NCBI RefSeq assembly: GCF_002214185.1
Contig: NZ_CP022161.1
Span: 2,851,767 to 2,915,766, forward strand
Origin: Streptomyces capitiformicae
GTDB taxonomy: Bacteria > Actinomycetota > Actinomycetes > Streptomycetales > Streptomycetaceae
DNA: 64,000 bases
Reading direction: 5' to 3'
Every line of letters begins with the position of its first letter. The first letter of the stretch is position 1. The notes beneath the pieces were generated by a model that was given only the letters and a program-made list of their open reading frames with translations, made no database searches and was not told where the DNA came from. Positions 1-64,000 of this stretch are shown piece by piece. Position numbers and translations under genes: made by a program.

Positions 1-28
1 GAGGCCATGTTTCTCGCTGAACAAAGCG

Positions 29-72
29 TCCGGGTCGAATCCGGGTCGAATCCGGGTCGAATCCGGGTCGCA
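29..72. repeat. Short tandem repeat, 11-bp unit
   Basis: The unit TCCGGGTCGAA occurs three times exactly (from 29, 40 and 51) and a fourth time with the last bases changed. The rest of positions 1-257 holds no gene I can support. Confidence 0.8.
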
Positions 73-257
73 TTCGGGCCTGCGTGAAGTACATGTACGA
101 GGTGTCTTCTTGTCGACCCGCTCTGGCTGAACTCGATCACCGATGGTGCGTCCTGCGGCGGACCTTGGAAGGCGTCGCCATCCTGGAGCGGCAGTCGGCT
201 CCAGGCCCTTTGTTGCCTGTGGCATGACGCCGGCTGCCGGATGACCGCCGGTTGTGA

Positions 258-1206
258 TCACGGCGTTGGATGCAGACGTCCCAGTGCTGACAGCGCCGTC
301 CTCGCTTCCGTTCGCCGAACGAAGTCCTGGCCGCGGTGGGCGATCAGGGCGCGCGGATCCTGGGTGCCCATCGGGAAGGGCCAGTCGCTGCCCAGGACCA
401 TGCGGTCCTCCCCGAACGTGGTCACCGCCAGGTCGACGACGGCGGGGTCATGGGCGAGGCAGTCGACGTAGAAGCGGCGCACCGCGTCTCGCGGGGATTC
501 GGTCAGGGGGGAGGCCTGGGCGGCAGGTGTCGGTGCCGCGCTGCCGGCGGCCGACCACGGTGGGAAGCAGCCCGCCGCAGTGGACCAGCACGAACCGGAG
601 CCGGGGATGCCGGGCGAGGACGTCGCCGAAGACGAGCTGAGCGGCGGCCAGTGCGGTTTCTGCCGGGTTGCCGAGGAGGTTGGAGAGGTAGAACGGCCTC
701 AGCCGAGGGTCCGGGGAGGTTCCCGGGTGCAGGAGGAGGGTGCGGCCGTCCTCGTCCAGTACCTTCCAGAGCGGGGCGAGCGCGGGGTCGGCCAGAGAGA
801 CGGAGCCGCCCCCGGCCGATGCGGTCAGCCCGGCCCACGCCTCCTCGTCACGCAGCCGGGTGTACTCGTCGAGCGCGACCTCCGGGTGTTCCAGGGGGAG
901 ATGAGCGAGCAGAGTGAGTCGGTCGTGGCCGTCCAGCGCGCGCAGCAGACCGTCGTTGACGGCCCGGACCCAGCCGTGCGCGTCCGGTCGGCTCAGGTCC
1001 TGCCGGAAGAACGGCGGCGGGATCGTCACGATCGCCTCGTCCAGGTCGGCCGCGTCGAGATAGTCCTCCAGGCGATCGGGTCGGAACAGAGCGGGCGGTC
1101 CGACCAGGTGGCCGTCGATCAGCAGGAGGCCGTTGGCGTTCCGGGCCCAGCCGTCGAGTTGTGGGGCGAGATGGCTGTGCAGGTCGACACCGGGCAAGGT
1201 GGCCAT
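258..1206 (-). pseudogene. Amidohydrolase (ACMSD-like), frameshifted
   Basis: The reading frame starts MATLPGVDLHSHL with the metal-binding HxH typical of the amidohydrolase/ACMSD decarboxylase family. It continues through a second His region (LVHCGGLLP) about residue 225. The frame is then lost near 515-535: the next frame carries AAQASPLTESPRDAVRRF and RMVLGSDWPFP, the usual C-terminal metal-site region, down to the stop at 258. One single-base frameshift therefore splits an otherwise complete gene of about 310 codons. It could be a true pseudogene or a sequencing error; several frameshifts occur in this part of the window. The substrate is not known. The neighbour upstream is coxL/coxG-like debris, so it may once have belonged to a catabolic operon. 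Confidence 0.75.
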
Positions 1207-1357
1207 CCGATCCGGAGATGAAAGAAAGACAGGAGAGAGACGGGGCGCTGCGGCGCCCGCCGACAGCGCCGCACCGCGTTCAGGAGGGACCTTGGCCGGG
1301 CCCTGGCCGGTGCAGGGAGCCTCGGCTCGGCCAAGCTCCGGCTTCGGGAGGACGGGA

Positions 1358-1795
1358 TCAGGCCAGGGCCGCCGCGCTCTGCAGCACGTCGCCGATGGCC
1401 CGGCCGGCGACCTCCCGGGGCAACGCGCTGCCCGACGCTGGCGGCCGGGCCGCGCACGATCAGGTCGGCGGACCAGGTGACGCGGCTTCCCGACTCGCAA
1501 GGCAGGAAGGCAAGTTCGATGCGGACGTCGACGGCATGCTGGGCCCGCCGGGCGTGAACGGCCAGCACCGTGCCGCCCTCGTCGGCGTGTTCGGCGCGGA
1601 TACGGGTGTGCAGGGGCAGCCGTCCGAAGGGCGTGGTCGGGCTGAACAGCGCGTGCACCGAGCCGTCCGGTCCGGTCGTCACCGTAGCCGACACCGAGGA
1701 GGTCCGCCACGACCTGCGCAACGGTGGTCTCATGGCCCTGCCCGAAGGCGCCCCCGCCGGTGACCGCGTAGACCGAGCTGTCCGCGCCGAGCCGT
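1358..1795 (-). pseudogene. Remnant of molybdenum-hydroxylase (coxL-like) plus CoxG/SRPBCC genes
   Basis: Reading leftward, about 1790-1695 encodes GGGAFGQGHETTVAQVVADL. This matches the GQGHET molybdopterin-binding motif of xanthine-dehydrogenase/CODH large subunits. It runs into a second frame resembling a CoxG-like SRPBCC domain (PFGRLPLHTRIRAEHADEGG, then RGPAASVGQRV). After another frame change near 1430 this ends in LPREVAGRAIGDVLQSA and a stop at 1358. The pieces look like a fused, decayed part of a cox-type operon. The right border is the group II intron fragment. Not functional; the identification rests on short motifs. Confidence 0.45.
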
Positions 1796-1814
1796 CCGCG
1801 CCGAGCCGCACCAG

Positions 1815-2297
1815 GCCGCCCTGGGGTTCACGTTCCGGCCACGAGGAGCCAAGGACAAGCACGGGGTGATGTTCACCGCGTTCCTGCCCGCGATCAGTAA
1901 CCAAGCCCTGAAGAGGCTGAGCAAGACGGTGCGGTCCTGGGGACTGCACCGGCGCACGGCGCAGGAGTCATCTGACCTGGCACGGACAGTCAATCCGGTG
2001 GTCAGGGGATGGATGAACTACTACGGGCGCTTCTACCGCTCAGCGCTGTATCCGCTGCTCGACCGCATCAACACCTACTTGCTGCGGTGGATCCAGAAGA
2101 AGTACCGGGTTGGGACGAAACAAGCCCTGCGACGGTTGGCCCGAGGCCACACGTCACGCCCGAAGTACTTCGCTCACTGGACCTGGGCGGCCCCGGCAGG
2201 GGCGAGGCTCAGAACGACAAGAGCCGTATGACGGGAGACCGTCACGTACGGTTCCGTGGGAGCCCGGGGGTGAGATTCCCCCGGGCGACCCGACTAT
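1815..2297 (+). mobile_element. 5'-truncated group II intron (maturase C-terminus plus domain V/VI)
   Basis: The frame ending at the stop at 2229-2231 encodes the X/maturase C-terminal region of a group II intron reverse transcriptase. Conserved blocks are GFTFRPRGAKDKHG, SDLARTVNPVVRGWMNYYGR and RYLL-like helices followed by KKYRVGTKQALRRLARG. The RNA 3' end follows: GAGCCGTATG and TACGGTTC at 2221-2252, a stem around 2260-2286 with GGGGG/CCCCC arms, and an apparent 3' splice end near CGACCCGACTAT at about 2297. The catalytic RT domains and the whole 5' end are missing. Such 5' truncation is common for abortive retrohoming. It sits directly against the coxL-like remnant. Confidence 0.75.
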
Positions 2298-2579
2298 TAG
2301 GTGGCGGAAGGTCACTCGGAAGTCCCTCACAGCGCTGGTAGTCCCTGAGAAGTTCCAGGCGTGGAGGGGCGGGCGAGGCCTCTGGGCCAGGCATTCGTGT
2401 CAGCCGTCGGGGCTCACACGTCCCAGTCTCCAGGTGTCCATGATCAAGGGGAAGCTTCAACGCTCCGTCAACACCGAACCTGAGACGGGCCGTTGATCGG
2501 GCAGTCCCCTATCGGGGCGTCAGATCACCCAATTCCGGTGACATACCCAGGGTTGGTCCTGCGGGCAGGCTCGGTGAGC
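2298..2579. other. Intergenic, no gene seen
   Basis: Short non-coding stretch between the group II intron 3' end and the GAF gene. No frame has convincing codon bias or a recognisable motif. Confidence 0.5.
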
Positions 2580-3071
2580 TCAGCCGTTCGCAGTGGGCTC
2601 GACGGGGATGGTGGCCGCGTCTTGCATGAACAAGGCAATCTGGTCGTCTGTGAATTCGAGGCTGTGCTCGAAGCCGAGTCCCACGACAGCCAGGAGCGTC
2701 TCGGGATCGGTTGGCGAGGAGACGGGCAGGGTCACAGAGCTCTTCGACTCGGAAGCACGGGCCAGCGGGCGTGCGACTCCTGAGGTGTCCGTCTGCAGAT
2801 CGACCATCACGACGGGCTCGCGGCGTTCCGCGGCGACTCCGGCGACGCCCTTGCCGATGGGGACGACGGCGGCGGCGTTCTGGATTCGGGCGGGGAGATT
2901 GTAGGCAGCGACCAGGAATATCTGGCCTGCGGAAGCAGACTCGGCCAGATGTACGGAGCCGACGAAGCCGCCATGGCGTTCAACGAAGGTGGCGAGCCAG
3001 GCAGCAATGTCGCGGCGTGCGTTTTTCTGAACGGTCTCACTCAGTTCGTTTGCTGAGGTTTGCGTAGACAT
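2580..3071 (-). CDS. GAF-domain protein
   Basis: A 163-residue protein starting MSTQTSANELSETVQ, preceded by AAAGGAG eight bases upstream of the ATG. One GAF-like fold fills the protein: a helix-rich start, LVAAYNLPARIQNAAAVVP, the PIGKGVAG turn found in GAF/free-Met-reductase-like domains, a central strand pair (PVVMVDLQTD) and a C-terminal helix with FTDDQIALFM. There is no DNA-binding, kinase or PP2C domain, so the output partner is unknown; a small-molecule or redox sensor is possible. It stands alone between mobile-element debris. Third-position GC is normal for the genome and the frame is intact. Confidence 0.7.
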   Translation of the reverse strand: MSTQTSANELSETVQKNARRDIAAWLATFVERHGGFVGSVHLAESASAGQIFLVAAYNLPARIQNAAAVVPIGKGVAGVAAERREPVVMVDLQTDTSGVARPLARASESKSSVTLPVSSPTDPETLLAVVGLGFEHSLEFTDDQIALFMQDAATIPVEPTANG

Positions 3072-3279
3072 GTGGAGCTCCTTTGGTGGGTGAAGGAGAG
3101 GTTGTACATGCCGTGGACGGGAGTCATGGAAAGGGCCACGTCTTCGGATGCGGCTGCGAGCAGGAAGCCGAGACCGGATGCGGCCTGGACCAACGTCTGG
3201 GTCGGCCACTGCGCAACGATATCTGAAGGGTGTATCTGGTCGGTGCAGTGTGCCGCGCTGGATCGTGCAGGCCCGTCGG

Positions 3280-3478
3280 CGATGCCGCAGTTCGCGTGCG
3301 GCGATCGGGAACGCCGGTCGTGTTGGTGGCGAACGCCGTGAGCCGAAGCCCGTCGGCATCCGTGAACCGCAACTGCGCACCAGGGTGGTTGAGCCGGCCC
3401 GCAGCGCGGTGCCGGTGTCGCCACCGGCCGCATCATCTTCGGCCGGCTCCTGAGGACGTCGCCGTCGAGCTCGGCGAT
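3280..3478 (-). mobile_element. IS1380-family transposase remnant
   Basis: Fragments in two frames match the IS1380 transposase core: AQLRFTDADGLRLTAFATNT followed, after a short deletion and frame change, by ELRHRRRA. A preceding WPxGMR-like region is recognisable (RSRPKMMRP). No start, no inverted repeats and no intact frame remain. Confidence 0.5.
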
Positions 3479-3628
3479 TCAGGCGCCGTCGTGGATCTGG
3501 TCGCCCGGCCCGACAGCCACCGCCCACGCGGTGGGCGTGAGACGTACCGGTGCATCCGTGCGGTAGAAGGCCCACTTCACCGTCGTGTTGCTGTGACCAG
3601 TTGAATCCGGGGCAGCGTACTTCGCGAA
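3479..3628 (-). pseudogene. C-terminal fragment of an unrecognised protein
   Basis: The frame encodes about 48 residues ending TAWAVAVGPGDQIHDGA and a stop. It includes KWAFYRTDAPVRLTP and has coding-like third positions. No start codon or ribosome site precedes it and it abuts IS1380 debris, so I read it as the severed tail of a gene I do not recognise. Confidence 0.3.
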
Positions 3629-3669
3629 GGGTTCCCGGTAGCAAGCAAGGATCGAGCCTCACCGAGACG

Positions 3670-3830
3670 ATGAGGCTCGATCCTGTGGAGTACGCGTATT
3701 CCGTCGAGTTCATGTGTGAACGACTCGACGTGTCCAAGTCAGGCTGCCGGCTGGTGGCAAAGACCCGATTCCGCGGCAGCCCAACGACGCGAGAAATTGA
3801 ACTCGGCTACCGCACCGGTCTCATGGCCGA
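3670..3830 (+). mobile_element. Possible IS3-type OrfB N-terminal fragment
   Basis: The frame from ATG 3670 encodes YAYSVEFMCERLDVSKSG, close to the FMCxxLGVSxSG start of IS3-family OrfB integrases. The sequence that follows does not continue the transposase. Only about 30 codons are recognisable. Confidence 0.35.
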
Positions 3831-3838
3831 AGTAAGCG

Positions 3839-4516
3839 TCACGCGGATATCCGCTGGGCGGCCAGTGTCCGGTCGGCGTGAATGACGCGATAACGCTCGT
3901 CCCGGCCGAGCCATTGGTGCACGGCTTTGCGACACCCGTCGTGGATGACGTAGTCGTCGAAGAGAATGATGCCGCCGACGCTGACTCGGTCCGCGATCCG
4001 CTCCATACACAGCCGTACGGACTCGTACCAGTCGCAGTCGATGTGGGCGAAGGCGACCGGCTCGTCGACGAACAGGGTGTCCTCGTAGAGCCCCTTGACA
4101 AAGGTGATACGGGACTTCTCCGGGTCGATGCCGACCCGGCGCATGTTCTCCTGGGTGAAGGCGAGCAGGTCGTCGATGTGCTCTTGGTAGTTCTGGAAGG
4201 TCCGGTCGTGTTCGCGCTCGAGAACGCCGCTCACCAGCGCCTGGTAATCGGCGCGCGACTTGTCGTCGTCCTCGTCACCGGGCGCGGGTACCATCGTGAA
4301 CACGTCGTACAGGTGCAGCGGCCGGTCGGCCGCCTTGGTCTGCGCGATCACGATCGCCGACCCGCCCATAGCCACGCCGGCCTCCAGGAAAATGCCCGGC
4401 ACGTTGGCGGATTCGACCCGGGCGGCCATGTCGTGCAATACCTCCAGCTTGCCCGGGCTGACTGAGAAGGTGAGCGAGTTACTCCGCAGGAACTCGATCG
4501 TCTCGATGACGTTCAC
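3839..4516 (-). CDS. TylF/MycF-family O-methyltransferase
   Basis: A 225-residue protein from a GTG start with GGAGG four bases upstream. It is a class I SAM-dependent methyltransferase of the macrocin-O-methyltransferase (TylF/MycF/NovP) type. GIFLEAGVAMGGSA is the SAM-binding loop, LHLYDVF the acidic strand, and AFAHIDCDWYESV with VSVGGIILFDDY supplies the Mg-binding acidic residues of the family. Length is near the family norm (about 220-250). The family methylates sugar or small-molecule hydroxyls in natural-product pathways. Here it has no glycosyltransferase or sugar gene next to it and lies 12 kb from the biosynthetic cluster, so its substrate is open. The 211 bp upstream hold its promoter region only. 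Confidence 0.85.
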   Translation of the reverse strand: MNVIETIEFLRSNSLTFSVSPGKLEVLHDMAARVESANVPGIFLEAGVAMGGSAIVIAQTKAADRPLHLYDVFTMVPAPGDEDDDKSRADYQALVSGVLEREHDRTFQNYQEHIDDLLAFTQENMRRVGIDPEKSRITFVKGLYEDTLFVDEPVAFAHIDCDWYESVRLCMERIADRVSVGGIILFDDYVIHDGCRKAVHQWLGRDERYRVIHADRTLAAQRISA

Positions 4517-4719
4517 GGGACCTCCATGAGCCGACGGTTTCAGCAGAGGCTGTCAAGGGGGGTGGTGAGAGCGCTGGTCGAAGCTATCACGGTGTCAAGA
4601 TCACTCATCATTTTGTCGCAAGCCTGGACGTACTTGTCAATCAGTCCGGCCTCCTGAAACGTACAGCGGGCGCTGGACACTGCGCCCCAATGGCGTCCCC
4701 CGGCCGCAACCCGAGGCCG

Positions 4720-5117
4720 TCACGCCGTCACGCCGCCGCGCAGCTCGGCCCATACCGTCTTGCCGGGGCGGTCGGGTGAGGAGTGACACCCGATTCGTCC
4801 GCGAGGGTGGCGAGGAGGTGGAGGCCGCGGCCGGACCTGGATGCCGAGTCGGGGTTCGGAAGTGTGGATGGAGGCTGCTTCTCGGCGCGGGTGTCGGTCA
4901 CCTGAAAGCGGAACGTGGCCTCGGCCAGGATGAGTTGGAGATGGAAGTCCCGGCCGGGGACGTGGTCGTGGCGTACGGCGTTGGCGCTGAGTTCGGCCGT
5001 GATGAGGGTGAGCGTCTCGTTGGCCGGGGTTGTGTGGGGGTGGCCCCAGTCGTTCAGGCGGTGTGAGACGAGTCGGCGGGCGAGGCGGGCGCCGTGCGGG
5101 GTCGAGGTGAAGCGCAT
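4720..5117 (-). pseudogene. HATPase_c anti-sigma-factor-type ATP-binding protein, frameshifted near its end
   Basis: The protein resembles the small Streptomyces serine-kinase/anti-sigma ATPases. [13 protein letters not shown] is the N-box, FRFQVTDTR the G1-like strand, and GRGLHLLATLAD the G2 glycine loop. After DES the open frame reads GVTPHP to a stop at 4728. The neighbouring frame gives CHSSPDRPGKTVWAELRGG with a stop at 4720, which is the family's usual ending (PGKTVWAEL). One base missing near 4785 explains both. Either a damaged gene or a sequencing error. Length with the repair is about 132 codons, normal for the family. Confidence 0.7.
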
Positions 5118-5440
5118 GGTGAACTCGCGTTCGGATGTGCGCCGACCACGGAGACGCCTTCGGGGAGGACGGCTACCACGGCCGTGGCATCGCTCATCCG
5201 ACCGTGCTGAACGTGCCGTTCGCGGCCTGGCTGTCGGAGTAGGCGGCTACGTTCCCCCGCCGCGCTCTCAGTGCGCAGGCTCACGTGGGCGGCACGGGGG
5301 CGCCCCGACGCCGTGCCCGGGTTGCCGGAGTGAGCCGGACGAGCTCGTCCGGGACTGGGCACACGCGACGCGATGTTCACCGTGTGAGGCGGCGCCTCAG
5401 CCATCAACTACCCACGCTTGTAGGCAGATTGGGATGATGG
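5118..5440. other. Intergenic, no gene seen
   Basis: About 320 bp between the HATPase start and the YeeE operon. I see no supported frame, hairpin or repeat. Confidence 0.5.
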
Positions 5441-5770
5441 TTGGATCACCCTGTGGGTTGCTTACATGCTTCGACGTGTCCTCTCTTCCCCCATCTCAAC
5501 CAGAGTCTGGCGGGCTGGCGCAGCTACTACTGCGACAACGAGGCCAACTGGCGCGACTGCGCGCGCTACCAGGTGTCACTCACCGGCGAGCGGGTGCCGA
5601 TCACCCTGCTGCCCAACGGACGGCACGCCCGTCATCTGGCGCCGAAACCCGCGCCCACCGCTTCCGAGAGGCGCGGTCCCGGCCCTGCCGAACAGCCGCC
5701 GGCGGCCCCCGACGAGCCCGAACGGGGCTGGTGGGCCCGGTTGGCCGAGTGGATGAAAGGCAACGCATGA
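5441..5770 (+). CDS. Small Cys-containing protein upstream of YeeE/YedE genes
   Basis: About 109 residues from TTG 5441, or 105 from in-frame GTG 5453; neither has a clear ribosome site. The pattern [20 protein letters not shown] followed by [11 protein letters not shown] has three Cys in a CxxxxHxN-W-YYC-CARY arrangement. I have seen this beside sulfur-transport genes, but I cannot name the function. The C-terminal third is a Pro/Glu/Arg linker ending in a Trp-rich tail ([13 protein letters not shown]). Its stop overlaps the next ATG (ATGA), so it is translationally coupled to the membrane protein and may be its cytoplasmic partner. Confidence 0.6.
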
Positions 5771-6432
5771 CCGCTTACTGGCCCTGGTGGGCGGGTGCTG
5801 TCGGACTCGCCGTACTGACCATCGGCTACACCCTCGCCACCGACCGGTCGTTCGGGGTGTCGGGGGCCTGGGAGCGAGTGCTGCACTGGCGGCGTGAAGC
5901 CGAACTGGAGCGGAGGGAGGCGGAGTTCACCGACGAACAGGCTCTTGTCGCCGCCCTCGGTGCGGCCACCGCCGAACATTTCGGCACCGTGCCCGCCGCG
6001 CCCGTGCCCGCCGCGCCCGTGCCCGCCGCGCCCGTCCCTGCCGCGCCCCCGGGGCCGCCCGCCGTACCGGTCACGGACGGACGCCGCCGAGGCGGGTACC
6101 TGCGCCCCGCTCCGCTGGTCACCCAGGCCGTCCTGCTGGTCTCGATCTTCGTGGGCGGACTGATCGCCGCCGTCACCTCCGGGCGGTTCGACGTCCGCTT
6201 CGACATGGGCGCGGGCTACCGGCATCTGGTGACCGGCAACCCGGTCGCCATGGTCGCCCTGCTCTTCGTGGGAGGCGTACTGGTCGGCTTCGGCACCCGG
6301 CTGGCCGGTGGCTGCAGTTCGGGGCACGGGCTCAACGGCTGCGGTCGGCTCAGCCCTGTCAGTCTCGTCGCGACGGCCACATTCTTCGGTACTGCAGTCG
6401 CGGTGTCGTTCCTCCTGTGGAAGGTGATCTGA
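5767..6432 (+). CDS. yeeE-like: YeeE/YedE-family membrane protein (thiosulfate/sulfur transport)
   Basis: 221 residues. The N-terminus has one membrane segment ([18 protein letters not shown]) and a charged helix, then a low-complexity PAAPV linker from a 15-bp repeat at about 5990-6055. Three further hydrophobic segments follow. The family signature [18 protein letters not shown] carries the conserved Cys that conducts sulfur species in YeeE transporters. The gene overlaps both neighbours by 1-4 bases and forms a three-gene operon. The second half of the transporter is the next gene, an arrangement common in split YeeE/YedE systems. Known members import thiosulfate; the exact substrate here is inferred. 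Confidence 0.8.
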
Positions 6433-6848
6433 TGCGTAGCCGGGGCGGAGTCCTGCTCGCCAACCTCTTCACCGGGCTCGCTCTCGGCTTCATCGTGACC
6501 CGTATCGGGTTCGGCGACTACGCCGAACTGAACCGCATGTTCACCTTCCAGGACCTGCGGATGCTCCTCTCCTTCTTCGGCGCCGTCGTGATCATCGCGG
6601 GTGTGTTCGCCCTGCTGCGGGTGCGCCGGGGCGCGGGGCGCCTCCACGCCGGCGTCGTCCCCGGCGCGGTCCTGTTCGGTATCGGCTGGGCCATCTCCGG
6701 GGGATGCCCGGCGATTCCGATCATCCAGGTCGCCAGTGGTTACCTGCCCGCCTTGGTCACCATCGCGGGCATCGTCGTCGGGGTCAGGCTGTGCCGCTGG
6801 GCCAGTGCCCGGTTCTTCCGTATCGACAGGGGCACCTGCGAAGGGTGA
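6432..6848 (+). CDS. yedE-like: YeeE/YedE-family second subunit (DUF6691-like)
   Basis: 138 residues with four hydrophobic segments: LANLFTGLALGFIVTRIGF, MLLSFFGAVVIIAGVFALL, GAVLFGIGWAISGGCPA, and LPALVTIAGIVVGV. GWAISGGCPA holds the conserved Cys motif of the family and pairs with GGCSSGHG in the preceding protein. Start ATG overlaps the previous stop (TGATG). It is the last gene of the trio; the IS701 fragment follows about 100 bp on. Confidence 0.8.
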   Translation: MRSRGGVLLANLFTGLALGFIVTRIGFGDYAELNRMFTFQDLRMLLSFFGAVVIIAGVFALLRVRRGAGRLHAGVVPGAVLFGIGWAISGGCPAIPIIQVASGYLPALVTIAGIVVGVRLCRWASARFFRIDRGTCEG

Positions 6849-6950
6849 GCGGCGGGGCCCGGGCGGGGCCCTCGCGGCGTCGGCCTCCGCCGGGTGCCGG
6901 GCGATGCTCGGCATTCGGACGACCGTAGGATCGGTACAACGCAGCGCCTT

Positions 6951-7562
6951 CGCCCCGGCCTCAAGCGCGGCGGCGATCATCTCCCAGGCCAGGCGGGGTT
7001 TGGCCGCGAACTGAATCTCCTTGGGTATCCCGGCAGCGTGGCGGCGCTCGGAATCGCCGCACCAGGACTGCTCGGGCGGGTAGAGCCGGCGGCCGACCAG
7101 TGCCCGCCCCCGGCTCGTGGCGTAGGCGAGGAATACACCCACCTGGGCGTTCTCGATACGCCCGGCTGTGCCGGTGTACTGGCGCTGCACTCCCGCCGAG
7201 GCGTGGCCCTTCTTCATGAAGCCGGTCTCGTCCACGACCAGGACACCGCCGTCGGTGCCGAGGTGCTCGACGGCATAGGCACGCAGGCCGTCACGGACGG
7301 CGTCGGCGTCCCAGCGGGCGAAGCGCAGCAGCCGCTGCATCGGCCCCGGCCGGGCCAGGCCGGCCTGTTCGGCCAGCTGCCAGCAGTTCTTCCGCTCCGC
7401 CTTCGACAGCAGCCCGAGCAGATAGGCACGGGCACTCGCGCGGGGCTCAACTCGGCCGAAGCGGCCCGCGATCCGGGCCATGGCCTGGTCGAACATCGCC
7501 CGCCAGCGGGCAGGGTCCACGCTATGGCCCGCGGCCACCGCACGATCTTCGTTTGTCCACAC
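6951..7562 (-). mobile_element. IS701-family transposase, N-terminal part only
   Basis: The frame from GTG 7562 encodes the N-terminal half of an IS701 DDE transposase: FGRVEPRASARAYLLGLLS, NCWQLAEQAG, GGVLVVDETGFMKKG with the first catalytic Asp, YTGTAGRIENAQVGVFLAY, and RLAWEMIAAALEAGA. Homology stops at about 6951, just before the expected AWVTAD block. That block and the rest of the protein occur 8.5 kb away at 15507-14770 in the same orientation. The two parts fit without gap or overlap. Confidence 0.85.
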
Positions 7563-7581
7563 ACCAACCGATGATCACGCG

Positions 7582-7615
7582 GTGGCCGTACCAGTTCCCA
7601 GCCGGGTACGGCCAC
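7582..7615. terminator. Hairpin at the end of the GH127 gene
   Basis: GTGGCCGTACC at 7582-7592 pairs perfectly with GGTACGGCCAC at 7605-7615, with a 12-base loop. It lies 25 bases past the GH127 stop on the minus strand, as expected for its terminator. It could also be an end structure of the IS701 element. Confidence 0.5.
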
Positions 7616-7639
7616 AGATCGCGAAGTCAGAATGGAGTA

Positions 7640-9943
7640 CTAGTTCCTCAAGATGCGCCACCGGTTGTCGGCAGTGCCATCGTCCGAGTCCTGGACCGCG
7701 AACGCACCGACGGCGGTGGAGTTGTTCGCGATGGCGAGCAACTTGCCGCTGTTCTCGTTGCGGATCTTGTAGGTCCCGTCTCCCTGGTCGAGCAGCGTCC
7801 ATCTGTGGTCGGCGGTGCCGTTGTCCGTCCACTGCAGGACGGTCGCGTCGTCTGCCGTGGACATGTCCAAGATGCCGAGCACCTTGCCGCTGTTGGCGTT
7901 GCGGAAGCGGACCTTGTCTCTGTCGGGGATCATTTGCCAGTCGTGGTCGGCGGTGCCCGAGTCGTGCCACTGCAGAGCGCGGCCGCCGTTGGCCGTGGAC
8001 ATGCTCTGGATGCCCAGCACGAGACCGCTGGCCACGTTGGCGAGACGGACGGTGCCGCTGGTGTTCCAGTAGACGGTGTAGTTGTGGCCGTGCGCGTCGT
8101 GGAAGGGGCCCAGGTTGACGGTGGAGCCGTTGGCGGTGGCGGTGAAGGCGAGCGAACTGCTGCTGGTCCGTGTGATCGACGACGTGTTCAGTGTCGGGAG
8201 GGAGCTGAGCGCGGTGTCGCCGTAGTTGCCGGACAGGACCACCGGGCCGTAGGTGATCGCGACGAGGTTCGGGTTGTCGTTGGCCGTTCGCATGATGACC
8301 CGCATGGGCAGGCGGACGGTGACCGTGTCGCCGGAGCTCCAGGAGCGGCTCAGGGTGGCGTAGCTGCCGGGGGTGGTGGTGATGTTCTGCGCGACGCCGT
8401 TGACGCTGATGGTGGCCCCGGTGGTCCAGCTCGGGATGCGGATGCGCATCGCCCAGGTTCCGCTGACGTTGCCGGTGACCTGCAGGGTCGTGGTGTCGCT
8501 GACGGGGTAGGACGTGGTCTGGGTGACCGTGATTCCGCGCTCGGACCAGTTGAGCACCGAGGGCACGAACATGTTCACGATCAGGGTGTTGTCACTGCGG
8601 AAGTAGATGGAGTCCATCAGCCTGGTGTTCATCTCCAGGCCCGTGCCCTGGCAGCACCAGAAGGTGCCGTAGTCGGTGCTCCAGGTGCCGCCGCCCACCC
8701 CCGGGCCCACACCGCGTCGGGCTCCCGGGTTGAGCGGGGTGAAGTAGGTGACGTGGCCGTGGTTGTCGGCCGGGTTCTGCTGGCCGATCATCTGGTTCAG
8801 CCATGCCCGCTCGTAGTAGTCGAACAGCGCGGCCCGGTTCGGGTCCAGCGCGAACAGTTCGCGGGTGAGGCTGAGCATGTTGAAGGTGTTGCAGCTTTCG
8901 CAGGTGTCCTTGTTCAGGTAGCCGGCGATGGCGTTCGGGGCGCGGAAGTGCTCCGCCTGGCTGTTGCCGCCGATGGCATAGGTGTGCGCGTTGACGGTGA
9001 GGTTCCAGGCGTTGGTGGCGATGTCCCGGTAGCGGGTCGTGCCGGTCGCCTTGTACTCCCGCGCGGCCCCGATCCACTTGGGTACCTGCGTGTTGGCGTG
9101 CAGTCCGTTGAGCCGGTCCTGGTTGGCCGCCAGCGGGTCGAACACCGCGGCGTGGTCGAACCGCCGGGCGACAGTGAGCCACCGCGCATCGCCTGTCTGC
9201 TGGTAGAGATCGGTCAGTACGGCGTTCATGCCGCCGAACTCGGTTCGCAACGTGGCCTGCATCTGCTGGCTGGTCAGCCGGCCGGTGCGCAGGTCGACCC
9301 ATCCCGCCAGGGCGAGCAGCACGTCTCGGGCCTGTGTGCTGCCGATGTGGCGCCATACGTCCAGCAGGCCCATGAGGGTCTTGTGGATGGTGTAGTACGG
9401 CACGCCCCGCGGGGTCCCCTGCTCGAGAGCGGTGAAGTCGGACTCGGGGAGGCCGGAAAGGTACCCGGCGTTGAAACCGGCGGCGCTGTTGTTGGCCTGG
9501 CACTTGGCCAACTCCGCAACCATGTAGGTGGCCTTGTCCCGGCAGGTGGTGTCCCCGGTCACGGCGTACAGCTGTGCCCATGCCGTGAGGAAGTGCCCTT
9601 GGACGTGGCTGCGGAAGGCGAAGTTCGGTGCCTCCCAGCCGCCGGTGGCAACCGCGCCGTTGGTGGACAGCCGGTGGTTGGCGCGGAAGTTGTACAGCAG
9701 CCGGTCGACATCGATGAACCGCAGGTAGTTCTGCGTGCGGTTCTGGTTGTCCAGCCACCGGCTCGCGGTGAGCCGGACCTGGCCGAGTTCGAAGGGGTGC
9801 GCCAAGACCCCGATGTCGGCCCGTGCGGGAGGGACGACCGCCGCGTGGGCGGGAGATGCGCCAATGAAGGATCCGGTGGCAGAGGCGGCGGCGGTGGCCC
9901 CGGCTATTTGCAGGAGGCGCCGTCTGCTAACGGAGGAAGACAT
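7640..9943 (-). CDS. Secreted beta-L-arabinofuranosidase, GH127, with C-terminal ricin-type lectin repeats
   Basis: 767 residues. The N-terminus has a Tat signal (SSSVSRRRLLQIAG, then an Ala-rich stretch ending AHA about residue 34). The GH127 (DUF1680) catalytic domain spans about 40-600. It has CESC near 347 and FWCCQGTG near 430, the cysteines that in characterised GH127 enzymes bind zinc and provide the nucleophile. A beta-sandwich region follows (GTWAMRIRIPSW). Residues about 635-767 are repeats of the type SGKVLGILDMSTADDATVLQW and GTADHRWTLL, a ricin-B/CBM13-like sugar-binding module. It would remove terminal arabinofuranose from plant or cell-wall arabinans outside the cell. GAAAGG precedes the ATG. 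Confidence 0.9.
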   Translation of the reverse strand: MSSSVSRRRLLQIAGATAAASATGSFIGASPAHAAVVPPARADIGVLAHPFELGQVRLTASRWLDNQNRTQNYLRFIDVDRLLYNFRANHRLSTNGAVATGGWEAPNFAFRSHVQGHFLTAWAQLYAVTGDTTCRDKATYMVAELAKCQANNSAAGFNAGYLSGLPESDFTALEQGTPRGVPYYTIHKTLMGLLDVWRHIGSTQARDVLLALAGWVDLRTGRLTSQQMQATLRTEFGGMNAVLTDLYQQTGDARWLTVARRFDHAAVFDPLAANQDRLNGLHANTQVPKWIGAAREYKATGTTRYRDIATNAWNLTVNAHTYAIGGNSQAEHFRAPNAIAGYLNKDTCESCNTFNMLSLTRELFALDPNRAALFDYYERAWLNQMIGQQNPADNHGHVTYFTPLNPGARRGVGPGVGGGTWSTDYGTFWCCQGTGLEMNTRLMDSIYFRSDNTLIVNMFVPSVLNWSERGITVTQTTSYPVSDTTTLQVTGNVSGTWAMRIRIPSWTTGATISVNGVAQNITTTPGSYATLSRSWSSGDTVTVRLPMRVIMRTANDNPNLVAITYGPVVLSGNYGDTALSSLPTLNTSSITRTSSSSLAFTATANGSTVNLGPFHDAHGHNYTVYWNTSGTVRLANVASGLVLGIQSMSTANGGRALQWHDSGTADHDWQMIPDRDKVRFRNANSGKVLGILDMSTADDATVLQWTDNGTADHRWTLLDQGDGTYKIRNENSGKLLAIANNSTAVGAFAVQDSDDGTADNRWRILRN

Positions 9944-10096
9944 TGTGCACCTTTCGATAGGGCAGAGCCGCTGCTTGGACTTTTGATGTGCCAGCTCACA
10001 CGTCCGACGGTCGGACGCGGCGCGTCACGGCCTTGTGTGCTGCCGACGTGGCGGCCCTACGGCCGACAGACCGACGACATCTTCCTCGCCAGGTTC

Positions 10097-10111
10097 GACG
10101 TTTCAAACGTC
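10097..10111. promoter_or_regulatory. Palindromic operator candidate upstream of GH127
   Basis: GACGTTT-C-AAACGTC is a perfect 15-bp palindrome about 155 bp upstream of the GH127 start. It is followed at 10114 by CCGAAATATGGAAC, an imperfect palindrome resembling CCGATATATCGAAC at 10727 on the GH43 side. LacI- or ROK-type repressors bind sites of this size; no regulator gene is next to it. Confidence 0.4.
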
Positions 10112-10670
10112 GTCCGAAATATGGAACAAGAATCTTCGCTGACACATTGGATGGATTAACGGATATGAACGCTGCCTCTGTCTAGTCTTGCGGCACAAAA
10201 TCCTTGTCCACCTCCGGATGGGCGTCCGACCGGCGCCGTGGCAGCCTAGCCATACATGGGATGTGTCGAGAAGGGGTGTGAGGATCACCGACACCACCGG
10301 AGCGTGCTTTGTGCGTACCGGCGACCGGTGAGTCCGACCGCACCCAGGCCTGGGCCAACATGCCGACGTCATGGGGCCCGGCACCCGCGTCTGCCGCGTT
10401 GTCGCCGGTGGCCGACTCCCCCACGCTCGAACCACCCGACAGGCGGGGTCCGGGACTCGGGTCCGAGAGCGCGGCCGCCTGGGATCACAGCCATGAAACA
10501 GGGTGGGGTTGTTGCGTCGCGGCGGTCGGGCTCGTGGCCGTCCTCGGTAGTGAGAGCCGGATCCCGTCGGACGGACCGGCGAGTCGCCAGAGTCGCAAAC
10601 TCGGCCTGAATCACCCGAGTTAACGCCGTTGGCCGGACAGGCCGTTCGAGGGTTACGGGCGTCGGACGTA

Positions 10671-10700
10671 TTGACGCACCCTGTTTTCCGGACCTAATGT
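10671..10700 (+). promoter_or_regulatory. Candidate vegetative promoter
   Basis: TTGACG at 10671-10676 and TAATGT at 10695-10700 with an 18-base spacer, followed within 30 bases by the box CCGATATATCGAAC. It faces the GH43 gene but lies about 600 bp ahead of its start, which would imply a long leader. Confidence 0.35.
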
Positions 10701-11315
10701 CTGCCCGATTTCACGAACGCCATCCGATATATCGAACGATTCTGCTGGTCGACAGCGAGTTGGCTACAGAGGCTTCCCCGGCCGAGCGCGGGGAGGGAGC
10801 GCCGCCGGGCGCAACAGCTGTCAGCACCGAGAGGCGGAGAATCGGTCGACCGCCACTGATACCGCCACACTGCGAAGGCCGCCGCCGGGCTGGCCCAGAG
10901 AGAACAGGAGCCCTTGAGAGCAGGACGCCGAAGCGGCGCACAAATAAAGCGCTTCATGGGCGCCGAAAAACGACAGACCGTCTTACCGCGCCGTACCCAC
11001 GCGCGCTCCGATCGCCAACCGTCGTCCGGCCCGCACCACGACCGCCCCACTCGGGCGACAGCCGTGACTTCGCCGCACAAACCGTCATCCCGCAAGCCGT
11101 CACGCCACCGACGCACCGGCTCGCGTGGCCCGGCCCTGCCGTCACCACGGCGACATGCACCCGCACACGCGAGACACACCGTTGCCCGGATCCGCCCCCT
11201 TTTGGATCGTGCGGTAGCCGATCCTGTCCCTCCCGCACCGAGACCGAGCTTCCCCCGCTACGCCGCTTGTCCTTTTCGCGCGATGGCGGCATTCGCAGAA
11301 CGACAGGAGACGCAC

Positions 11316-12740
11316 ATGCCCAGGCTTCTCTCCCGGCTGACGGCGTTTTTGGTCGCCGTCGGCCTACTCCTGACAGGCCAAGCCCTGATCACACCGCAGC
11401 GGGCCGCCGCCGCCGACCCCGGCTACCTGATGGTGCACTTCACCGGGGAGGGGGCGGACGGTCAGTCGTTGTACCTCGCGCACAGCACGGACGGCCGGCA
11501 CTGGACCGACCTCAACGACGGGGGAATAGTCCTGCGCTCCACGGTGGGCACGAAGGGGCTGCGCGACCCCGCGCTGGTGCGCTCTCCCGACGGGAGCCGG
11601 TACTGGATCATCGCGACGGACCTGTGCATCGGCTGTGGCTCGACGTGGGCCGGCTCCACCTCCAACGGCAGCCGCAGCCTCGTGGTGTGGGAGTCGACGG
11701 ACCTGGTCACCTGGTCGCAACCGTGGCTGCTCAACGTCGCCGGCGCGATCCCCGACGGGCGCAACGCGTGGGCACCGGATGCCATCTGGAACCCCGAGAC
11801 CAACGACTACGTCCTGTACTGGGCGACGAACGCGACGCTCAACGGTGTGCTCAAGCACCGCATCTACTACGCCCGCACCACCGACTTCCGCACCATCACC
11901 ACCCCGCAGCTCTGGATCGACCGCCCCGGCACCCAGAACGTCATCGACCCCGCGATCACCGCTATGCCGGCCGGTGTCGGCAGCTACCGCTACGTACGAG
12001 CATCCGCCGACGGCCAGGTCACGCTCGAAGGCAGCAACTCGCTCCTGGGAACGTGGACGAGCATCGGCGACCTCCGCAACGTCGGCCTGCCCTTCACCAA
12101 CGTCGAAGGCCCGACGTGGATGAAGTTCAGGGACCGCAATGAATGGACCATCTTCGTCGACCAGCCGAACCACGGTTACCACCCGGTCGTGACGGCCAAC
12201 CCGACCGATGTCGGCACCTACCGGCTCCCGGCGTCGGGAAGCTACACCATGGGCGGCACCAAGAAGCGCCAGGGCTCGATCCTCACGCTGACGGCCGCCG
12301 AGGAGAGCCGCGTGCTCGCACGCTGGCCCAGCACCCCGGTCAACCGGCTCCAGTCGTACAACTTCCAGGACCGCTACGTGCGGCACGCCAACTTCGACGT
12401 GCGCATCGACCAGAACATCACCGGCCCGGACGCCCAGTTCCGGCTGCGGCCCGGCCTGGCGGGCTCCGGCACCGTCTCCTTCGAGTCGGTCAACTTCCCC
12501 GGGTACTTCCTGCGGCACTCCAACTACGACTTCCAACTGGTCCGCAACGACGGCACCACCCAGTTCGCCGCCGACGCCACCTTCCGCCAGGTCGCAGGAC
12601 TTGCCGACTCGAGCTGGTCGTCCTTCCAGTCCTACAACCACCCGGACCGCTACATCCGCCACTACGCCTACGCACTCCGCCTCGACCCGATCACCACCAC
12701 GACGGCCCGCGGCGACGCCACCTTCCGTGTGACGAGCTGA
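11316..12740 (+). CDS. Secreted GH43-like arabinan/arabinofuranoside hydrolase with AbfB (CBM42) domain
   Basis: 474 residues from ATG 11316, AGGAG eight bases upstream. A Sec signal (LTAFLVAVGLLLTGQALI, cleavage after AAAAD) is followed by a five-bladed beta-propeller-type domain to about 330: LRDPALVRSPDGSRYWIIAT, AWAPDAIWNPETNDYVLYWA, VIDPAITAMPAG. The repeated xxDPA and W-AP-D blocks are typical of GH43. Residues about 345-474 are an AbfB/CBM42 beta-trefoil with three repeats (SYNFQDRYVRHANFD, VNFPGYFLRHSNYD, SYNHPDRYIRHYAYA) that binds arabinofuranose side chains. It should work with the GH127 and GH54 enzymes. Exact bond specificity cannot be read from the sequence. Confidence 0.85.
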   Translation: MPRLLSRLTAFLVAVGLLLTGQALITPQRAAAADPGYLMVHFTGEGADGQSLYLAHSTDGRHWTDLNDGGIVLRSTVGTKGLRDPALVRSPDGSRYWIIATDLCIGCGSTWAGSTSNGSRSLVVWESTDLVTWSQPWLLNVAGAIPDGRNAWAPDAIWNPETNDYVLYWATNATLNGVLKHRIYYARTTDFRTITTPQLWIDRPGTQNVIDPAITAMPAGVGSYRYVRASADGQVTLEGSNSLLGTWTSIGDLRNVGLPFTNVEGPTWMKFRDRNEWTIFVDQPNHGYHPVVTANPTDVGTYRLPASGSYTMGGTKKRQGSILTLTAAEESRVLARWPSTPVNRLQSYNFQDRYVRHANFDVRIDQNITGPDAQFRLRPGLAGSGTVSFESVNFPGYFLRHSNYDFQLVRNDGTTQFAADATFRQVAGLADSSWSSFQSYNHPDRYIRHYAYALRLDPITTTTARGDATFRVTS

Positions 12741-13145
12741 CCCGACGCCGAGAGGGATGCCGGCGCCTCCAGGGAGAACGCCGGCATCTCCTGGCATCCG
12801 CCGCCCAACGCCCTGTCTTCCCGCGTTCCGCGTTCCGCGCTTGGAGACGGCGACGACGTGACGGCGGGCAGGGGAGACACATTCGAGCTCTACCTCAAGC
12901 CCAATGACGTGACCCCCAGTCGCAAGCAACGGCGGTACCAGCGCCTGTGGCACCACCTCACTGTGGCGCCAGGACACCAGCCGGCTCGCCGCCGCCTCCG
13001 GAGCTGATGAGCAGCCCGCCCCGAGTCCGGTGCCGATACGGCCGAAGCCGCACCGGCACGGAGGCGTCAACGCGACCCGCACCGTCCGCACAGTCGGGCA
13101 CCGGGGGTTCGTCGACGCTCACACCCCACCTGTGAAGGAGTTCTC
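12741..13145. other. Intergenic, no gene seen
   Basis: About 405 bp between the GH43 and GH54 genes. A frame near 12860 (GDTFELYLKPNDVTPSRKQ) looks weakly coding but has no start context or family; I leave it uncalled. The ribosome site GAAGGAG for the next gene is at its end. Confidence 0.5.
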
Positions 13146-14711
13146 ATGATCAAGCCACCGTGGATCCGCCGCGCCAGACGTGCACTCCTCGCGGCGGTTG
13201 CCACCGCCGCGCTCTCCGCAGGCCTGCTCACTGCCACGGCCACCACCTCGCAGGCCGCCACCCAGGGACCGTGCGACATCTACGCCGCGGGCAACACCCC
13301 CTGCGTCGCCGCGCACAGCACCACCCGCGCCCTGTACGGGGCGTACAACGGCCCGCTCTACCAGGTCAAGCGCGCCTCCGACAACACGACCAGGGACATC
13401 GGCCTGCTGAGCGCCGGCGGATACGCCAACGCCGCCGCGCAGGACTCCTTCTGCGCGAACACCAGCTGCCTCATCACCGTCATCTACGACCAGTCCGGCA
13501 AGGGCAACAAGCTCACCCAGGCGCTCAAGGGCCAATGGCCCGGGCCGGCCGAGGGCGGCAACGACAACCTGGCCAACGCCTTCGAGGCACCGGTCACGAT
13601 CGCCGGCCACAAGGCGTACGGCGTCTACGTGGCCCCCGGCACCGGCTACCGGAACAACAACACCAACGGCATCGCCACCGGCGACCAGCCCGAGGGCATG
13701 TACGCGGTCCTCGACGGCACCCACTACAACGCCGGCTGCTGCTTCGACTACGGCAACGCCGAGACGACCGGCTTCAACGAGGGCAACGGCACCATGGAGG
13801 CCATCTACTTCGGCAACAGCAGGGGCTGGGGCTACGGCAACGGCACCGGCCCCTGGGTCATGGCCGACTTCGAGAACGGCCTGTTCTCCGGGGTCAACAC
13901 CCGCTTCAACGACATCCCCTCCGTCAGCCACCGGTTCCTGACCGCCACGCTCAAGGGCGGCCCGAACCAGTGGGCCATCCGCGGCGGCAACGCCCGGTCG
14001 GGCAGCCTGTCCACCTACTACAACGGCGTACGCCCCAACGCTCCCGGCTACAACCCGATGAAGAAGCAAGGCGCGATCATCCTCGGCATCGGCGGCGACA
14101 ACAGCAACACCGGCGCCGGTACCTTCTACGAAGGCGTCATGACCTCGGGCTACCCCTCGGACGCCACCGAGAACGCCGTACAGGCCAACATCACCGCCGC
14201 CGGCTACAACAGCGGCTCGACCAGCACCGGCTCGCTGACGCCCGGCTCCCGGATCTCCCTGAAGGCCACCACCGACCCCTGCTGCACCTCGCACTACCTC
14301 CGCCACAACGGCGCCGACGCCAAGGTCGGCATCTCCAACATCAACTCCTCCAGCTCGGCCACCGACAAGGCCGACGCCACCTGGATCGTCCGTGCCGGCC
14401 TGGCCAACAGCTCCTGTCTGTCCTTCGAGTCCGCCAACAAGCCCGGCCAGTTCCTGCGCCACCGCAACTACGAGCTCTACCTGAAGACCAACAACGGCGA
14501 GGCCTCGTTCGCGAACGACGTCACCTTCTGCCCCACGGCGGGCAACAGCGGGGTCGGCACCTCCTTCAAGTCCGTCAACTTCCCGACGAAGTACATCCGC
14601 CACTACAGGTTTGTGGCCTACATAGCCAGTAACGGCGGCTCCAACGCCTGGGACTCCACGACGGCGTGGGCCAAGGACACCAGTTGGCTCACCGCATCTC
14701 CCTGGAGCTGA
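13146..14711 (+). CDS. abfB: Secreted alpha-L-arabinofuranosidase B, GH54 with CBM42
   Basis: 521 residues, start ATG with AAGGAG seven bases upstream. A signal peptide (RRALLAAVATAALSAGLLTATA, cut after QAA about residue 38) is followed by GPCDIYAAGNTPCVAAHSTTRALY, the classic GH54 start. GTMEAIYFGN near 218 and ILGIGGDNSN near 318 are the blocks that hold the catalytic Glu and Asp in this family as I recall. The many paired Cys (CCFDYGN) match its disulfides. Residues about 365-521 form the CBM42 trefoil (SHYLRHNGAD, GQFLRHRNYE, TKYIRHYRFV). It removes alpha-arabinofuranosyl side chains outside the cell. Third gene of the arabinan island. Confidence 0.92.
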   Translation: MIKPPWIRRARRALLAAVATAALSAGLLTATATTSQAATQGPCDIYAAGNTPCVAAHSTTRALYGAYNGPLYQVKRASDNTTRDIGLLSAGGYANAAAQDSFCANTSCLITVIYDQSGKGNKLTQALKGQWPGPAEGGNDNLANAFEAPVTIAGHKAYGVYVAPGTGYRNNNTNGIATGDQPEGMYAVLDGTHYNAGCCFDYGNAETTGFNEGNGTMEAIYFGNSRGWGYGNGTGPWVMADFENGLFSGVNTRFNDIPSVSHRFLTATLKGGPNQWAIRGGNARSGSLSTYYNGVRPNAPGYNPMKKQGAIILGIGGDNSNTGAGTFYEGVMTSGYPSDATENAVQANITAAGYNSGSTSTGSLTPGSRISLKATTDPCCTSHYLRHNGADAKVGISNINSSSSATDKADATWIVRAGLANSSCLSFESANKPGQFLRHRNYELYLKTNNGEASFANDVTFCPTAGNSGVGTSFKSVNFPTKYIRHYRFVAYIASNGGSNAWDSTTAWAKDTSWLTASPWS

Positions 14712-14769
14712 CCCAAGGACCGAACCCGTGGGCGCCTCGAAGCCGGGCCGCTCACGGGTTCGGGAGCCG

Positions 14770-15507
14770 CCCACGGTGGGGCGGTAGTGACAGCGGTGTG
14801 CGGTGGCCTGGTGACGGCAGCGCCAGCGGGACCTGTTCAGTGCGTGGCGTGTGCGCCGTATGTGCGTCAGCGTGGGGCGCCCAGCTGCCATGAGCCGCCG
14901 GATTTCCGCCACCGTGAGCGGGCGAGATCGCCGGAACCGATTCTGCGGCCCCCCTTTCAGCCCCCGCGGCGGCGGCCATGGCGGCGAGGAAGGCGTGGGC
15001 GAGCATGGCAAGGGTGATGTGCCGGTACCAGCCCGGATACCGGCGGACCTCGTACTGATCCAGGCCGCACTCGTTCTTCGCGGCCTGGAATGCCTCCTCG
15101 ATCGCCCAGCGCGCCCCGGCGATCCGTAGCAGCTCGGCGACGGGAGTGCCGGCCGGTGCGTAGGCGAGGTAGTAGGCGATCTCGTCCGGGCGGGCCGGGC
15201 TGCGGCGGGCCGGCACCCACCGGTCGTGAGTGGGCGCATCGCCGTCGAAATCGTCGATCGCGGGTAGCCTTGCTGCCGCCCAGTCGTAAACGCGCGGCCC
15301 TTTCGCGCCGGCCTCGCAGGAGTGGCGTTCCCAGGCGTCCTCGGGTGCCTGCGTGATGGCGAAGTCGATGCGGCCGATGGCGTGCACGTGCTGGGACTTC
15401 GGCACGGCCAGGACGTAGCCGACGCCGGCTTCCTCCAGCATGCGGCGCAGCCGCCACTCCTGGCCGTAGGCCGAGTCGGCGGTCACCCAGGCGATCGGCA
15501 GCGGCGA
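14770..15507 (-). mobile_element. IS701-family transposase, C-terminal part, frameshifted
   Basis: Reading leftward from about 15507: PLPIAWVTADSAYGQEW (second catalytic Asp block), GVGYVLAVPKSQ, YYLAYAPAGTPVAELLRIAG, and RWAIEEAFQAAKNECGLDQYEVRRYPGWYRHITLAMLAHAFLA, with the catalytic Glu in the WAIEExF motif. Near 14960 the frame is lost. The expected ending (PLTVAEIRRLMAA, then RWRCRHQATAHRCHY) continues in another frame to about 14770. The part before AWVTAD is absent here and present at 7562-6951. Confidence 0.85.
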
Positions 15508-15643
15508 GGCCAGTGCCCGCATTGGCCGCCGCACTGCACGCGCACTGAGCGCTTCAACGCGATACCTCCACCAGCCAAACAGCCCCCGCACCCGCGGGGC
15601 GATTCCGCCGTCTTTCGCCGAGTGGATACGCCGGAATCGGGCC

Positions 15644-15664
15644 CTTTCGTGTCATACACGAAAG
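15644..15664. terminator. Perfect hairpin, 9-bp stem
   Basis: CTTTCGTGT (15644-15652), loop CAT, ACACGAAAG (15656-15664). There is no T-tract. It may be a terminator or an end structure of a lost mobile element beside the IS701 fragment. Confidence 0.4.
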
Positions 15665-15760
15665 CGGCCATTCCCGGCACGAGGCAGTCGGGCAGTTCTG
15701 GCATGCTCACCGAGAGACCCATGCACGACCCAACTTCTCGTCAAGGACTGCCGAAGAGAT

Positions 15761-15812
15761 GTCAAAGTTCATGGGAATAAGGATTATCTGAGAGAGTCAA
15801 AGTTCTGGGAAT
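15761..15812. repeat. Direct repeat GTCAAAGTTC..TGGGAAT
   Basis: GTCAAAGTTC-A-TGGGAAT at 15761-15778 recurs as GTCAAAGTTC-TGGGAAT at 15796-15812, 35 bases apart (about three helical turns). It lies 570 bp ahead of the LuxR gene and could be a regulator site or insertion debris. Confidence 0.4.
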
Positions 15813-16386
15813 CCTGCCCGGCCCCGGACTTCAGTGAGCTGCCGCGGCCGACGGTCAACCGAGGCGGGCAGGGACCGAATCAGGGAGCAAGGCTCCGAAT
15901 TCACCGCACTGGCGCCGTTCGGTTGGGCCCCCGCTTCAGCCCTTCACCGGCACCGGAACGAACCCGCCAACTGTGGGCGGCCCGCCACGCGGCGCCCTCC
16001 TCCGGGTCATGTTTTCGATCTATGATTCTCCCCTCCACCTGGGGCTTCTTGGGGAGTTACCATGTCCAGTGACCCATACGTCATACGCGTGACCGGGAAA
16101 GCGGCACAGCTCGACCGCGAGGAACACACAGGCCCGTTTACCCGCGACCGCGACCCCATCACCATCGGCAGCTCATCAGGAATGAGTTGTGCCCGAGCCC
16201 ATGCGTTATCCCGCTTCACCACCGGTGCGCGCAGACATCACTATCAAGCCAATTTCGTGCACATCGACCGTCATCTGCAGTCGCCCTGCTCCCCTTTGAA
16301 CGGGTCCTCTTCCTCCCCGGGGCCCGACGAGCCGCCCGACCGTCGCACGGTCGAAAAAAAGGCCGGGACGGATCGAGGGACTGAGA

Positions 16387-17394
16387 ATGAATAGGCAGAT
16401 GACGATGACGCCCGACACAGCAATGTCGTTGGATGACTGTATGTTCGAGGTGTATGGGTGGATCCTGGAACAGGACAGCTTCGACCCGCGAGACGCCGCG
16501 GATGGGCTGGGACTGACGCCGGATCAGGCCATCGCGACCTTCGAGCGCCTGGTCCTGCTCGGGTTAGTGCGGGTGGACCCGCGCAACAAGCTGCGCGCCC
16601 GGGCCGTCGACCCCGACGCGGTGGCGCTGCGGCACACCCTGCCCCTGCATGACAGCATCCGCCGCGAACAGGAGAAACTCGACCGGCTGACCGTCGACTT
16701 CAACCGGCTCCGGGACCGGTTCCTGCGCCCCCGGTACAGGGAGAAGAGGTACGCCACGGTCGTCCCCCACCTCGACGAGGTGCGGGCCGCGCTCACCCGG
16801 GCCGCGGCGGAGTGCCGCGAGGAGATGCTGAGCATACAGCCGGGCGGACACCGGGCCCCCGAAGCGCTTCAAGAGGCCCGCCAGCGGGACCACGCCCTAC
16901 TCTCCCGCGGTGTGTCGATGCGCACCATCTACCATCACACGGCCCGCTTCAACGGCCCCAGCCTGGCCTACATCAGCGATGCCGTCGCCCTCGGCGCCGA
17001 ATACCGCACGGCACACGAACTCGCCGGGCGTCTCATCATCTTCGACCGCTGCAAGCTCGCATTCATCCCGATGCGGGACAACAAGGACGGGGCGGTCATC
17101 ATCCACGAACCGTCCATCGTCGCCTTTCTGCGCGATGACTTCGAGACGGTCTGGACGCGGGCGACTCCCTGCGGCCCCACGTCGAACGACCTCGAACAGG
17201 TCGCCAAGGAACTGGACCGGACCATTATCCAGCTGCTGGGGGAGGGGCTGAAGGACGAGACGATCGCGCGTCGACTTGGTATGTCCCTGCGAACCACACG
17301 TCGTCACATCGCCGACATCATGAAACAGCTCGGCGCCGAAAGCCGTTTCCAGGCCGGCGTCCTGGCAGCCCGTCTCAGCGGGGACCTGGGCTGA
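16387..17394 (+). CDS. LuxR-family transcriptional regulator with TrmB-like N-terminus
   Basis: 335 residues. The N-terminal 80 residues look like a winged-helix/TrmB-type segment (LTPDQAIATFERLVLLGLVRVD). A charged coiled-coil-like helix follows (EKLDRLTVDFNRLRDRFL), then a middle domain related to phospholipase-D-like sensor regions of this regulator class (SRGVSMRTIYHHTARFNG). The C-terminal 65 residues are a LuxR HTH: IIQLLGEGLKDETIARRLGMSLRTTRRHIADIMKQLGAESRFQAGVLA, abbreviated here by its ends. There is no receiver Asp or ATP-binding site. Proteins of this shape are common pathway-specific activators at the edge of Streptomyces clusters. It is the first gene of the biosynthetic cluster and is likely to control the operon starting at 17574. 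No ribosome site is clear ahead of ATG 16387; ATG 16402 is an alternative. Confidence 0.8.
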   Translation: MNRQMTMTPDTAMSLDDCMFEVYGWILEQDSFDPRDAADGLGLTPDQAIATFERLVLLGLVRVDPRNKLRARAVDPDAVALRHTLPLHDSIRREQEKLDRLTVDFNRLRDRFLRPRYREKRYATVVPHLDEVRAALTRAAAECREEMLSIQPGGHRAPEALQEARQRDHALLSRGVSMRTIYHHTARFNGPSLAYISDAVALGAEYRTAHELAGRLIIFDRCKLAFIPMRDNKDGAVIIHEPSIVAFLRDDFETVWTRATPCGPTSNDLEQVAKELDRTIIQLLGEGLKDETIARRLGMSLRTTRRHIADIMKQLGAESRFQAGVLAARLSGDLG

Positions 17395-17573
17395 CCTGCG
17401 ATCGACGAAACCCGCACCGCCGTATCACATCACTCAATTCATGGCATCGATGATTCACGATTGAAAACCTTCGCAGGCATCAGAATGATCGTTTCAAAAG
17501 GCCCATGACGCTTCGCCGCGCAGGGACCTCCGTTTGAAGACGGCGCTCCGATGCCTGCAAGGAGTTCTAAAAC

Positions 17574-19343
17574 GTGACCACTACCGGGCTGGATCCGCAC
17601 GTGGACGTCCGTACTCTTCCCGACGCCTTGAGGTTCCGCAGTGAGCAGCAGCCCACCAGAACTGCTTATGTCTTCTTACGCGATGGCGAGGAACCCCAGG
17701 AGGCGATGACCTACCGGGAACTCCATGAGGCGGCCTGCCTGCGCGCTGGAGCGCTCACCGCCGCCGGGCTCGCCGGACGCAGCGTCGTCCTGCTGTACCC
17801 GTCGGGTCTGGAGTTCGTACGGACTCTCCTCGGCTGTATGTACGGACGTGTGGCCGGTGCCCCGGTCCAGGTCCCCCGCCGGCGCAGCGAGGTGTCCCGG
17901 CTCCGTCGCATCGCCGATGACGCGGGCACCTCGACCGTCCTGACGACCACGGACGTCATCCTCGAACTGGCCGAGCGCTTCGGTGATCTGCCCGAGCTCG
18001 ACGGCCTCCGCCTCGTTGCCACCGACGATCCGCGCGCGTTGCCCGCCGGGGAGCACACGGTGACCGCCGCTTCCGCCGCCCCGCAGGACATCGCCCTGCT
18101 CCAGTACACCTCCGGCTCCACCGGCACCCCCAAGGGCGTCATGGTCAGCCACGCCAATTTCCTCGCCAACGTCGTCGAGACCGACGCGCTCTGGCCGTGC
18201 GAGCCCCGAGGCACGGTCGTGAACTGGCTGCCGCTCTTCCACGACATGGGGATGCTGTTCGGCGTCGTACTGCCGCTGTGGGCGGGCATCCCCTCGTATC
18301 TGATGGCCCCTGCGTCCTTCATCCGCAGGCCGGCGCGCTGGCTGGAGGCGATATCCCGGTTCCGCGGAACCCACTCGGCCGCGCCGAGCTTCGCCTACGA
18401 GTTGTGCGTGCGTGCCGCGGAGGAGGGCAGGACCACCGGCGTAGGCGATCTGTCGTCCTGGCGCGTGGCCGTCAACGGCGCCGAACCGGTGCGCTGGAGC
18501 ACGATCCGGTCCTTCACCACCGCGTTCGCGCCGTACGGGTTCGACCCCCGTGCCATGTGCCCCGGCTATGGTCTCGCGGAGAACACGCTCAAGGTCACCG
18601 GCAGCCCCCAGGACCGGGAACCCTCCGTCCTGTGGCTGGATTCCGACGCTCTGCGAGAGGGCCGGGCGGAGCCCCGCGGAGCGTCCGCCCACGGCACCGT
18701 CCCGGTGGTCGGCAGCGGGCACACGGTGGCCGGCACCCGGGTGCGGATCGTGGACCCCGTCACTCGGCAGGCCTGTCCGGAGGGGCGCGTAGGGGAGATC
18801 TGGATCACCGGCCCCTGTGTGGCGGGCGGCTACCGGGGCAGACCCGAGTCGAGCGAGGACACCTTCCGGGCCCGCGTCGCCGAGGAGCACGGCGGTTCCG
18901 GCCTCGCCCATCTGCGCAGCGGGGACCTGGGGTTTCTGCACGGCGGTGAGCTGTATGTCACGGGCCGGCTCAAGGACGTCATCATCAGGAAGGGCCGTAA
19001 CCACTACCCGCAGGACATCGAACTGTCGGCCGAACGATCCGCGCCGGGCCTGCAACCCAACTGCGCGGCGGCCTTCGCCGACGACGACGGCGACCGGGAG
19101 TCGCTGGTGGTGGTCGTCGAGACGGACGGGCGCGTGCTGAAGTCGGTCGGCGCGCGGGCCCTGAGCAAGCGCGTGTACGACGCCGTAAGGGAGGAACAGG
19201 GGATCACCCCGGACGACGTGCTCGTGGTGCGCCGCGGCTCCCTGCCGAAGACCTCCAGCGGCAAGGTGCAGCGACACGCGTGCCGGACGCTGTACCGGCG
19301 CGGCGAACTGGCCGCCGTCGCCTCGGCCGGGCGGGAGGCGTGA
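17574..19343 (+). CDS. Fatty acyl-AMP/CoA ligase (FAAL/RevS-like)
   Basis: 589 residues from GTG, with AAGGAG ten bases upstream. It is an ANL-superfamily enzyme: LLQYTSGSTGTPKGVMVSH (P-loop), NWLPLFHDMGMLFGVVLPLWAG and CPGYGLAENTLKVTG. These blocks are typical of the FAAL branch rather than NRPS A domains. DVIIRKGRNHYPQDIE and SLPKTSSGKVQR close the C-terminal domain. It would adenylate a fatty acid for transfer to CoA or an ACP. RevS of reveromycin is FAAL-like in sequence but makes middle-chain acyl-CoA; the neighbouring KASIII and the downstream CCR make the same use (2-alkylmalonyl-CoA supply) likely here. The stop overlaps the next ATG. The promoter region 17395-17573 includes GTTTCAAAAGGCCCA, which resembles sequence ahead of the PKS gene. 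Confidence 0.85.
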   Translation: MTTTGLDPHVDVRTLPDALRFRSEQQPTRTAYVFLRDGEEPQEAMTYRELHEAACLRAGALTAAGLAGRSVVLLYPSGLEFVRTLLGCMYGRVAGAPVQVPRRRSEVSRLRRIADDAGTSTVLTTTDVILELAERFGDLPELDGLRLVATDDPRALPAGEHTVTAASAAPQDIALLQYTSGSTGTPKGVMVSHANFLANVVETDALWPCEPRGTVVNWLPLFHDMGMLFGVVLPLWAGIPSYLMAPASFIRRPARWLEAISRFRGTHSAAPSFAYELCVRAAEEGRTTGVGDLSSWRVAVNGAEPVRWSTIRSFTTAFAPYGFDPRAMCPGYGLAENTLKVTGSPQDREPSVLWLDSDALREGRAEPRGASAHGTVPVVGSGHTVAGTRVRIVDPVTRQACPEGRVGEIWITGPCVAGGYRGRPESSEDTFRARVAEEHGGSGLAHLRSGDLGFLHGGELYVTGRLKDVIIRKGRNHYPQDIELSAERSAPGLQPNCAAAFADDDGDRESLVVVVETDGRVLKSVGARALSKRVYDAVREEQGITPDDVLVVRRGSLPKTSSGKVQRHACRTLYRRGELAAVASAGREA

Positions 19344-20338
19344 TGGCGCGGTTCAGTGTGCCCCCGGCCCATGCCGGTGCGCGGATCCTCGGGGTCGGCG
19401 CGTACCGGCCGTCGCGGGTGGTGGGCAACGACGAGATCTGTGCCCGTATCGATTCGACCGACGAGTGGATCCGCAGGCGCTCCGGCATCGTCACCCGGCA
19501 CTTCGCCGGACCGGACGAGACCGTCGTCTCGATGGCGGCGGAGGCGGCCCGCAAGGCGCTCGCCCAGGCCGGCACCGACCCGTGGGACGTCGGCATGGTG
19601 CTACTGGCGTCGATGTCCTTCCTGGAACAGTCGCCGGCCGCCGCCCCCCGGGTCGCCCATCTGCTGGGGACGGGCGCCGGGGCCGTGGACGTCAGCGCCG
19701 CCTGCTCGGGCTTCTCCTACGGTCTGGCGCTGGCGAACTCCCTCGTCCGCTCGGGCGAGGTCGGCACCGTCGTGGTCGTCGGCTCGGAGAAGATGAGCGA
19801 CATCGTCGACCCGGAGGACCGCGGCAGTGCGTTCCTCTTCGGTGACGGCGCGGGTGCCGTCGTGGTCGGTCCCTCGGCGACGCCGGGTATCGGTCCGGTC
19901 GTCTGGGGCTCCGACGGGGAGCGGCACGGCATGATCGCCCACAACGGCTCATGGCTGGAAACACGCGACAGGTCCGGGCCGTGGCCGACCCTGCGGATGG
20001 CCGGGCCCGAGGTCTTCCGCTGGGCGACCCGTGTGGTGCCGGAGATATCGCGGAAGGCCGTGAGGGCGACGGGCCTGGACATCACAGACCTCGCCGCGTT
20101 CGTCCCTCACCAGGCCAACGTCCGGATCATCGACTCCGTCGCGAGGTCCCTGGGGCTCGCGCCGCACACCGCGGTGGCCAAGGACGTCGTGCGGGCGGGG
20201 AACACCTCGGCCGCCTCGATCCCGCTGGCTCTGGACGCCCTGCTGTCCCAGGGCGGGCTCACCTCCGGAGATCCGGCCCTGCTCGTCGGCTTCGGTGCCG
20301 GGCTGACCTACGCCGCCCAGGTAGTGGCGCTGCCCTGA
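19343..20338 (+). CDS. 3-Oxoacyl-ACP synthase III (KASIII/FabH-like)
   Basis: 331 residues, overlapping the previous stop by one base (TGATG). The full FabH triad is present: Cys in VDVSAACSGFSYG near residue 115, His in FVPHQANVRI near 257, and Asn in AGNTSAASIPLAL near 286. ILGVGAYRPSRVVGNDEI and DEWIRRRSGI are the conserved N-terminal blocks. It condenses an acyl-CoA with malonyl-ACP. Next to an acyl ligase and with a CCR in the cluster, a role like RevR in making a medium-chain 2-alkylmalonyl extender is the simplest reading. Primer specificity cannot be told from sequence. Confidence 0.88.
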   Translation: MARFSVPPAHAGARILGVGAYRPSRVVGNDEICARIDSTDEWIRRRSGIVTRHFAGPDETVVSMAAEAARKALAQAGTDPWDVGMVLLASMSFLEQSPAAAPRVAHLLGTGAGAVDVSAACSGFSYGLALANSLVRSGEVGTVVVVGSEKMSDIVDPEDRGSAFLFGDGAGAVVVGPSATPGIGPVVWGSDGERHGMIAHNGSWLETRDRSGPWPTLRMAGPEVFRWATRVVPEISRKAVRATGLDITDLAAFVPHQANVRIIDSVARSLGLAPHTAVAKDVVRAGNTSAASIPLALDALLSQGGLTSGDPALLVGFGAGLTYAAQVVALP

Positions 20339-20374
20339 CGGGACCGGGCTCGCCCCACATCGCTCGATCCAGCA

Positions 20375-20395
20375 CATCGAAAAAGCGTGATTGAA
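20375..20395 (+). promoter_or_regulatory. Conserved regulatory box, copy 1
   Basis: CATCGAAAAAGCG followed by TGATTGAA. The same sequence with two changes lies at 31191-31211 ahead of the large PKS gene. It overlaps the TTG at 20391, which argues that this TTG is not the start of the following gene. Confidence 0.5.
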
Positions 20396-20483
20396 ACGTA
20401 TCGACGACATCGGCACGATCATTCCTGAAGAACTTCCACGTCTCGCTTCGCGCCAGAGGCGGCCAATCCGATGGGAAGCTCCC

Positions 20484-21899
20484 GTGTTCACGCAATACGA
20501 TCCCGATTCCGCAGCACTCACGGCCGAACTGCGCGACCAGTTCGACTCGTTCACAGCGGGACGCTGGGACGCCGAATTCCTGGCGTCGCATCAGAACCAG
20601 AAGCTGCGCGAGGTTCTCGCGTACGCACGCGCCAATTCCCCTTTCTACCGAAAGAAATTGTCGGGCCTCACCGACGAGCACATGGCCGGGCTGCGCGTCG
20701 ACGACCTGCGGAGCCTGCCCTACACGACGAAAGAGGACCTGAGGCAGGCCCAGTTCGACATCCTTTCCCAGCCCATCGCCAAAGCCTGGATCTTCTACGA
20801 GACCACCGGCACGACGGGCGCCGCGACGCCGTGCCCGCGCACCAACGCGGACACCATCCACAACAATTCCGCGCTCACCGCGTATTACCGTGACGTCCTC
20901 GCCGTACACGGCGACCGGCAGGTCATCGGAGTCTCCGGTCCTACCGAACTGCACGCCACGGGCGACACCTTCGGGGACGTCTGCCGCAACCTCGGCCACT
21001 CGGTGGCCAAGATGTGGCCGCATTCCCCCGTGATCGGGTTCGACCGTGCCCTTGAAGTCATGCGGCTGCTGCCGATAACGGGGCTGTTCTGTACGCCCGG
21101 CATGGCGATGCGGCTCGCCCAGAAAGCCGTGGAGGCGGGCCTGGACCCCCGGCGGGACTTCTCGCTCGACGTCCTGATGCTCACCGGTGAACTGATGTCG
21201 CCCAGCCTGCTGGACAACATCGGCGTGCTCTGGGGCGCCGAGGCCCGCAACGCCCTCTACGCCTCGCAGGAGGCCTCGGTGCTGGCCGCGGCCACCTCGG
21301 ACGGCTCGCTGCGCACGGTCCCGCTGATCAACCACTACGAGGTGATCGAACCCGAGACCCTCGCACCGGTCGAACCGGACGCCGACGGGGTGCGGTACGG
21401 CGAACTCGTCGTGACGAACCTCTACATGGGCGCCAAGCCGCTCATCAGGTACCGCACCGGCGACCTCGTCAGGATGACGGACCCCGCGCCCGGTGCCGCG
21501 GTGCGGGCTCCGGCGCTGGAGGTGGTGGGCCGCGTACGCGACCAGCTCCTCCTCAACGGCACCCTCGTCAACGGCTACGACCTGGAGGACCTGCTGCTGC
21601 GCAGGTTCCGCGGCTACCACGACTACCGGATCACCGTCAGCCGCGACGAGCTCGGCAAGGATCTGCTCACCCTGACCCTGAAGGCCGACCCCGACAGCCA
21701 CCGGGACGGCATCGAGCAGGCCGCCGGGGAGTGCCTGGTCGCCCTGGACACCCCGCTGACCGTCGAGTTCGGCGACCCCGGTCCCATCACCAGCACCGGC
21801 GCCATGGTGAGCTGGAAGGCGGCCCGGGTCGTGGACCTGCGCAAGGCGCCCTCCGGCGAGGACTCCTCGGCCGAGCGCATCGCCGCGACGAGGGTCTGA
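20484..21899 (+). CDS. PaaK-like adenylate-forming ligase
   Basis: 471 residues from GTG 20484 (GGGAAG upstream). A longer frame from TTG 20391 has poor codon bias and overlaps a regulatory box, so I prefer the shorter start. The protein follows the phenylacetate-CoA ligase family: LREVLAYARANSPFYRKKL, LPYTTKEDLRQAQ, and WIFYETTGTTGAATPCPRT in place of the usual SSGTTG P-loop. LMLTGELMSPSL, LVVTNLYMGAKPLIRYRTGD and LEVVGRVRDQLLLNGT follow. It should activate a carboxylic acid as the acyl-AMP and perhaps form a thioester. The substrate is unknown; an aromatic or cyclohexene acid from the prephenate branch is one option. Its stop overlaps the aminotransferase start (TGATG), so it belongs to the amino-acid sub-operon. 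Confidence 0.8.
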   Translation: MFTQYDPDSAALTAELRDQFDSFTAGRWDAEFLASHQNQKLREVLAYARANSPFYRKKLSGLTDEHMAGLRVDDLRSLPYTTKEDLRQAQFDILSQPIAKAWIFYETTGTTGAATPCPRTNADTIHNNSALTAYYRDVLAVHGDRQVIGVSGPTELHATGDTFGDVCRNLGHSVAKMWPHSPVIGFDRALEVMRLLPITGLFCTPGMAMRLAQKAVEAGLDPRRDFSLDVLMLTGELMSPSLLDNIGVLWGAEARNALYASQEASVLAAATSDGSLRTVPLINHYEVIEPETLAPVEPDADGVRYGELVVTNLYMGAKPLIRYRTGDLVRMTDPAPGAAVRAPALEVVGRVRDQLLLNGTLVNGYDLEDLLLRRFRGYHDYRITVSRDELGKDLLTLTLKADPDSHRDGIEQAAGECLVALDTPLTVEFGDPGPITSTGAMVSWKAARVVDLRKAPSGEDSSAERIAATRV

Positions 21900-22885
21900 T
21901 GGCACATCAGGACGACCTCACCCGCTCGGCGCTCGGACTGGGCGAGTGGGCCTACGACCGGGGCGAGTTCGTCCCGGCGACCGCGCCGAGGCTGCCGCTC
22001 TCCACGCAGGGCCTGCACTACGGCACCGGCGCGTTCGAGGGCATCCGCGCCTACCGGTCCGACGCCGGGCTCCTTCTGTTCCGGGTGCGCGAACACTACG
22101 AACGCCTGCTGCGCGCCTGCCGGATCCTGCGCATCGTCGACATACCACATGACGTCGACGAACTCGTCCGTCTCACGGTCGAGTTGCTGCGACGCAACGG
22201 CCACGACGGCGACGTCTATGTGCGGCCGCTGGCGCACAAGCTCTCCCTGCTGCCGGACACACCCCCCGGTGTCCAGCTGGCGGGGGTGTCCGACGGGCTG
22301 TCCATCACCACGTTCGGCTACCCCACCCCGAAGACGGTACGGGCCATGCGCTGCCTGATCAGCAACTGGCGCCGGCCGCCCCGCGACACCCTGCCCACCC
22401 AGGCCAAGATCACCGCCGGCTACGCGACCACCGCGCTCGCCGGTGACGAGGCCCGGGCCGCCGGTTACGACGACGCCATCCTGCTGGACCGCGCGGGCAA
22501 CGTCGCCGAGGCGACCACCGCGAACGTCTTCGCCGTGTTCGGCGACCGGGTCGTCACCCCGCCCGCCACCGGCGACCTGCTGGCCGGCATCACCAGGGAC
22601 TCCCTGATCACGCTGTGCCGGGAGGCCGGTATGGAGGTCGAGGAGCGTGTGCTCAGCCCGGCAGAGCTGTTCACCGCCGACGAGATCTTCCTCTCCTCCA
22701 CCGCCAAGGGCGTGGCCGCAGTGGTCGGTCTGTCCGGCAGGGACGTGGGAGAAGCGACCGTCGGCCCGGTCACGACCCGGGCGGTGGCGCTCTACACCGC
22801 GGCCACCGCCGCCGACGGAGCGCATCCCGAGTGGCTCACGCCCGTCGCCCCCCACCCGACGCCGACCTCAGGGAGACAAGGATGA
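21899..22885 (+). CDS. Class IV (branched-chain-type) aminotransferase
   Basis: 328 residues, PLP-dependent fold type IV. LPLSTQGLHYGTGAFEGIRAY is the family start, DVYVRPLAHK the arginine strand, PTQAKITAGYATTALAGDEA holds the PLP Lys, and LDRAGNVAEATTANVFAV with LLAGITRDSLITLC forms the phosphate-binding part. Length fits IlvE-type enzymes (about 310-360). In this position, just ahead of the prephenate-decarboxylase gene, it would aminate the 2-oxo acid derived from prephenate to give the unusual amino acid, rather than act in branched-chain metabolism. Coupled to both neighbours by ATGA overlaps. Confidence 0.85.
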   Translation: MAHQDDLTRSALGLGEWAYDRGEFVPATAPRLPLSTQGLHYGTGAFEGIRAYRSDAGLLLFRVREHYERLLRACRILRIVDIPHDVDELVRLTVELLRRNGHDGDVYVRPLAHKLSLLPDTPPGVQLAGVSDGLSITTFGYPTPKTVRAMRCLISNWRRPPRDTLPTQAKITAGYATTALAGDEARAAGYDDAILLDRAGNVAEATTANVFAVFGDRVVTPPATGDLLAGITRDSLITLCREAGMEVEERVLSPAELFTADEIFLSSTAKGVAAVVGLSGRDVGEATVGPVTTRAVALYTAATAADGAHPEWLTPVAPHPTPTSGRQG

Positions 22886-23499
22886 CGCTCCTCAGCTTCA
22901 GCACGGTCCCACATCCGGCCCCGGAAGAAATAGCCGCCGTGGGCACCCTCGGCCCGCACGGCACCAGCAGCGAGCAGGCCGCGACCCTGTTCGCACGCCA
23001 GGTCGCCGAGGAGGCCGGACCACCCGCCGCCGTCCACCTGTTCGACACCTATGAAGGAGCGGTCGACGCACTGCGCGACGACGCGGTGACCCATGTGGTG
23101 GTGGCCAACGCCTACCGATCGGTCTACCGCATCTACATGGACCCCTCGCTGGCACTGACCAACGTGTTCGTGATGGACACCCCGCTGTACGGCATCGCCG
23201 CACCCCAGGGTGCGGTGCCGGTCACGGACGCCCCCACCATCGCGAGTCACCCCTCGCCGGAACCGATCATCGCGGAGCTCCTGTCGCCGAGGCACGTCAC
23301 GTACAAGGTGCTGCACTCCGACTCGACCAGCGCCGCCGCCATCGCGGCCGTGGACGGGACCGCCGACCTCGCGCTCACCACCGTGCCCGCGGCGGAGCGG
23401 TACGGCCTGGAGTTCGTCTCGCGGACCAGGCCCATCCGCATGGTCTGGTCGGTGTTCACCAAGGCCGTCCCGGACGCCCTCTCCAACCCCGCGGCCTGA
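22882..23499 (+). CDS. salX-like: Prephenate decarboxylase (BacA/SalX-like)
   Basis: 205 residues, the same length as BacA. It contains only the prephenate dehydratase-like fold, without an ACT domain. Matching blocks are VGTLGPHGTSSEQAATLF, a central NAYRSVYRIYMDPSLALTN, MDTPLYGIA, IASHPSPEPII and RPIRMVWSVFTKA; each corresponds in order to a BacA block as I remember that sequence. This family decarboxylates prephenate without aromatising it and gives a dihydro-hydroxyphenylpyruvate. In salinosporamide biosynthesis the SalX enzyme starts the route to cyclohexenylalanine. It sits between an aminotransferase and an ornithine-cyclodeaminase-like gene. This is the key precursor gene linking the operon to the proteasome-inhibitor cluster. 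Confidence 0.87.
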   Translation: MTLLSFSTVPHPAPEEIAAVGTLGPHGTSSEQAATLFARQVAEEAGPPAAVHLFDTYEGAVDALRDDAVTHVVVANAYRSVYRIYMDPSLALTNVFVMDTPLYGIAAPQGAVPVTDAPTIASHPSPEPIIAELLSPRHVTYKVLHSDSTSAAAIAAVDGTADLALTTVPAAERYGLEFVSRTRPIRMVWSVFTKAVPDALSNPAA

Positions 23500-23524
23500 G
23501 TCCGCGTCAGAAAGGAGGAGATCC

Positions 23525-24514
23525 ATGCTGCTGTTGAACGGCGACCAGGTGCGCAAGGTCTTCCCGGCGTCGGAGGCGTACCGCGTGGTGGCCGAGGTGA
23601 TGCGCCGCTACAGCGCGGGCGATGTCGTCCAGCCGGTGCGTACCGTGCTGGCGTCGGGCCGTGACGCCTCTCTCTTCGCCGCCATGCCGTGCCATGTGGC
23701 CGGTGAGACGGACTCCGGCTACGGCTTCAAGGCGGTCCTGCACGCCCCCGGCAACGCCGCCCGCGGACTGCCGACGCATGTGGGCGCGGTGCTGGTGTTC
23801 GATCCGGAGACCGGGCAGCCGCTGGCCATGATGGACGGGGCGGCGGTGACCGCGCTCCGCACGGCCGCCGCGTCGGCCGTGGCGACCGACGCGCTGGCCC
23901 GGCCCGATGCCGGCGTCCTGGCCCTGATCGGGGCGGGCGCCCAGGCGCGCAGCCACCTCATCGCGATGAACGAGGTCAGGCCGCTCAGCCGGGTGCGGCT
24001 CTGGAACCGCGGCTCCTCGCGGGCCGAGGAGTTCCTGACGTGGGCGCGGCCCCGGGTCGGGGTGGACATCGAGCTGGTGGACACGCCCGCCGACGCGCTG
24101 CGCGGCGCCGATCTGGTGTGTACGACGGTGGACACGGCCGAGCCGGTCGTGCGGGCGGCGGACCTCGCCGAAGGGGTGCACATCAACGCCGTCGGTTCGT
24201 CCGTGCCCGGCAAGCGCGAACTCGACTCGGCCGCGGTGGCCTCCTGTTCGGTCTTCGTGGACAGCAGGGCGGGTGCCCTGCGGGAGTCCTCCGAGCTGGC
24301 CGCGCCGGTCGAGGAGGGGCTGGTCCCGGCCGACCGGGACCTGCCCGAGATCGGCGAGGTGCTGCTCGGCAAGCATCCCGGCCGTACGGACCCGGCAGAA
24401 CGCACGCTCTACAAGTCGCTGGGGATGGCCGCGCAGGACGTCGCGTCCGGATTCGCCGTGGCCCGCGCCGCGCGACGCCTCGGTATCGGCACCGAGACCG
24501 ATTTCACTTGCTGA
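23525..24514 (+). CDS. Ornithine cyclodeaminase/mu-crystallin-family oxidoreductase
   Basis: 329 residues with an excellent AAAGGAGGAG site. The family start (LLLNGDQVRKVFP) is followed by a substrate-arm Lys (GYGFKAVLHAP). The Rossmann motif is LALIGAGAQARSHLIAM near 140, and VHINAVGSSVPGKRELD near 225. Family members are ornithine cyclodeaminases, ketimine reductases and alanine dehydrogenases. In this operon a reductase of an enone or imine intermediate on the way to the cyclohexenyl amino acid is plausible. That is inference from context. Confidence 0.8.
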   Translation: MLLLNGDQVRKVFPASEAYRVVAEVMRRYSAGDVVQPVRTVLASGRDASLFAAMPCHVAGETDSGYGFKAVLHAPGNAARGLPTHVGAVLVFDPETGQPLAMMDGAAVTALRTAAASAVATDALARPDAGVLALIGAGAQARSHLIAMNEVRPLSRVRLWNRGSSRAEEFLTWARPRVGVDIELVDTPADALRGADLVCTTVDTAEPVVRAADLAEGVHINAVGSSVPGKRELDSAAVASCSVFVDSRAGALRESSELAAPVEEGLVPADRDLPEIGEVLLGKHPGRTDPAERTLYKSLGMAAQDVASGFAVARAARRLGIGTETDFTC

Positions 24515-24545
24515 CCACTACTACACGGGGAAGCTGACCTTTCGA

Positions 24546-24833
24546 ATGACGGCACTACTGATCGGCAACGTCGGGGCGATCGGCGACGAACAGCGGATGG
24601 CGGAATACCGCGCGAAAGTGCTCCACACGCTGGAGCTGTACGGCGGCGGATTCATGATCCGCGGGGGCGAGTTCGAGGCGCTGGAGGGTGACTGGATCCC
24701 CACGCATCTGTCGGTGATGGTGTTCCCGACGGCGAATCTCGCCCGCCGCTGGTACACCTCGCCCGAGTACCGCGCCATCGTCCCGCTCCGGGAGGGCACC
24801 CACATGGACCTCATCCTGGTGGAGGGGGAGTGA
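24546..24833 (+). CDS. DUF1330 family protein
   Basis: 95 residues from ATG 24546. It shows the DUF1330 pattern: a first beta strand, AEYRAKVLHTLELYGGGFMIRGGEFEALEGDW, then LSVMVFPTANLARRWYTSPEYRAIVPLREG. The family is a dimeric ferredoxin-like alpha/beta barrel of unknown chemistry. The stop overlaps the GTG of the next gene. Its place between two putative tailoring enzymes suggests an accessory isomerase or lyase role in precursor supply, but nothing in the sequence proves this. Confidence 0.75.
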   Translation: MTALLIGNVGAIGDEQRMAEYRAKVLHTLELYGGGFMIRGGEFEALEGDWIPTHLSVMVFPTANLARRWYTSPEYRAIVPLREGTHMDLILVEGE

Positions 24834-25714
24834 CACAGCCCGACCTCGTCGAGGAGGGCGTGGCCGACATGTCGGACCGGCGCGCGCGTTCCTTCGCACA
24901 GGTCGACGTGTTCTCCGGGACCCCCTGGCTCGGCAATCCCGTGGCGGTCGTGCTCGACGGCGGCGGGATCAGCGACCTGGACATGGCGCGATTCGCCGCC
25001 TGGACCAATCTCTCCGAGACCACGTTCTTCGTTCCGCCCTCGTCCGACGAGGCCGACTACGGGCTGCGCATCTTCACCCCGGGCGGGGAGATCCCGTTCG
25101 CGGGCCATCCCACCCTGGGTTCCGCCCACGCGTGGCTCGAAGCGGGCGGGGTCCCGAGGACACCCGGGACGGTCCGGCAGGAGTGCGGGGCCGGGGTGGT
25201 GGAAGTACGGCGGTCCGGCACCCGGCTCGCCTTCCGTGCCCCCGAGCTCACCCGCGCCGGTCCGCTGGACTCCGCGCACCTCGACCGGATCGCCCGGGGG
25301 CTGCGGATCGACCGGGCGCGGATCGTCGACCACCAGTGGGTGGACAACGGTCCGGGCTGGGCCGCCGTACGCCTCGCCTCGGCGGCGGAGGTGCTGGCGC
25401 TGGAGCCGGACGACCGGTCCATGCGGGACCTGATGCTCGGTGTCGTCGGTGCCTATCCGGAGGGTGGGCCCCTGCGGTTCGAGATGCGGGCGTTCGGCCT
25501 GCCGGCCGGGGTGCGTGAGGATCCGGTGACCGGCAGTCTGCACGCCGGGGTCGCCCAGTGGCTGGTCGGCGACGGTACCGCTCCGCGGTCGTACCGGGCG
25601 GGCCAGGGCGCCCGGCTCGGGCGGCATGGAGTGGTCACCGCGGAAGCCCACGGCCAGGACGTGTGGATCGGCGGCGAGAGCATCACCTGCGTGCGTGGCA
25701 CCGCCCACATCTGA
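24830..25714 (+). CDS. PhzF-family isomerase
   Basis: 294 residues from GTG 24830; in-frame ATG 24869 is also possible. PhzF fold marks: FAQVDVFSGTPWLGNPVAVVLDG, then TNLSETTFFVPPSS with the catalytic Glu, LRIFTPGGEIPFAGHPTLGSAHAWL, and DPVTGSLHAGVAQWL near the end. PhzF-type enzymes shift double bonds by general acid/base catalysis. An isomerisation of a cyclohexadienyl intermediate from prephenate would parallel the BacB step of bacilysin. It is the last gene of the coupled precursor series. Confidence 0.85.
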   Translation: MTQPDLVEEGVADMSDRRARSFAQVDVFSGTPWLGNPVAVVLDGGGISDLDMARFAAWTNLSETTFFVPPSSDEADYGLRIFTPGGEIPFAGHPTLGSAHAWLEAGGVPRTPGTVRQECGAGVVEVRRSGTRLAFRAPELTRAGPLDSAHLDRIARGLRIDRARIVDHQWVDNGPGWAAVRLASAAEVLALEPDDRSMRDLMLGVVGAYPEGGPLRFEMRAFGLPAGVREDPVTGSLHAGVAQWLVGDGTAPRSYRAGQGARLGRHGVVTAEAHGQDVWIGGESITCVRGTAHI

Positions 25715-25895
25715 CACCGGCCCGCTCCGGCCTGGCGGAGAACCCCGCCGGCTCCGGACCCCGGAGAACCGCCGCCGACTCCCGTCCCCGGCGACACCCC
25801 GTCGCCCTCGCATCCCGTTGACCCGCCTTCGCCCCAGCCCCCGGGCACCCCCGTCCAGCCCGCTCACCTTGCCCGAAACACCCACGGAGACCCGT

Positions 25896-27104
25896 ATGAC
25901 CGACATCGCCCTGGAACCTCTGCCGAACCCCGGCGACGAGGGCACCTGCCCCTTCGATCTGCCCTCTGCTCTCGCCAAGTGGCGGGAGGAGGAACCGGTC
26001 CGCCGGATCTCCGTGGAGAGCGGCGGCTCCGCCTGGCTGGTGACCCGCCACGAGGACGTACGGACCGCCCTCGGCGACCACCGGCTCAGCGCCGACCGCA
26101 ACCGGCCCGGCTTCCCCCACCTCCGGGCGGACGAACCCCCGATGCCGCCGGGGACGTTCGCCCAGTACGACCCGCCCGAGCACACCCGCATCCGGCGCAT
26201 GCTGACCAAGGCGTTCATGCCGAAGAACGTGGAGAAGCTGAAGTCGCTCATCCGCGAGACCGTCGACGAGCTGCTGGACGCGATGGAGCGGCAGCCGCAA
26301 CCCGCCGACCTGTACCGCGACTTCGCGCTGCGGCTGCCCACGCTGACGATGTGCGGACTCCTGGGTGTTCCCTACGATGACCGGGCCGTCTTCCAGGAGA
26401 ACACCCAGGCCATCCTGAACCTCGGACTCCCCGGTGCCGAGGTGACCGCCGCCTACGAGCGCATGCTCGCCTACATCGGCGAACTGCTCGACGCCAAGGG
26501 ACTCGCCCCGCAGGACGACCTCGTCAGCGAACTCGCCGTCGAGCGGGTGGCCACCGGCGAACTCACGAAGGTGGAGGCCATCGGCGTCATCGCGCTGCTG
26601 CTCATCTCCGGCCACGACACCACCGCCACCAGCATCAGCCTGGGCACCATCGCCCTGCTGCGCGAGCCCGACCGACTGCGCCGTCTGCTCGCCGAACCCG
26701 ACACCGTCCCCGGCGCCGTCGAGGAGCTGCTCCGCTATCTGCCCGGCCTGCACACCGGAGTACGCCGGATCGCCACCGCCGACCTGGAGATCGGCGGGGT
26801 GACGATCCGGGCGGGCGAGGGCGTGATCATGGCCCTCAACGCGGCCAACCGCGACCCTCGGGTCCACGACCGGGCCGACCGGCTCGACTTCGACCGTGAC
26901 CGGGTCGGGCGCTCCAGCCTGGCCTGGGGACACGGCATTCACAAGTGCCTGGGGCAGTCGCTGGCGCGGGCCCAGTTGCAGATCGCTCTGCCGGCCCTGT
27001 TCGAGCGGTTCCCCGGGCTGCGGCTCGCCGTCCCCTTCGAGGAGATCGACTTCCGGGACAAGGCCCTGTTCTTCAGCGTGCACAAGCTTCCCGTCGCCTG
27101 GTGA
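25896..27104 (+). CDS. Cytochrome P450
   Basis: 402 residues. ISGHDTTATS is the I-helix oxygen-activation motif and EELLRYLPG the ExxR. The heme loop is LAWGHGIHKCLGQSLAR, with the usual F replaced by W in the FGxG position. QYDPPEHTRIRRMLTKAF is the C-helix. It has the bacterial class I length and is served by the ferredoxin gene at 27542. Its 5' part is duplicated just downstream as a broken copy. The substrate is unknown; it is not part of the salA-G-like block, so it may act on the precursor or the finished product. Confidence 0.88.
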   Translation: MTDIALEPLPNPGDEGTCPFDLPSALAKWREEEPVRRISVESGGSAWLVTRHEDVRTALGDHRLSADRNRPGFPHLRADEPPMPPGTFAQYDPPEHTRIRRMLTKAFMPKNVEKLKSLIRETVDELLDAMERQPQPADLYRDFALRLPTLTMCGLLGVPYDDRAVFQENTQAILNLGLPGAEVTAAYERMLAYIGELLDAKGLAPQDDLVSELAVERVATGELTKVEAIGVIALLLISGHDTTATSISLGTIALLREPDRLRRLLAEPDTVPGAVEELLRYLPGLHTGVRRIATADLEIGGVTIRAGEGVIMALNAANRDPRVHDRADRLDFDRDRVGRSSLAWGHGIHKCLGQSLARAQLQIALPALFERFPGLRLAVPFEEIDFRDKALFFSVHKLPVAW

Positions 27105-27137
27105 CGGCCGCGCCCTGCATCGCCCACGGAGATTCGT

Positions 27138-27543
27138 ATGACCGTTGTCGCCCGCGATAACCCGCTGCATCCCGGCGACCGGAGCACCTGCCCTTTCGCC
27201 ACAGCCGACGCCACCCTCGACACCTTGCCGAACCCCGGCGACGAGGGCACCTCTCCGTTGGCTCCGCCCCCTGCTCTCGCCAGGTGGCGGGAGGAGGAAC
27301 CGGTTCGCCGGATCTCGGTGCCGGGCGGCCGCACGGCCTGGCTGGTGACCCGCCACGAGGACGCACGGACCGCCCACGGCGCCAACCGGCTGAGCTCCGA
27401 GCGTGACCGGCCCGGGCTGTCCCCTGCCCAGCGCCGACGAAGTCCCGACGCCGTGACTTCCGTGAGAATCACCTGTTCCTCGGTGTCCACGACATCCCCG
27501 TCACCTGGTGGCGCAGAAGAGCACGGAGGAGAGCAGCACCCAT
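27138..27543 (+). pseudogene. Internally deleted duplicate P450
   Basis: The first about 95 codons closely copy the preceding P450 (LPNPGDEGTSPLAPPPALAR, WREEEPVRRIS, AWLVTRHEDARTA, including the CCCACGGAGA ribosome-site context). The sequence then jumps in another frame to FRENHLFLGVHDIPVTW, the equivalent of the parent's last residues (FRDKALFFSVHKLPVAW). About 300 codons with the I-helix and heme Cys are gone. It is a tandem duplicate that suffered one large deletion and cannot bind heme. Confidence 0.8.
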
Positions 27544-27739
27544 GAGGATCGAGATCGACAAGGAACAGTGCCTGGGGGCCGGCCAGTGCCAGCTGTACGC
27601 ACCGCAGGTGTTCGACCAGAGCGACGAGGACGCCCTCGTGGAACTGCTGGCGGAGGCCCCACCGCGGGAGCTCCACGACGGGGTCCGCGACGCCGCCACG
27701 CTCTGCCCCGGTGGGGTGATCACCCTGCGCGAGGGGTGA
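27542..27739 (+). CDS. [3Fe-4S] ferredoxin, P450 partner
   Basis: 65 residues: MRIEIDKEQCLGAGQCQLYA, then a final Cys in DAATLCPGGV. Three Cys with Ala/Gly at the usual fourth position indicate the single [3Fe-4S] cluster ferredoxins that serve Streptomyces P450s. It overlaps the end of the broken P450 copy, as intact P450-ferredoxin pairs do. The partner is presumably the P450 at 25896 and perhaps that at 41171. Confidence 0.88.
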   Translation: MRIEIDKEQCLGAGQCQLYAPQVFDQSDEDALVELLAEAPPRELHDGVRDAATLCPGGVITLREG

Positions 27740-27774
27740 CCCTGCCGCAGACACTGCCGTGAGACCCGCGAGCA

Positions 27775-27815
27775 CACATGGGCCGCTGGGCACGTACTGC
27801 CCAGCGGCCCATGTG
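27775..27815. terminator. Strong bidirectional hairpin terminator
   Basis: An 18-bp perfect stem (27775-27792 with 27798-27815) and a 5-base loop, between the convergent ferredoxin and proteasome genes. Arms begin CACATGGGCC and end GGCCCATGTG. Confidence 0.85.
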
Positions 27816-27822
27816 CGTGGGC

Positions 27823-28677
27823 TCAGAACGCGGCGACCGGCCCGTTCGGCTGATTGTGGCGCTGTTCGACCATCTCGCGCGCCAGACCTTCCGTCTCCTC
27901 TTCGAAGAGGTGCTCGAAGCCGTCGTCGGTGATCACCGAGATGATGGGGAAGATCCGGCGGCTGAGGTCCGGGCCACCGGTGGCCGAGTCGTCGTCGGCC
28001 GCGTCGTACAGGGCCTGAAGAGCGGCCAGGGCCGCCTCACGCCGGGACATGCCTCGGCGGTACAGCTTCTTCAACGAGCCCCGGGCGTACGGCGATCCGG
28101 AGCCCTCGGCATGGAAGTCCGTCTTCTCGTACGGGCCGCCGGTGACGTCGAAGCCGAACACCCGGCCGCGCTCGCCCTCGGGGGCCGACGGGTCGTATCC
28201 GACGAGCAGCGGCACCACGGCGAGGCCCTGCATGGCCTGGCCGAGGTTCTGCCGAACCAGGTGGGCCAGCCGGGTCGCCTTCGCGCTGAGGGTCATCGGA
28301 ATGCCCTCGATCTTCTCGAAGTGCGTCAGCTCGACCTGGTAGAGCTTCACGAGGTCCAGCGCGAGGCCCACCGTGCCGGCGAAGGCGAGGGCCGTGTAGT
28401 CGTCTGCCGGGTGCACCTTCTCCAGATCGCGCTGGGAGATGAGGTTGCCCATGGTGGCCCTACGGTCGCCGGCGATCATCACACCGTCGCGGTAGGTGAG
28501 GGCGAGCACCGTGGTGCCGTGCGGGACCTGGTCGGGTGCGGCCCGGACGCCGTCCGGCAGGAGCCCTTCCGTGCCGAGCAGCTCGGGCCGATGGGTCTGG
28601 AGGAACTCGATGAAAGAAGAACTTCCGGTCGCGAACAGATCCGTGCCTAAATGGCCTGCGCTCTCGCGCGATGTCAT
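27823..28677 (-). CDS. prcB: Proteasome beta subunit, cluster-borne self-resistance copy
   Basis: 284 residues, GAGGGG ahead of ATG 28677. A 54-residue propeptide (FATGSSSFIEFLQTHRPELL) ends at VPHG, and Thr55 becomes the catalytic Thr1 (TTVLALTYRDGVMIAGDRRATMGN keeps Asp17, Arg19 and the Lys33 block LEKVHPADDY). Mature positions 45 and 49 are Phe and Val (LAFAGTVGL). Housekeeping Streptomyces PrcB has Ile/Met and Ala there as I recall. SalI of Salinispora, the salinosporamide resistance subunit, carries the same Phe45 and Val49 changes in the S1 pocket. No alpha-subunit gene is adjacent. It forms a minus-strand pair with the KASIII-like gene upstream and is best explained as target-modification resistance to a proteasome inhibitor made by this cluster. 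Confidence 0.95.
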   Translation of the reverse strand: MTSRESAGHLGTDLFATGSSSFIEFLQTHRPELLGTEGLLPDGVRAAPDQVPHGTTVLALTYRDGVMIAGDRRATMGNLISQRDLEKVHPADDYTALAFAGTVGLALDLVKLYQVELTHFEKIEGIPMTLSAKATRLAHLVRQNLGQAMQGLAVVPLLVGYDPSAPEGERGRVFGFDVTGGPYEKTDFHAEGSGSPYARGSLKKLYRRGMSRREAALAALQALYDAADDDSATGGPDLSRRIFPIISVITDDGFEHLFEEETEGLAREMVEQRHNQPNGPVAAF

Positions 28678-28761
28678 AACGCGTCCCCTCGGTCCATGGT
28701 TCAACCGTCGCAAGTTAGCATGATCGGTTTGTCGGGGAAACCAGGCCGACTCCCGGGCGGC

Positions 28762-29802
28762 TCAGAGCCGGTCGGCCGGATCCTCCGTCACCTCGAGAAC
28801 CATCGCGGTCATGATGATGCCCACTCCCTGACTCACCAGCAGCACCCGGTTTCCGGGGGCCAGCCGCCCTGATTCGACGAGGTGGTTGAGCCCCGCGAAA
28901 GGATCCCCGGCACCAAGGTGACCGGTCTGCCGGGCGAAGTCCCATACCGTGCGCGCGGCATCCAGTCCGAACGCGTCGATGAACAGCCGCTGGATCACGT
29001 CGATTCCGATGAACGGCAGCACCAAGTGGTCGACCTTGCGCATGTCGACGTCCGCTTCCGCCGTCGCCTGCTCGACGGTCGTGCGCACCAGAGTTTCCTG
29101 CCGGTGCCAGAACTCGTCCACCGACATCGGCCCGCCCCCGAAGAACGAACGGATGCGTCCGGCCAGGTCGACGGGGTACGCGTCACTCAGTGCGGCAGGT
29201 GCCATGGGTGTGTCCCCTCGGTGCATCAGCTCCAGTTGGGGAAGGGCGTTCGTGGTCAGGGAGAGGATCCGCGCGAAGCCCTTGTCCCGGGAGAGGACCA
29301 AAGACGTCCCGCCGTCCGCGAAGACGACCGCGCTATCGGCCCGCCAGCGATCGATCACGGCCGCGGGCTGGAAACGGTCCGCCGTGGTCACCATGACAGC
29401 GGACTGGTCACGATGCGAATTGAGATGGGAGCAGGCCCACTCCAGAGCCACAAGTCCATTGCAGCCGCCGCGCAATTCGGTCGGCAGACACTGGGGGGTC
29501 AGCACCTTCTGCTGGATATAGGCCGCCGCGTTCCAGATATCGAGGCCGGAGTGCAGAACGACGGCGTGCAGCAGCGCCCCGATGTCCTCGGGCCGGGACC
29601 CGGACCTCCTCAGTGCCGTACGTGCCGCTGCGACAGCGAGGTCAGGGGCGCTCTGGCCCTCGTCGGCGACGGCGATCCCGGCATATTGGGTACGGTCGGC
29701 GTCCTCTTGGGCGTAGTGACCATCACGTATCGCCCTCTCCACGGTCACCCGGTCCGGCAGACAAGCGCCGGTTCCCGCGATCCAGATGTCGTTCCATCGC
29801 AT
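28762..29802 (-). CDS. KASIII-like acyltransferase (CerJ/DpsC type)
   Basis: 346 residues from ATG 29802 with GAGGA upstream. Thiolase-fold KASIII homologue: WIAGTGACLPDRVTVERAI, active Cys in LRGGCNGLVALEWA near 128, and GHLGAGDPFAGLNHLV near 300 where FabH has GNTSAAS. The FabH His block (VPHQAN) is replaced by LVLPFIGID. Loss of the Cys-His-Asn set in favour of a GHLGAGD motif is the mark of CerJ/DpsC-type enzymes that transfer acyl groups rather than elongate. It is the first gene of a transcript that continues into the resistance prcB. Its role could be starter supply or acylation of the product; unresolved. Confidence 0.78.
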   Translation of the reverse strand: MRWNDIWIAGTGACLPDRVTVERAIRDGHYAQEDADRTQYAGIAVADEGQSAPDLAVAAARTALRRSGSRPEDIGALLHAVVLHSGLDIWNAAAYIQQKVLTPQCLPTELRGGCNGLVALEWACSHLNSHRDQSAVMVTTADRFQPAAVIDRWRADSAVVFADGGTSLVLSRDKGFARILSLTTNALPQLELMHRGDTPMAPAALSDAYPVDLAGRIRSFFGGGPMSVDEFWHRQETLVRTTVEQATAEADVDMRKVDHLVLPFIGIDVIQRLFIDAFGLDAARTVWDFARQTGHLGAGDPFAGLNHLVESGRLAPGNRVLLVSQGVGIIMTAMVLEVTEDPADRL

Positions 29803-30189
29803 GGGGGGCGAATCCTCCCAGTTGGCTCTCGTTTTGTTTTTTCCACAGATCCTGCGGGCGAGCATTTGACTCCCTCGCCCTCCCCTTGACCCAGAACGTA
29901 CGGAAGGGGACAGGAGGATCGTCCAGCGGACTGTCGAAGAGTCGTCCTGACGGTGGAGGTCCGTGGTGGACACACAGGTCACCGGAGCCGGTCCACGCCG
30001 GACTGAGTTTTTTGGGGAAACGTGCATCGAACCGACCGACGCCGACCATCTCATCCCTGACACCAAGGGCGTCCAACAGGACCCGGTGACTGGTCAGCGC
30101 ACCGCGGGAGTCGGTCTGCGGGACGCCGGCCTTGCGGCAGAGGGCTGGAAGGATGTTGTGGTTGAGGTAGTCATTGCCGACGAGCCCTC
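29803..30189. other. Intergenic with integrase debris
   Basis: No intact gene. It holds the promoter side of the KASIII/prcB pair and the remnant of a tyrosine recombinase listed separately. Confidence 0.5.
30088..30180 (-). pseudogene. Tyrosine recombinase/integrase fragment
   Basis: About 30 codons: NDYLNHNILPALCRKAGVPQ, then TDSRGALTSHR. This is the block just before the catalytic Arg/His region of XerC-like integrases (PALCRKAGVPxxDxRGxxTSHR). The rest of the gene is absent. It sits between the KASIII and DUF2306 genes, a possible old insertion point within the cluster. Confidence 0.55.
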
Positions 30190-30921
30190 CTACTTCGCGC
30201 TTCCCTGAACCGGTCGCCGCTGTCCTTCGTTCCTTGGGCGTCCCAGTGCGTTGCCGCGCTGAATCCACCACTCCGCGATCAGCAGGTTCCCCACGAACGA
30301 AAACCAGTTCGCCGCGGCAGAGATGTCCTGGTCGGTCGCTCCGTAACTGTCCGGGATGATTGCCAGCATTATTACGATGTAAAGGCGTCCGGTGATTGCC
30401 GCCGCGGTCAGGGCAAATGAGCGGATCATCCAGATGCGGTGCATACGGAAGTCCCGGCGAAGTGCGGTACGTAGCCCCTGGACGCCAGTAATGAACCACA
30501 GCACGCAAAGAACGGACAGGGGCGCGCTGGCGGCCAGCCCCTGCAGCGACATGACTGCAACGGGCAGTGCAAAGATCGAGCCGGGTATGACGCACGCGAA
30601 ATAGAGGCGGCCGACCCACCGGTGCACTGGTCGGCGAGGGGTCTGCAACGACGGCACGAACTGCAGCACACCGACAGCGAGCGCGACAACGGCGGTGGCG
30701 ACGTGCATCACCAGCAGCCCGTAGTCCAGCATGCCGCGGACTGGCGTTCTGCTCTGGTCGATGTCCAAGGTCACATAGGCGCTCACGGAGAACACCGCCA
30801 CCGCGCAGGAAACGAAGCCGGCGAACCCCAACCACACAAGGTAGCCGGTGGATTTCTTCCGCGTACGTGCAGACGACGGCGTCTCCACGGCCGACTTACC
30901 GGGAACCAGGCCAGAGGTCAT
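30190..30921 (-). CDS. DUF2306 multipass membrane protein
   Basis: 243 residues from ATG 30921 (AGGAG nine bases upstream); a longer frame from 30975 lacks a site. Seven hydrophobic segments, among them YLVWLGFAGFVSCAVAVFSV, GLLVMHVATAVVALAVGVLQFV, FACVIPGSIFALPVAV and WMIRSFALTAAAITGRLYIV. His residues in PVHRWVGRLYF and FRMHRIWMIRS match the DUF2306 pattern, which resembles heme/quinone-interacting membrane proteins. Function unknown. Oriented away from the PKS gene; it may be unrelated to the pathway or serve export/redox needs. Confidence 0.75.
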   Translation of the reverse strand: MTSGLVPGKSAVETPSSARTRKKSTGYLVWLGFAGFVSCAVAVFSVSAYVTLDIDQSRTPVRGMLDYGLLVMHVATAVVALAVGVLQFVPSLQTPRRPVHRWVGRLYFACVIPGSIFALPVAVMSLQGLAASAPLSVLCVLWFITGVQGLRTALRRDFRMHRIWMIRSFALTAAAITGRLYIVIMLAIIPDSYGATDQDISAAANWFSFVGNLLIAEWWIQRGNALGRPRNEGQRRPVQGSAK

Positions 30922-31269
30922 GATGTCGCGCTCCTGACGGACGGTTAGGACAACAAGCTCGTATGGAGAGGGCATGACGGTGCGGGCACTACCTCACAGC
31001 ACACTGGGCGTCCCAACAGCGAGATCTCTGTGGCGGAAGTCCTCGCGGTAAGCATGTCGGCTCCCTTCACCCGCTTCAATCGCGATTTCCCGATGCCGTG
31101 GATCCATTGATCAGATGACTCGGAACGCGTACACGGATATGCGGTTGTCCCGAATGCGTTCGGCCGGGCATCACGTCAGGTGTTCCATGGCATCGAAAAA
31201 GCGCGTTTGAAGGCCCACTTGCTCTCGCTGATGATGTGAGCGGGCCATCCGAACGACGGAGGAAGAGAT
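30922..31269. promoter_or_regulatory. Divergent promoter region of the PKS operon
   Basis: About 350 bp between the divergent DUF2306 and PKS genes. It contains the conserved box at 31191-31211 and, next to the start, GGAGGAAGAG seven bases ahead of ATG 31270. Confidence 0.6.
31191..31211 (+). promoter_or_regulatory. Conserved regulatory box, copy 2
   Basis: CATCGAAAAAGCG followed by CGTTTGAA, 58 bases ahead of the PKS start; the first copy is at 20375-20395. The following GTTTGAAGGCCCA resembles GTTTCAAAAGGCCCA ahead of the FAAL gene near 17490, hinting at a shared activator. Confidence 0.5.
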
Positions 31270-34200
31270 ATGCCGACTGATTCCAGTCCGCTCGATATCC
31301 ATGGGATCAGAGACTTTCTTCTTTCCCGGCTCGCCGAGTCGCTCGGCGTTCCCCGCGACGAGGTGGATCCACGGGCGCCCCTGCATCGCCTCGGCCTGGA
31401 CTCGGTGAAGGCCACGGCACTTGTCACCGCGCTGTCGGAATTCCTCGGCCGTACGGTTCCGGTCACCCTGGTGTGGGACCACCCGACGCCGGAGGAACTG
31501 TGCCGCGCACTCGCAAAGGGCCCGGACGACACCGGTGCCGCGGCGGACGGGGCGACACGCCCGGCGAGGACGTACGGCCCCCAGGAGCCGGTCGCCCTCG
31601 TGGGGATCGGGTGCAGGCTGCCGGGAGCGCCGGATCCGGCGTCCTACTGGCGGCTGCTCGTGGACGGCGGGGACGCCGTGGACAGGGTGCGATCCGCGCG
31701 GCGCGCGCTGGGGCCCGACGACGTGGCGGCCTCGTTCCGCTGGGGCGGTTACCTCGACGACATCGACATGTTCGATCCGCTGTTCTTCGGGATCTCACCC
31801 CGTGAGGCGGTCGCCATGGACCCCCAGCAGCGTCTGGTGCTGGAGCTGGCGTGGGAGGCGCTGGAGGACGCCGGTGTTCCGCCGGGCAGCCTCGTCGGCA
31901 GCGACACCGGTGTCTTCATGGGCTCCAGTTGGAGCGACTACGCGGCGATGGCGCATCAGTCCGGCTTCCGGCAGGACATCGGACCCCATACGGCGACGGG
32001 CACGCACGACAGCATCATCGCCAACCGGGTCTCGTACACCCTCGGGCTGCAAGGTCCCAGCATGGCCGTGGACACCGCCTGTTCGGCCTCGCTCGTCGCG
32101 GTCCACCTGGCCTGCCAGGCGATCCGCAGTGGCGAGAGCGAGCTGGTCCTCGCCGGTGGGGTCAATCTGAGTTTCTTCACCGACCACTTCCTGGCCATGG
32201 ACCAGATCGGAGCCCTGTCCTCGGACGGCCGGATCAAGGCCTTCGACGCCCGTGCCGACGGCGCCGTGCGCTCCGAGGGGGCGGCGGTGGTCGTTCTCGC
32301 GCCGCTGCGCGTCGCCCTGGAGCGCGGGCTGCCCGTGTACTGCCTCATCCGCGGCAGCGCCGTCAACAACGACGGTCTGAGCAACGGGCTCACGGCTCCC
32401 AACCCCCGCGCCCAGGAAGCCCTGCTGCGTACCGCCTACCGCAGGGCCGGGGTCGCACCGGACCTGGTGGACTACGTCGAGTGCCACGGCACGGGCACCC
32501 CGCTGGGCGATCCGATCGAGGCGAAGGCGCTGGGGACCGTACTGGGCCGTGGCCGTGCGCCCGAGGACGCCCTGCGGATCGGTTCGGTGAAGACGAACAT
32601 CGGGCACCTCGAACCCGCCGCGGGCATCGCGGGCCTGGTCAAGGTGGCCCTCGCCCTGCGCAACGGAGTTCTCCCGGCCAGCCTGCACTACACGAGCCCC
32701 AATCCACGGATCCCGTTCGCCGAGGCCGGTCTGCGCGTGCAGGACCGGACCACCCTGTGGCCCCGGCGCTCGGACGTGCGGCGCGCCGGAGTCAGCGCGT
32801 TCGGCTTCGGCGGCACCAACTGCCATGTCGTCGCCGAGGAGTTCCCCCAGACGGAGAACTCCCTCCTGCTGCTGGGCGAGGACTCCGCGCAGGCACTCGC
32901 CGACCGGGTCACCGCGCTCCGCGCCGAGCTGGACGACGACACCCCGGCCGACCTGCCGGCCCTGTGCCGGGAGGAGTCCGGTACGCGCGGCAGCGGCCGG
33001 TTCCGGCTCGCGGCGACAGCCGACGACCGGGCCGAATTGCGGGCCCAGCTCGACGCGTTCACGGCCGGCCGCCCCCACCCGGGCCTGGCCACGGGCGAGG
33101 GCGGTGAGGGTCGGCCGCGGGTGGCGTTCCTGTGTTCCGGGACCGGCAGCCAGTGGGTGGGGATGGGGCGGCGGCTGCTCGCGGGCATGCCCGCGTTCCG
33201 CCGGTCCCTGCTGCGCTCGGACGCGCGTATTCGGGAGCTGGCCGGCTTCTCCGTGGTCGACGAACTGCTCGCGGACGCCGCACACGCGCGGCTCGACGAC
33301 ATGGAGATCGTCCAACCGCTGCTGTTCTCCGTGCAGATCGGCCTCGCGGACGCCTGGCGCTCACTGGGCGTGGAGCCCGACGTCGTGCTCGGCCAGAGCA
33401 TCGGCGAGTTCGCCGCCGCCCATGTCGCGGGGGCGCTCGACTTCGAGGACGCGACGCTGCTGGCGGTGCACCACGCGCGGCTCGTGCAGCGGCTCGCCGT
33501 GGGCCGCGGCGACACGATGGTGGTGGCGGCCGACGAGGAGCGGGTGGCGCCGCATCTCGCCGCCGTGGGCGGCGACCTCACGGTGGCCGGGCACAACGGC
33601 CCCACGTCCCTGCTGGTCTCCGGCGGGAGCGCGGAGCTGCAGGCGCTGACCGAGCTGCTGACGGCCGAGGGCGTGACCTGCCATCGCGTACGCATGGGCT
33701 ACGCGTCGCACTCGCCTCAGGTGGAGCCCGTACTGGAGCCGTTGCGCGCCGCGCTCGAAGGGATCAGACCGGTCCGGCCTCGTGTTCCCCTGATCTCCAC
33801 CGTCACCGGCGAGCTGATCGGGCCGGACGACCTCCTCGGCCCGGAATACTGGACGCGGAACGTCCGGAGCGGGACCAAGCTCATGCGTGCCGTGTTCACG
33901 CTGGCTGAGCAGGGTGTCGACGCCGTCGTGGAACTCAGCCCGCACCCGGTGCTGTTGAAGCCGGTGCGCGAGACGCTGGACGAGCGGGAGGTCCGCTGCC
34001 TCCCCTCGCTCCAGCGCGGCGTGGACGACGGCCGGAGCATGTTCCGCACGCTGGGCGAACTGCACGCCGCCGGGCTCCCCGTCACCGTCGGCCCCTCCGT
34101 CTCCGGGACTCGGGGACGCCATCTGGAGCCGGGCCGGCGGGCGGCGCTCACCCACGCCGGCCAGGCGTCCGTGCCCACCGAGCGGATGCAGCTCGTCCCC

Positions 34201-37200
34201 GTGACCGCCCACTCGGAGCAGGCCCTGCTGGACAGTTGCCGGGCGTTGTCCCAGCACGTCGAACGAGATGGCGGGCTCTGGCTGCCCGACCTCGCCCACA
34301 CGCTCGCGGAGCGGCGCACCCACCACAGGCACCGCGTGGCGATCCTGGCCCGCGACCGGCAGGATCTCCTGGACGGACTCGCGCGGGTGAGCGCCAAAGA
34401 GCCGGACCTCGCCGTCACGCGGGGCGTGGTCGAGGGGCACCGCGAGCGGCGGGTGGCGTTCGTCTTCTCCGGAAGCGGCACCCAATGGCCGGGTATGGGC
34501 CGCGAACTGCTCCAGTGGCACACCGGTTTCCGGGAGCGGATGGAGGAGTGCGACGCCGCCGTGCGCACGGTGACGGGCTGGTCGGTGCTGGACGAGATGC
34601 TGGCGCCCCCTCAGACGTCACGGCTGTACGACGGGGACATCCAGCAGCCGGTGCTGTTCGCCCTCCAGGTCTCCCTGGCCCGGTTGTGGACCGATCTCGG
34701 CGTCGCACCCGTGGCGCTCGTCGGGCACAGTGTCGGCGAGGTGGCCGCGGCGTGCGTGGGCGGCGCGCTGTCGCTTCAGGACGGTGCCCGGATCGCCGCG
34801 GCCCGGTCGCACCTCATCCAGCACGAGGCCGGCCGGGGCGCCATGATCGTCGTGGAGTGGTCGGAAGACCTCCTCCCCCTCCTCGCCCGGTACGAGGGCG
34901 AGGCATCGATCGCGGCATACAACAGCCCCACCAGCGTGGCCGTCTCCGGCGCGCCGGACGCGATCCGCGCGCTGGAGGAGGAGCTGCGGCGGGCGGGCAC
35001 CTCGACCCGCGCGCTCCGGGTCGAGAGGGCGGGTCACAGTGTGCTCATGGACCCGATCCTCGCACCGCTGCGGGAGGCCATCAGGGACATCACGCCGCTG
35101 CCGTTCGAAGTGCCGTTCCACTCCACCGCGCTCGACGGCGCTGTGGACCCGCGGGTCGACGCCGACTACTGGGCGCACAACCTCCGCAATCCCGTGCGGT
35201 TCTCGCCCGTTGTCGCGGCACTCGTCGAGGACGGTGTCGACACCTTCGTGGAGATCGGCCCGCACGGCACCCTGCGCGGAGCCGTCGAGGAGACGGCCCT
35301 GGCTCAGGGCACGTCCGTCCATGTGGTCGACTCCCTGCGTCGGGGCGAGAGCGACACCCGCAGTCTGCTGGGCTCCGTGGCCTCCCTGTTCACGCACGGT
35401 GTGCCCCTGTCATGGACCACGCTGTTCCCGGACGGCGCGCGGGTGGTGGAGACACCGCTCGTCAGCTGGCAGAAGGAGCGCTACTGGCTGGGGACGTCGA
35501 CGGCGCGCGAGTCGGGCGGCGTCCCCGCCGAGACGCCGCAGCCGACCACGACCGGCACGGCCTCGGCGGACACGGCCGCGCCGCAGGCGACGCGGGACGT
35601 CGTCCTCGGCGAGATCGCCGACATGCTCGGGATTCCTGTCCGGATGTTTGAACCCGCCACCCGGCTGCAGGACTTCGGGCTGGACTCCATGCTGGCCATC
35701 CGCCTGAGCAACAGGATGCAGACGCTCTTCGGACACCGGGTGTCGCCGGTGGAGTTCCTCAACGGCAGCACGGTCAAGGACATGCTCGAACGCATCCTCG
35801 AACTCGTCGGCCGGCCGGAGGAGACCGTCCCGCGCGACGGCGCGGTGGAGACCCCGGCGGACGATCGGCCGACCGCTGTCGCGTACCTGTCGGACGAGGA
35901 CGCGGAAGAGCTGCTGACCGAACTCGTCGCGAGGAAACTGCTGGATCCGCCCGCCCCGGACAGTCGGACGCCCGCGCGGGAGAGTCTGCGGGCCGCGCTG
36001 GAGAGCGAGGCGTCCTTCGAGGTGGCGCCCACCGGGCACGGGCAGGCCTCGATCTGGTTCATGCAGCAGCTGTCGCCCGACGGTGTGGCGTACAACCTCA
36101 TGTGCGCCGCGCGGGTGCGCGGCACCGTGGACGAGCGGGCCCTCGAACAAGCCGTGGCCGCGGTGGTCGAGCGTCATCCGGCGCTGCGCACCAGCTTCGT
36201 CGAGGCGGGCGGACGGCCCCACCAGCTCATCTGGGCGGACCCGGTGTACGAGTTCCTGACGGAGGACGGCTCGGGCCTCGACGACGAGGAGCTGCGCGAC
36301 CTGCTCATGGAGCACGGTCATGTGCCGCTCGATCTCGACCAGGGCCCCGTGTTCCGCGTGGTGCTGGTGTCTCGTGAGGCGGGGGACGACTACCTGCTTC
36401 TGGTCATCCATCACGTCGCGGCCGACGCCGCCTCCGTGGACGTCGTCGTACGCGATCTGCGTGAGTTCTACGGCCGGGCCCTGCACGGCGATCTACCGCC
36501 CCAGGAGCCGGTGGCCCCCTACACGGACTTCGTGGCCTGGGAGGAGGCGTGGCTGCGCGGTCCGCAGGCCGAGGAGGCGCTGCGCTGGTGGGCCGACAGC
36601 CTGGCCGCGCCGCCCGCCCACCTCGACCTGCCGCCGCGGGCCGGGGCACAGGCACCGGCGAAGGAGCGCGCCGCGGGCGTCAGCTACGCCGGTGCGGACC
36701 TGACGTTCCGCTGGACCGTGGACGAGGCGCGCCGGCTGCGGGAGTTCGCGGTGCGGGAGGGCGTCTCCCTCAGCACCCTCGTGCTGGCCGGCTTCTTCGC
36801 GACGCTGAACCGGTTCGCGGGCGCCGAGGACGCCGTCGTCGCCACGGCGATCGCCCAGCGGGGCGAGGCGGGCCGGGAGTCCGCCGTGGGCTACTACCTC
36901 AACACGGCGCTGGTACGGGCCCGGCCGGGCGACGAGAGCAGCTTCCGCGGGCTGCTCCAGGAGGTGCACGCCTTCTCGCTCGGCGTGCTGGAGCACATGA
37001 ACTACCCCCTGGACCTGTTGGTGTCGGAGCTGAACCCGCCCCGCATCGACGGGCGTTCCCCCTGGTTCGACTTCGCCGTCAACTGGCTGTCCGGCGACGC
37101 CTTCACCTACGCCAACACGCTGTTCCACGGTGCCGGTGAGGCCGAGGAGCCGTCCGGGGCGCTGCCTCTCGTGCCCGTTCCGCTGCGGCGGCACATCGCG

Positions 37201-37404
37201 AAATTCGATCTGGAGATCACCATGGCCGACGTCTCGGACGAGGTGGTGGGCCAGGTCCAGTACAAACCGAGCCTGATGGAAAGAGGAACCGTGACGAGCT
37301 TGCTGGAGTGCTTCCACTCCGTGCTCTTCCAGTCGATCGACCGGCCGGAGCTGCCGATCGCGCAGTTGTCGCCCAGGTACGGCTCGAAGGAGAGGGACCT
37401 GTGA
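31270..37404 (+). CDS. salA-like: Type I PKS-NRPS: ACP-KS-AT-AT-ACP-C (SalA-like)
   Basis: 2044 residues. Order: ACP (Ser45 in LGLDSVKA); KS about 108-530 (Cys near 271 in VDTACSAS, HGTGTPLGDP, TNIGHLEP all intact); AT1 about 616-930 (GQSIGE, Ser near 710; MGYASHSPQ); AT2 about 1060-1370 (GHSVGE, Ser near 1154; RAGHSVLMD); second ACP (FGLDSML, Ser near 1472); C domain about 1578-2030 (HHVAADAAS near 1713). There are no KR, DH or ER domains. AT1 has His where extender ATs have the carboxylate-binding Arg (LAVHHAR against AT2's IAAARSH). So AT1 probably loads a monocarboxylic starter on the N-terminal ACP and AT2 loads the alkylmalonyl extender on ACP2. The terminal C domain would amidate the beta-ketoacyl chain with the amino acid on the next protein. 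GTG of the next gene overlaps the stop. Confidence 0.92.
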   Translation: MPTDSSPLDIHGIRDFLLSRLAESLGVPRDEVDPRAPLHRLGLDSVKATALVTALSEFLGRTVPVTLVWDHPTPEELCRALAKGPDDTGAAADGATRPARTYGPQEPVALVGIGCRLPGAPDPASYWRLLVDGGDAVDRVRSARRALGPDDVAASFRWGGYLDDIDMFDPLFFGISPREAVAMDPQQRLVLELAWEALEDAGVPPGSLVGSDTGVFMGSSWSDYAAMAHQSGFRQDIGPHTATGTHDSIIANRVSYTLGLQGPSMAVDTACSASLVAVHLACQAIRSGESELVLAGGVNLSFFTDHFLAMDQIGALSSDGRIKAFDARADGAVRSEGAAVVVLAPLRVALERGLPVYCLIRGSAVNNDGLSNGLTAPNPRAQEALLRTAYRRAGVAPDLVDYVECHGTGTPLGDPIEAKALGTVLGRGRAPEDALRIGSVKTNIGHLEPAAGIAGLVKVALALRNGVLPASLHYTSPNPRIPFAEAGLRVQDRTTLWPRRSDVRRAGVSAFGFGGTNCHVVAEEFPQTENSLLLLGEDSAQALADRVTALRAELDDDTPADLPALCREESGTRGSGRFRLAATADDRAELRAQLDAFTAGRPHPGLATGEGGEGRPRVAFLCSGTGSQWVGMGRRLLAGMPAFRRSLLRSDARIRELAGFSVVDELLADAAHARLDDMEIVQPLLFSVQIGLADAWRSLGVEPDVVLGQSIGEFAAAHVAGALDFEDATLLAVHHARLVQRLAVGRGDTMVVAADEERVAPHLAAVGGDLTVAGHNGPTSLLVSGGSAELQALTELLTAEGVTCHRVRMGYASHSPQVEPVLEPLRAALEGIRPVRPRVPLISTVTGELIGPDDLLGPEYWTRNVRSGTKLMRAVFTLAEQGVDAVVELSPHPVLLKPVRETLDEREVRCLPSLQRGVDDGRSMFRTLGELHAAGLPVTVGPSVSGTRGRHLEPGRRAALTHAGQASVPTERMQLVPVTAHSEQALLDSCRALSQHVERDGGLWLPDLAHTLAERRTHHRHRVAILARDRQDLLDGLARVSAKEPDLAVTRGVVEGHRERRVAFVFSGSGTQWPGMGRELLQWHTGFRERMEECDAAVRTVTGWSVLDEMLAPPQTSRLYDGDIQQPVLFALQVSLARLWTDLGVAPVALVGHSVGEVAAACVGGALSLQDGARIAAARSHLIQHEAGRGAMIVVEWSEDLLPLLARYEGEASIAAYNSPTSVAVSGAPDAIRALEEELRRAGTSTRALRVERAGHSVLMDPILAPLREAIRDITPLPFEVPFHSTALDGAVDPRVDADYWAHNLRNPVRFSPVVAALVEDGVDTFVEIGPHGTLRGAVEETALAQGTSVHVVDSLRRGESDTRSLLGSVASLFTHGVPLSWTTLFPDGARVVETPLVSWQKERYWLGTSTARESGGVPAETPQPTTTGTASADTAAPQATRDVVLGEIADMLGIPVRMFEPATRLQDFGLDSMLAIRLSNRMQTLFGHRVSPVEFLNGSTVKDMLERILELVGRPEETVPRDGAVETPADDRPTAVAYLSDEDAEELLTELVARKLLDPPAPDSRTPARESLRAALESEASFEVAPTGHGQASIWFMQQLSPDGVAYNLMCAARVRGTVDERALEQAVAAVVERHPALRTSFVEAGGRPHQLIWADPVYEFLTEDGSGLDDEELRDLLMEHGHVPLDLDQGPVFRVVLVSREAGDDYLLLVIHHVAADAASVDVVVRDLREFYGRALHGDLPPQEPVAPYTDFVAWEEAWLRGPQAEEALRWWADSLAAPPAHLDLPPRAGAQAPAKERAAGVSYAGADLTFRWTVDEARRLREFAVREGVSLSTLVLAGFFATLNRFAGAEDAVVATAIAQRGEAGRESAVGYYLNTALVRARPGDESSFRGLLQEVHAFSLGVLEHMNYPLDLLVSELNPPRIDGRSPWFDFAVNWLSGDAFTYANTLFHGAGEAEEPSGALPLVPVPLRRHIAKFDLEITMADVSDEVVGQVQYKPSLMERGTVTSLLECFHSVLFQSIDRPELPIAQLSPRYGSKERDL

Positions 37405-39281
37405 GGCCCGCGGCGAACACGCTGCACGGCAGGTTCCTGGAGCACGCGGCGAAGACCCCCGACGCGCCAGCGGTGTTCTGCGACGCGGGTGTGCTGACGT
37501 ACGGCGAACTCGACCGGCGGTCCGCGCTCCTCGCCGAACAGCTGATGCTCCAGGGCGCCGGCCCCGGCGTCGTCGTCGGCCTGTGCGTCGAGCGCGCCGC
37601 GAACCTGTTCGTCTGTCTGCTGGGCATCCTGCGCGCGGGGGCGAGCTATCTGCCGCTCGACCCGAAGTACCCGGACGAGCGGCTGCGGTTCATGGTGCGG
37701 GACAGCGGGACCGGGCTGCTGCTGACGACGCCCGCGGCCCGGGACCGCTGCCCGGAGGGGCCCGCGGTGCTGGTGCTCGACGGTGACAGCGTCACGGTCG
37801 TGCCGGGGGCGGACGGGGGGCGGCCCGTGGCCACCGTTCCGGACGACATCGCCTATGTGATCTACACGTCCGGCTCGACCGGACAGCCCAAGGGGGTGGC
37901 GATCGGGCACGGCAACTGCGCGGCGATGCTGGCGGAGACGGACCTGCTCTTCGCGGAGTGCGATCTGAGCGGTGTCGCCGCCGTCAGCTCCATCTGCTTC
38001 GACCTGGCGGTGATGGAGATCTTCACACCGCTGTCCCGAGGCGGTGGCGTGGTCCTGGTGGACAGCGCGGTGCACCTGCCCGAGAGCCCGCATCTGCACC
38101 GGGTGACCCACCTCAACACGGTCCCCTCCGTCATGGCGGGCCTGCTCGACGCCGGCGGCCTGCCGCCGTCGCTGCGGACGGTGGTCCTCGGCGGGGAGGC
38201 GGTGCGGCGCCGACTCGTCGACCGGGTGTACCGCGAGACGCGCGCGGACCGGGTCTTCAACGGCTACGGCCCCACCGAGGGAACGGTCTTCTGCACCTTC
38301 AAGCTGGTCCCGCCCGACGAGTCCGGCGAGCCGTCGATCGGCGCTCCCTCGTCCACCGCCCGGCTCTACGTCCTGGACGAGCGGCTGCGCCCGCTGCCGG
38401 ACGGGCAGCCGGGCGAGCTGTACCTGGGCGGGGCGGGCCTGGCCTGGGGCTATGTCAACCGGCCCCGGCTGACGGCGGAACGCTTCGTCCCGGACCCGCA
38501 CCTGGACGGCGAGCGCATGTATCGCACGGGCGACCTCGCCCGCTTCCTGCCGAACGGCGAGCTGGAGTTCGCGGGACGCGCGGACCACCAGGTGAAGGTG
38601 CGCGGGTACCGTATCGAACTGGAGGAGGCCGAGGCCTGGCTGTCCGGCTGCCCCGAGGTCCGGGAGGCGGCGGTCGTGGTCCACACGGCCGAGGAGCGGC
38701 CCGACGCGGCCTCGCTCGTGGCCTACGTCGTACCGAACGACCTTCCGGACACGGCGGCGACCGGCTCCGGCCCCTGGCTGGATCCCGCCCTCCAGTCCCG
38801 GATCACGGACCGGCTGAACGAGCTGCTGCCCGACTACATGGTTCCGGAGACGGTGGTGTTCCTCGCCGCGTTCCCCGTGTCCCCGAACGGCAAGCTCGAC
38901 CGGACGGCCCTGCCCGAACCGCCCACGCCCGACACGCCGTTGGCGCTGGACGCACCGACCACCCCGACCGAGACGGCGCTCGCCGAACTCTGGGGCGAAC
39001 TCCTCGGCCGTGAGCCGCGGACGATCGGCGTGCGGGACGCCTTCTACGACCTCGGGGGCAATTCGCTGCTGCTGGTCCGGCTGGCCAAGCGGATGAGCCG
39101 GCGCTTCGACCGGCGGGTCGGGGTGTCGGATCTCTTCCGGTTCCGCGACATCGAGTCGCTCGCCAAGTGGCTGGACGAGGACGGCGGCGACGCGACCCCC
39201 GACGCGGTAGCGGAGGCCAGGCGCCGCGCCTCGGCCCGCCGGTCCGTCGTACGCGGCCGAGGCCGCCCGGCCGGCGGCTGA
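37401..39281 (+). CDS. salB-like: NRPS A-T protein (SalB-like)
   Basis: 626 residues, GTG start overlapping the PKS stop, AGAGGG upstream. A domain about 10-520: IAYVIYTSGSTGQPKG, NGYGPTEGTVF, YRTGDLARF and the Lys of SPNGKLDR. T domain Ser near 553 in YDLGGNSLL. My hand alignment to GrsA gives the specificity residues D-L-M-N-V-G-G-V-F-K. This matches no proteinogenic code I know, which fits an unusual amino acid such as a cyclohexenylalanine. It receives the polyketide from the C domain of the previous protein. A Thr/Pro linker joins A and T; the tail is an Arg-rich extension. Confidence 0.9.
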   Translation: MRPAANTLHGRFLEHAAKTPDAPAVFCDAGVLTYGELDRRSALLAEQLMLQGAGPGVVVGLCVERAANLFVCLLGILRAGASYLPLDPKYPDERLRFMVRDSGTGLLLTTPAARDRCPEGPAVLVLDGDSVTVVPGADGGRPVATVPDDIAYVIYTSGSTGQPKGVAIGHGNCAAMLAETDLLFAECDLSGVAAVSSICFDLAVMEIFTPLSRGGGVVLVDSAVHLPESPHLHRVTHLNTVPSVMAGLLDAGGLPPSLRTVVLGGEAVRRRLVDRVYRETRADRVFNGYGPTEGTVFCTFKLVPPDESGEPSIGAPSSTARLYVLDERLRPLPDGQPGELYLGGAGLAWGYVNRPRLTAERFVPDPHLDGERMYRTGDLARFLPNGELEFAGRADHQVKVRGYRIELEEAEAWLSGCPEVREAAVVVHTAEERPDAASLVAYVVPNDLPDTAATGSGPWLDPALQSRITDRLNELLPDYMVPETVVFLAAFPVSPNGKLDRTALPEPPTPDTPLALDAPTTPTETALAELWGELLGREPRTIGVRDAFYDLGGNSLLLVRLAKRMSRRFDRRVGVSDLFRFRDIESLAKWLDEDGGDATPDAVAEARRRASARRSVVRGRGRPAGG

Positions 39282-39325
39282 GACGTCCGCCCGAACCTTC
39301 GTGACCATGGGAGACCTTGAGACTG

Positions 39326-41122
39326 ATGAACGACAGCCCCGAGCAGGAACAGGAATACGACGACGGCGACGTCGCGATCATCGGTATCGCGTGTCGCTAT
39401 CCCGGCGCCCGGGACAAGGAGCAGTTCTGGGACAACCTTGTCCACGGACGGGAATCGATCACCTTTCTCCGTACGGAGGAGATCGAAGGCGACGAGTCGC
39501 TGCTCAACAACCCGGCCTACGTACGGGCGTGCGCGCCGCTTGAGGGCTACGACGAGTTCGACCCGGCGGTCTTCGGCATCTCGGACCGGGTGGCGACGCT
39601 GATGACGCCCGAGCACCGGCTCTTCCTGGAGAGCGTCTGGGACGTCCTGGAGGACGCCGGCTACGACCCGGACCGTATCCAGGGCGAGGTGGGGATCTAC
39701 GCCGGGGCCAATCCCATGACCCCGGCGCAGTACAGCTCCCCGCCGGACTGGGCGTCCGTCGGGCCCGAGGTGATGGACCGCAGCAACTCCTGGTTCACGG
39801 ACACCATGACGTCGAACGCCCTGTTCTACCTCGGCCTGACCGGCGAGGCGGTCACCGTGACGGCGGTGTGCACCGGCTTCCACTACTCGGTGCACCTCGC
39901 GTGTCAGTCGCTCCTGCTGGGGCAGACGGACATGGCCGTCGCCGGCGGGACCATGGTCCGGCTCCCTCAGCGCCGCGGCTATCTGTGGGAGGAGGGCCGC
40001 ATCGGGTCCCGGGACGGACACTGCCGTCCGTTCGACGCCAAGGGCACGGGGACGCGGCTCGCCAGCGGTGTCGCGACGCTCCTGCTCAAACCGCTGCGGC
40101 AGGCCGTCGCCGACGGCGACCACATCTACGCGACGGTGAAGGGCACCGCCATCAACAACAACGGCGCCAGCGCGGTGTCGTACGGCTTCGCCCAGCCCGA
40201 GCGGCTCAGTGCCTGCATCGCCGGTGCCATGCACGTGGGCGGCGTGACACCGGACACCGTGTCCCTGTACGAGGCCAACACCTTCGGTCTGCCGATCACC
40301 GACGGGCTGGAGGTCCGCGCGGCGCACCTCGCCTTCGGCAAGCAGACCGGCCCCACCTCCCTGGGCTCGGTCAAGGGGAACATCGGGCACGCCGGTGTGG
40401 CCGCCGGCGGCTCCGGCACGGTCAAGGCGGCGCTGTCGCTGTACCACCGGCAGCTGGTCCCGACGATCAATCTGACGGAGGTGGACGAGGACCTCGACCT
40501 CCCCAACACGCCGTTCGTGCCGCAGCTGGAGGGCGCGGACTGGACGCCTCAGGCCGGTGTGCGGCGCGCGGGCGTCACCGCGCTCGGCGGTGGCGGCTAC
40601 AACGCGCACCTCGTCCTGGAGGAGCCGCCGACCCGCCCCGAGCGGGACCCCGAGGCCCGGGTGGCGAGGCTCGTCGCGCTGTCCGCGCTGGACGAGCGGG
40701 GCCTGGTCCGGCGGCGCGCGGCCCTCCGGGAGTGGATCGCGGCCCATCCCGAGGCACGGCTCGACGACATCTGTCTTAGTCTCGGGCTCGGGCGCCGGAT
40801 CATGGACCGGCGCTGGGCGGCCGTGGTGAGCACCAAGGAGGAGCTGGCCGAGGCACTTGCGACCGAGTCCGGCGGCCGGGTGACCTCCGATGGTCCGGCG
40901 GCGCACACGGACCTGGCCGGGCTGCGGCAGACCGACCGCGGTCTCGTGCCGGACACGTCCGACGGACGCCGTGACGAGGAGACGCTGTTCCGGCTCGCCC
41001 AGGCCTGGACGGGGGGCCGGCCGGTGGACTTCGCCGCGCTGTACGAGAACGGGTCGGCCCGCCGGGTGCCCCTGCCGGGCTATCCGTTCGAGCGGCGGCG
41101 CTTCTGGCGCACCCACTGGTGA
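39326..41122 (+). CDS. salC-like: Stand-alone ketosynthase with altered active site (SalC-like)
   Basis: 598 residues from ATG 39326; TTG 39317 is a possible alternative. KS fold with a C-terminal linker domain ending PLPGYPFERRRFWR, but no AT or ACP. The nucleophile is kept (VTAVCTGFHYS, Cys near 182) and the second His is kept (GNIGHAGVAAG, near 355). The first His of HGTGT is replaced: the block reads YEANTFGLPITDG, Asn near 317. A KS lacking this His should be poor at decarboxylative condensation. SalC of salinosporamide is a lone KS that carries out the aldol cyclisation and beta-lactone closure of the gamma-lactam-beta-lactone. Same position in the gene order here, so I assign the same role. 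Confidence 0.9.
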   Translation: MNDSPEQEQEYDDGDVAIIGIACRYPGARDKEQFWDNLVHGRESITFLRTEEIEGDESLLNNPAYVRACAPLEGYDEFDPAVFGISDRVATLMTPEHRLFLESVWDVLEDAGYDPDRIQGEVGIYAGANPMTPAQYSSPPDWASVGPEVMDRSNSWFTDTMTSNALFYLGLTGEAVTVTAVCTGFHYSVHLACQSLLLGQTDMAVAGGTMVRLPQRRGYLWEEGRIGSRDGHCRPFDAKGTGTRLASGVATLLLKPLRQAVADGDHIYATVKGTAINNNGASAVSYGFAQPERLSACIAGAMHVGGVTPDTVSLYEANTFGLPITDGLEVRAAHLAFGKQTGPTSLGSVKGNIGHAGVAAGGSGTVKAALSLYHRQLVPTINLTEVDEDLDLPNTPFVPQLEGADWTPQAGVRRAGVTALGGGGYNAHLVLEEPPTRPERDPEARVARLVALSALDERGLVRRRAALREWIAAHPEARLDDICLSLGLGRRIMDRRWAAVVSTKEELAEALATESGGRVTSDGPAAHTDLAGLRQTDRGLVPDTSDGRRDEETLFRLAQAWTGGRPVDFAALYENGSARRVPLPGYPFERRRFWRTHW

Positions 41123-41170
41123 GCCGGTCTTGTCCACATATTCCACGACACGATCAGCCGGAGCCCCGGA

Positions 41171-42448
41171 ATGACGTCTTCTGCGGTCACTGCCGACACG
41201 CTCGACCCTGACACGGTCGACCTCGCCGACCCCGCCACCTTCGCGGACCACGATCTCAGCGGCTTCTGGCGCCGGCTGCGCGACACCAGGCCCGTGCACT
41301 GGAACCCGCCGACGGCCGAGCGGAGCGGCTTCTGGGTGCTCTCCCGGCACGAGGACATCATGGCCGTCCACCGCGACGACGAGAACTTCACCTCGGAGCG
41401 CGGCAACGTCCTCGTGACCCTGCTGGAGGGGGGTGACGCGGGGGCGGGCAAGATGCTCGCGGTCACCGACGGGCCGCGGCACGAGCAGTTGCGCAAGATC
41501 CTGCTGAGATCGTTGGGGCCCCGCGTACTGAACCCCGTGGCGGCGGCCGTCCGCGCCAACACCCGTCGGCTGGTGCGGGAAGCGGTGGCGCGGGATGAGT
41601 GCGACTTCGCGCTGGAGATCGCCAACCGCATCCCGATGACCACCATCTCCAATCTGCTCGGTGTGCCGGAAAGCGACCGGGACTATCTGCTGACCCTGAC
41701 CAAGGCCGCGCTGAGCGCCGACGGTGACGTCCTCGACGAGGAGGAGTCGGCCGTCGCGCGCAACGAGATCCTGCTCTACTTCCTGGATCTGGTGGAGGAA
41801 CGGCGCAAGGCGCCGGGCGAGGACCTGATCAGCACGCTGGCGCTCAGCGACGTCGACGGGGCCCGGCTGAGTGACGAGGACGTCGTCCTCAACTGCTACA
41901 GCCTCGTCATCGGCGGCGACGAGACCAGCCGGCTGACCATGATCGACAGCGTGTACTCACTCGCCGCGCACCCCGATCAGTGGCGGCGGCTCAAGAACGG
42001 GGACTGCTCGATCGACACGGCCGTCGACGAGGTGCTGCGCTGGGCGTCCCCGTCGATGCACTTCGGGCGAAGCGCGGTGCGTGACACGGAGGTGGGCGGT
42101 GTCCGCATCGGCGAGAACGACATCGTGACCCTGTGGCACTCCTCAGCCAACCGGGACGAGCGGGTGTTCGACCAGCCGGAGGTGTTCGACCTGGGACGCA
42201 CCCCCAACAAGCACATCTCGTTCGGCTACGGCCCGCACTTCTGCGTCGGCTCCCATCTCGCCAAGATCGAGATATCCGAACTCCTCATGGCCCTGCGGGA
42301 CTTCACCACGGGCTTCGAGCGCACGGGTGAGGCGCCGCGGGTCCACTCCAACCTGCTGAACGGGTTCCACAGCCTGCCGGTCCGCTTCTTCCCGGACGAG
42401 GCCGGGCTGGCACGAGCCGACGACGAACGAAGAGAGGTGAAACGGTGA
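41171..42448 (+). CDS. salD-like: Cytochrome P450, CYP163-like amino-acid beta-hydroxylase (SalD-like)
   Basis: 425 residues. The I-helix motif is VIGGDETSR, where most P450s have AGxDTT; GGDETS is shared with P450s such as NovI/NikQ that hydroxylate carrier-bound amino acids. EVLRWASP is the ExxR and SFGYGPHFCVGSHLAK the heme loop. It would beta-hydroxylate the aminoacyl group on the A-T protein, giving the oxygen that closes the beta-lactone. The GTG of the MbtH gene overlaps its stop. Confidence 0.87.
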   Translation: MTSSAVTADTLDPDTVDLADPATFADHDLSGFWRRLRDTRPVHWNPPTAERSGFWVLSRHEDIMAVHRDDENFTSERGNVLVTLLEGGDAGAGKMLAVTDGPRHEQLRKILLRSLGPRVLNPVAAAVRANTRRLVREAVARDECDFALEIANRIPMTTISNLLGVPESDRDYLLTLTKAALSADGDVLDEEESAVARNEILLYFLDLVEERRKAPGEDLISTLALSDVDGARLSDEDVVLNCYSLVIGGDETSRLTMIDSVYSLAAHPDQWRRLKNGDCSIDTAVDEVLRWASPSMHFGRSAVRDTEVGGVRIGENDIVTLWHSSANRDERVFDQPEVFDLGRTPNKHISFGYGPHFCVGSHLAKIEISELLMALRDFTTGFERTGEAPRVHSNLLNGFHSLPVRFFPDEAGLARADDERREVKR

Positions 42449-42657
42449 CCGGAAACCCCTTCGACGAGGATTCCGGCGACTGGCAGGTCGTCCTCAACAA
42501 CCAGGGCCGGTACGCCCTTTGGCGAGCCTGCCTGAGGCTCCCGGCCGGCTGGCGGATCGTCTTCTCCGCCACCGACCGGGAAACGGCGCTGGACCACATA
42601 GAGCTGTGCTCCACCGGCCGCGGAGCTGCCCGGCAGCAGGCGGGGACCGCCTGGTAA
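42445..42657 (+). CDS. mbtH-like: MbtH-like protein (SalE-like)
   Basis: 70 residues: NPFDEDSGDWQVVLNNQGRYALWRACLRLPAGWRIVF shown by its ends, then CLDYI-like DHIELCS. The MbtH signature NxxxQYxxWP is degenerate here (NNQGRYALWRA), but length and blocks fit. MbtH proteins bind A domains and support their folding and activity, here presumably the A-T protein at 37401. TAATG overlap with the next gene. Confidence 0.85.
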   Translation: MTGNPFDEDSGDWQVVLNNQGRYALWRACLRLPAGWRIVFSATDRETALDHIELCSTGRGAARQQAGTAW

Positions 42658-43505
42658 TGCCTCTCGTATCCGTCAACGGAGTCAAGCTGCACTACACGTG
42701 CCATGGTTCGGGAGAGCCGGTGGTGCTCGTCAGCGGGGCGGGCGCCTCGGGGAACTCATGGCTGCTGCACCAGGTGCCCTTCCTCGTCGAGGAGGGGTAC
42801 CGGGCGTACGTCTACGACTCCCGGGGCATCCCGCCGAGCGACGAGTGCCCGGAGGGGTTCGAGGTCGACGACCTGGTCGCCGACCTGGCCGCCCTGATCG
42901 AGGAACTCGGCCTGGGGCCGGCGCGGCTGGTGGGCACGTCGATGGGCGCGTACGTCGTCCAGGAACTCGCCCTCGCCAGGCCCGATCTGGTCCGGCAGGC
43001 GGTGCTGCTGGCCGGCCGGGCGCGCTCGGACGTACTGCGGGCCCGACTGGCGCTCGCCGATGTCGAACTGGGCGACTCGGGCCCGGTCCTGCCTCCGTCG
43101 TACCGGGCGGTGGTGCGTGCCCTGCAGATGCTGTCTCCCCGCACGATGGAGGACGAGACGGCGATCCAGGACTGGCTCGCGCTCTTCGCCATGGAACCGG
43201 CTCCGGGCCCGGGCACCCTGGCCCAACTGGCGCTCCAGCCCATGCCGGACCGGCGGGCGGCCTACGCGGACATCACGGTGCCCTGCCATGTGATCTCGTT
43301 CGCGCACGACCTGATCGCCCCGCCGCGCTACGGCCACGAACTCGCCGACAGCATCCCGAACGCCGGGTTCGACGTCGTCGACGACGCCGGGCACTTCGGG
43401 TACCTGGAGCGGCCGGACGCCGTCAACAAGATCATTTCGAAGTGCTTCGCCGACGGGGACACCCGCCTCGCGACGAGCACCCTGCACATGAGGAGAGGAA
43501 CATGA
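42657..43505 (+). CDS. salF-like: Alpha/beta hydrolase (SalF-like editing thioesterase)
   Basis: 282 residues. HGSGEPVVLVSGAGASGNSW gives the oxyanion region, LVGTSMGAYVVQELA the nucleophile Ser (GxSxG), and DDAGHFGYLERPD the catalytic His. No lid-rich thioesterase II features. In the sal order this place is held by a hydrolase or type II thioesterase. It could free misprimed carriers. The stop overlaps the CCR ATG. Confidence 0.82.
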   Translation: MPLVSVNGVKLHYTCHGSGEPVVLVSGAGASGNSWLLHQVPFLVEEGYRAYVYDSRGIPPSDECPEGFEVDDLVADLAALIEELGLGPARLVGTSMGAYVVQELALARPDLVRQAVLLAGRARSDVLRARLALADVELGDSGPVLPPSYRAVVRALQMLSPRTMEDETAIQDWLALFAMEPAPGPGTLAQLALQPMPDRRAAYADITVPCHVISFAHDLIAPPRYGHELADSIPNAGFDVVDDAGHFGYLERPDAVNKIISKCFADGDTRLATSTLHMRRGT

Positions 43506-44848
43506 GCCAGCTGTCCGAAGCCGTACTGAACGGCTCCTCCGCCGAGGAGATCGCCGCGGCAGAGGTGCCCGAGGACTATCTGGCCCTGCATCTGCGGGTC
43601 GAGGATGTCGACATGTTCGACGGCGTCGACGACAAGGACGTCCGAAAGTCGCTGCGGGTCGGCAACGTGCCCATGCCGGAACTCGCGCCGGACGAGGTCC
43701 TCGTCGCGGTGATGGCCAGCTCCATCAACTACAACACCGTGTGGTCGGCCATGTTCGAGCCGATCCCGACCTTCCGTTTCCTCAAGCAGAACGCGCGGCA
43801 GGGCGGTTGGGCCGAGCGCCACGACCAGCCGTACCACGTGGTGGGTTCGGACTGCTCGGGCGTCGTCGTGCGCACGGGCGTCGGCGTACGCCGCTGGAAG
43901 CCGGGCGACCATGTCGTGGTCCACCCCGCCCATGTGGACGAGCAGGAGCCCGCCACGCACGGGGACGGGATGCTCGGCGGTGAGCAGCGGGCCTGGGGCT
44001 TCGAGACGAACTTCGGGGCGCTCGCCGAGTACGGGGTCGTACGGGCCAACCAGCTGCTGCCCAAGCCCGCACATCTGACGTGGGAGGAGGCCGCGGTCAA
44101 TCCGCTGTGCGCCGGAACGGCCTACCGGATGCTCGTCAGCGACCGCGGCGCCCGGATGAAGCAGGGCGATATCGTGCTGATCTGGGGCGCGTCCGGCGGT
44201 CTTGGCTCCTACGCCGTCCAGTTCGTCAAGAACGGCGGCGGTGTGCCCGTGGCCGTCGTCAGCAACGAGCGCAAGGCCGCCGCGGTACGCGCGCTCGGCG
44301 CCGAAATCGTGATCAACCGGTCCGAGCTGGGGATCACCGACGAGACGGGCGACGATCCGCAGCGGGTGATCGAGGTGGGCCGCAGGCTCAGCAAGCTCAT
44401 CGTCGAGCGGGCCGGCCGCGAGCCCGACATCGTGTTCGAGCACACGGGCCGGGCCACCTTCGGCATCTCCGTGATCGTGGCGCGGCGGGGCGGCACCGTG
44501 GTGACCTGTGGCTCGAGTTCCGGGTACCAGCACACCTTCGACAACCGCTACCTGTGGATGAAACTCAAGAAGATCATCGGCAGCCACGGCGCCAACCACC
44601 AGGAGCAGCAGGCCACCCACCAGCTGTTCGAGAACGGGCACATCGTGCCGGCCGTGTCGGCGGTCTACCCGCTGGCCGAGGCCGCCGAGGCCTGCCGCCT
44701 CCTGCAGACCAACCAGCAGGTGGGCAAGATCGCGGTGCTCTGCATGGCACCGGGCCCCGGCCTCGGAGTGACCGATCCCGAACTGCGCGAGCGCATCGGT
44801 GAGGACCGGCTCAATCCGCTGCGAGGGCTCACCGCCGGTCCGCAGTGA
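43502..44848 (+). CDS. ccr: Crotonyl-CoA carboxylase/reductase homologue for long alkylmalonyl-CoA (CinF/SalG-like)
   Basis: 448 residues, medium-chain dehydrogenase/reductase fold. SSINYNTVWSAMFEP and NPLCAGTAYRMLVSDRGA are CCR signatures, VLIWGASGGLGSYAVQ is the NADPH loop, and DNRYLWMKLKKIIGSHGANHQE is the carboxylase region. Three pocket residues stand out: Ala164 (RAWGFET), Gly363 and His366 (SHGANH). With an offset of one these are the Ala163, Gly362 and His365 I recall for CinF. In crotonyl-specific enzymes the first two are Ile and Phe, which close the pocket. A long substrate such as 2-octenoyl-CoA is therefore expected, giving hexylmalonyl-CoA or a similar extender for AT2 of the PKS. 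Last gene of the operon before strong hairpins. Confidence 0.93.
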   Translation: MSQLSEAVLNGSSAEEIAAAEVPEDYLALHLRVEDVDMFDGVDDKDVRKSLRVGNVPMPELAPDEVLVAVMASSINYNTVWSAMFEPIPTFRFLKQNARQGGWAERHDQPYHVVGSDCSGVVVRTGVGVRRWKPGDHVVVHPAHVDEQEPATHGDGMLGGEQRAWGFETNFGALAEYGVVRANQLLPKPAHLTWEEAAVNPLCAGTAYRMLVSDRGARMKQGDIVLIWGASGGLGSYAVQFVKNGGGVPVAVVSNERKAAAVRALGAEIVINRSELGITDETGDDPQRVIEVGRRLSKLIVERAGREPDIVFEHTGRATFGISVIVARRGGTVVTCGSSSGYQHTFDNRYLWMKLKKIIGSHGANHQEQQATHQLFENGHIVPAVSAVYPLAEAAEACRLLQTNQQVGKIAVLCMAPGPGLGVTDPELRERIGEDRLNPLRGLTAGPQ

Positions 44849-44926
44849 GGCGTCCGGGCCGATGAGGAACCGTTCCTGGGGACTGAGCGGGAGTGGTCCC
44901 AGCCAGCCGCGCGCCCCGAACGGTCT

Positions 44927-44963
44927 TGGGGGTCCCCCCAGACTTCGTCCGGGGGGACCCCCA
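44927..44963. terminator. G/C hairpin after the CCR gene
   Basis: TGGGGGTCCCCCC (44927-44939) and GGGGGGACCCCCA (44951-44963) form a perfect 13-bp stem with an 11-base loop. No T-run, as usual in Streptomyces. Likely ends the salA-G-like transcript. Confidence 0.75.
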
Positions 44964-45305
44964 GGTCCCCGGCGTACTCAACCCCGGGGCGGCGACACGC
45001 ATCCTGTGCGTGGTCCGATCCCGGGAGGCCCCCGCGGCCGGAGGCCGCTGTGGACACTGCCCTGACGCGACCTGGCCAGTTGGGTTCGGCCAGAGGCGAC
45101 GGGGAGGCCCCGGACCATCTCTCTGGTGGAGCGGGGGCCCCGCACGCCGGCGCCGTACCCGGTGTCCCAGATCGCACGGCAACGCCAACCCGACTGGCCC
45201 ACGGTGCTGCAAGCAAGCCTGCGAGCTGACCATCACACGATCGAGTTAAAGCGGCCTGATGCGCACTCCTCGGCGAACAGTTGCCAACCCCTTGGGGAAA
45301 GCGTC

Positions 45306-45338
45306 GGTCGCGGCCGCTCGATGAGAGCGGCCGCGACC
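45306..45338. terminator. Hairpin downstream of the LysR gene
   Basis: GGTCGCGGCCGCTC (45306-45319) pairs with GAGCGGCCGCGACC (45325-45338), 14 bp perfect, loop GATGA. Faces both convergent transcripts. Confidence 0.75.
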
Positions 45339-45493
45339 GGAGCGCCGGAGTGGGTCGTCGTCATACACCGCCGACGATGCGGCACATGTCCGGGACCGAA
45401 CGAACAGGTCATCGCCGATCCGCACGGGAAGCGACCCTGAAGACCTGGCGCCCGCCGCGGAGACTCCGCTGCGGCACCACCCGAATCACCAGC

Positions 45494-46435
45494 TCAGCGA
45501 ACCGGGGAGGCTGGGATCGGTGCGTACACCTGCTCGGCCACCGCGCGAAGGGATTCCACGAAGGCGAGCGCCCGTCGGCTCAGCCGGGTCTCCGCCAGGG
45601 TCTTCACGCCGATCGCGAGATGAGGACGGTCTCCGACGATCTCCACCAGGGCGACCCGTCCGCCGCCCAGGGTCTCGGTCGGATGAGGGTGATGGGTGAG
45701 CATGAACCCCACTCCGGCGCTGACCAGACTGCGCATCGACTCCAGGCCCGTCACCTGGATCACCGGGGGCATGGGTGCCTTGCTCTTCCGGAAGACACCC
45801 TGGACGTAGTTGTAGTGCACATTCGTGCCGCTCAGGTTGAACATCAGGAGCGGTTGGTCCGCGAACTCGTCCAGGGTGGCGTAGGTCGCGGTGGCCAGAG
45901 GGTGCCTCTCGCCGACGACGGCGTACAGGGGCGGTGTGACCACTTCCGTGAACCTGGTCTCCTCCGTGGTGGCGAAACCGTAGGTCACGACGAGTTCGCA
46001 GACGCCGTCGCGCAGCAGGTCGTTCGGGGTATGGGTGTCATGGACGCTCACCTTCAGACCGGGGCGCGACAGGGCGAGCGCGGCCAGGGTCCGCGGGATC
46101 AGGAAAGGGGTGATCGTCCAGCACGACCCGACGTCGAGATGGCCCGCCGTCGTTCCCTGGAGCCGGCTGCTGTAGTCCTTCAACTCCCGTGCCTGCCGGA
46201 GGATCTTGCGCGCGTCGTCGAGGAGCAGCCGCCCGCTCGGAGTGAGGACGACCCCCTTGGTGCGCTGGCGCAACAGCAGTTGGACGCCGAGTTGGCGTTC
46301 CAGCCGCTGCATGGCGGAGGACACCGCCGACTGGGACGCGTGCAGCTGGGTCGCCGCTTCGGAGATGTTCTCCGTCTCGGCGATGGTGACGAAGTAGAGC
46401 AGCTGTGTGAGGCTGAATTCGGGCCGATTACTCAC
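45494..46435 (-). CDS. LysR-family transcriptional regulator
   Basis: 313 residues from GTG 46435 (AAGGAAG upstream). The N-terminal HTH is FSLTQLLYFVTIAETENISEAATQLHASQSAVSSAMQRLERQLGVQLL, given here by its conserved run. The effector domain follows from about 90. LTPSGRLLLDDARKIL is the linker helix. It lies 62 bp beyond the minus-strand NRPS operon and could be its last gene or have its own promoter. LysR regulators control precursor genes in the sal cluster, but its place and direction suggest it belongs to the second locus. Confidence 0.88.
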   Translation of the reverse strand: MSNRPEFSLTQLLYFVTIAETENISEAATQLHASQSAVSSAMQRLERQLGVQLLLRQRTKGVVLTPSGRLLLDDARKILRQARELKDYSSRLQGTTAGHLDVGSCWTITPFLIPRTLAALALSRPGLKVSVHDTHTPNDLLRDGVCELVVTYGFATTEETRFTEVVTPPLYAVVGERHPLATATYATLDEFADQPLLMFNLSGTNVHYNYVQGVFRKSKAPMPPVIQVTGLESMRSLVSAGVGFMLTHHPHPTETLGGGRVALVEIVGDRPHLAIGVKTLAETRLSRRALAFVESLRAVAEQVYAPIPASPVR

Positions 46436-46497
46436 ACGAATCTTCCTTTGTCTCGGGCAGGGGTTCTCTCCGCGCAATCGAAGATCGGTTTCCCGGG

Positions 46498-48756
46498 TCA
46501 GGGCGCCGAAGGCACCCGGCCCTCGGCCAGGGCCGCACGGTCGAGCTTTCCTCCCGCCGTGCGTGGCATGGCGGAGAGCAGGGTGTAGCTCGCGGGGCGC
46601 ATCCACTGCGGCAGCAGTCGCTCGGCCCGCTCGCGGACCTGCCGGGCCGTCCCGGCGGCCGTCATCCGCAGATAGGCGTCGAGGAGGGAACCGTCGCCCC
46701 GGCGGCGCCGGACCACCGCGCACTCCAGGACCTCGGGATGCTCGGCCAGTACCGCTTCGATCTCGCCCAGCTCCACCCGGTAGCCGCGGATCTTCACCTG
46801 GAGGTCCGCGCGGCCGTGGAACTCCAGGCGGCCGTCGGACGTCCAGCGCGCCCGGTCACCGGTGCGGTACATGCGCGAGCCGTCGCCGGCCCACGGGTCG
46901 GGCAGGAAGTTCGCCGCGGTGAGGCCCGGCCGGCCGAGATAGCCCCGGGCGACCTGCGGGCCGCTGATGTAGATCTCCCCGGTGGACCCGACCGGGACAT
47001 GCCGGAGCCAGTCGTCCAGCACCCGGATCGTCTGGCCGGGGAGCGTGCTGCCGAGGTGCGGGACCTCGTCGCCCCGGATGAACGCCGCGGTGGTGTCGAC
47101 GGTCGTCTCCGTGGTCCCGTACACGTTCACGGCGTCGAGCCGGCCCGCCAGCGAGCCGATACGCCGTTGCAGCGTGGGCGAGAGGGTCTCGCCGCCCACC
47201 CACAGCCGCAGCCCGCTGTCGTCGCCGAGCAGGGGACCGAGGTGCGGGAGGACGTACTCCAGGTGGGATGGCGTGATGTCGAAGTCCGTCAGCCGCTCCT
47301 CGGCCAGCGCCCGGGCGAGGCCCTTCGGGTCGAGCCGTACGGTGTCGTCGAACAGCACGAGGGTGTCGCCCCGGCAGATCCGGATCCACTGCTGCACCGA
47401 GGCGTCGAAGGAGGGGCTCGCGTTCCAGCCCACGCGTCCGGCTCCCACGCGGATCGCGCCCGACTCCTCCAGCCCGGCCAGCAGCGCGGCCAGGGACCGA
47501 TGGCTGACCTGCACACCCTTGGGGCGGCCCGTGGACCCGGAGGTGTAGATGACGTAGGCGCAGTTGTCCGGGTGGGCGGGGGCGCCGGGTTCAGCCCGCT
47601 CGTGTTCGTCCGTGGTGTCGTACGCGCACTCGTACGCGTCCGGGTGCAGCCGGATGATGTCGACGTCCCCGCCGCAGACCTCGCCGGGGAGGAGGTCACC
47701 CCTGGTCACCAGCAGCTTCGTGCCACTGTCGCCGACCATGTACGCCAGCCGGTCCGCCGGGTAGGCCGGATCCAGGGGGAGGTAGGCCGCGCCGGTGCGC
47801 AGGATGCCGAGGATCGTCGCGAGGAGGTCCGCCGAGCGGGGCAGGCAGACGGCGACCACCGTCTCGGCCCCCGCTCCGCGCGTGGCGAGCCGCCGGGCGA
47901 CGGACCGTGCGCGGAGGTCGAGTTCCGCGAAGGACAGGACGGTCTTCCCTTCGACGACCGCCACCGCGTCGGGCCGTTCCTCGACCGCCTTGGCGAAGCG
48001 GTCCAGGACGTATCCCGGAGTCCGCGTCGGGGCTGCTCCCACGCCTCGACCGGCCACCTCCGCCTCGTCCCGCTCCTCCTGCACGGGAAGCCGGTGCAGT
48101 GGGACGTCGGGCCGCGCCGACGCGGAGCGCAGGAGCAGGGAGTAGCGCCGGGTCAGTGCCTCGACGGTCGACCGCTCGAAGAGGTCGACGGAGTAGTGCA
48201 CACGGAAGGCGAGGCCGCCGTCGCCCCGTCGCGTGTAGTCGAGGGCGAGGTCCTGGCCGACGGTGTCGACGTGTGCCGCCGACGAGCCGTCACCGCTCGG
48301 CCGTGCGGGCTCGTTCCGGGTGAAGGTCACCTGTGCCGGGCCCTGGGGTGCGGCGGCCTCGGGCGCCGCCGCGCCCCGGGCGAGGATGGCGTGCGGCGAG
48401 ATCGCGCTCAGCAGGCTCCTGAAGGACGCGGTGGGCGGCACATGGGCGCTCAGGGGCAGCAGGGGCTCCGGGGAGGTGCCGGGGGCCGACGCGAGGGCGG
48501 GCCCGCCGTCCGCCGGGGACACATGGAGAACGAAGTCCGACTGGCCCGACCACCGGGCCAGTTCTGCTTCGAAGCCCGCCAGGAGGGCGGCGTGGAGGCA
48601 GTTCCCGGACGCGTGAGCCAGCGTTTCGAGGGCGCCGGTGTCCGTGGGCGGGAGCTCGAACGCCAGCCGGTGCCGCTCGGAGGAGCGGGTCGCCGGGCGC
48701 GGCCGGTCGGCGGGCAGGGCCACGGCGCCGGGGCCGTATGGTCGTGGGTCGGTCAT
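46498..48756 (-). CDS. NRPS protein: partial C domain plus A domain, no carrier
   Basis: 752 residues, AGGAGA upstream, start overlapping the previous stop. Residues about 30-235 resemble only the C-terminal lobe of a condensation domain (DLALDYTRRGDGGLAFRVHY); no HHxxxDG is present. A domain about 255-750: CAYVIYTSGSTGRPKG, NVYGTTETTVD, YRTGDRARW and the Lys of TAGGKLDR. The hand-aligned code is D-A-Q-D-W-G-V-V-D-K, one change from the glutamine code DAQDLGVVDK, so Gln (or Glu) is the predicted substrate. With no T domain it must load a carrier in trans, such as the lone PCP at 56625 or the C-T protein. Confidence 0.87.
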   Translation of the reverse strand: MTDPRPYGPGAVALPADRPRPATRSSERHRLAFELPPTDTGALETLAHASGNCLHAALLAGFEAELARWSGQSDFVLHVSPADGGPALASAPGTSPEPLLPLSAHVPPTASFRSLLSAISPHAILARGAAAPEAAAPQGPAQVTFTRNEPARPSGDGSSAAHVDTVGQDLALDYTRRGDGGLAFRVHYSVDLFERSTVEALTRRYSLLLRSASARPDVPLHRLPVQEERDEAEVAGRGVGAAPTRTPGYVLDRFAKAVEERPDAVAVVEGKTVLSFAELDLRARSVARRLATRGAGAETVVAVCLPRSADLLATILGILRTGAAYLPLDPAYPADRLAYMVGDSGTKLLVTRGDLLPGEVCGGDVDIIRLHPDAYECAYDTTDEHERAEPGAPAHPDNCAYVIYTSGSTGRPKGVQVSHRSLAALLAGLEESGAIRVGAGRVGWNASPSFDASVQQWIRICRGDTLVLFDDTVRLDPKGLARALAEERLTDFDITPSHLEYVLPHLGPLLGDDSGLRLWVGGETLSPTLQRRIGSLAGRLDAVNVYGTTETTVDTTAAFIRGDEVPHLGSTLPGQTIRVLDDWLRHVPVGSTGEIYISGPQVARGYLGRPGLTAANFLPDPWAGDGSRMYRTGDRARWTSDGRLEFHGRADLQVKIRGYRVELGEIEAVLAEHPEVLECAVVRRRRGDGSLLDAYLRMTAAGTARQVRERAERLLPQWMRPASYTLLSAMPRTAGGKLDRAALAEGRVPSAP

Positions 48757-50552
48757 TCGGCGTCTCCTTGGTCGCCGCGAGACCCGTGCCCGGCCCGCGG
48801 AACGGTGGTGAGGGTGTCCCCGAGCAGCGCCTCGTACCGCAGGCCTCCCAGCCAGTCGGCGGTGACGTCCGCGTAGTCGCCGGCGCATCCCTCGTCGAGC
48901 TCCGTCCAGAGCCCGGCCAGCCGCCGCCGTGCCGAGGCGCAGTACACGTGGGCCAGCTCCCGCGCGCCGGACGACCCGTCGACGGCGTCGGTGGCCGCGC
49001 GGGCGAGGACGGCGCCCATGGTGAGCAGTTCGTTGGCCACCCGGTTCAGGGTCAGTACCGTGTGCTGGCGCCCGAACAGCTCCGTACGGTCCTGGTGGCG
49101 TTCGGTCAGTTCCCGGCAGGTCGAGGCCAGCCGGGCCGCCTGCTCGGTGACGTACCGGGCGTGCTCGGCGCAGGGGCCGGTGAGCGCCTTCACGACGCGC
49201 TCGGTGGCGTCGGCGCCGTCCCCGGCCGGTGTCCGGTGGTAGTTCCCGTCGTAGTAGCAGTCGGTGAGGCGGATCTGTCCGGCCAGGAAGTCCACCAGGT
49301 AGTCGACGCCGCCGGAGATGCGCAGCCCTCGGGCGTCCCGGTGGAAGCGCTCCAGGGGGAGCGGCTCGATGCCGCGGCGGGCCTTGCTGGCCGCGGTCTC
49401 GTATCCCTCTCCGCCGAGCAACCCCATCGTGCGTTCGAGGATCCGCCAGCAGGTCACGGAGGCCACGTTCTTCAGCGCCGCGTGCTCGTGCAGGAGGTCC
49501 GCTCCACGGCCCAGCATGGTCCAGCGAACCAGGCTCTCGATGGCGTACGTGTCTGCCACGGAGAGGGCGATGATGCGCTGGACCTCCGGGAGGGAGCCCA
49601 GTGGGCGGCCGTCGATGGTCCTGCGGTTGGTGAACCGCCGTGACCACTGAAGACAGAGGCGGGCGATGGCCAGGGACGGCGGGACGACGCTCAGGGTGCG
49701 GGCCAGATAGATGAACTCCTTCATCTCCCGGGCGAGACGGTCGAGTTCCGTGCCGCTGAGCATGCGCGAGCCGGGCACCTTGACGTCGGTCAGCTTCAGG
49801 TTGGCGATGGGGGCGCCGTTCATGCCCATGAAGTCCTGGCGTTCGACGACCTCGAGTCCGGGCGTCGTGGCGTCGACGAAGAACGACGCGCCGCGCGCCA
49901 CACCGTCGTCGTCGACCACGGTGGCGGTGACGTCGAGGAGGTCGGCGACCGCGCCGTTGCCGATGAACACCTTCTCGCCGTTCAGGATGTACGCGCTGCC
50001 GCCGTCCACCGGGGTCGCGGTGGTCGTCTGGCGGCGGTTGCCCGCTCCGGCGGGCTCGGTGTCGGCCCTGCCGGAGAAGTTGCCCGCCGCGACGTGGGCG
50101 CGGATCGTCTCGCGCAGGGGACCGTCGTCGAGCATGTTCAGATAGGCGCCCGCCCCGAAGCCGTTGCCGATGCCCATCATGTTCGCGACGGGCAGCGACC
50201 AGCTCGCCGCGGTCTCGATCAGCCGGAAGGCGTTGAACGCGGACAGCCCCCGGCCGCCGTCCTCCTGAGCGGCCATCAGCCGCAGACAGCCCCGGGTGCG
50301 CAGCTCCTCGATCACGTCCTTGGGCAGCTCGCGGGAGGCGTCCACCTCGGTGGGGTCGACCTTCTCGCGCAGGAACCGGGTGAAGTCCGCCACGGCCTCG
50401 TCGCCCGTGCGCCGGTCGTCGTCGTCCTGGTGCGGGAAGGGGACGAGCAGATCCCAGCGCAGCAGGCCGAGGTAGAGCTCATTGGACAGGCTCGGTCCCG
50501 GCTCCGAGGTGCGGGCGGACGGTGTCGAGGATGATGCCGAGGAGTTCCTCAC
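48753..50552 (-). CDS. Large acyl-CoA dehydrogenase-like flavoprotein
   Basis: 599 residues if begun at GTG 50552 (GAGGGA upstream), which overlaps the thioesterase gene by 74 bp; a later start cannot be excluded. ACAD fold: N-terminal helices (FTRFLREKVDPTEVDASRELP), middle beta domain (AYILNGEKVFIGNGAVADLLDVTATV) and a long C-terminal helical part extended by about 150 residues beyond ordinary ACADs (EHARYVTEQAARLAST). FAD-dependent alpha,beta-dehydrogenation of a carrier- or CoA-bound acyl group is the expected chemistry. It lies between the thioesterase and the Gln-type A protein, so dehydrogenation of a carrier-bound aminoacyl is possible. Confidence 0.8.
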   Translation of the reverse strand: MRNSSASSSTPSARTSEPGPSLSNELYLGLLRWDLLVPFPHQDDDDRRTGDEAVADFTRFLREKVDPTEVDASRELPKDVIEELRTRGCLRLMAAQEDGGRGLSAFNAFRLIETAASWSLPVANMMGIGNGFGAGAYLNMLDDGPLRETIRAHVAAGNFSGRADTEPAGAGNRRQTTTATPVDGGSAYILNGEKVFIGNGAVADLLDVTATVVDDDGVARGASFFVDATTPGLEVVERQDFMGMNGAPIANLKLTDVKVPGSRMLSGTELDRLAREMKEFIYLARTLSVVPPSLAIARLCLQWSRRFTNRRTIDGRPLGSLPEVQRIIALSVADTYAIESLVRWTMLGRGADLLHEHAALKNVASVTCWRILERTMGLLGGEGYETAASKARRGIEPLPLERFHRDARGLRISGGVDYLVDFLAGQIRLTDCYYDGNYHRTPAGDGADATERVVKALTGPCAEHARYVTEQAARLASTCRELTERHQDRTELFGRQHTVLTLNRVANELLTMGAVLARAATDAVDGSSGARELAHVYCASARRRLAGLWTELDEGCAGDYADVTADWLGGLRYEALLGDTLTTVPRAGHGSRGDQGDAE

Positions 50553-51240
50553 TGTGTTCCCTCAGGTAGAAGTGGTCACCGGGCAGCACATGGGTGCGCG
50601 GCGGGCAGGTGCTGTACCGCGCCCAGGACTGGAGAAGTTCGGTCTCCGGGTCCTCGGCACCGCCCAGGAGGATGACGGGGAGGTCCAGGGGGCGCCCCGG
50701 TGTGTGCTGGTAGGTGTCGAGGACGCCGGCGTCCCCGCGCAGGGACCGCAGCACGATGTCCCGCAGTTCGGGGTCCTCGCGCACGACGGCGGGCAGGGGC
50801 CCGGCGGCTTCGACCGTGCGCAGGAAGAGCTCGTCGTCCAGGTGGTGCGTGGGCGGCTCGTGGGGCTGGAGGTGGGGGGCGCCCATGGCGGACACGAACA
50901 GCGCCACCGGCTGCGCGCGTCCGCGCTCCCGCAGGGCCCTGGTCGTCTCGTACGCGGTGAGGGCGCCCAGGCTGTGGCCGAAGAACGCGAACGGCGCCTC
51001 GAACTCGACCTCGGAGACCAGCGCGTCGACCAGGCGGTCCATCGAGGTGTACGGCGGTTCGTCGAGGCGGCTGCCCCGGCCCGGTGCCTGCACGCCGAGC
51101 ACCTCGACTCCGGGCAGCCGGCCGGTCCACCTCATGTACTCGCTGGGGGCGGCGCCGCTGTGCGGGAAGCAGTACAGCCGCAGACCGGCCTCCGCGTGCG
51201 GCTTGCGGCGCAGCAGCCAGGGGGATGCTCGGCGGTGCAT
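50479..51240 (-). CDS. Type II thioesterase
   Basis: 253 residues from ATG 51240 (GGAG five bases upstream; GTG 51255 overlapping the PKS stop is an alternative). RLYCFPHSGAAPSEYMRW is the family start. FAFFGHSLGALTAYETTRAL holds the nucleophile Ser, ILLGGAEDPET the Asp region and VLPGDHFYLREHSEELL the His. This is the GrsT/RifR class that clears stalled or misprimed carriers in NRPS/PKS lines. It follows the KS-AT-ACP gene after 11 bp. Confidence 0.9.
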   Translation of the reverse strand: MHRRASPWLLRRKPHAEAGLRLYCFPHSGAAPSEYMRWTGRLPGVEVLGVQAPGRGSRLDEPPYTSMDRLVDALVSEVEFEAPFAFFGHSLGALTAYETTRALRERGRAQPVALFVSAMGAPHLQPHEPPTHHLDDELFLRTVEAAGPLPAVVREDPELRDIVLRSLRGDAGVLDTYQHTPGRPLDLPVILLGGAEDPETELLQSWARYSTCPPRTHVLPGDHFYLREHSEELLGIILDTVRPHLGAGTEPVQ

Positions 51241-51251
51241 CGGGACTCCGT

Positions 51252-54233
51252 TCACTCTTCTCGCTCTTCGGGGGTGAGGTGCGCCAGCAGCTGGGCGACG
51301 CTCGGCGCGAGGAGGATCGTGCGCACGGTGACCTTCACGCCGAACTCCCGGTCGATCAGCGACGCCAGCCTGACCGCGATCAGCGAGTCGCCACCGGCCT
51401 CGAAGAAGTTGTCGTCGGCGTCGATCTCGGGCAGCCCGAGGACCTCGCAGAACGCCTTCGCCAGCCGTTCGGCCAGGTCGCCGTCGTGGGTGGGCGTCGT
51501 CGCCTCGGTCACCGGGGCCACGTCTTGGTGGGCCGTCCCGGCCGCCGAGTGGGTCGGCTGTGGCTGCGGTGCCCCGGCCGCGGGGGTCCGCGTGGGCTGC
51601 TCGGCCGGGGTGGGGGCGTAGCGCCGTCGTTGGAAGGGGTAGGTCGGCAGCGCCGCGCCGCGCCGGTCGGCCTGGTGCAGCAGGTCCCAGGTGAGGGGCA
51701 GGCCGTGGGACCAGAGGCCGCCGGCGGCGTCCAGCACCGCCGCGCGCGCGGAGGTCCCCTCGACCGCGTGTGGCAGGCTGGACAGCACGCCGTGGCCGTC
51801 CGACAGGGCCCGGTGACGACGGGCCAAGGTGGACAGGGTGTGTCCCGGTCCCACTTCGAGCAGGACGCCGCTGCCGCCGTCGAGCGCCGTGGACAGTGCG
51901 TCGTCGAACCGGACGGTGTGCCGCAGATGTGCGGCCCAGTACCGGGGATCCTGTACCTCGTCCGCGGTCACCGCCCGCCCATGAGTGTCCGAGATCCAGG
52001 GGATGACGGGTTCCCGCAGTTCCACGGTCCGCAGGATGTCGGCGAACTCGTCCAGGACGGCGTCGACCAGGTGGGAGTGGGCCGCGCTGGAGATGTGCAG
52101 CCGCCGGGAGTCGATGTCCCGTTCGGTGAGGGCCTCCTGGAAACTCGCGATCGCCTCGACGGGGCCGGACACCACGCACTGCGCGGCGCCGTTGACTGCC
52201 GCGAGCGACAGTCCGTCGGTCAGCAGGGGGTCGAGTTCGGCGGGGGAGAGGGAGACCGCCAGCATGGCTCCGGCGGGCAGGGCGCCGAGCAGCCGGCCGC
52301 GCTCGACGACCAGGGTCAGCGCGTCCGCCACCGAGAGGACCCCTGCGGTGCACGCGGCGGCGTAGGCCCCGAGGCTGTGGCCGAGCACGCTCGTCGGAGC
52401 GATTCCGAGCGACTGCCACAGCCCGGCCAGCGCGTGTTGCAGGGTGAACAGCACCGGTTGGGCCACCTGCATCGGGACCAGGCTCTCGCGTGCGGCCGTG
52501 AACTCCTCGGGCCGGTCCGGGTCTGCGAGCAGCGCGGCGCGTACGGCCGCTCCGAGGTCCGGGCCGAGGAGGTCGACGCAGAGGTCGACACGTTCCCGGA
52601 AGGCCGGGGACCACGCGTACAACTCCCTTCCCATGCCCGGGTGCTGGCCGCCCTGCCCGGGGAAGAGGAAGGTGAGCCGCGTGGTGTCGGAGCGGCGCCG
52701 GGCCCGCCCGGCCGCCGTGAGCAGCAGCCCGGCGGTGGCCGTGTGGTCCGCGCCGACCACGTGCAGCCGGTGGGGGTGTTCGCGCCTGCCGGTCTGCAGG
52801 GTCCGGGCCACGTCGGCGAGCGGGGTCTGCGGGTGCTTCGTCAGATGGTCGGCCAGCCGTACGGCGGACTCGGCCAGCCCTTCACGGGTCGGCGCGGACA
52901 GGGGCAGCAGCTGCGGGCCCGTGTCGGCGTCCCGCTGCCGGGGCGGCGCGGGCGGCGGGGCCTGCTCCAGGACGACGTGGGCGTTGGTCCCGCCGATGCC
53001 GAGCGAGTTGACGCCCGCCCGTCGTGGGCCGTCCTTGTCGTGCCACGGGGTCAGCTCGGCGTTCACCACGAAAGGGCTGGAGTCGAGGTCGATCTCCTTG
53101 CCGGGCGTCACGAAGTGCAGGCTGGCCGGGATCCGGCCGTGCTCCACGGCGAGCGCCGCCTTGATCAGGCCGATGACGCCGGAGGCCGTGTCGGTGTGCC
53201 CGATGTTGGACTTCACGGACCCGATCCGGCAGTACCCGACGCGGTCGGTGTCGGCCCGGAACGCCTTGGTGAGGGCACTGATCTCGATCGGATCGCCCAT
53301 GGGAGTACCGGTGCCGTGGGTCTCCACGTAGCCCACCGTGCCCATGTCGATGCCCGCGACCGCGTAGGCCGTACGGATGGCGGTGGTCTGGCCGGTCACG
53401 CTGGGGGCGGTGAAACCGACCTTGTCGAGGCCGTCGTTGTTGACGGCCGAGCCGCGGATGACCGCGTGGATGTGATCGCCGTCGGCGCGCGCGTCGGAGA
53501 GCCGTTTGAGTACGACGACGCCCGCGCCGTCCGCGCCCACGGTGCCCTGGGCCGCCGCGTCGAAGGGGCGGCAGTGGCCGTCCGGGGAGAAGATGCTTCC
53601 CTCGGGCGGGACGACCACCGGGTGGGGTGTGCGGATGCTGACGCCGCCGGCCAGCGCGAGGCCGCACTCACCGGTGAGCAACGCCTGCACGGCGACGTGC
53701 ACGGCGACGAGGGAGGTGGAGCAGGCGGTCTGAACGGTGATGGCGGGGCCGGTCAGTCCGAGCTTGTAGGAGACCCGGGTGGTCAGGAAGTCCGCTCCCG
53801 TGGCGAGTTGGAGATGCCAGTCGGGCACCACGCCGTTCACCGAGGGGTCCGCCCGTAGCTGGTCCACGTACGAGGACGCGCCCGAGCCCGCGTACACCCC
53901 GATCGGGTCGCGATAGGTGGCCGGGACGCAGCCGGCCCGTTCCAGGGCCTCGGCGCAGCATTCGAGGAAGATGCGCTGCTGCGGGTCGATCAGCAGTGCC
54001 TCCGCCGGGGAGTAGCCGAAGTACGCGCTGTCGAACCACTCGGCGTCGGGGACGATGCCGTAGGCGGGCACGGCCCGGCCGTCCCCGGCTTCGGGGAAGC
54101 GGGTGATCAGCTCGTCGCCGGCCAGGAGGTGATCCCAGAAGTCGTCCGTGTCCGCCGTGCCGGGATAGCGCCCCGCCATGCTGATGATGGCGACCGCGGC
54201 GCTGTCGTCGCCGGGAGGGTGCGTGTCGCTCAT
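51252..54233 (-). CDS. Type I PKS module KS-AT-ACP
   Basis: 993 residues, AAAGG before ATG 54233. KS about 13-430 with complete triad (Cys in VQTACSTSLVAVH near 170, HGTGTPMGDP, SNIGHTDTASG). AT about 530-840: FLFPGQGGQHPGMGREL, GHSLGAYAAACTAGVL, and ERGRLL keeps the carboxylate-binding Arg; the specificity block is SSAAHSHLVD, closest to malonyl-type HAFH variants. ACP Ser in FFEAGGDSLIAV near 945. No reductive domains. An Ala/Pro/Gln linker (about 865-905) precedes the ACP. It would add one two-carbon unit to a carrier-bound intermediate, probably from the C-T protein encoded upstream. Confidence 0.92.
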   Translation of the reverse strand: MSDTHPPGDDSAAVAIISMAGRYPGTADTDDFWDHLLAGDELITRFPEAGDGRAVPAYGIVPDAEWFDSAYFGYSPAEALLIDPQQRIFLECCAEALERAGCVPATYRDPIGVYAGSGASSYVDQLRADPSVNGVVPDWHLQLATGADFLTTRVSYKLGLTGPAITVQTACSTSLVAVHVAVQALLTGECGLALAGGVSIRTPHPVVVPPEGSIFSPDGHCRPFDAAAQGTVGADGAGVVVLKRLSDARADGDHIHAVIRGSAVNNDGLDKVGFTAPSVTGQTTAIRTAYAVAGIDMGTVGYVETHGTGTPMGDPIEISALTKAFRADTDRVGYCRIGSVKSNIGHTDTASGVIGLIKAALAVEHGRIPASLHFVTPGKEIDLDSSPFVVNAELTPWHDKDGPRRAGVNSLGIGGTNAHVVLEQAPPPAPPRQRDADTGPQLLPLSAPTREGLAESAVRLADHLTKHPQTPLADVARTLQTGRREHPHRLHVVGADHTATAGLLLTAAGRARRRSDTTRLTFLFPGQGGQHPGMGRELYAWSPAFRERVDLCVDLLGPDLGAAVRAALLADPDRPEEFTAARESLVPMQVAQPVLFTLQHALAGLWQSLGIAPTSVLGHSLGAYAAACTAGVLSVADALTLVVERGRLLGALPAGAMLAVSLSPAELDPLLTDGLSLAAVNGAAQCVVSGPVEAIASFQEALTERDIDSRRLHISSAAHSHLVDAVLDEFADILRTVELREPVIPWISDTHGRAVTADEVQDPRYWAAHLRHTVRFDDALSTALDGGSGVLLEVGPGHTLSTLARRHRALSDGHGVLSSLPHAVEGTSARAAVLDAAGGLWSHGLPLTWDLLHQADRRGAALPTYPFQRRRYAPTPAEQPTRTPAAGAPQPQPTHSAAGTAHQDVAPVTEATTPTHDGDLAERLAKAFCEVLGLPEIDADDNFFEAGGDSLIAVRLASLIDREFGVKVTVRTILLAPSVAQLLAHLTPEEREE

Positions 54234-54278
54234 GATTGCCTTTCGTAGGTGCGGGCAGGGCCGCCGGATCAGGGGCGG

Positions 54279-54488
54279 TCAGTCCGCGGACCGGTCGGTC
54301 GCCTGCCTCAGGCCCCGGGGGCGCATGTCGGTCCAGACGCGGTCGATGTACTCCAGGCAGTCGGCCCGGGGGCCGCGCACCTGCTCCGCGGTCCAGCCCC
54401 GCGGCAGGGAGAGCTCTGCGGGCCAGATCGAGTACTGGTCCTCGTGGTTGCGTACGACGACGAAGTCCTCGCAGCTCTCGAACGGCAT
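54279..54488 (-). CDS. mbtH-like: MbtH-like protein
   Basis: 69 residues with GGAGAAG upstream. MPFESCEDFVVVRNHEDQYS, then IWPAELSLPRGW and CLEYIDRVWTDMRP: a textbook MbtH with NxExQYSIWP and W-TDxRP. Chaperone for the A domains of the second locus. It is preceded by a block of tandem repeats. Confidence 0.93.
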   Translation of the reverse strand: MPFESCEDFVVVRNHEDQYSIWPAELSLPRGWTAEQVRGPRADCLEYIDRVWTDMRPRGLRQATDRSAD

Positions 54489-54523
54489 GGTTCTTCTTCT
54501 CCTGACTCGTCCGGTGTGTTGTC

Positions 54524-54666
54524 GTGTCCCTGAGCCCGTGGCGCTCAGTGGTCGGTCGCCGTGTCCCTGAGCCCGTGGCGCTCAGTGGTCGGTCGCCGTA
54601 GCCCGTGGCGCTCAGTGGTCGGTCGCCGTGTCCCCTGAGCCCATGGGCGCTCAGTGGTCGGTCGCC
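54524..54666. repeat. Tandem repeat, about 37-bp unit, four copies
   Basis: Copies at 54524-54560 and 54561-54597 are identical. The third (54598-54627) lacks seven bases and the fourth (54628-54666) has two small insertions. Each holds GAGCCCGTGGCGCTC, able to form a small stem (TGAGC/GCTCA). The block fills the gap between the C-T and MbtH genes in the transcript. Confidence 0.9.
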
Positions 54667-54685
54667 GCGTTGTGGGTCCCGCGTC

Positions 54686-56491
54686 TCAGGTCGCCGCGCG
54701 GCGCCGTTGCAGGGAGCGGGCGCGTTCCGCCCGCAGCCGTGCCGTTCGCAGGTCGGAGGCGGTGTCGGGGGCGGGGCCGGTGGACGCCTGGTCGCTGTCG
54801 CCCGACAGATGGGCCGCCAGGGCGGCGATGGTCGGGTGCTCGTAGAACGCCACCATCGGAAGCTCCCGGTCCAGTCGGCGCTCCAGGCGCGCGTGGATGC
54901 GGGCGAGGGCCAGGGACTGTCCGCCGACGTCGAAGAAGTTGTCGTGGACGGTGATGTGTTCGTTGTGGAGCACCTCCCGCCACAGGTCGGTCAGCAGGCG
55001 CTCCAGGTCCGAACGGAACGGCGCCCGGGCCTCCGCCGGTGCCTCCTCCCGGGCCGGGGCCGCCTCGGCGGGTGCGGGACGGGCGGTGGTGCCGGGGCGG
55101 GCGGGCCGGTCGGGAAGCGCCGTCGCGAGGTCGGCGTCAGGGGCCTTGAGGACCGCCGCCAGCAGCTCCCGGTACCGGCCGACCAGTTGCTGGGCCGACT
55201 CGTCGTCGAGGAGCTGGGTGTTGTAGGTGAGGGACAGCGTGTGCTCGCCGCCGTCGGCCCCCGGCGCGACCGCCATGCCCAGATCGAACTTGGATGTCGT
55301 CGGCGCCAGGGTGAGGGGCTCCGCCGTCAGCCCGGGGAGCGCGGGCGGTGCCAGGGGCGTCGCCGGGGCGGCGAACACCGCCTGGACCAGCGGCGTGCGG
55401 CCCACCACTCGGCGCGGCCGGACCGCTTCGACGATCGTTTCGAGGGGCACCTGGTCATGGGTGAAGGTGTCCCACGCGGACTCCCGGACGTGGGCGATCA
55501 GTTCGGTGAACGTACGGGCCTGATCGAGATCCACCCTGATGGGCAGGGTGTTGACGAAGAGGCCGATGAGGTCGTGCAGTTCGGGCCGCGAACGCCCGGC
55601 GACCTGGGTCCCGATCAGCAGACTTCGCATCCCGGTGTGACGGGCGAGCAGCAGCGCGTACGCCGAGAGCAGCACGGTGAACGGGGTGGCCGAGGTGGCT
55701 CGGGCGAGCTCCGCGACCGCGTCCACGGTGGCCGACGGCAGTGCGGACACCACCTGGGCGCCGTGTGCGGCCGCAGGGTTCACGGTGCCTTCGCGTTCCG
55801 GCAGGTCGAGCGAAGTGGGCACGCCGTCGAGGTGGCCGCGCCACCAGGCGAGTTGACGCTCCAGATACGCGCCGGAGAGCCGGCGGCGCTGCCACTCGGC
55901 GTAGTCGGCGTACTGTACGGCGGGCTCGGGCAGCGGGGCGGTCGCCCCCGTCGGCGAGTAGTGGTGCTCCAGCTCCCGGTAGAGCACCTCGACCGACCAG
56001 CCGTCGCAGACGGCGTGGTGGAACGAGAGACACAGCAGGTGTTCCAGAGGGTCGACGCGCACCAGCCGGAGGCGAAGCAGCGGGCCCTGCTCCAGATCGA
56101 ACGGAATTCTCGCCCACTCGGTCAACATGGAATGTGCCGTGGAATGACGGATTTCGGCGGGAAGCGACGTCAGGTCGACGAAATCCAGCGGAATTTCCAT
56201 GTCCTCGTACATGCGCTGCCGAGGGGTTCCGTCGGGAAGAGTGAAGAACACCGTGCGGAGTCCTTCGTGACGTGCCGCGATGCACTGTACGGCGCGGTGC
56301 AGCTCGTCCTTCCAAAGCTCTCCGCGCAGACGGAGTGTCACGTCGAAATTATAGGCAGAGCTGCCCGGATAGAGCCGGTCGAGGAACCAGAGCTGCTGTT
56401 GAGCAAAGGATAACTTAGCAGGTGAAGAGCGGTCGAAGATGGGAATGGAGTGGCGACTGCCTCGCCGAACACCCGCACGCGTTTCCGGCAC
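54686..56491 (-). CDS. NRPS C-T didomain protein
   Basis: 601 residues from GTG 56491 with GGGGAGG six bases upstream. C domain about 15-440: LSFAQQQLWFLDRLYPGSSAYN, SFHHAVCDGWS (HHxxxDG intact), RHTGMRSLLIGTQVAGR, and LFVNTLPIRVD. T domain Ser in FFDVGGQSLALARI near 550. No A domain, so an amino acid must be loaded in trans by one of the lone A proteins. First gene of the minus operon; the divergent PCP gene starts 133 bp away, leaving a shared promoter region at 56492-56624. Confidence 0.9.
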   Translation of the reverse strand: MPETRAGVRRGSRHSIPIFDRSSPAKLSFAQQQLWFLDRLYPGSSAYNFDVTLRLRGELWKDELHRAVQCIAARHEGLRTVFFTLPDGTPRQRMYEDMEIPLDFVDLTSLPAEIRHSTAHSMLTEWARIPFDLEQGPLLRLRLVRVDPLEHLLCLSFHHAVCDGWSVEVLYRELEHHYSPTGATAPLPEPAVQYADYAEWQRRRLSGAYLERQLAWWRGHLDGVPTSLDLPEREGTVNPAAAHGAQVVSALPSATVDAVAELARATSATPFTVLLSAYALLLARHTGMRSLLIGTQVAGRSRPELHDLIGLFVNTLPIRVDLDQARTFTELIAHVRESAWDTFTHDQVPLETIVEAVRPRRVVGRTPLVQAVFAAPATPLAPPALPGLTAEPLTLAPTTSKFDLGMAVAPGADGGEHTLSLTYNTQLLDDESAQQLVGRYRELLAAVLKAPDADLATALPDRPARPGTTARPAPAEAAPAREEAPAEARAPFRSDLERLLTDLWREVLHNEHITVHDNFFDVGGQSLALARIHARLERRLDRELPMVAFYEHPTIAALAAHLSGDSDQASTGPAPDTASDLRTARLRAERARSLQRRRAAT

Positions 56492-56624
56492 GATGCCTCC
56501 CCTTGTCGTGCATTTTCCGCAAAGCATCTTGCTCGCAGCCGCCCGATGTCAAGGAATACGGTATAAATCGTCCATCAATCTTTTCTCTACGGAAACTGAA
56601 GATGTCGCCGCTATCTTGACCCCC
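56492..56624. promoter_or_regulatory. Divergent promoter region, possible leaderless start on plus strand
   Basis: TATCTT at 56612-56617 lies seven bases ahead of GTG 56625 with no ribosome site between, the usual layout of a leaderless transcript. GTATAAAT near 56560 could serve either strand. Confidence 0.4.
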
Positions 56625-56924
56625 GTGACGCATACCTCGGAACAAGACTCTGCCCTCGATACCCCGATTCCCCAAGTGCTGCACGCCATCTGGGCCGAAG
56701 CGCTGGGCCTGGAGGAAATCGGATTCGACGACGACTTTCTCCAGCTGGGGGGCCATTCACTCCTGGCCATGCGGATAACGGCCGAGGCCGGCGAGGCGTT
56801 CGACATCGATCTGCCCATGGCCGTGCTCTTCCGGCACCCCACGCTCGCCGCGTTCACGGTGGCCGTGGAGGCCGAGATCCGTGAGCAGGAGCTGCTGGCG
56901 CTCTCCGACGAACAGCGGGGGTGA
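56625..56924 (+). CDS. Stand-alone peptidyl carrier protein
   Basis: 99 residues from GTG 56625. One PCP domain: VLHAIWAEALGLEEIGFDDD, then FLQLGGHSLLAMRI with the phosphopantetheine Ser near residue 45. A short EIREQELLALSDEQ tail follows. Four bases separate its stop from the next GTG, so it pairs with the lone A domain at 56929. Such A/PCP pairs usually hold an amino acid for modification before it enters the main line. Confidence 0.9.
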   Translation: MTHTSEQDSALDTPIPQVLHAIWAEALGLEEIGFDDDFLQLGGHSLLAMRITAEAGEAFDIDLPMAVLFRHPTLAAFTVAVEAEIREQELLALSDEQRG

Positions 56925-56928
56925 CACG

Positions 56929-58461
56929 GTGACCGTCACGCGCACCGAGCCGATGCTGATCCATCAGGCCTTCGAGGAACAGGTGAAGAGGAGCCCCGAC
57001 GCCACGGCGCTCGCCACCGCCGACACGAAGGTCGGGTACGCCGAGGCCAACGAACGGGCCAACCGCTTGGCCCACTACCTGCGCGGCCTCGGAGTGGGCG
57101 GCGAGCAGCGCATCGCCCTGCTGCTGGAGCCGTCCGCCGACTATGTGATCACCGTGCTGGCCGTGCTGAAGGCCGGGGGCTGCTACGTGCCCCTCGACAG
57201 CGGGTATCCGGCGGCCCGGCTGACGGCGATCCTCGACGACACGCGGGCCACGGTGGTCATCACCCGCCGCGAGCTGCTGCCGCGACTGGCCGGCCACGAG
57301 ATCCGTACCGTCCTGCTCGACGACGAGCCGGGGCTGTTCGCGGTCGCGGACGACAGCAACCCGGATCTGCCCGCCGACCCCGACGACCTGGCCTACGTGG
57401 TGCACACCTCGGGGTCGAGCGGACGCCCCAAGGGGGTCATGGTCAGCCACCGCGGTGTGGTGCGGCTCGTGCGGGAGCCGGTGTGGGTCCGGCTGGGCCC
57501 GGACGAGGTCATCCCCCTGCTGACGTCGATCTGCTTCGACGTCTCGATGTTCGAGATCTGGGGGGCGCTGCTCAACGGCGGGTGCCTGGTCGTGGAACCC
57601 GGCGCGACGACCTCGCTGCGCGCCCTCGGCCGGGTCGTCCGCGACCACGGTGTCACCACCATGTGGCTCACCGCCGGGCTCTTCCATACCGTGGTCGACG
57701 AGGGCGTCGAGGCGCTGCGGGGGGTGAGGCAGCTCCTCGCCGGGGGCGAGGCCCCGTCGGCGGTGCACGTACGCAAGGCGCTGACCGCCCATCCCGGTAT
57801 GCGCTTCATCAACGGCTACGGGCCCACCGAGGCGACCATCTTCGCGGCCACGCACACGGTCGACTCGCCTTCGGGGACCGGTAGATCGGTCCCCATCGGC
57901 ACGGCCGTGGAGGGCACCGACCTCCGCATCCTGGACGACCGCCTGGAGGCCGTTGCCGACGGCGAGCCCGGGCAGTTGTTCATCGGCGGCGCCGGGCTGG
58001 CCCGCGGCTATCTGCACCGACCCGCCCTCACCGCCGAGCGGTTCGTCCCCGACCCCTACGGAGACGGGAGCGGGAGCAGGCTGTACGCGACCGGGGACCT
58101 CTGCGTCCGCCGGCCCGACGGCGCGATCGAGTACCTCGACCGGATCGACCGCCAGGTCAAGGTGCGGGGCTTCCGGGTCGAACTGGGCGAGATCGAGGCC
58201 ACGGTCAGATGCCATCCCGCGGTCCGGGACGTGGCCGTGGCCGCGCACGGCGACAGCCCGGAGACCCGTCTGCTCGTCGCCTACCCGGTGCTCGACCCCG
58301 CGATCGCGCCTGCCCCGGGCACAGCGCTGTCCGAACTGCGCTCCTGGCTGCGGGACCAGCTCCCCGGGCACATGGTTCCCGACGTCTGGCGGGTGCTGCC
58401 GAGGCTGCCCCTGACCTCGAACGGCAAGGTCGACCGCAAGGGCCTGCCCGCTCCGTTCTGA
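56929..58461 (+). CDS. Stand-alone NRPS adenylation domain
   Basis: 510 residues, GGGGGTGA upstream. Complete A domain: LAYVVHTSGSSGRPKGVMVSH, NGYGPTEATIF, YATGDLCVR, and the Lys of TSNGKVDRKG. Hand-aligned code D-V-F-W-L-G-G-I-F-K, close to valine codes of the DAFWLGGTFK type, so Val or a related branched residue is likely. It probably loads the adjacent PCP. The two acyl-CoA dehydrogenase-like enzymes of the locus are candidates to oxidise that aminoacyl group. Confidence 0.9.
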   Translation: MTVTRTEPMLIHQAFEEQVKRSPDATALATADTKVGYAEANERANRLAHYLRGLGVGGEQRIALLLEPSADYVITVLAVLKAGGCYVPLDSGYPAARLTAILDDTRATVVITRRELLPRLAGHEIRTVLLDDEPGLFAVADDSNPDLPADPDDLAYVVHTSGSSGRPKGVMVSHRGVVRLVREPVWVRLGPDEVIPLLTSICFDVSMFEIWGALLNGGCLVVEPGATTSLRALGRVVRDHGVTTMWLTAGLFHTVVDEGVEALRGVRQLLAGGEAPSAVHVRKALTAHPGMRFINGYGPTEATIFAATHTVDSPSGTGRSVPIGTAVEGTDLRILDDRLEAVADGEPGQLFIGGAGLARGYLHRPALTAERFVPDPYGDGSGSRLYATGDLCVRRPDGAIEYLDRIDRQVKVRGFRVELGEIEATVRCHPAVRDVAVAAHGDSPETRLLVAYPVLDPAIAPAPGTALSELRSWLRDQLPGHMVPDVWRVLPRLPLTSNGKVDRKGLPAPF

Positions 58462-58532
58462 TCGCGCTCAGGCCCCTCACTTTGCTGTCGTGCAGCATGA
58501 TGAACGGTGCTACTTGCCAGTAACCACTCCTG

Positions 58533-58580
58533 CTCGGGGGAGAGTAGTTGTTGAAAGCTCAAGGTCCACTCTCCCCCGAG
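58533..58580. terminator. Inverted repeat between the A and C-A-T genes
   Basis: CTCGGGGGAGAGT (58533-58545) and ACTCTCCCCCGAG (58568-58580), 13 bp perfect, 22-base loop. It could end the PCP-A transcript or act as an operator or attenuator for the following operon. The rest of 58462-58720 holds no gene. Confidence 0.55.
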
Positions 58581-58720
58581 GTACCCCGTGAATTCTTACC
58601 GTTGCCCCCTTTCCCTCGCCGCCGCGGACGTTCTTCTCTCCAACGGCGCCGACCTGGAGGACAGCGGTTGGGGCGGCTGAATCACTGAATTTCCCCCACG
58701 CGCCGAAAAGGAGTGACCGA

Positions 58721-61700
58721 GTGTTCAATCTGTCCACCTCCCAAGAAATCGTCTGGCTGCACGAACAGATGCTTCCCGGCAGCCGCAGCTACAACTTCAC
58801 CGGGGTACTGGATCTGCGGGGCACACTCGACGTGACAGCCCTCAGGACCTCCCTGGCGGAGGTCATGGCCCACCACCCGGGACTGCGCCTGGAGTTGGTG
58901 AACAGGGTCGGCGAACTGCCTGCCCAGCGCGTCCGGGAGGACGCCGAACCGCGCTTTTGCACCACGGACCTGACCGGCGAATCCGACCCGGAGGCCGCCT
59001 TCCTGAGCCTGCTGTCCCAGGAGGCCGAGAAGCCCCTGGAGACCGACCGCGCGCCGATGCTCCGATGGCATCTGGTGAAACAAGAAGAGTCCTTTCACCG
59101 CCTGATCCAGGTCGAACACCATCTGACGCACGACGGCCGGTCCTTCGCCATTCTGCTGCACGATGTATTCACCTCCTATCAGGCCCATGTTCGGGGACAG
59201 CGCCCCGAATTACTCCCCACTCGCTCCTACGAGGAGTTCGTTCGCGCGGCGTCCGCTGACAGGACGGACGACCGGAAGCGGAGCCTGGCCCACTGGCAGG
59301 AGCAGCTGCGCGACGTCCCCTTCAGCGCCGCCCTGCCCGGCCTCACCACACCCGGCGCGGTGCGCCGCCACCACGGCCGGCAGTTCCGCCAGCGAATTTC
59401 GGCCGAGCTGGCCGAGCGCCTGCGGGAGCGCTCCCGCAAGAGCGGCCACACGCCGTTCAGCACACTGCTCACCCTCTTCGGCGAGTTGCTGCGCCGCCAC
59501 AGCGGACAGCGCGAGCTGGTCATCGGCACCGCCGTCGGCAACCGACCGCCGGGGGCGGAGCGGTCCATCGGCATGTTCGTGAACACGCTGCCGCTCAGGG
59601 TGAGTCTGCGACCGGACGCGACCGGGACGACGGCCGTCGACGACGTCACCGACTCCCTGCTGCGGGCGCTCCCGCACCAGGACGTGCCCGTCCAGGAACT
59701 CACCCGAACGCTCGGACTGCACACGAGCGGCGCGGACAATCCGCTGTTCAACGTCATGTTCAGCGCGCACGACGCGGCGCTGCCGGAGCTCGACACCCCC
59801 GGCCTGGACGTCTCCCTCTTCGAGGGGTTCAACACCGGCACCACCCGCTTCGACCTCGACGTCGTCCTCCTTCCCGACGACCGCAGGGCCGTCGGCCCCC
59901 GCAGCGGCCCCGGCGGGATGATCCTGATCTGGGACCACGACGCCGACCTGTTCACCCCCGCCGCCGCCGATCTGCTCGCGGAGCGGTTCCTGGAACTCGT
60001 ACGCGCCTATCTGGACGCCCCCGACACGGCGTTGAGCGCCCTCGCGGTACCTCTGTCGGACTCGCCGGCGGTGCTCACCGACAGCCCCATCGCCCCGGAG
60101 GCGCTCGACCCGCTCGGCGCGCACGATCCCTCCTCCCCCGCGCTGATCACCGGTAACGGCCAACTGACCTACGGCGAGCTCGACCGCCGGGTGTCGGAAC
60201 TCGTCGAGCGGATGCACGACGCCGGGGTGGTCGCCGGGCAGCCCGTGGCCGCCGTGCTGCCGCGGGGCGTCGACAGCGTCGTCGCCCTGCTGGCCTGTCT
60301 GCGGTCCGGCGCGGTGTACGCGCCGCTCTCGCCCCGGGACCCCGCCGCCCGGCTCGGCACGCTCCTGGAACGGCTGCGGCCCGCCCTGGTGCTCGCTACC
60401 CGGGAAAGCTCCCTCGCGCTGCCGGCCGACTGCGTTCCCGCCCTGCTGGACGGGCCCGCCTTCCCCCCGGCCGCGCCGGCCACCCCGCTGAAGGACGCCG
60501 CCTACGTCATCCACACCTCCGGCTCGACCGGAGTGCCCAAGGGCGTCGTGGTCGGCCGGACGGCACTGGCCCACTACACCGGCGCGATCGGCCGGCGCTA
60601 CGCGCTGACCGCGCGGGACAAGGTGCTGCTGTTCGCGCAGCCCTCCTTCGACGTCGCGCTCGAAGAGGTGCTGCCCGCCCTGGCAGCAGGAAGCGCCCTG
60701 GTCCTTCCTCAGCGCGAGATCCCCACCGGGGCCGAACTCGCCGCGGTCCTCGCCCTGCGCGGGGTCACCGTGGCCAACCTGCCCACCAACTACTTCCTCG
60801 CCTCCCAGGAGGCCCTGCGCGAGGCCCTGCGCGACGGCCGCTGGGCGCCCCGGCTGATCGTGCTCGGCGGGGAACGGCTGCCGGCCCGAAGCCTGCGGGG
60901 CCTGAAGGCCGACACCGGGGCCGTGGTGCTCAACGCCTACGGCGTCACCGAGGCCACCGTCTCCTCCACGGTGCACGAGATCCTCGACGAGGATCTGGCC
61001 ACCGCGGGCGACATCCCGCTCGGCGTCGAACTGCCCGGTGTACAGGTGCACGTACTGGACGACGCACGGCAGCCGCTGCCGCCGGGCGCCGTGGGTGAAC
61101 TCGCCATCGCCGGAGTCGCGTTGGCCGACGGATACCTCGGCCGGGACGATCTCACCGAGGCCCGGTTCGTCAGTCCGCCCGCGCTCGGCGGGCAGCGGGT
61201 CTACCTCACCGGCGACTGGGGCTACCGGGACGTCGAGGGCCGGCTGTTCTTCCTCGGCCGCCGGGACAACCAGATCAAGCTGCGCGGTCACCGGATCGAA
61301 CTGGAGGAGATCGAGGCGGCTGCCTCGGCCGAACTCGGCGGCCGTCCCTGCTCGGTGATCCTCGATCAGGACGGCGACAACGGCCCACGGCTGATCGGTT
61401 TCGTGCAGGGCGCCGAACAGCCCGACCAGAGCGCGCTGACGGCCGCGTTGACCCGGACCCTGCCGGGCGCCCTGCTGCCCAGCCGGTGGTTCGGCCTGGC
61501 GGAGATCCCCACCATGGCCAGCGGCAAGCCGGACCGGGCCGCCCTCACCCGGATCGCGACGGAACTCGGCGCGGCCGAGGCGGAGCCCTCGCACAGCGCC
61601 GCCGACTTCACCGACGCCGGACAGGCCCTGCTGGCCCGGGCCTGGCGAGAGGTCCTCGGCCACGACCGGTTCGCCGCCGACTCGCACTTCTTCGAGGTCG

Positions 61701-61855
61701 GCGGGCACTCCCTGCTGGCCGCGCAGCTCGCCGCCTGGCTGGAACCGCACCTGGACAGCCGGCCCCAGCTGCGCACTTTCTTCCAGCACCCCGTACTGGC
61801 GGACCAGGCCGACGTCCTGGCCCTCTCCTCCGGCGCAGAGGCGTGCCGGCGGTGA
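58721..61855 (+). CDS. NRPS module C-A-T
   Basis: 1044 residues from GTG with AAGGAG upstream. C domain about 3-430: LSTSQEIVWLHEQMLPGSRSYN, VEHHLTHDGRS (HHxxxDG), and MFVNTLPLRVS. A domain about 450-945: AAYVIHTSGSTGVPKGVVV, NAYGVTEATVS, YLTGDWGYRD and the Lys of MASGKPDR. Hand-aligned code D-V-E-N-V-G-A-V-S-K; Glu at the third place recalls codes for amine-bearing side chains (ornithine-type), low certainty. T Ser in FFEVGGHSLLAA near 1000. Several A-domain core positions differ from the usual (YGVTE for YGPTE). The ACAD gene overlaps its stop. Confidence 0.92.
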   Translation: MFNLSTSQEIVWLHEQMLPGSRSYNFTGVLDLRGTLDVTALRTSLAEVMAHHPGLRLELVNRVGELPAQRVREDAEPRFCTTDLTGESDPEAAFLSLLSQEAEKPLETDRAPMLRWHLVKQEESFHRLIQVEHHLTHDGRSFAILLHDVFTSYQAHVRGQRPELLPTRSYEEFVRAASADRTDDRKRSLAHWQEQLRDVPFSAALPGLTTPGAVRRHHGRQFRQRISAELAERLRERSRKSGHTPFSTLLTLFGELLRRHSGQRELVIGTAVGNRPPGAERSIGMFVNTLPLRVSLRPDATGTTAVDDVTDSLLRALPHQDVPVQELTRTLGLHTSGADNPLFNVMFSAHDAALPELDTPGLDVSLFEGFNTGTTRFDLDVVLLPDDRRAVGPRSGPGGMILIWDHDADLFTPAAADLLAERFLELVRAYLDAPDTALSALAVPLSDSPAVLTDSPIAPEALDPLGAHDPSSPALITGNGQLTYGELDRRVSELVERMHDAGVVAGQPVAAVLPRGVDSVVALLACLRSGAVYAPLSPRDPAARLGTLLERLRPALVLATRESSLALPADCVPALLDGPAFPPAAPATPLKDAAYVIHTSGSTGVPKGVVVGRTALAHYTGAIGRRYALTARDKVLLFAQPSFDVALEEVLPALAAGSALVLPQREIPTGAELAAVLALRGVTVANLPTNYFLASQEALREALRDGRWAPRLIVLGGERLPARSLRGLKADTGAVVLNAYGVTEATVSSTVHEILDEDLATAGDIPLGVELPGVQVHVLDDARQPLPPGAVGELAIAGVALADGYLGRDDLTEARFVSPPALGGQRVYLTGDWGYRDVEGRLFFLGRRDNQIKLRGHRIELEEIEAAASAELGGRPCSVILDQDGDNGPRLIGFVQGAEQPDQSALTAALTRTLPGALLPSRWFGLAEIPTMASGKPDRAALTRIATELGAAEAEPSHSAADFTDAGQALLARAWREVLGHDRFAADSHFFEVGGHSLLAAQLAAWLEPHLDSRPQLRTFFQHPVLADQADVLALSSGAEACRR

Positions 61856-63039
61856 CCATCACAGCGAGCGGCGCCGCCCCCTCCAGCATCCTCGAAGGCG
61901 GCCACGCCGAGCTGGTGGACTCCTTCGAGACCTTCATCCGGCGCGAACTGGTGCCCCTGGCCGCCGACATGCCGGAGACCGAGGCACTGCCCCCCGCCGA
62001 CCTGCGGTCGTACGTCCGCAAGCGCTCCGCCGCGCTCGGCTTCTACGCCGGCGAGTACCCGGAGGAACTGGGCGGCTCCGACATGCCGTTGACGGCGGTC
62101 GTCCTGTTGCACCACGCGGCCGGCCGCAGCGGCTGCGCGCTGGCGCCGTACGCGCTGGGCGGCTCCGACGGCCCCAGCCCGCTCCTGCGCAACGGCACGG
62201 AGCAGCAGATCCAGCGCTATCTGGTGCCGCTGGTCCGGGGTGAGATGACGCGTTGCCTCGCGCTGACCGAACCGCACGCCGGGTCGGACGCCTTCCGGCT
62301 GACCACCGTGGCGGTCCGGGACACCGACGGCTGGGTGCTGAACGGCAGGAAGACCTTCGTCAGCAACGCCGACCGCGCCGACATCGCACTGATCGTCACC
62401 GCCACGGACCTCGGGGACGACCGGCCGACGGGCTCCACCGCGTTCGTCGTCCCCATGGACCAGCCCGGGCTGCGGATCGGCCAGCGGTACGAGGGCATGT
62501 CGGGCGAGCCCATGTTCGAGCTGCTGCTGGACGACGTCCGGCTCCCCCCGGACGCCGTCATCGGCGGCGACCGGGGCGTCGGGGCGGCCACGGCCCTCGC
62601 GATCGACAGCCTGTCCCGCGGCCGGCTGATCGTCGCCGCCACATGCAACGGCATCGCCGAACACGCCGTGCGGCTGGGCCTGGAGTACGCCCGCAGTCGT
62701 ACGGCGTTCGGTGAGCGGATCGGCACCTACCAGCACATCCAGGAGCACCTGGTCAGCAGCCACGCCGAGGTCGAGAGTTCGAAACTGCTCACCCTCGCCT
62801 CCGCCCAACTGCTCGACCTGGGCAGGGAGGCGCCGGAGAACGCGGCTCTGGCCAAGCTGACCGCCTCCGAGACCGCCGTCCGGGCGGTGGACCGCGCGCT
62901 GCAGATCCACGGCGCCACGGGCTGGGTGCGCGGCCATCCCCTGGAGTTCCTGTACCGCCACGTCCGCATGATGACGATCATCGAAGGGACCTCGGAGGTC
63001 CAGAAGGTGATCGTCGCCAAGGCCATGGGCCTGCACTGA
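61852..63039 (+). CDS. Acyl-CoA dehydrogenase-like flavoprotein
   Basis: 395 residues, GTG overlapping the NRPS stop. Standard ACAD: LGFYAGEYPEELGGSDMP, CLALTEPHAGSDAFRL (FAD/substrate strand), GWVLNGRKTFVSNADRADIALI, RTAFGERIGTYQHIQEHL, and the C-terminal MMTIIEGTSEVQK, where the catalytic Glu of many ACADs lies. Normal length (380-400), like PltE/KtzA-type enzymes that oxidise carrier-bound aminoacyl groups. Substrate here presumably sits on the preceding T domain or the lone PCP. Confidence 0.88.
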   Translation: MTITASGAAPSSILEGGHAELVDSFETFIRRELVPLAADMPETEALPPADLRSYVRKRSAALGFYAGEYPEELGGSDMPLTAVVLLHHAAGRSGCALAPYALGGSDGPSPLLRNGTEQQIQRYLVPLVRGEMTRCLALTEPHAGSDAFRLTTVAVRDTDGWVLNGRKTFVSNADRADIALIVTATDLGDDRPTGSTAFVVPMDQPGLRIGQRYEGMSGEPMFELLLDDVRLPPDAVIGGDRGVGAATALAIDSLSRGRLIVAATCNGIAEHAVRLGLEYARSRTAFGERIGTYQHIQEHLVSSHAEVESSKLLTLASAQLLDLGREAPENAALAKLTASETAVRAVDRALQIHGATGWVRGHPLEFLYRHVRMMTIIEGTSEVQKVIVAKAMGLH

Positions 63040-63063
63040 CCCACGCGATCGCACGGAGACGAC

Positions 63064-64000
63064 GTGACTTCATCTTCCCCCTCCCTCTCGCTTCTCAGCA
63101 CCCCCGCCGACGAGGCGGCCCGGGACGGACGGGTGCACGAGCTGTTCCACGACTGGGCGACCCGCACCCCGGACGCGCCCGCGGTGATCGACGGGGAGCA
63201 CCACTGGAACTATGCGGAACTCGACCGCCTGGCCGACGAGACGGCGGCCGCCCTGGCCGAACGGGTCCGCCCGGGCGATCTCGTCGGCGTATGTCTGGAC
63301 CGCTCGGCGGCCCTGGCCGTCGTCGCCCTGGCCGTGGCCCGGCTGGGCGCCGTCTACCTTCCCTTCGGTCCCGACGCCGGCGAGCAGCGGCTCCAGGCGG
63401 TCGCCGGGTCCCTGCGGCTGCGGTGCCTCGTCGGCACGCCCGAGCGGCTGCCGGAGGCGTGTCGCTCGGCGCAGCTGCCCCTGCCCGTTCCCGTCGCCGG
63501 CACCGAGGGTGTCGGCGGAGTCGTCGCGGCGGTGCTGACGCCCGGCACCACCTCCGTCGGGGCACCGGAGGGCACGTTCTACACGGTTCTCACCTCGGGT
63601 TCGACCGGCGAGCCGAAAGCGGTCGCGGTGGGCAAGGAGTCGCTCGCCTCCCTGCTCCACTGGTACCGGCGGCACTCGGACATGGGCCCCGGTGACCGGC
63701 ACAGCTTCCTGATGGGCGTGGCCTTCGACGCCCATGTGATGGAGATGTGGGCGACGCTCACCTCGGGCGCCGCGCTCAGCGTCAGCCCGCAGGACGTCCG
63801 CTGGGACACCCACGCGCTCACCGACTGGTGGCGCGCCGCGGGCATCACGGTCGGCTTCCTGCCGACGCCCCTCGCCGAGCCCGTGCTCGACCGTCCCTGG
63901 CCCACCGGCCTGCCCCTGCGTCACCTGGGCATCGGCGGCGACCGTCTCCGCCGGTGGCCCGGCGCGGACGTCACGGCGCGCGTCTACAACGCGTACGGGC
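63064..64000 (+). CDS. NRPS adenylation domain, cut by window edge
   Basis: 312 residues visible from GTG 63064 (CGGAG upstream). Start of an A domain: HELFHDWATRTPDAPAVIDG, FYTVLTSGSTGEPKAVAVG, GVAFDAHVMEMWATLTSG and VYNAYG at the right edge. The code so far reads D-A-M at the first three places. Further domains cannot be seen. It continues the plus-strand NRPS operon. Confidence 0.88.
   Translation, partial: MTSSSPSLSLLSTPADEAARDGRVHELFHDWATRTPDAPAVIDGEHHWNYAELDRLADETAAALAERVRPGDLVGVCLDRSAALAVVALAVARLGAVYLPFGPDAGEQRLQAVAGSLRLRCLVGTPERLPEACRSAQLPLPVPVAGTEGVGGVVAAVLTPGTTSVGAPEGTFYTVLTSGSTGEPKAVAVGKESLASLLHWYRRHSDMGPGDRHSFLMGVAFDAHVMEMWATLTSGAALSVSPQDVRWDTHALTDWWRAAGITVGFLPTPLAEPVLDRPWPTGLPLRHLGIGGDRLRRWPGADVTARVYNAYG

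Follow-up and report, generated by a model that had tools for sequence, protein, structure and literature searches.

Does a second proteasome beta subunit gene in Streptomyces capitiformicae shield its host from an inhibitor made by the genes around it? The question is raised by a stretch of 64,000 nucleotides (hereafter the window, i.e., this whole stretch) in which a beta gene, prcB2, sits among biosynthetic genes. Here, we report that prcB2 likely provides self-resistance for a gamma-lactam-beta-lactone cluster of the cinnabaramide type, by target replacement as with SalI, a reading that we draw mainly from the position of the gene in the cluster.

The prcB2 gene and its surroundings

prcB2 (27823..28677, minus strand) encodes 284 amino acids from its ATG, including a 54-amino acid propeptide. 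Translation of 28677-27823 on the minus strand reads ...VPHG|TTVLALTYRDGVMIAGDRRATMGNLISQRDLEKVHPADDYTALAFAGTVGLALDL... across the cleavage point, i.e., residue 55 is Thr1. The codons of the S1 pocket lie within 28369..28383 (minus strand), where position 45 is TTC, Phe (28383-28381), and position 49 is GTG, Val (28371-28369). An earlier note on this DNA had read Thr55 as Thr1 and had placed Phe45 and Val49 at these codons, and all three are borne out by the translation. It had also pointed to the same two residues in SalI; SalI indeed carries F45/V49, with M45/A49 in the housekeeping beta of its genome. PrcB2 scores 356.3 bits against TIGR03690 (curated cut-off, 191.9), which places it among the bacterial 20S proteasome beta subunits, and the catalytic-type residues T1 (after Gly), D17, R19, and K33 are all intact. 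In the alignment with its best solved-structure match, 2h6j (presumably from Rhodococcus), positions 45 and 49 are I and A.

The whole host assembly (10.99 Mb, one contig) was searched for proteasome-fold genes and holds three of them: prcB2, and one beta adjoining one alpha. The latter two form the housekeeping prcB-prcA pair (G000:C1:6448267-6449593), 3.6 Mb from prcB2, and no second alpha subunit gene was found in the assembly. The description of prcB2 as a beta gene without an alpha partner and inside the cluster is accurate, i.e., the sole prcA sits by the housekeeping prcB and sal-like genes surround prcB2. A separate prcB is present, and therefore the objection named beforehand, that prcB2 might be the only prcB of the genome, fails. 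In the proposed alignment with the housekeeping beta (PrcB1), which is 57% identical to PrcB2, PrcB1 reads I45/A49 versus F45/V49 in PrcB2.

Beyond prcB2 in the window lie six plus-strand genes that we name by sal letters. Their identities are given, in turn, to genome G381, which we take to be Salinispora tropica CNB-440, and to Streptomyces sp. DSM 15324: a salA-like PKS/NRPS with the domains ACP-KS-AT-AT-ACP-C (31270..37404; 64% and 74%), a salB-like NRPS, A-PCP (37308..39281; 64% and 77%; the start of this ORF, which overlaps salA, is probably too early), a salC-like stand-alone ketosynthase (39317..41122; 69% and 84%), a salD-like cytochrome P450 (41171..42448; 74% and 87%), a salF-like alpha/beta hydrolase (42519..43505; 67% and 79%), and a salG-like reductase of the zinc dehydrogenase family (43499..44848; 72% over 473 aa and 82%). 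The SalC ketosynthase is the warhead-forming enzyme of the sal pathway, and SalG is a crotonyl-CoA carboxylase/reductase. Taken together, the six homologues (31270-44848) are 64-74% identical to, and in the same order as, the G381 run 1147605-1161140, i.e., salABCD, salF, and salG are all present in the order that defines a cinnabaramide/salinosporamide cluster.

The window is colinear with one contig of DSM 15324 from about 16.3 kb to its right edge, at 50-87% identity, and the left end of this colinear stretch is a LuxR-type regulator (16387..17394, plus strand). A plus-strand block common to both (20391..27104) comprises genes for a PaaK-like ligase, a class IV aminotransferase, and prephenate dehydratase-like, OCD-like, PhzF-like, and P450 proteins; most of it also lies beside salA-C in several other loci. 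Its prephenate dehydratase-like gene (22615..23499, plus strand; PF00800, E 3.8e-6; 73% to DSM 15324) is a candidate SalX-like enzyme of the cyclohexenylalanine pathway, and this would be what a cyclohexenylalanine unit calls for. Between prcB2 and salA lie two minus-strand genes (28762..30975), for a FabH-like KS III and a DUF2306 membrane protein, for which no match was found in DSM 15324 at E 1e-15. DSM 15324 is named as a source of cinnabaramide in PMC6022970. By gene content, the window cluster is of the cinnabaramide-like gamma-lactam-beta-lactone type, and it would be active and make such a compound. As a second beta, in the cluster, with F45+V49, prcB2 has the features of a SalI-type self-resistance beta, from which reduced inhibition of the core would be predicted.

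Two further regions are worth recording. The stretch 45494-63039, also colinear in DSM 15324, holds a LysR regulator, NRPS/PKS pieces, and acyl-CoA dehydrogenases, and may belong to the same cluster or to a neighbor. The short ORF 27138-27545, between the full P450 (25626-27104) and a ferredoxin-like ORF (27541-27738), looks like a P450 remnant; neither of the two short ORFs has a Pfam match.

The F45/V49 pair among Streptomyces beta subunits

How much weight can the two residues bear? F45+V49 is present in 120 of 121 sequences (the PrcB2 query and the best 120 of 7,999 scored homologues), the exception being I45/V49, and in 158 of 340 distinct mature beta sequences, i.e., 151 PrcB2-type and 7 SalI-type, where position 20 (Ala or Thr) separates the two types; sequences entered both sets by similarity, not by random sampling. 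Within the PrcB2 family, the pair is found in 151 of the 152 distinct sequences collected. Among the remaining 182 betas of the 340, none has F45 (position 45 is I, V, M, Y, or A), one has V49 (P0113, PrcB2-type), and 181 have A49. The pair is beyond chance among the collected betas, yet, as these sequences stand, it is the norm of the PrcB2 family and not special to this cluster. Being the family state, it marks the family, so only position ties the window copy to the compound. Side by side with these, five SalI-type betas (P0243-P0247; 69-74% to SalI, F45/V49) are encoded on contigs of 1-11 kb that are environmental in origin, and the organisms behind them are possible producers.

Of the 199 genomes of the genus searched (host included), 34 carry a beta that shares 73% identity or more with PrcB2, the best of the other matches seen being 61%. 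The 33 carriers among the 198 other genomes have what we call orphan PrcB2 genes, 73-80% identical to the window PrcB2 (72% for one in a second comparison) and F45/V49 without exception (33/33). Around each orphan, up to 20 kb was fetched (about 10 kb per side, with contig ends shortening L057 to 6.8 kb and L055 to 16 kb) and searched with 16 in-frame cluster genes of the window (tblastn, E 1e-15); only prcB2 was matched, at 33/33 loci, and one query, the 66-aa ferredoxin, is perhaps not long enough to pass the thresholds. At 29 of the 33 loci the neighborhood is conserved, i.e., at least two of ten neighboring families recur, which include those of a GH65 hydrolase, a NicO transporter, and an amino-acid permease. 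With this common neighborhood and no sal-like genes, the usual PrcB2 is thus an orphan at a conserved chromosomal place. DSM 15324 has such an orphan besides its cluster copy, and the neighbors of that orphan belong to the conserved families.

The earlier note held that finding both residues, in a beta gene without an alpha partner and inside the cluster, directly predicts target-modification resistance. That step goes too far: the pair is family-wide and recurs in 33 of the 198 other genomes of the genus, with no sal-like genes seen in the stretches fetched around it, and we rejected the residue pair alone as proof of a resistance role. The same distribution also counts against the self-resistance reading as such, i.e., the pair, as judged from these loci, is not cluster-specific. 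Because most carriers found are orphans, the F45/V49 signature alone is unusable for finding inhibitor clusters in Streptomyces.

Spare beta subunits are not confined to PrcB2. A second beta of 50-61% identity is present in eleven further genomes of the 199, with the 45/49 residues F/V (two), Y/V with L20 (two), I/V with F20 (one), I/T with V20 (four), and M/A with V20 (one), and one decayed copy. The Y/V, I/V, I/T, and M/A types are at L217, L221, L223, L224, L225, L226, L227, and L229 (genomes G186, G121, G120, G073, G184, G047, G105, and G050), and the decayed one (L207/L228, G133:C2:254569-255390) has D17G and K33E and is scrambled around positions 30-50. No sal-like genes were found in the stretches fetched around the ten non-decayed loci, two of which are on contigs of about 4 kb and a third of which has the gene at a contig end. 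In total, V or T occupies position 49 in 42 of the 44 extra betas of the 198 other genomes, and A49 is found in every housekeeping copy read. It may be that Streptomyces maintain a lasting reserve of spare betas, evolved several times over and altered in the pocket (positions 20, 45, and 49), mostly outside inhibitor clusters, as intrinsic immunity to the inhibitors of their neighbors, that cinnabaramide-type clusters recruited a ready-made member of it, and that Salinispora took a Pseudonocardiales-type beta in which the pair re-arose; we regard this picture as possible rather than probable.

Cluster-borne copies and their descent

A scan with a SalC profile, one genome per species, found 41 loci; of these, 34 reach at least 63% identity, and the 32 genomes that contain them were all searched for betas. 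In 6/6 Streptomyces genomes examined with SalC of at least 74% (window included), the cluster has a PrcB2-type beta within it or at its side, a count that leaves out the SalC relatives of at least 74% known as proteins alone (P0125-P0131). SalC identity is 74-85% in the five others: prcB2 adjoins salA in DSM 15324, samsunensis, MUM 2J, and NBRC 110611, and is about 7 kb upstream of salA in netropsis. Its exact position and orientation differ between clusters, and in the window two genes separate it from salA, as might be expected if prcB2 were a chance neighbor with no role in the pathway; we consider this highly improbable in view of the contrast between 6/6 clusters with prcB2 and 0/33 orphans with a sal-like gene in the fetched stretch. 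A mixed locus in SID12501, set apart from the more distant group only after its prcB2 was seen, has prcB2 between PaaK-like and KS III genes (SalA 60%, SalC 64%, salB-like 69%, and salD-like P450 85%).

A larger group of salABCD-like loci (L073-L099; SalC 63-70%) is found in Streptomyces, Kitasatospora, and Streptantibioticus. At these 27 distant loci in 25 genomes (SID12501 apart), neither a salF-like hydrolase nor a beta was found in the fetched stretch (about 10 kb on each side of salC, less at contig ends). PrcB2 is elsewhere in 7 of the 25 genomes and absent from the other 18. The frequency of 7/25 (8/26 with SID12501) compares with 33/198 (Fisher p 0.17 and 0.10) between sets that are unmatched, i.e., at least one genome is in both (G003/G227, the same match) and Kitasatospora and Streptantibioticus are among the 25. 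Salinispora fenicalii (L072/G204) has salABCD-like genes (SalC 67%) and, in the assembly searched, a single housekeeping-type beta with M45/A49. SalC identity between S. fenicalii and G381 is 85%, and this, with the betas of G381 (F45/V49 in the cluster and M45/A49 for the other), is part of why we take G381 to be S. tropica. According to PMC8609351, the species S. fenicalii makes salinosporamides B and D, in a strain that may differ from the assembly searched. With sal-like genes, one M45/A49 beta, and salinosporamide production in the species, a second F/V beta is thus not obligatory. The lack of a second beta in S. fenicalii, of any beta in the stretches fetched from the 25 distant-locus genomes, and of PrcB2 altogether in 18/25 would argue, at the level of gene content, against self-resistance.

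The descent of the gene was followed in a tree of 83 betas with positions 45 and 49 masked. All 32 PrcB2 rows fall on one side of a branch (100/100), apart from housekeeping PrcB, and the window gene thereby belongs to a Streptomyces PrcB2 family; the SalI type, with 6 rows, forms a clade separate from that of PrcB2. PrcB2 is near the Streptomyces housekeeping beta by a weak link (76/3.5). SalI falls within a clade (100/100) that also contains eight housekeeping-type betas, presumably from Pseudonocardiales and relatives judging by their names, the nearest being an Amycolatopsis sequence (97/94). Forcing SalI and PrcB2 into one clade costs 49.7 log-likelihood units and is rejected (p-AU 0.0015). 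The mature SalI is 48% identical to PrcB2, and 61% identical to the housekeeping beta of its own genome (58% in PMC6449301). Common descent with SalI, i.e., PrcB2 as a SalI orthologue, was rejected on the 48% identity, the separate clades, and the p-AU of 0.0015. With the two clades separate and a single F/V clade rejected, F45/V49 therefore arose at least twice. On the aligned sequences, the pair in SalI and PrcB2 is convergent.

Within PrcB2, the orphan and cluster copies are on opposite sides of a branch in the 83-beta tree (orphans 100/97), and a quick tree, which carries a long-branch warning, has a 15-row clade containing the cluster copies (support 92; context not known for four rows). 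A single clade of cluster copies is not rejected (p-AU 0.638). The PrcB2 root falls among cluster copies in the 83-beta tree and among orphan lineages in the quick tree, with its long-branch warning. In the quick tree, subject to the same warning, the distant F/V orphans L219 and L220 join outside both orphan and cluster PrcB2; should this placement hold, the pair predates the recruitment to the cluster. F45/V49 probably did not evolve inside this cluster, and would have been inherited from the larger Streptomyces PrcB2 family, independently of SalI. dN/dS is 0.14-0.25 in six comparisons of cluster copies to the window prcB2, 0.10-0.33 in ten PrcB2 pairs, and 0.09-0.15 in three housekeeping pairs, and the purifying selection on PrcB2 indicates a protein in use.

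Could PrcB2 be a general alternative Streptomyces beta, whose narrowed S1 pocket alters the peptides cut in stress or development, with the cluster copy merely displaced and resistance a by-product? The 29/33 orphans in a common neighborhood with no sal-like genes in the fetched stretch, the purifying selection, and the co-occurrence of an orphan with a cluster copy in DSM 15324 would agree with it; the separation of cluster copies from orphans across a branch (100/97 for the orphans; 92 for the 15-row clade of the quick tree) and the 6/6 association at SalC of at least 74% speak against it, and we judge it unlikely. Self-resistance of the cluster remains our preferred reading, supported by what was observed: a second beta with intact catalytic residues and F45/V49, a site inside the cluster, an arrangement that recurs in cinnabaramide-type Streptomyces clusters, and purifying selection.

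Proposed mechanism and comparison with known systems

When the cluster is on, PrcB2 would assemble with the one PrcA of the genome, either as the only beta or together with PrcB1, and Phe45 and Val49 would narrow the S1 pocket of the PrcA-PrcB2 core. The ring side chain of the inhibitor sits in S1. It would fit the narrowed pocket poorly, reducing binding, and Thr1 would escape acylation, by which some proteolysis may go on. That the PrcA-PrcB2 core excludes the inhibitor from S1 is proposed by analogy.

SalI is reported to confer 30-fold resistance in PMC6804068, and positions 45 and 49 are pointed to for SalI in PMC6449301. By the wording of the latter, the SalI proteasome binds salinosporamide with 'greater binding affinity'; it also states that only two residues differ between the subunits, a statement at odds with the 58% identity that it gives itself. 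For PSMB5, PMC7932915 describes A49V cells as resistant to all inhibitors tested, with clashes in models, and substitutions at A20, M45, and A49 as clustering among those resistant to all tested; marizomib/salinosporamide is absent from its main text. A49V also abolished chymotrypsin-like activity in haploid cells (PMC7932915), which counts against the proposal. T1, D17, and K33 are intact, so PrcB2 could react with the inhibitor, and the cluster copy might be mainly a decoy that soaks it up, not a resistant catalyst. The affinity wording of PMC6449301 would suit a decoy, though it stands beside the 30-fold resistance of PMC6804068; the retention of F45/V49, and the clash of valine 49 with inhibitors in the PSMB5 models (PMC7932915), do not, and we give the decoy very little credence.

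With self-resistance preferred, the window prcB2 is a further candidate, and a well-supported one, for a proteasome self-resistance gene of cinnabaramide-type clusters. A self-resistance beta is itself of a known kind; its interest is raised by the convergence with SalI and by a widespread family of orphans that have this pocket too. The pair has risen independently in SalI and PrcB2, and V/T49 recurs in further spare betas, which makes these pocket positions evolutionary hot spots; according to PMC7932915, they also mutate in bortezomib-resistant cells. We found no literature joining salinosporamide, PrcB, and Streptomyces, or Streptomyces, prcB2, and proteasome, in a search that had most subscription papers outside its scope.

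Four systems are useful for comparison. The cluster beta of DSM 15324, which we take to be CinJ, is 83% identical (mature protein) with F45/V49, and its gene, in a colinear cluster, agrees with the window prcB2 in strand and in the side of the salA homologue on which it lies. About 260 bp separate the prcB2 and salA matches there, whereas the window has two extra genes between them. The orphan Streptomyces PrcB2 proteins likewise have F45/V49, but the 16 window cluster genes queried were not found beside them. The bortezomib-selected or engineered PSMB5 mutants (A49V, A49T, M45, and A20; PMC7932915) involve the same pocket positions as PrcB2; there, in contrast, the housekeeping subunit is mutated and no extra gene is involved. 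SalI of S. tropica (as read from G381) is, like PrcB2, an extra beta with F45/V49 and an intact Thr1 in a salABCD cluster. However, the two are only 48% identical as mature proteins, SalI groups among Pseudonocardiales-type betas and PrcB2 does not, and its gene is beyond the salG end of the sal run, whereas the window prcB2 is on the salA side.
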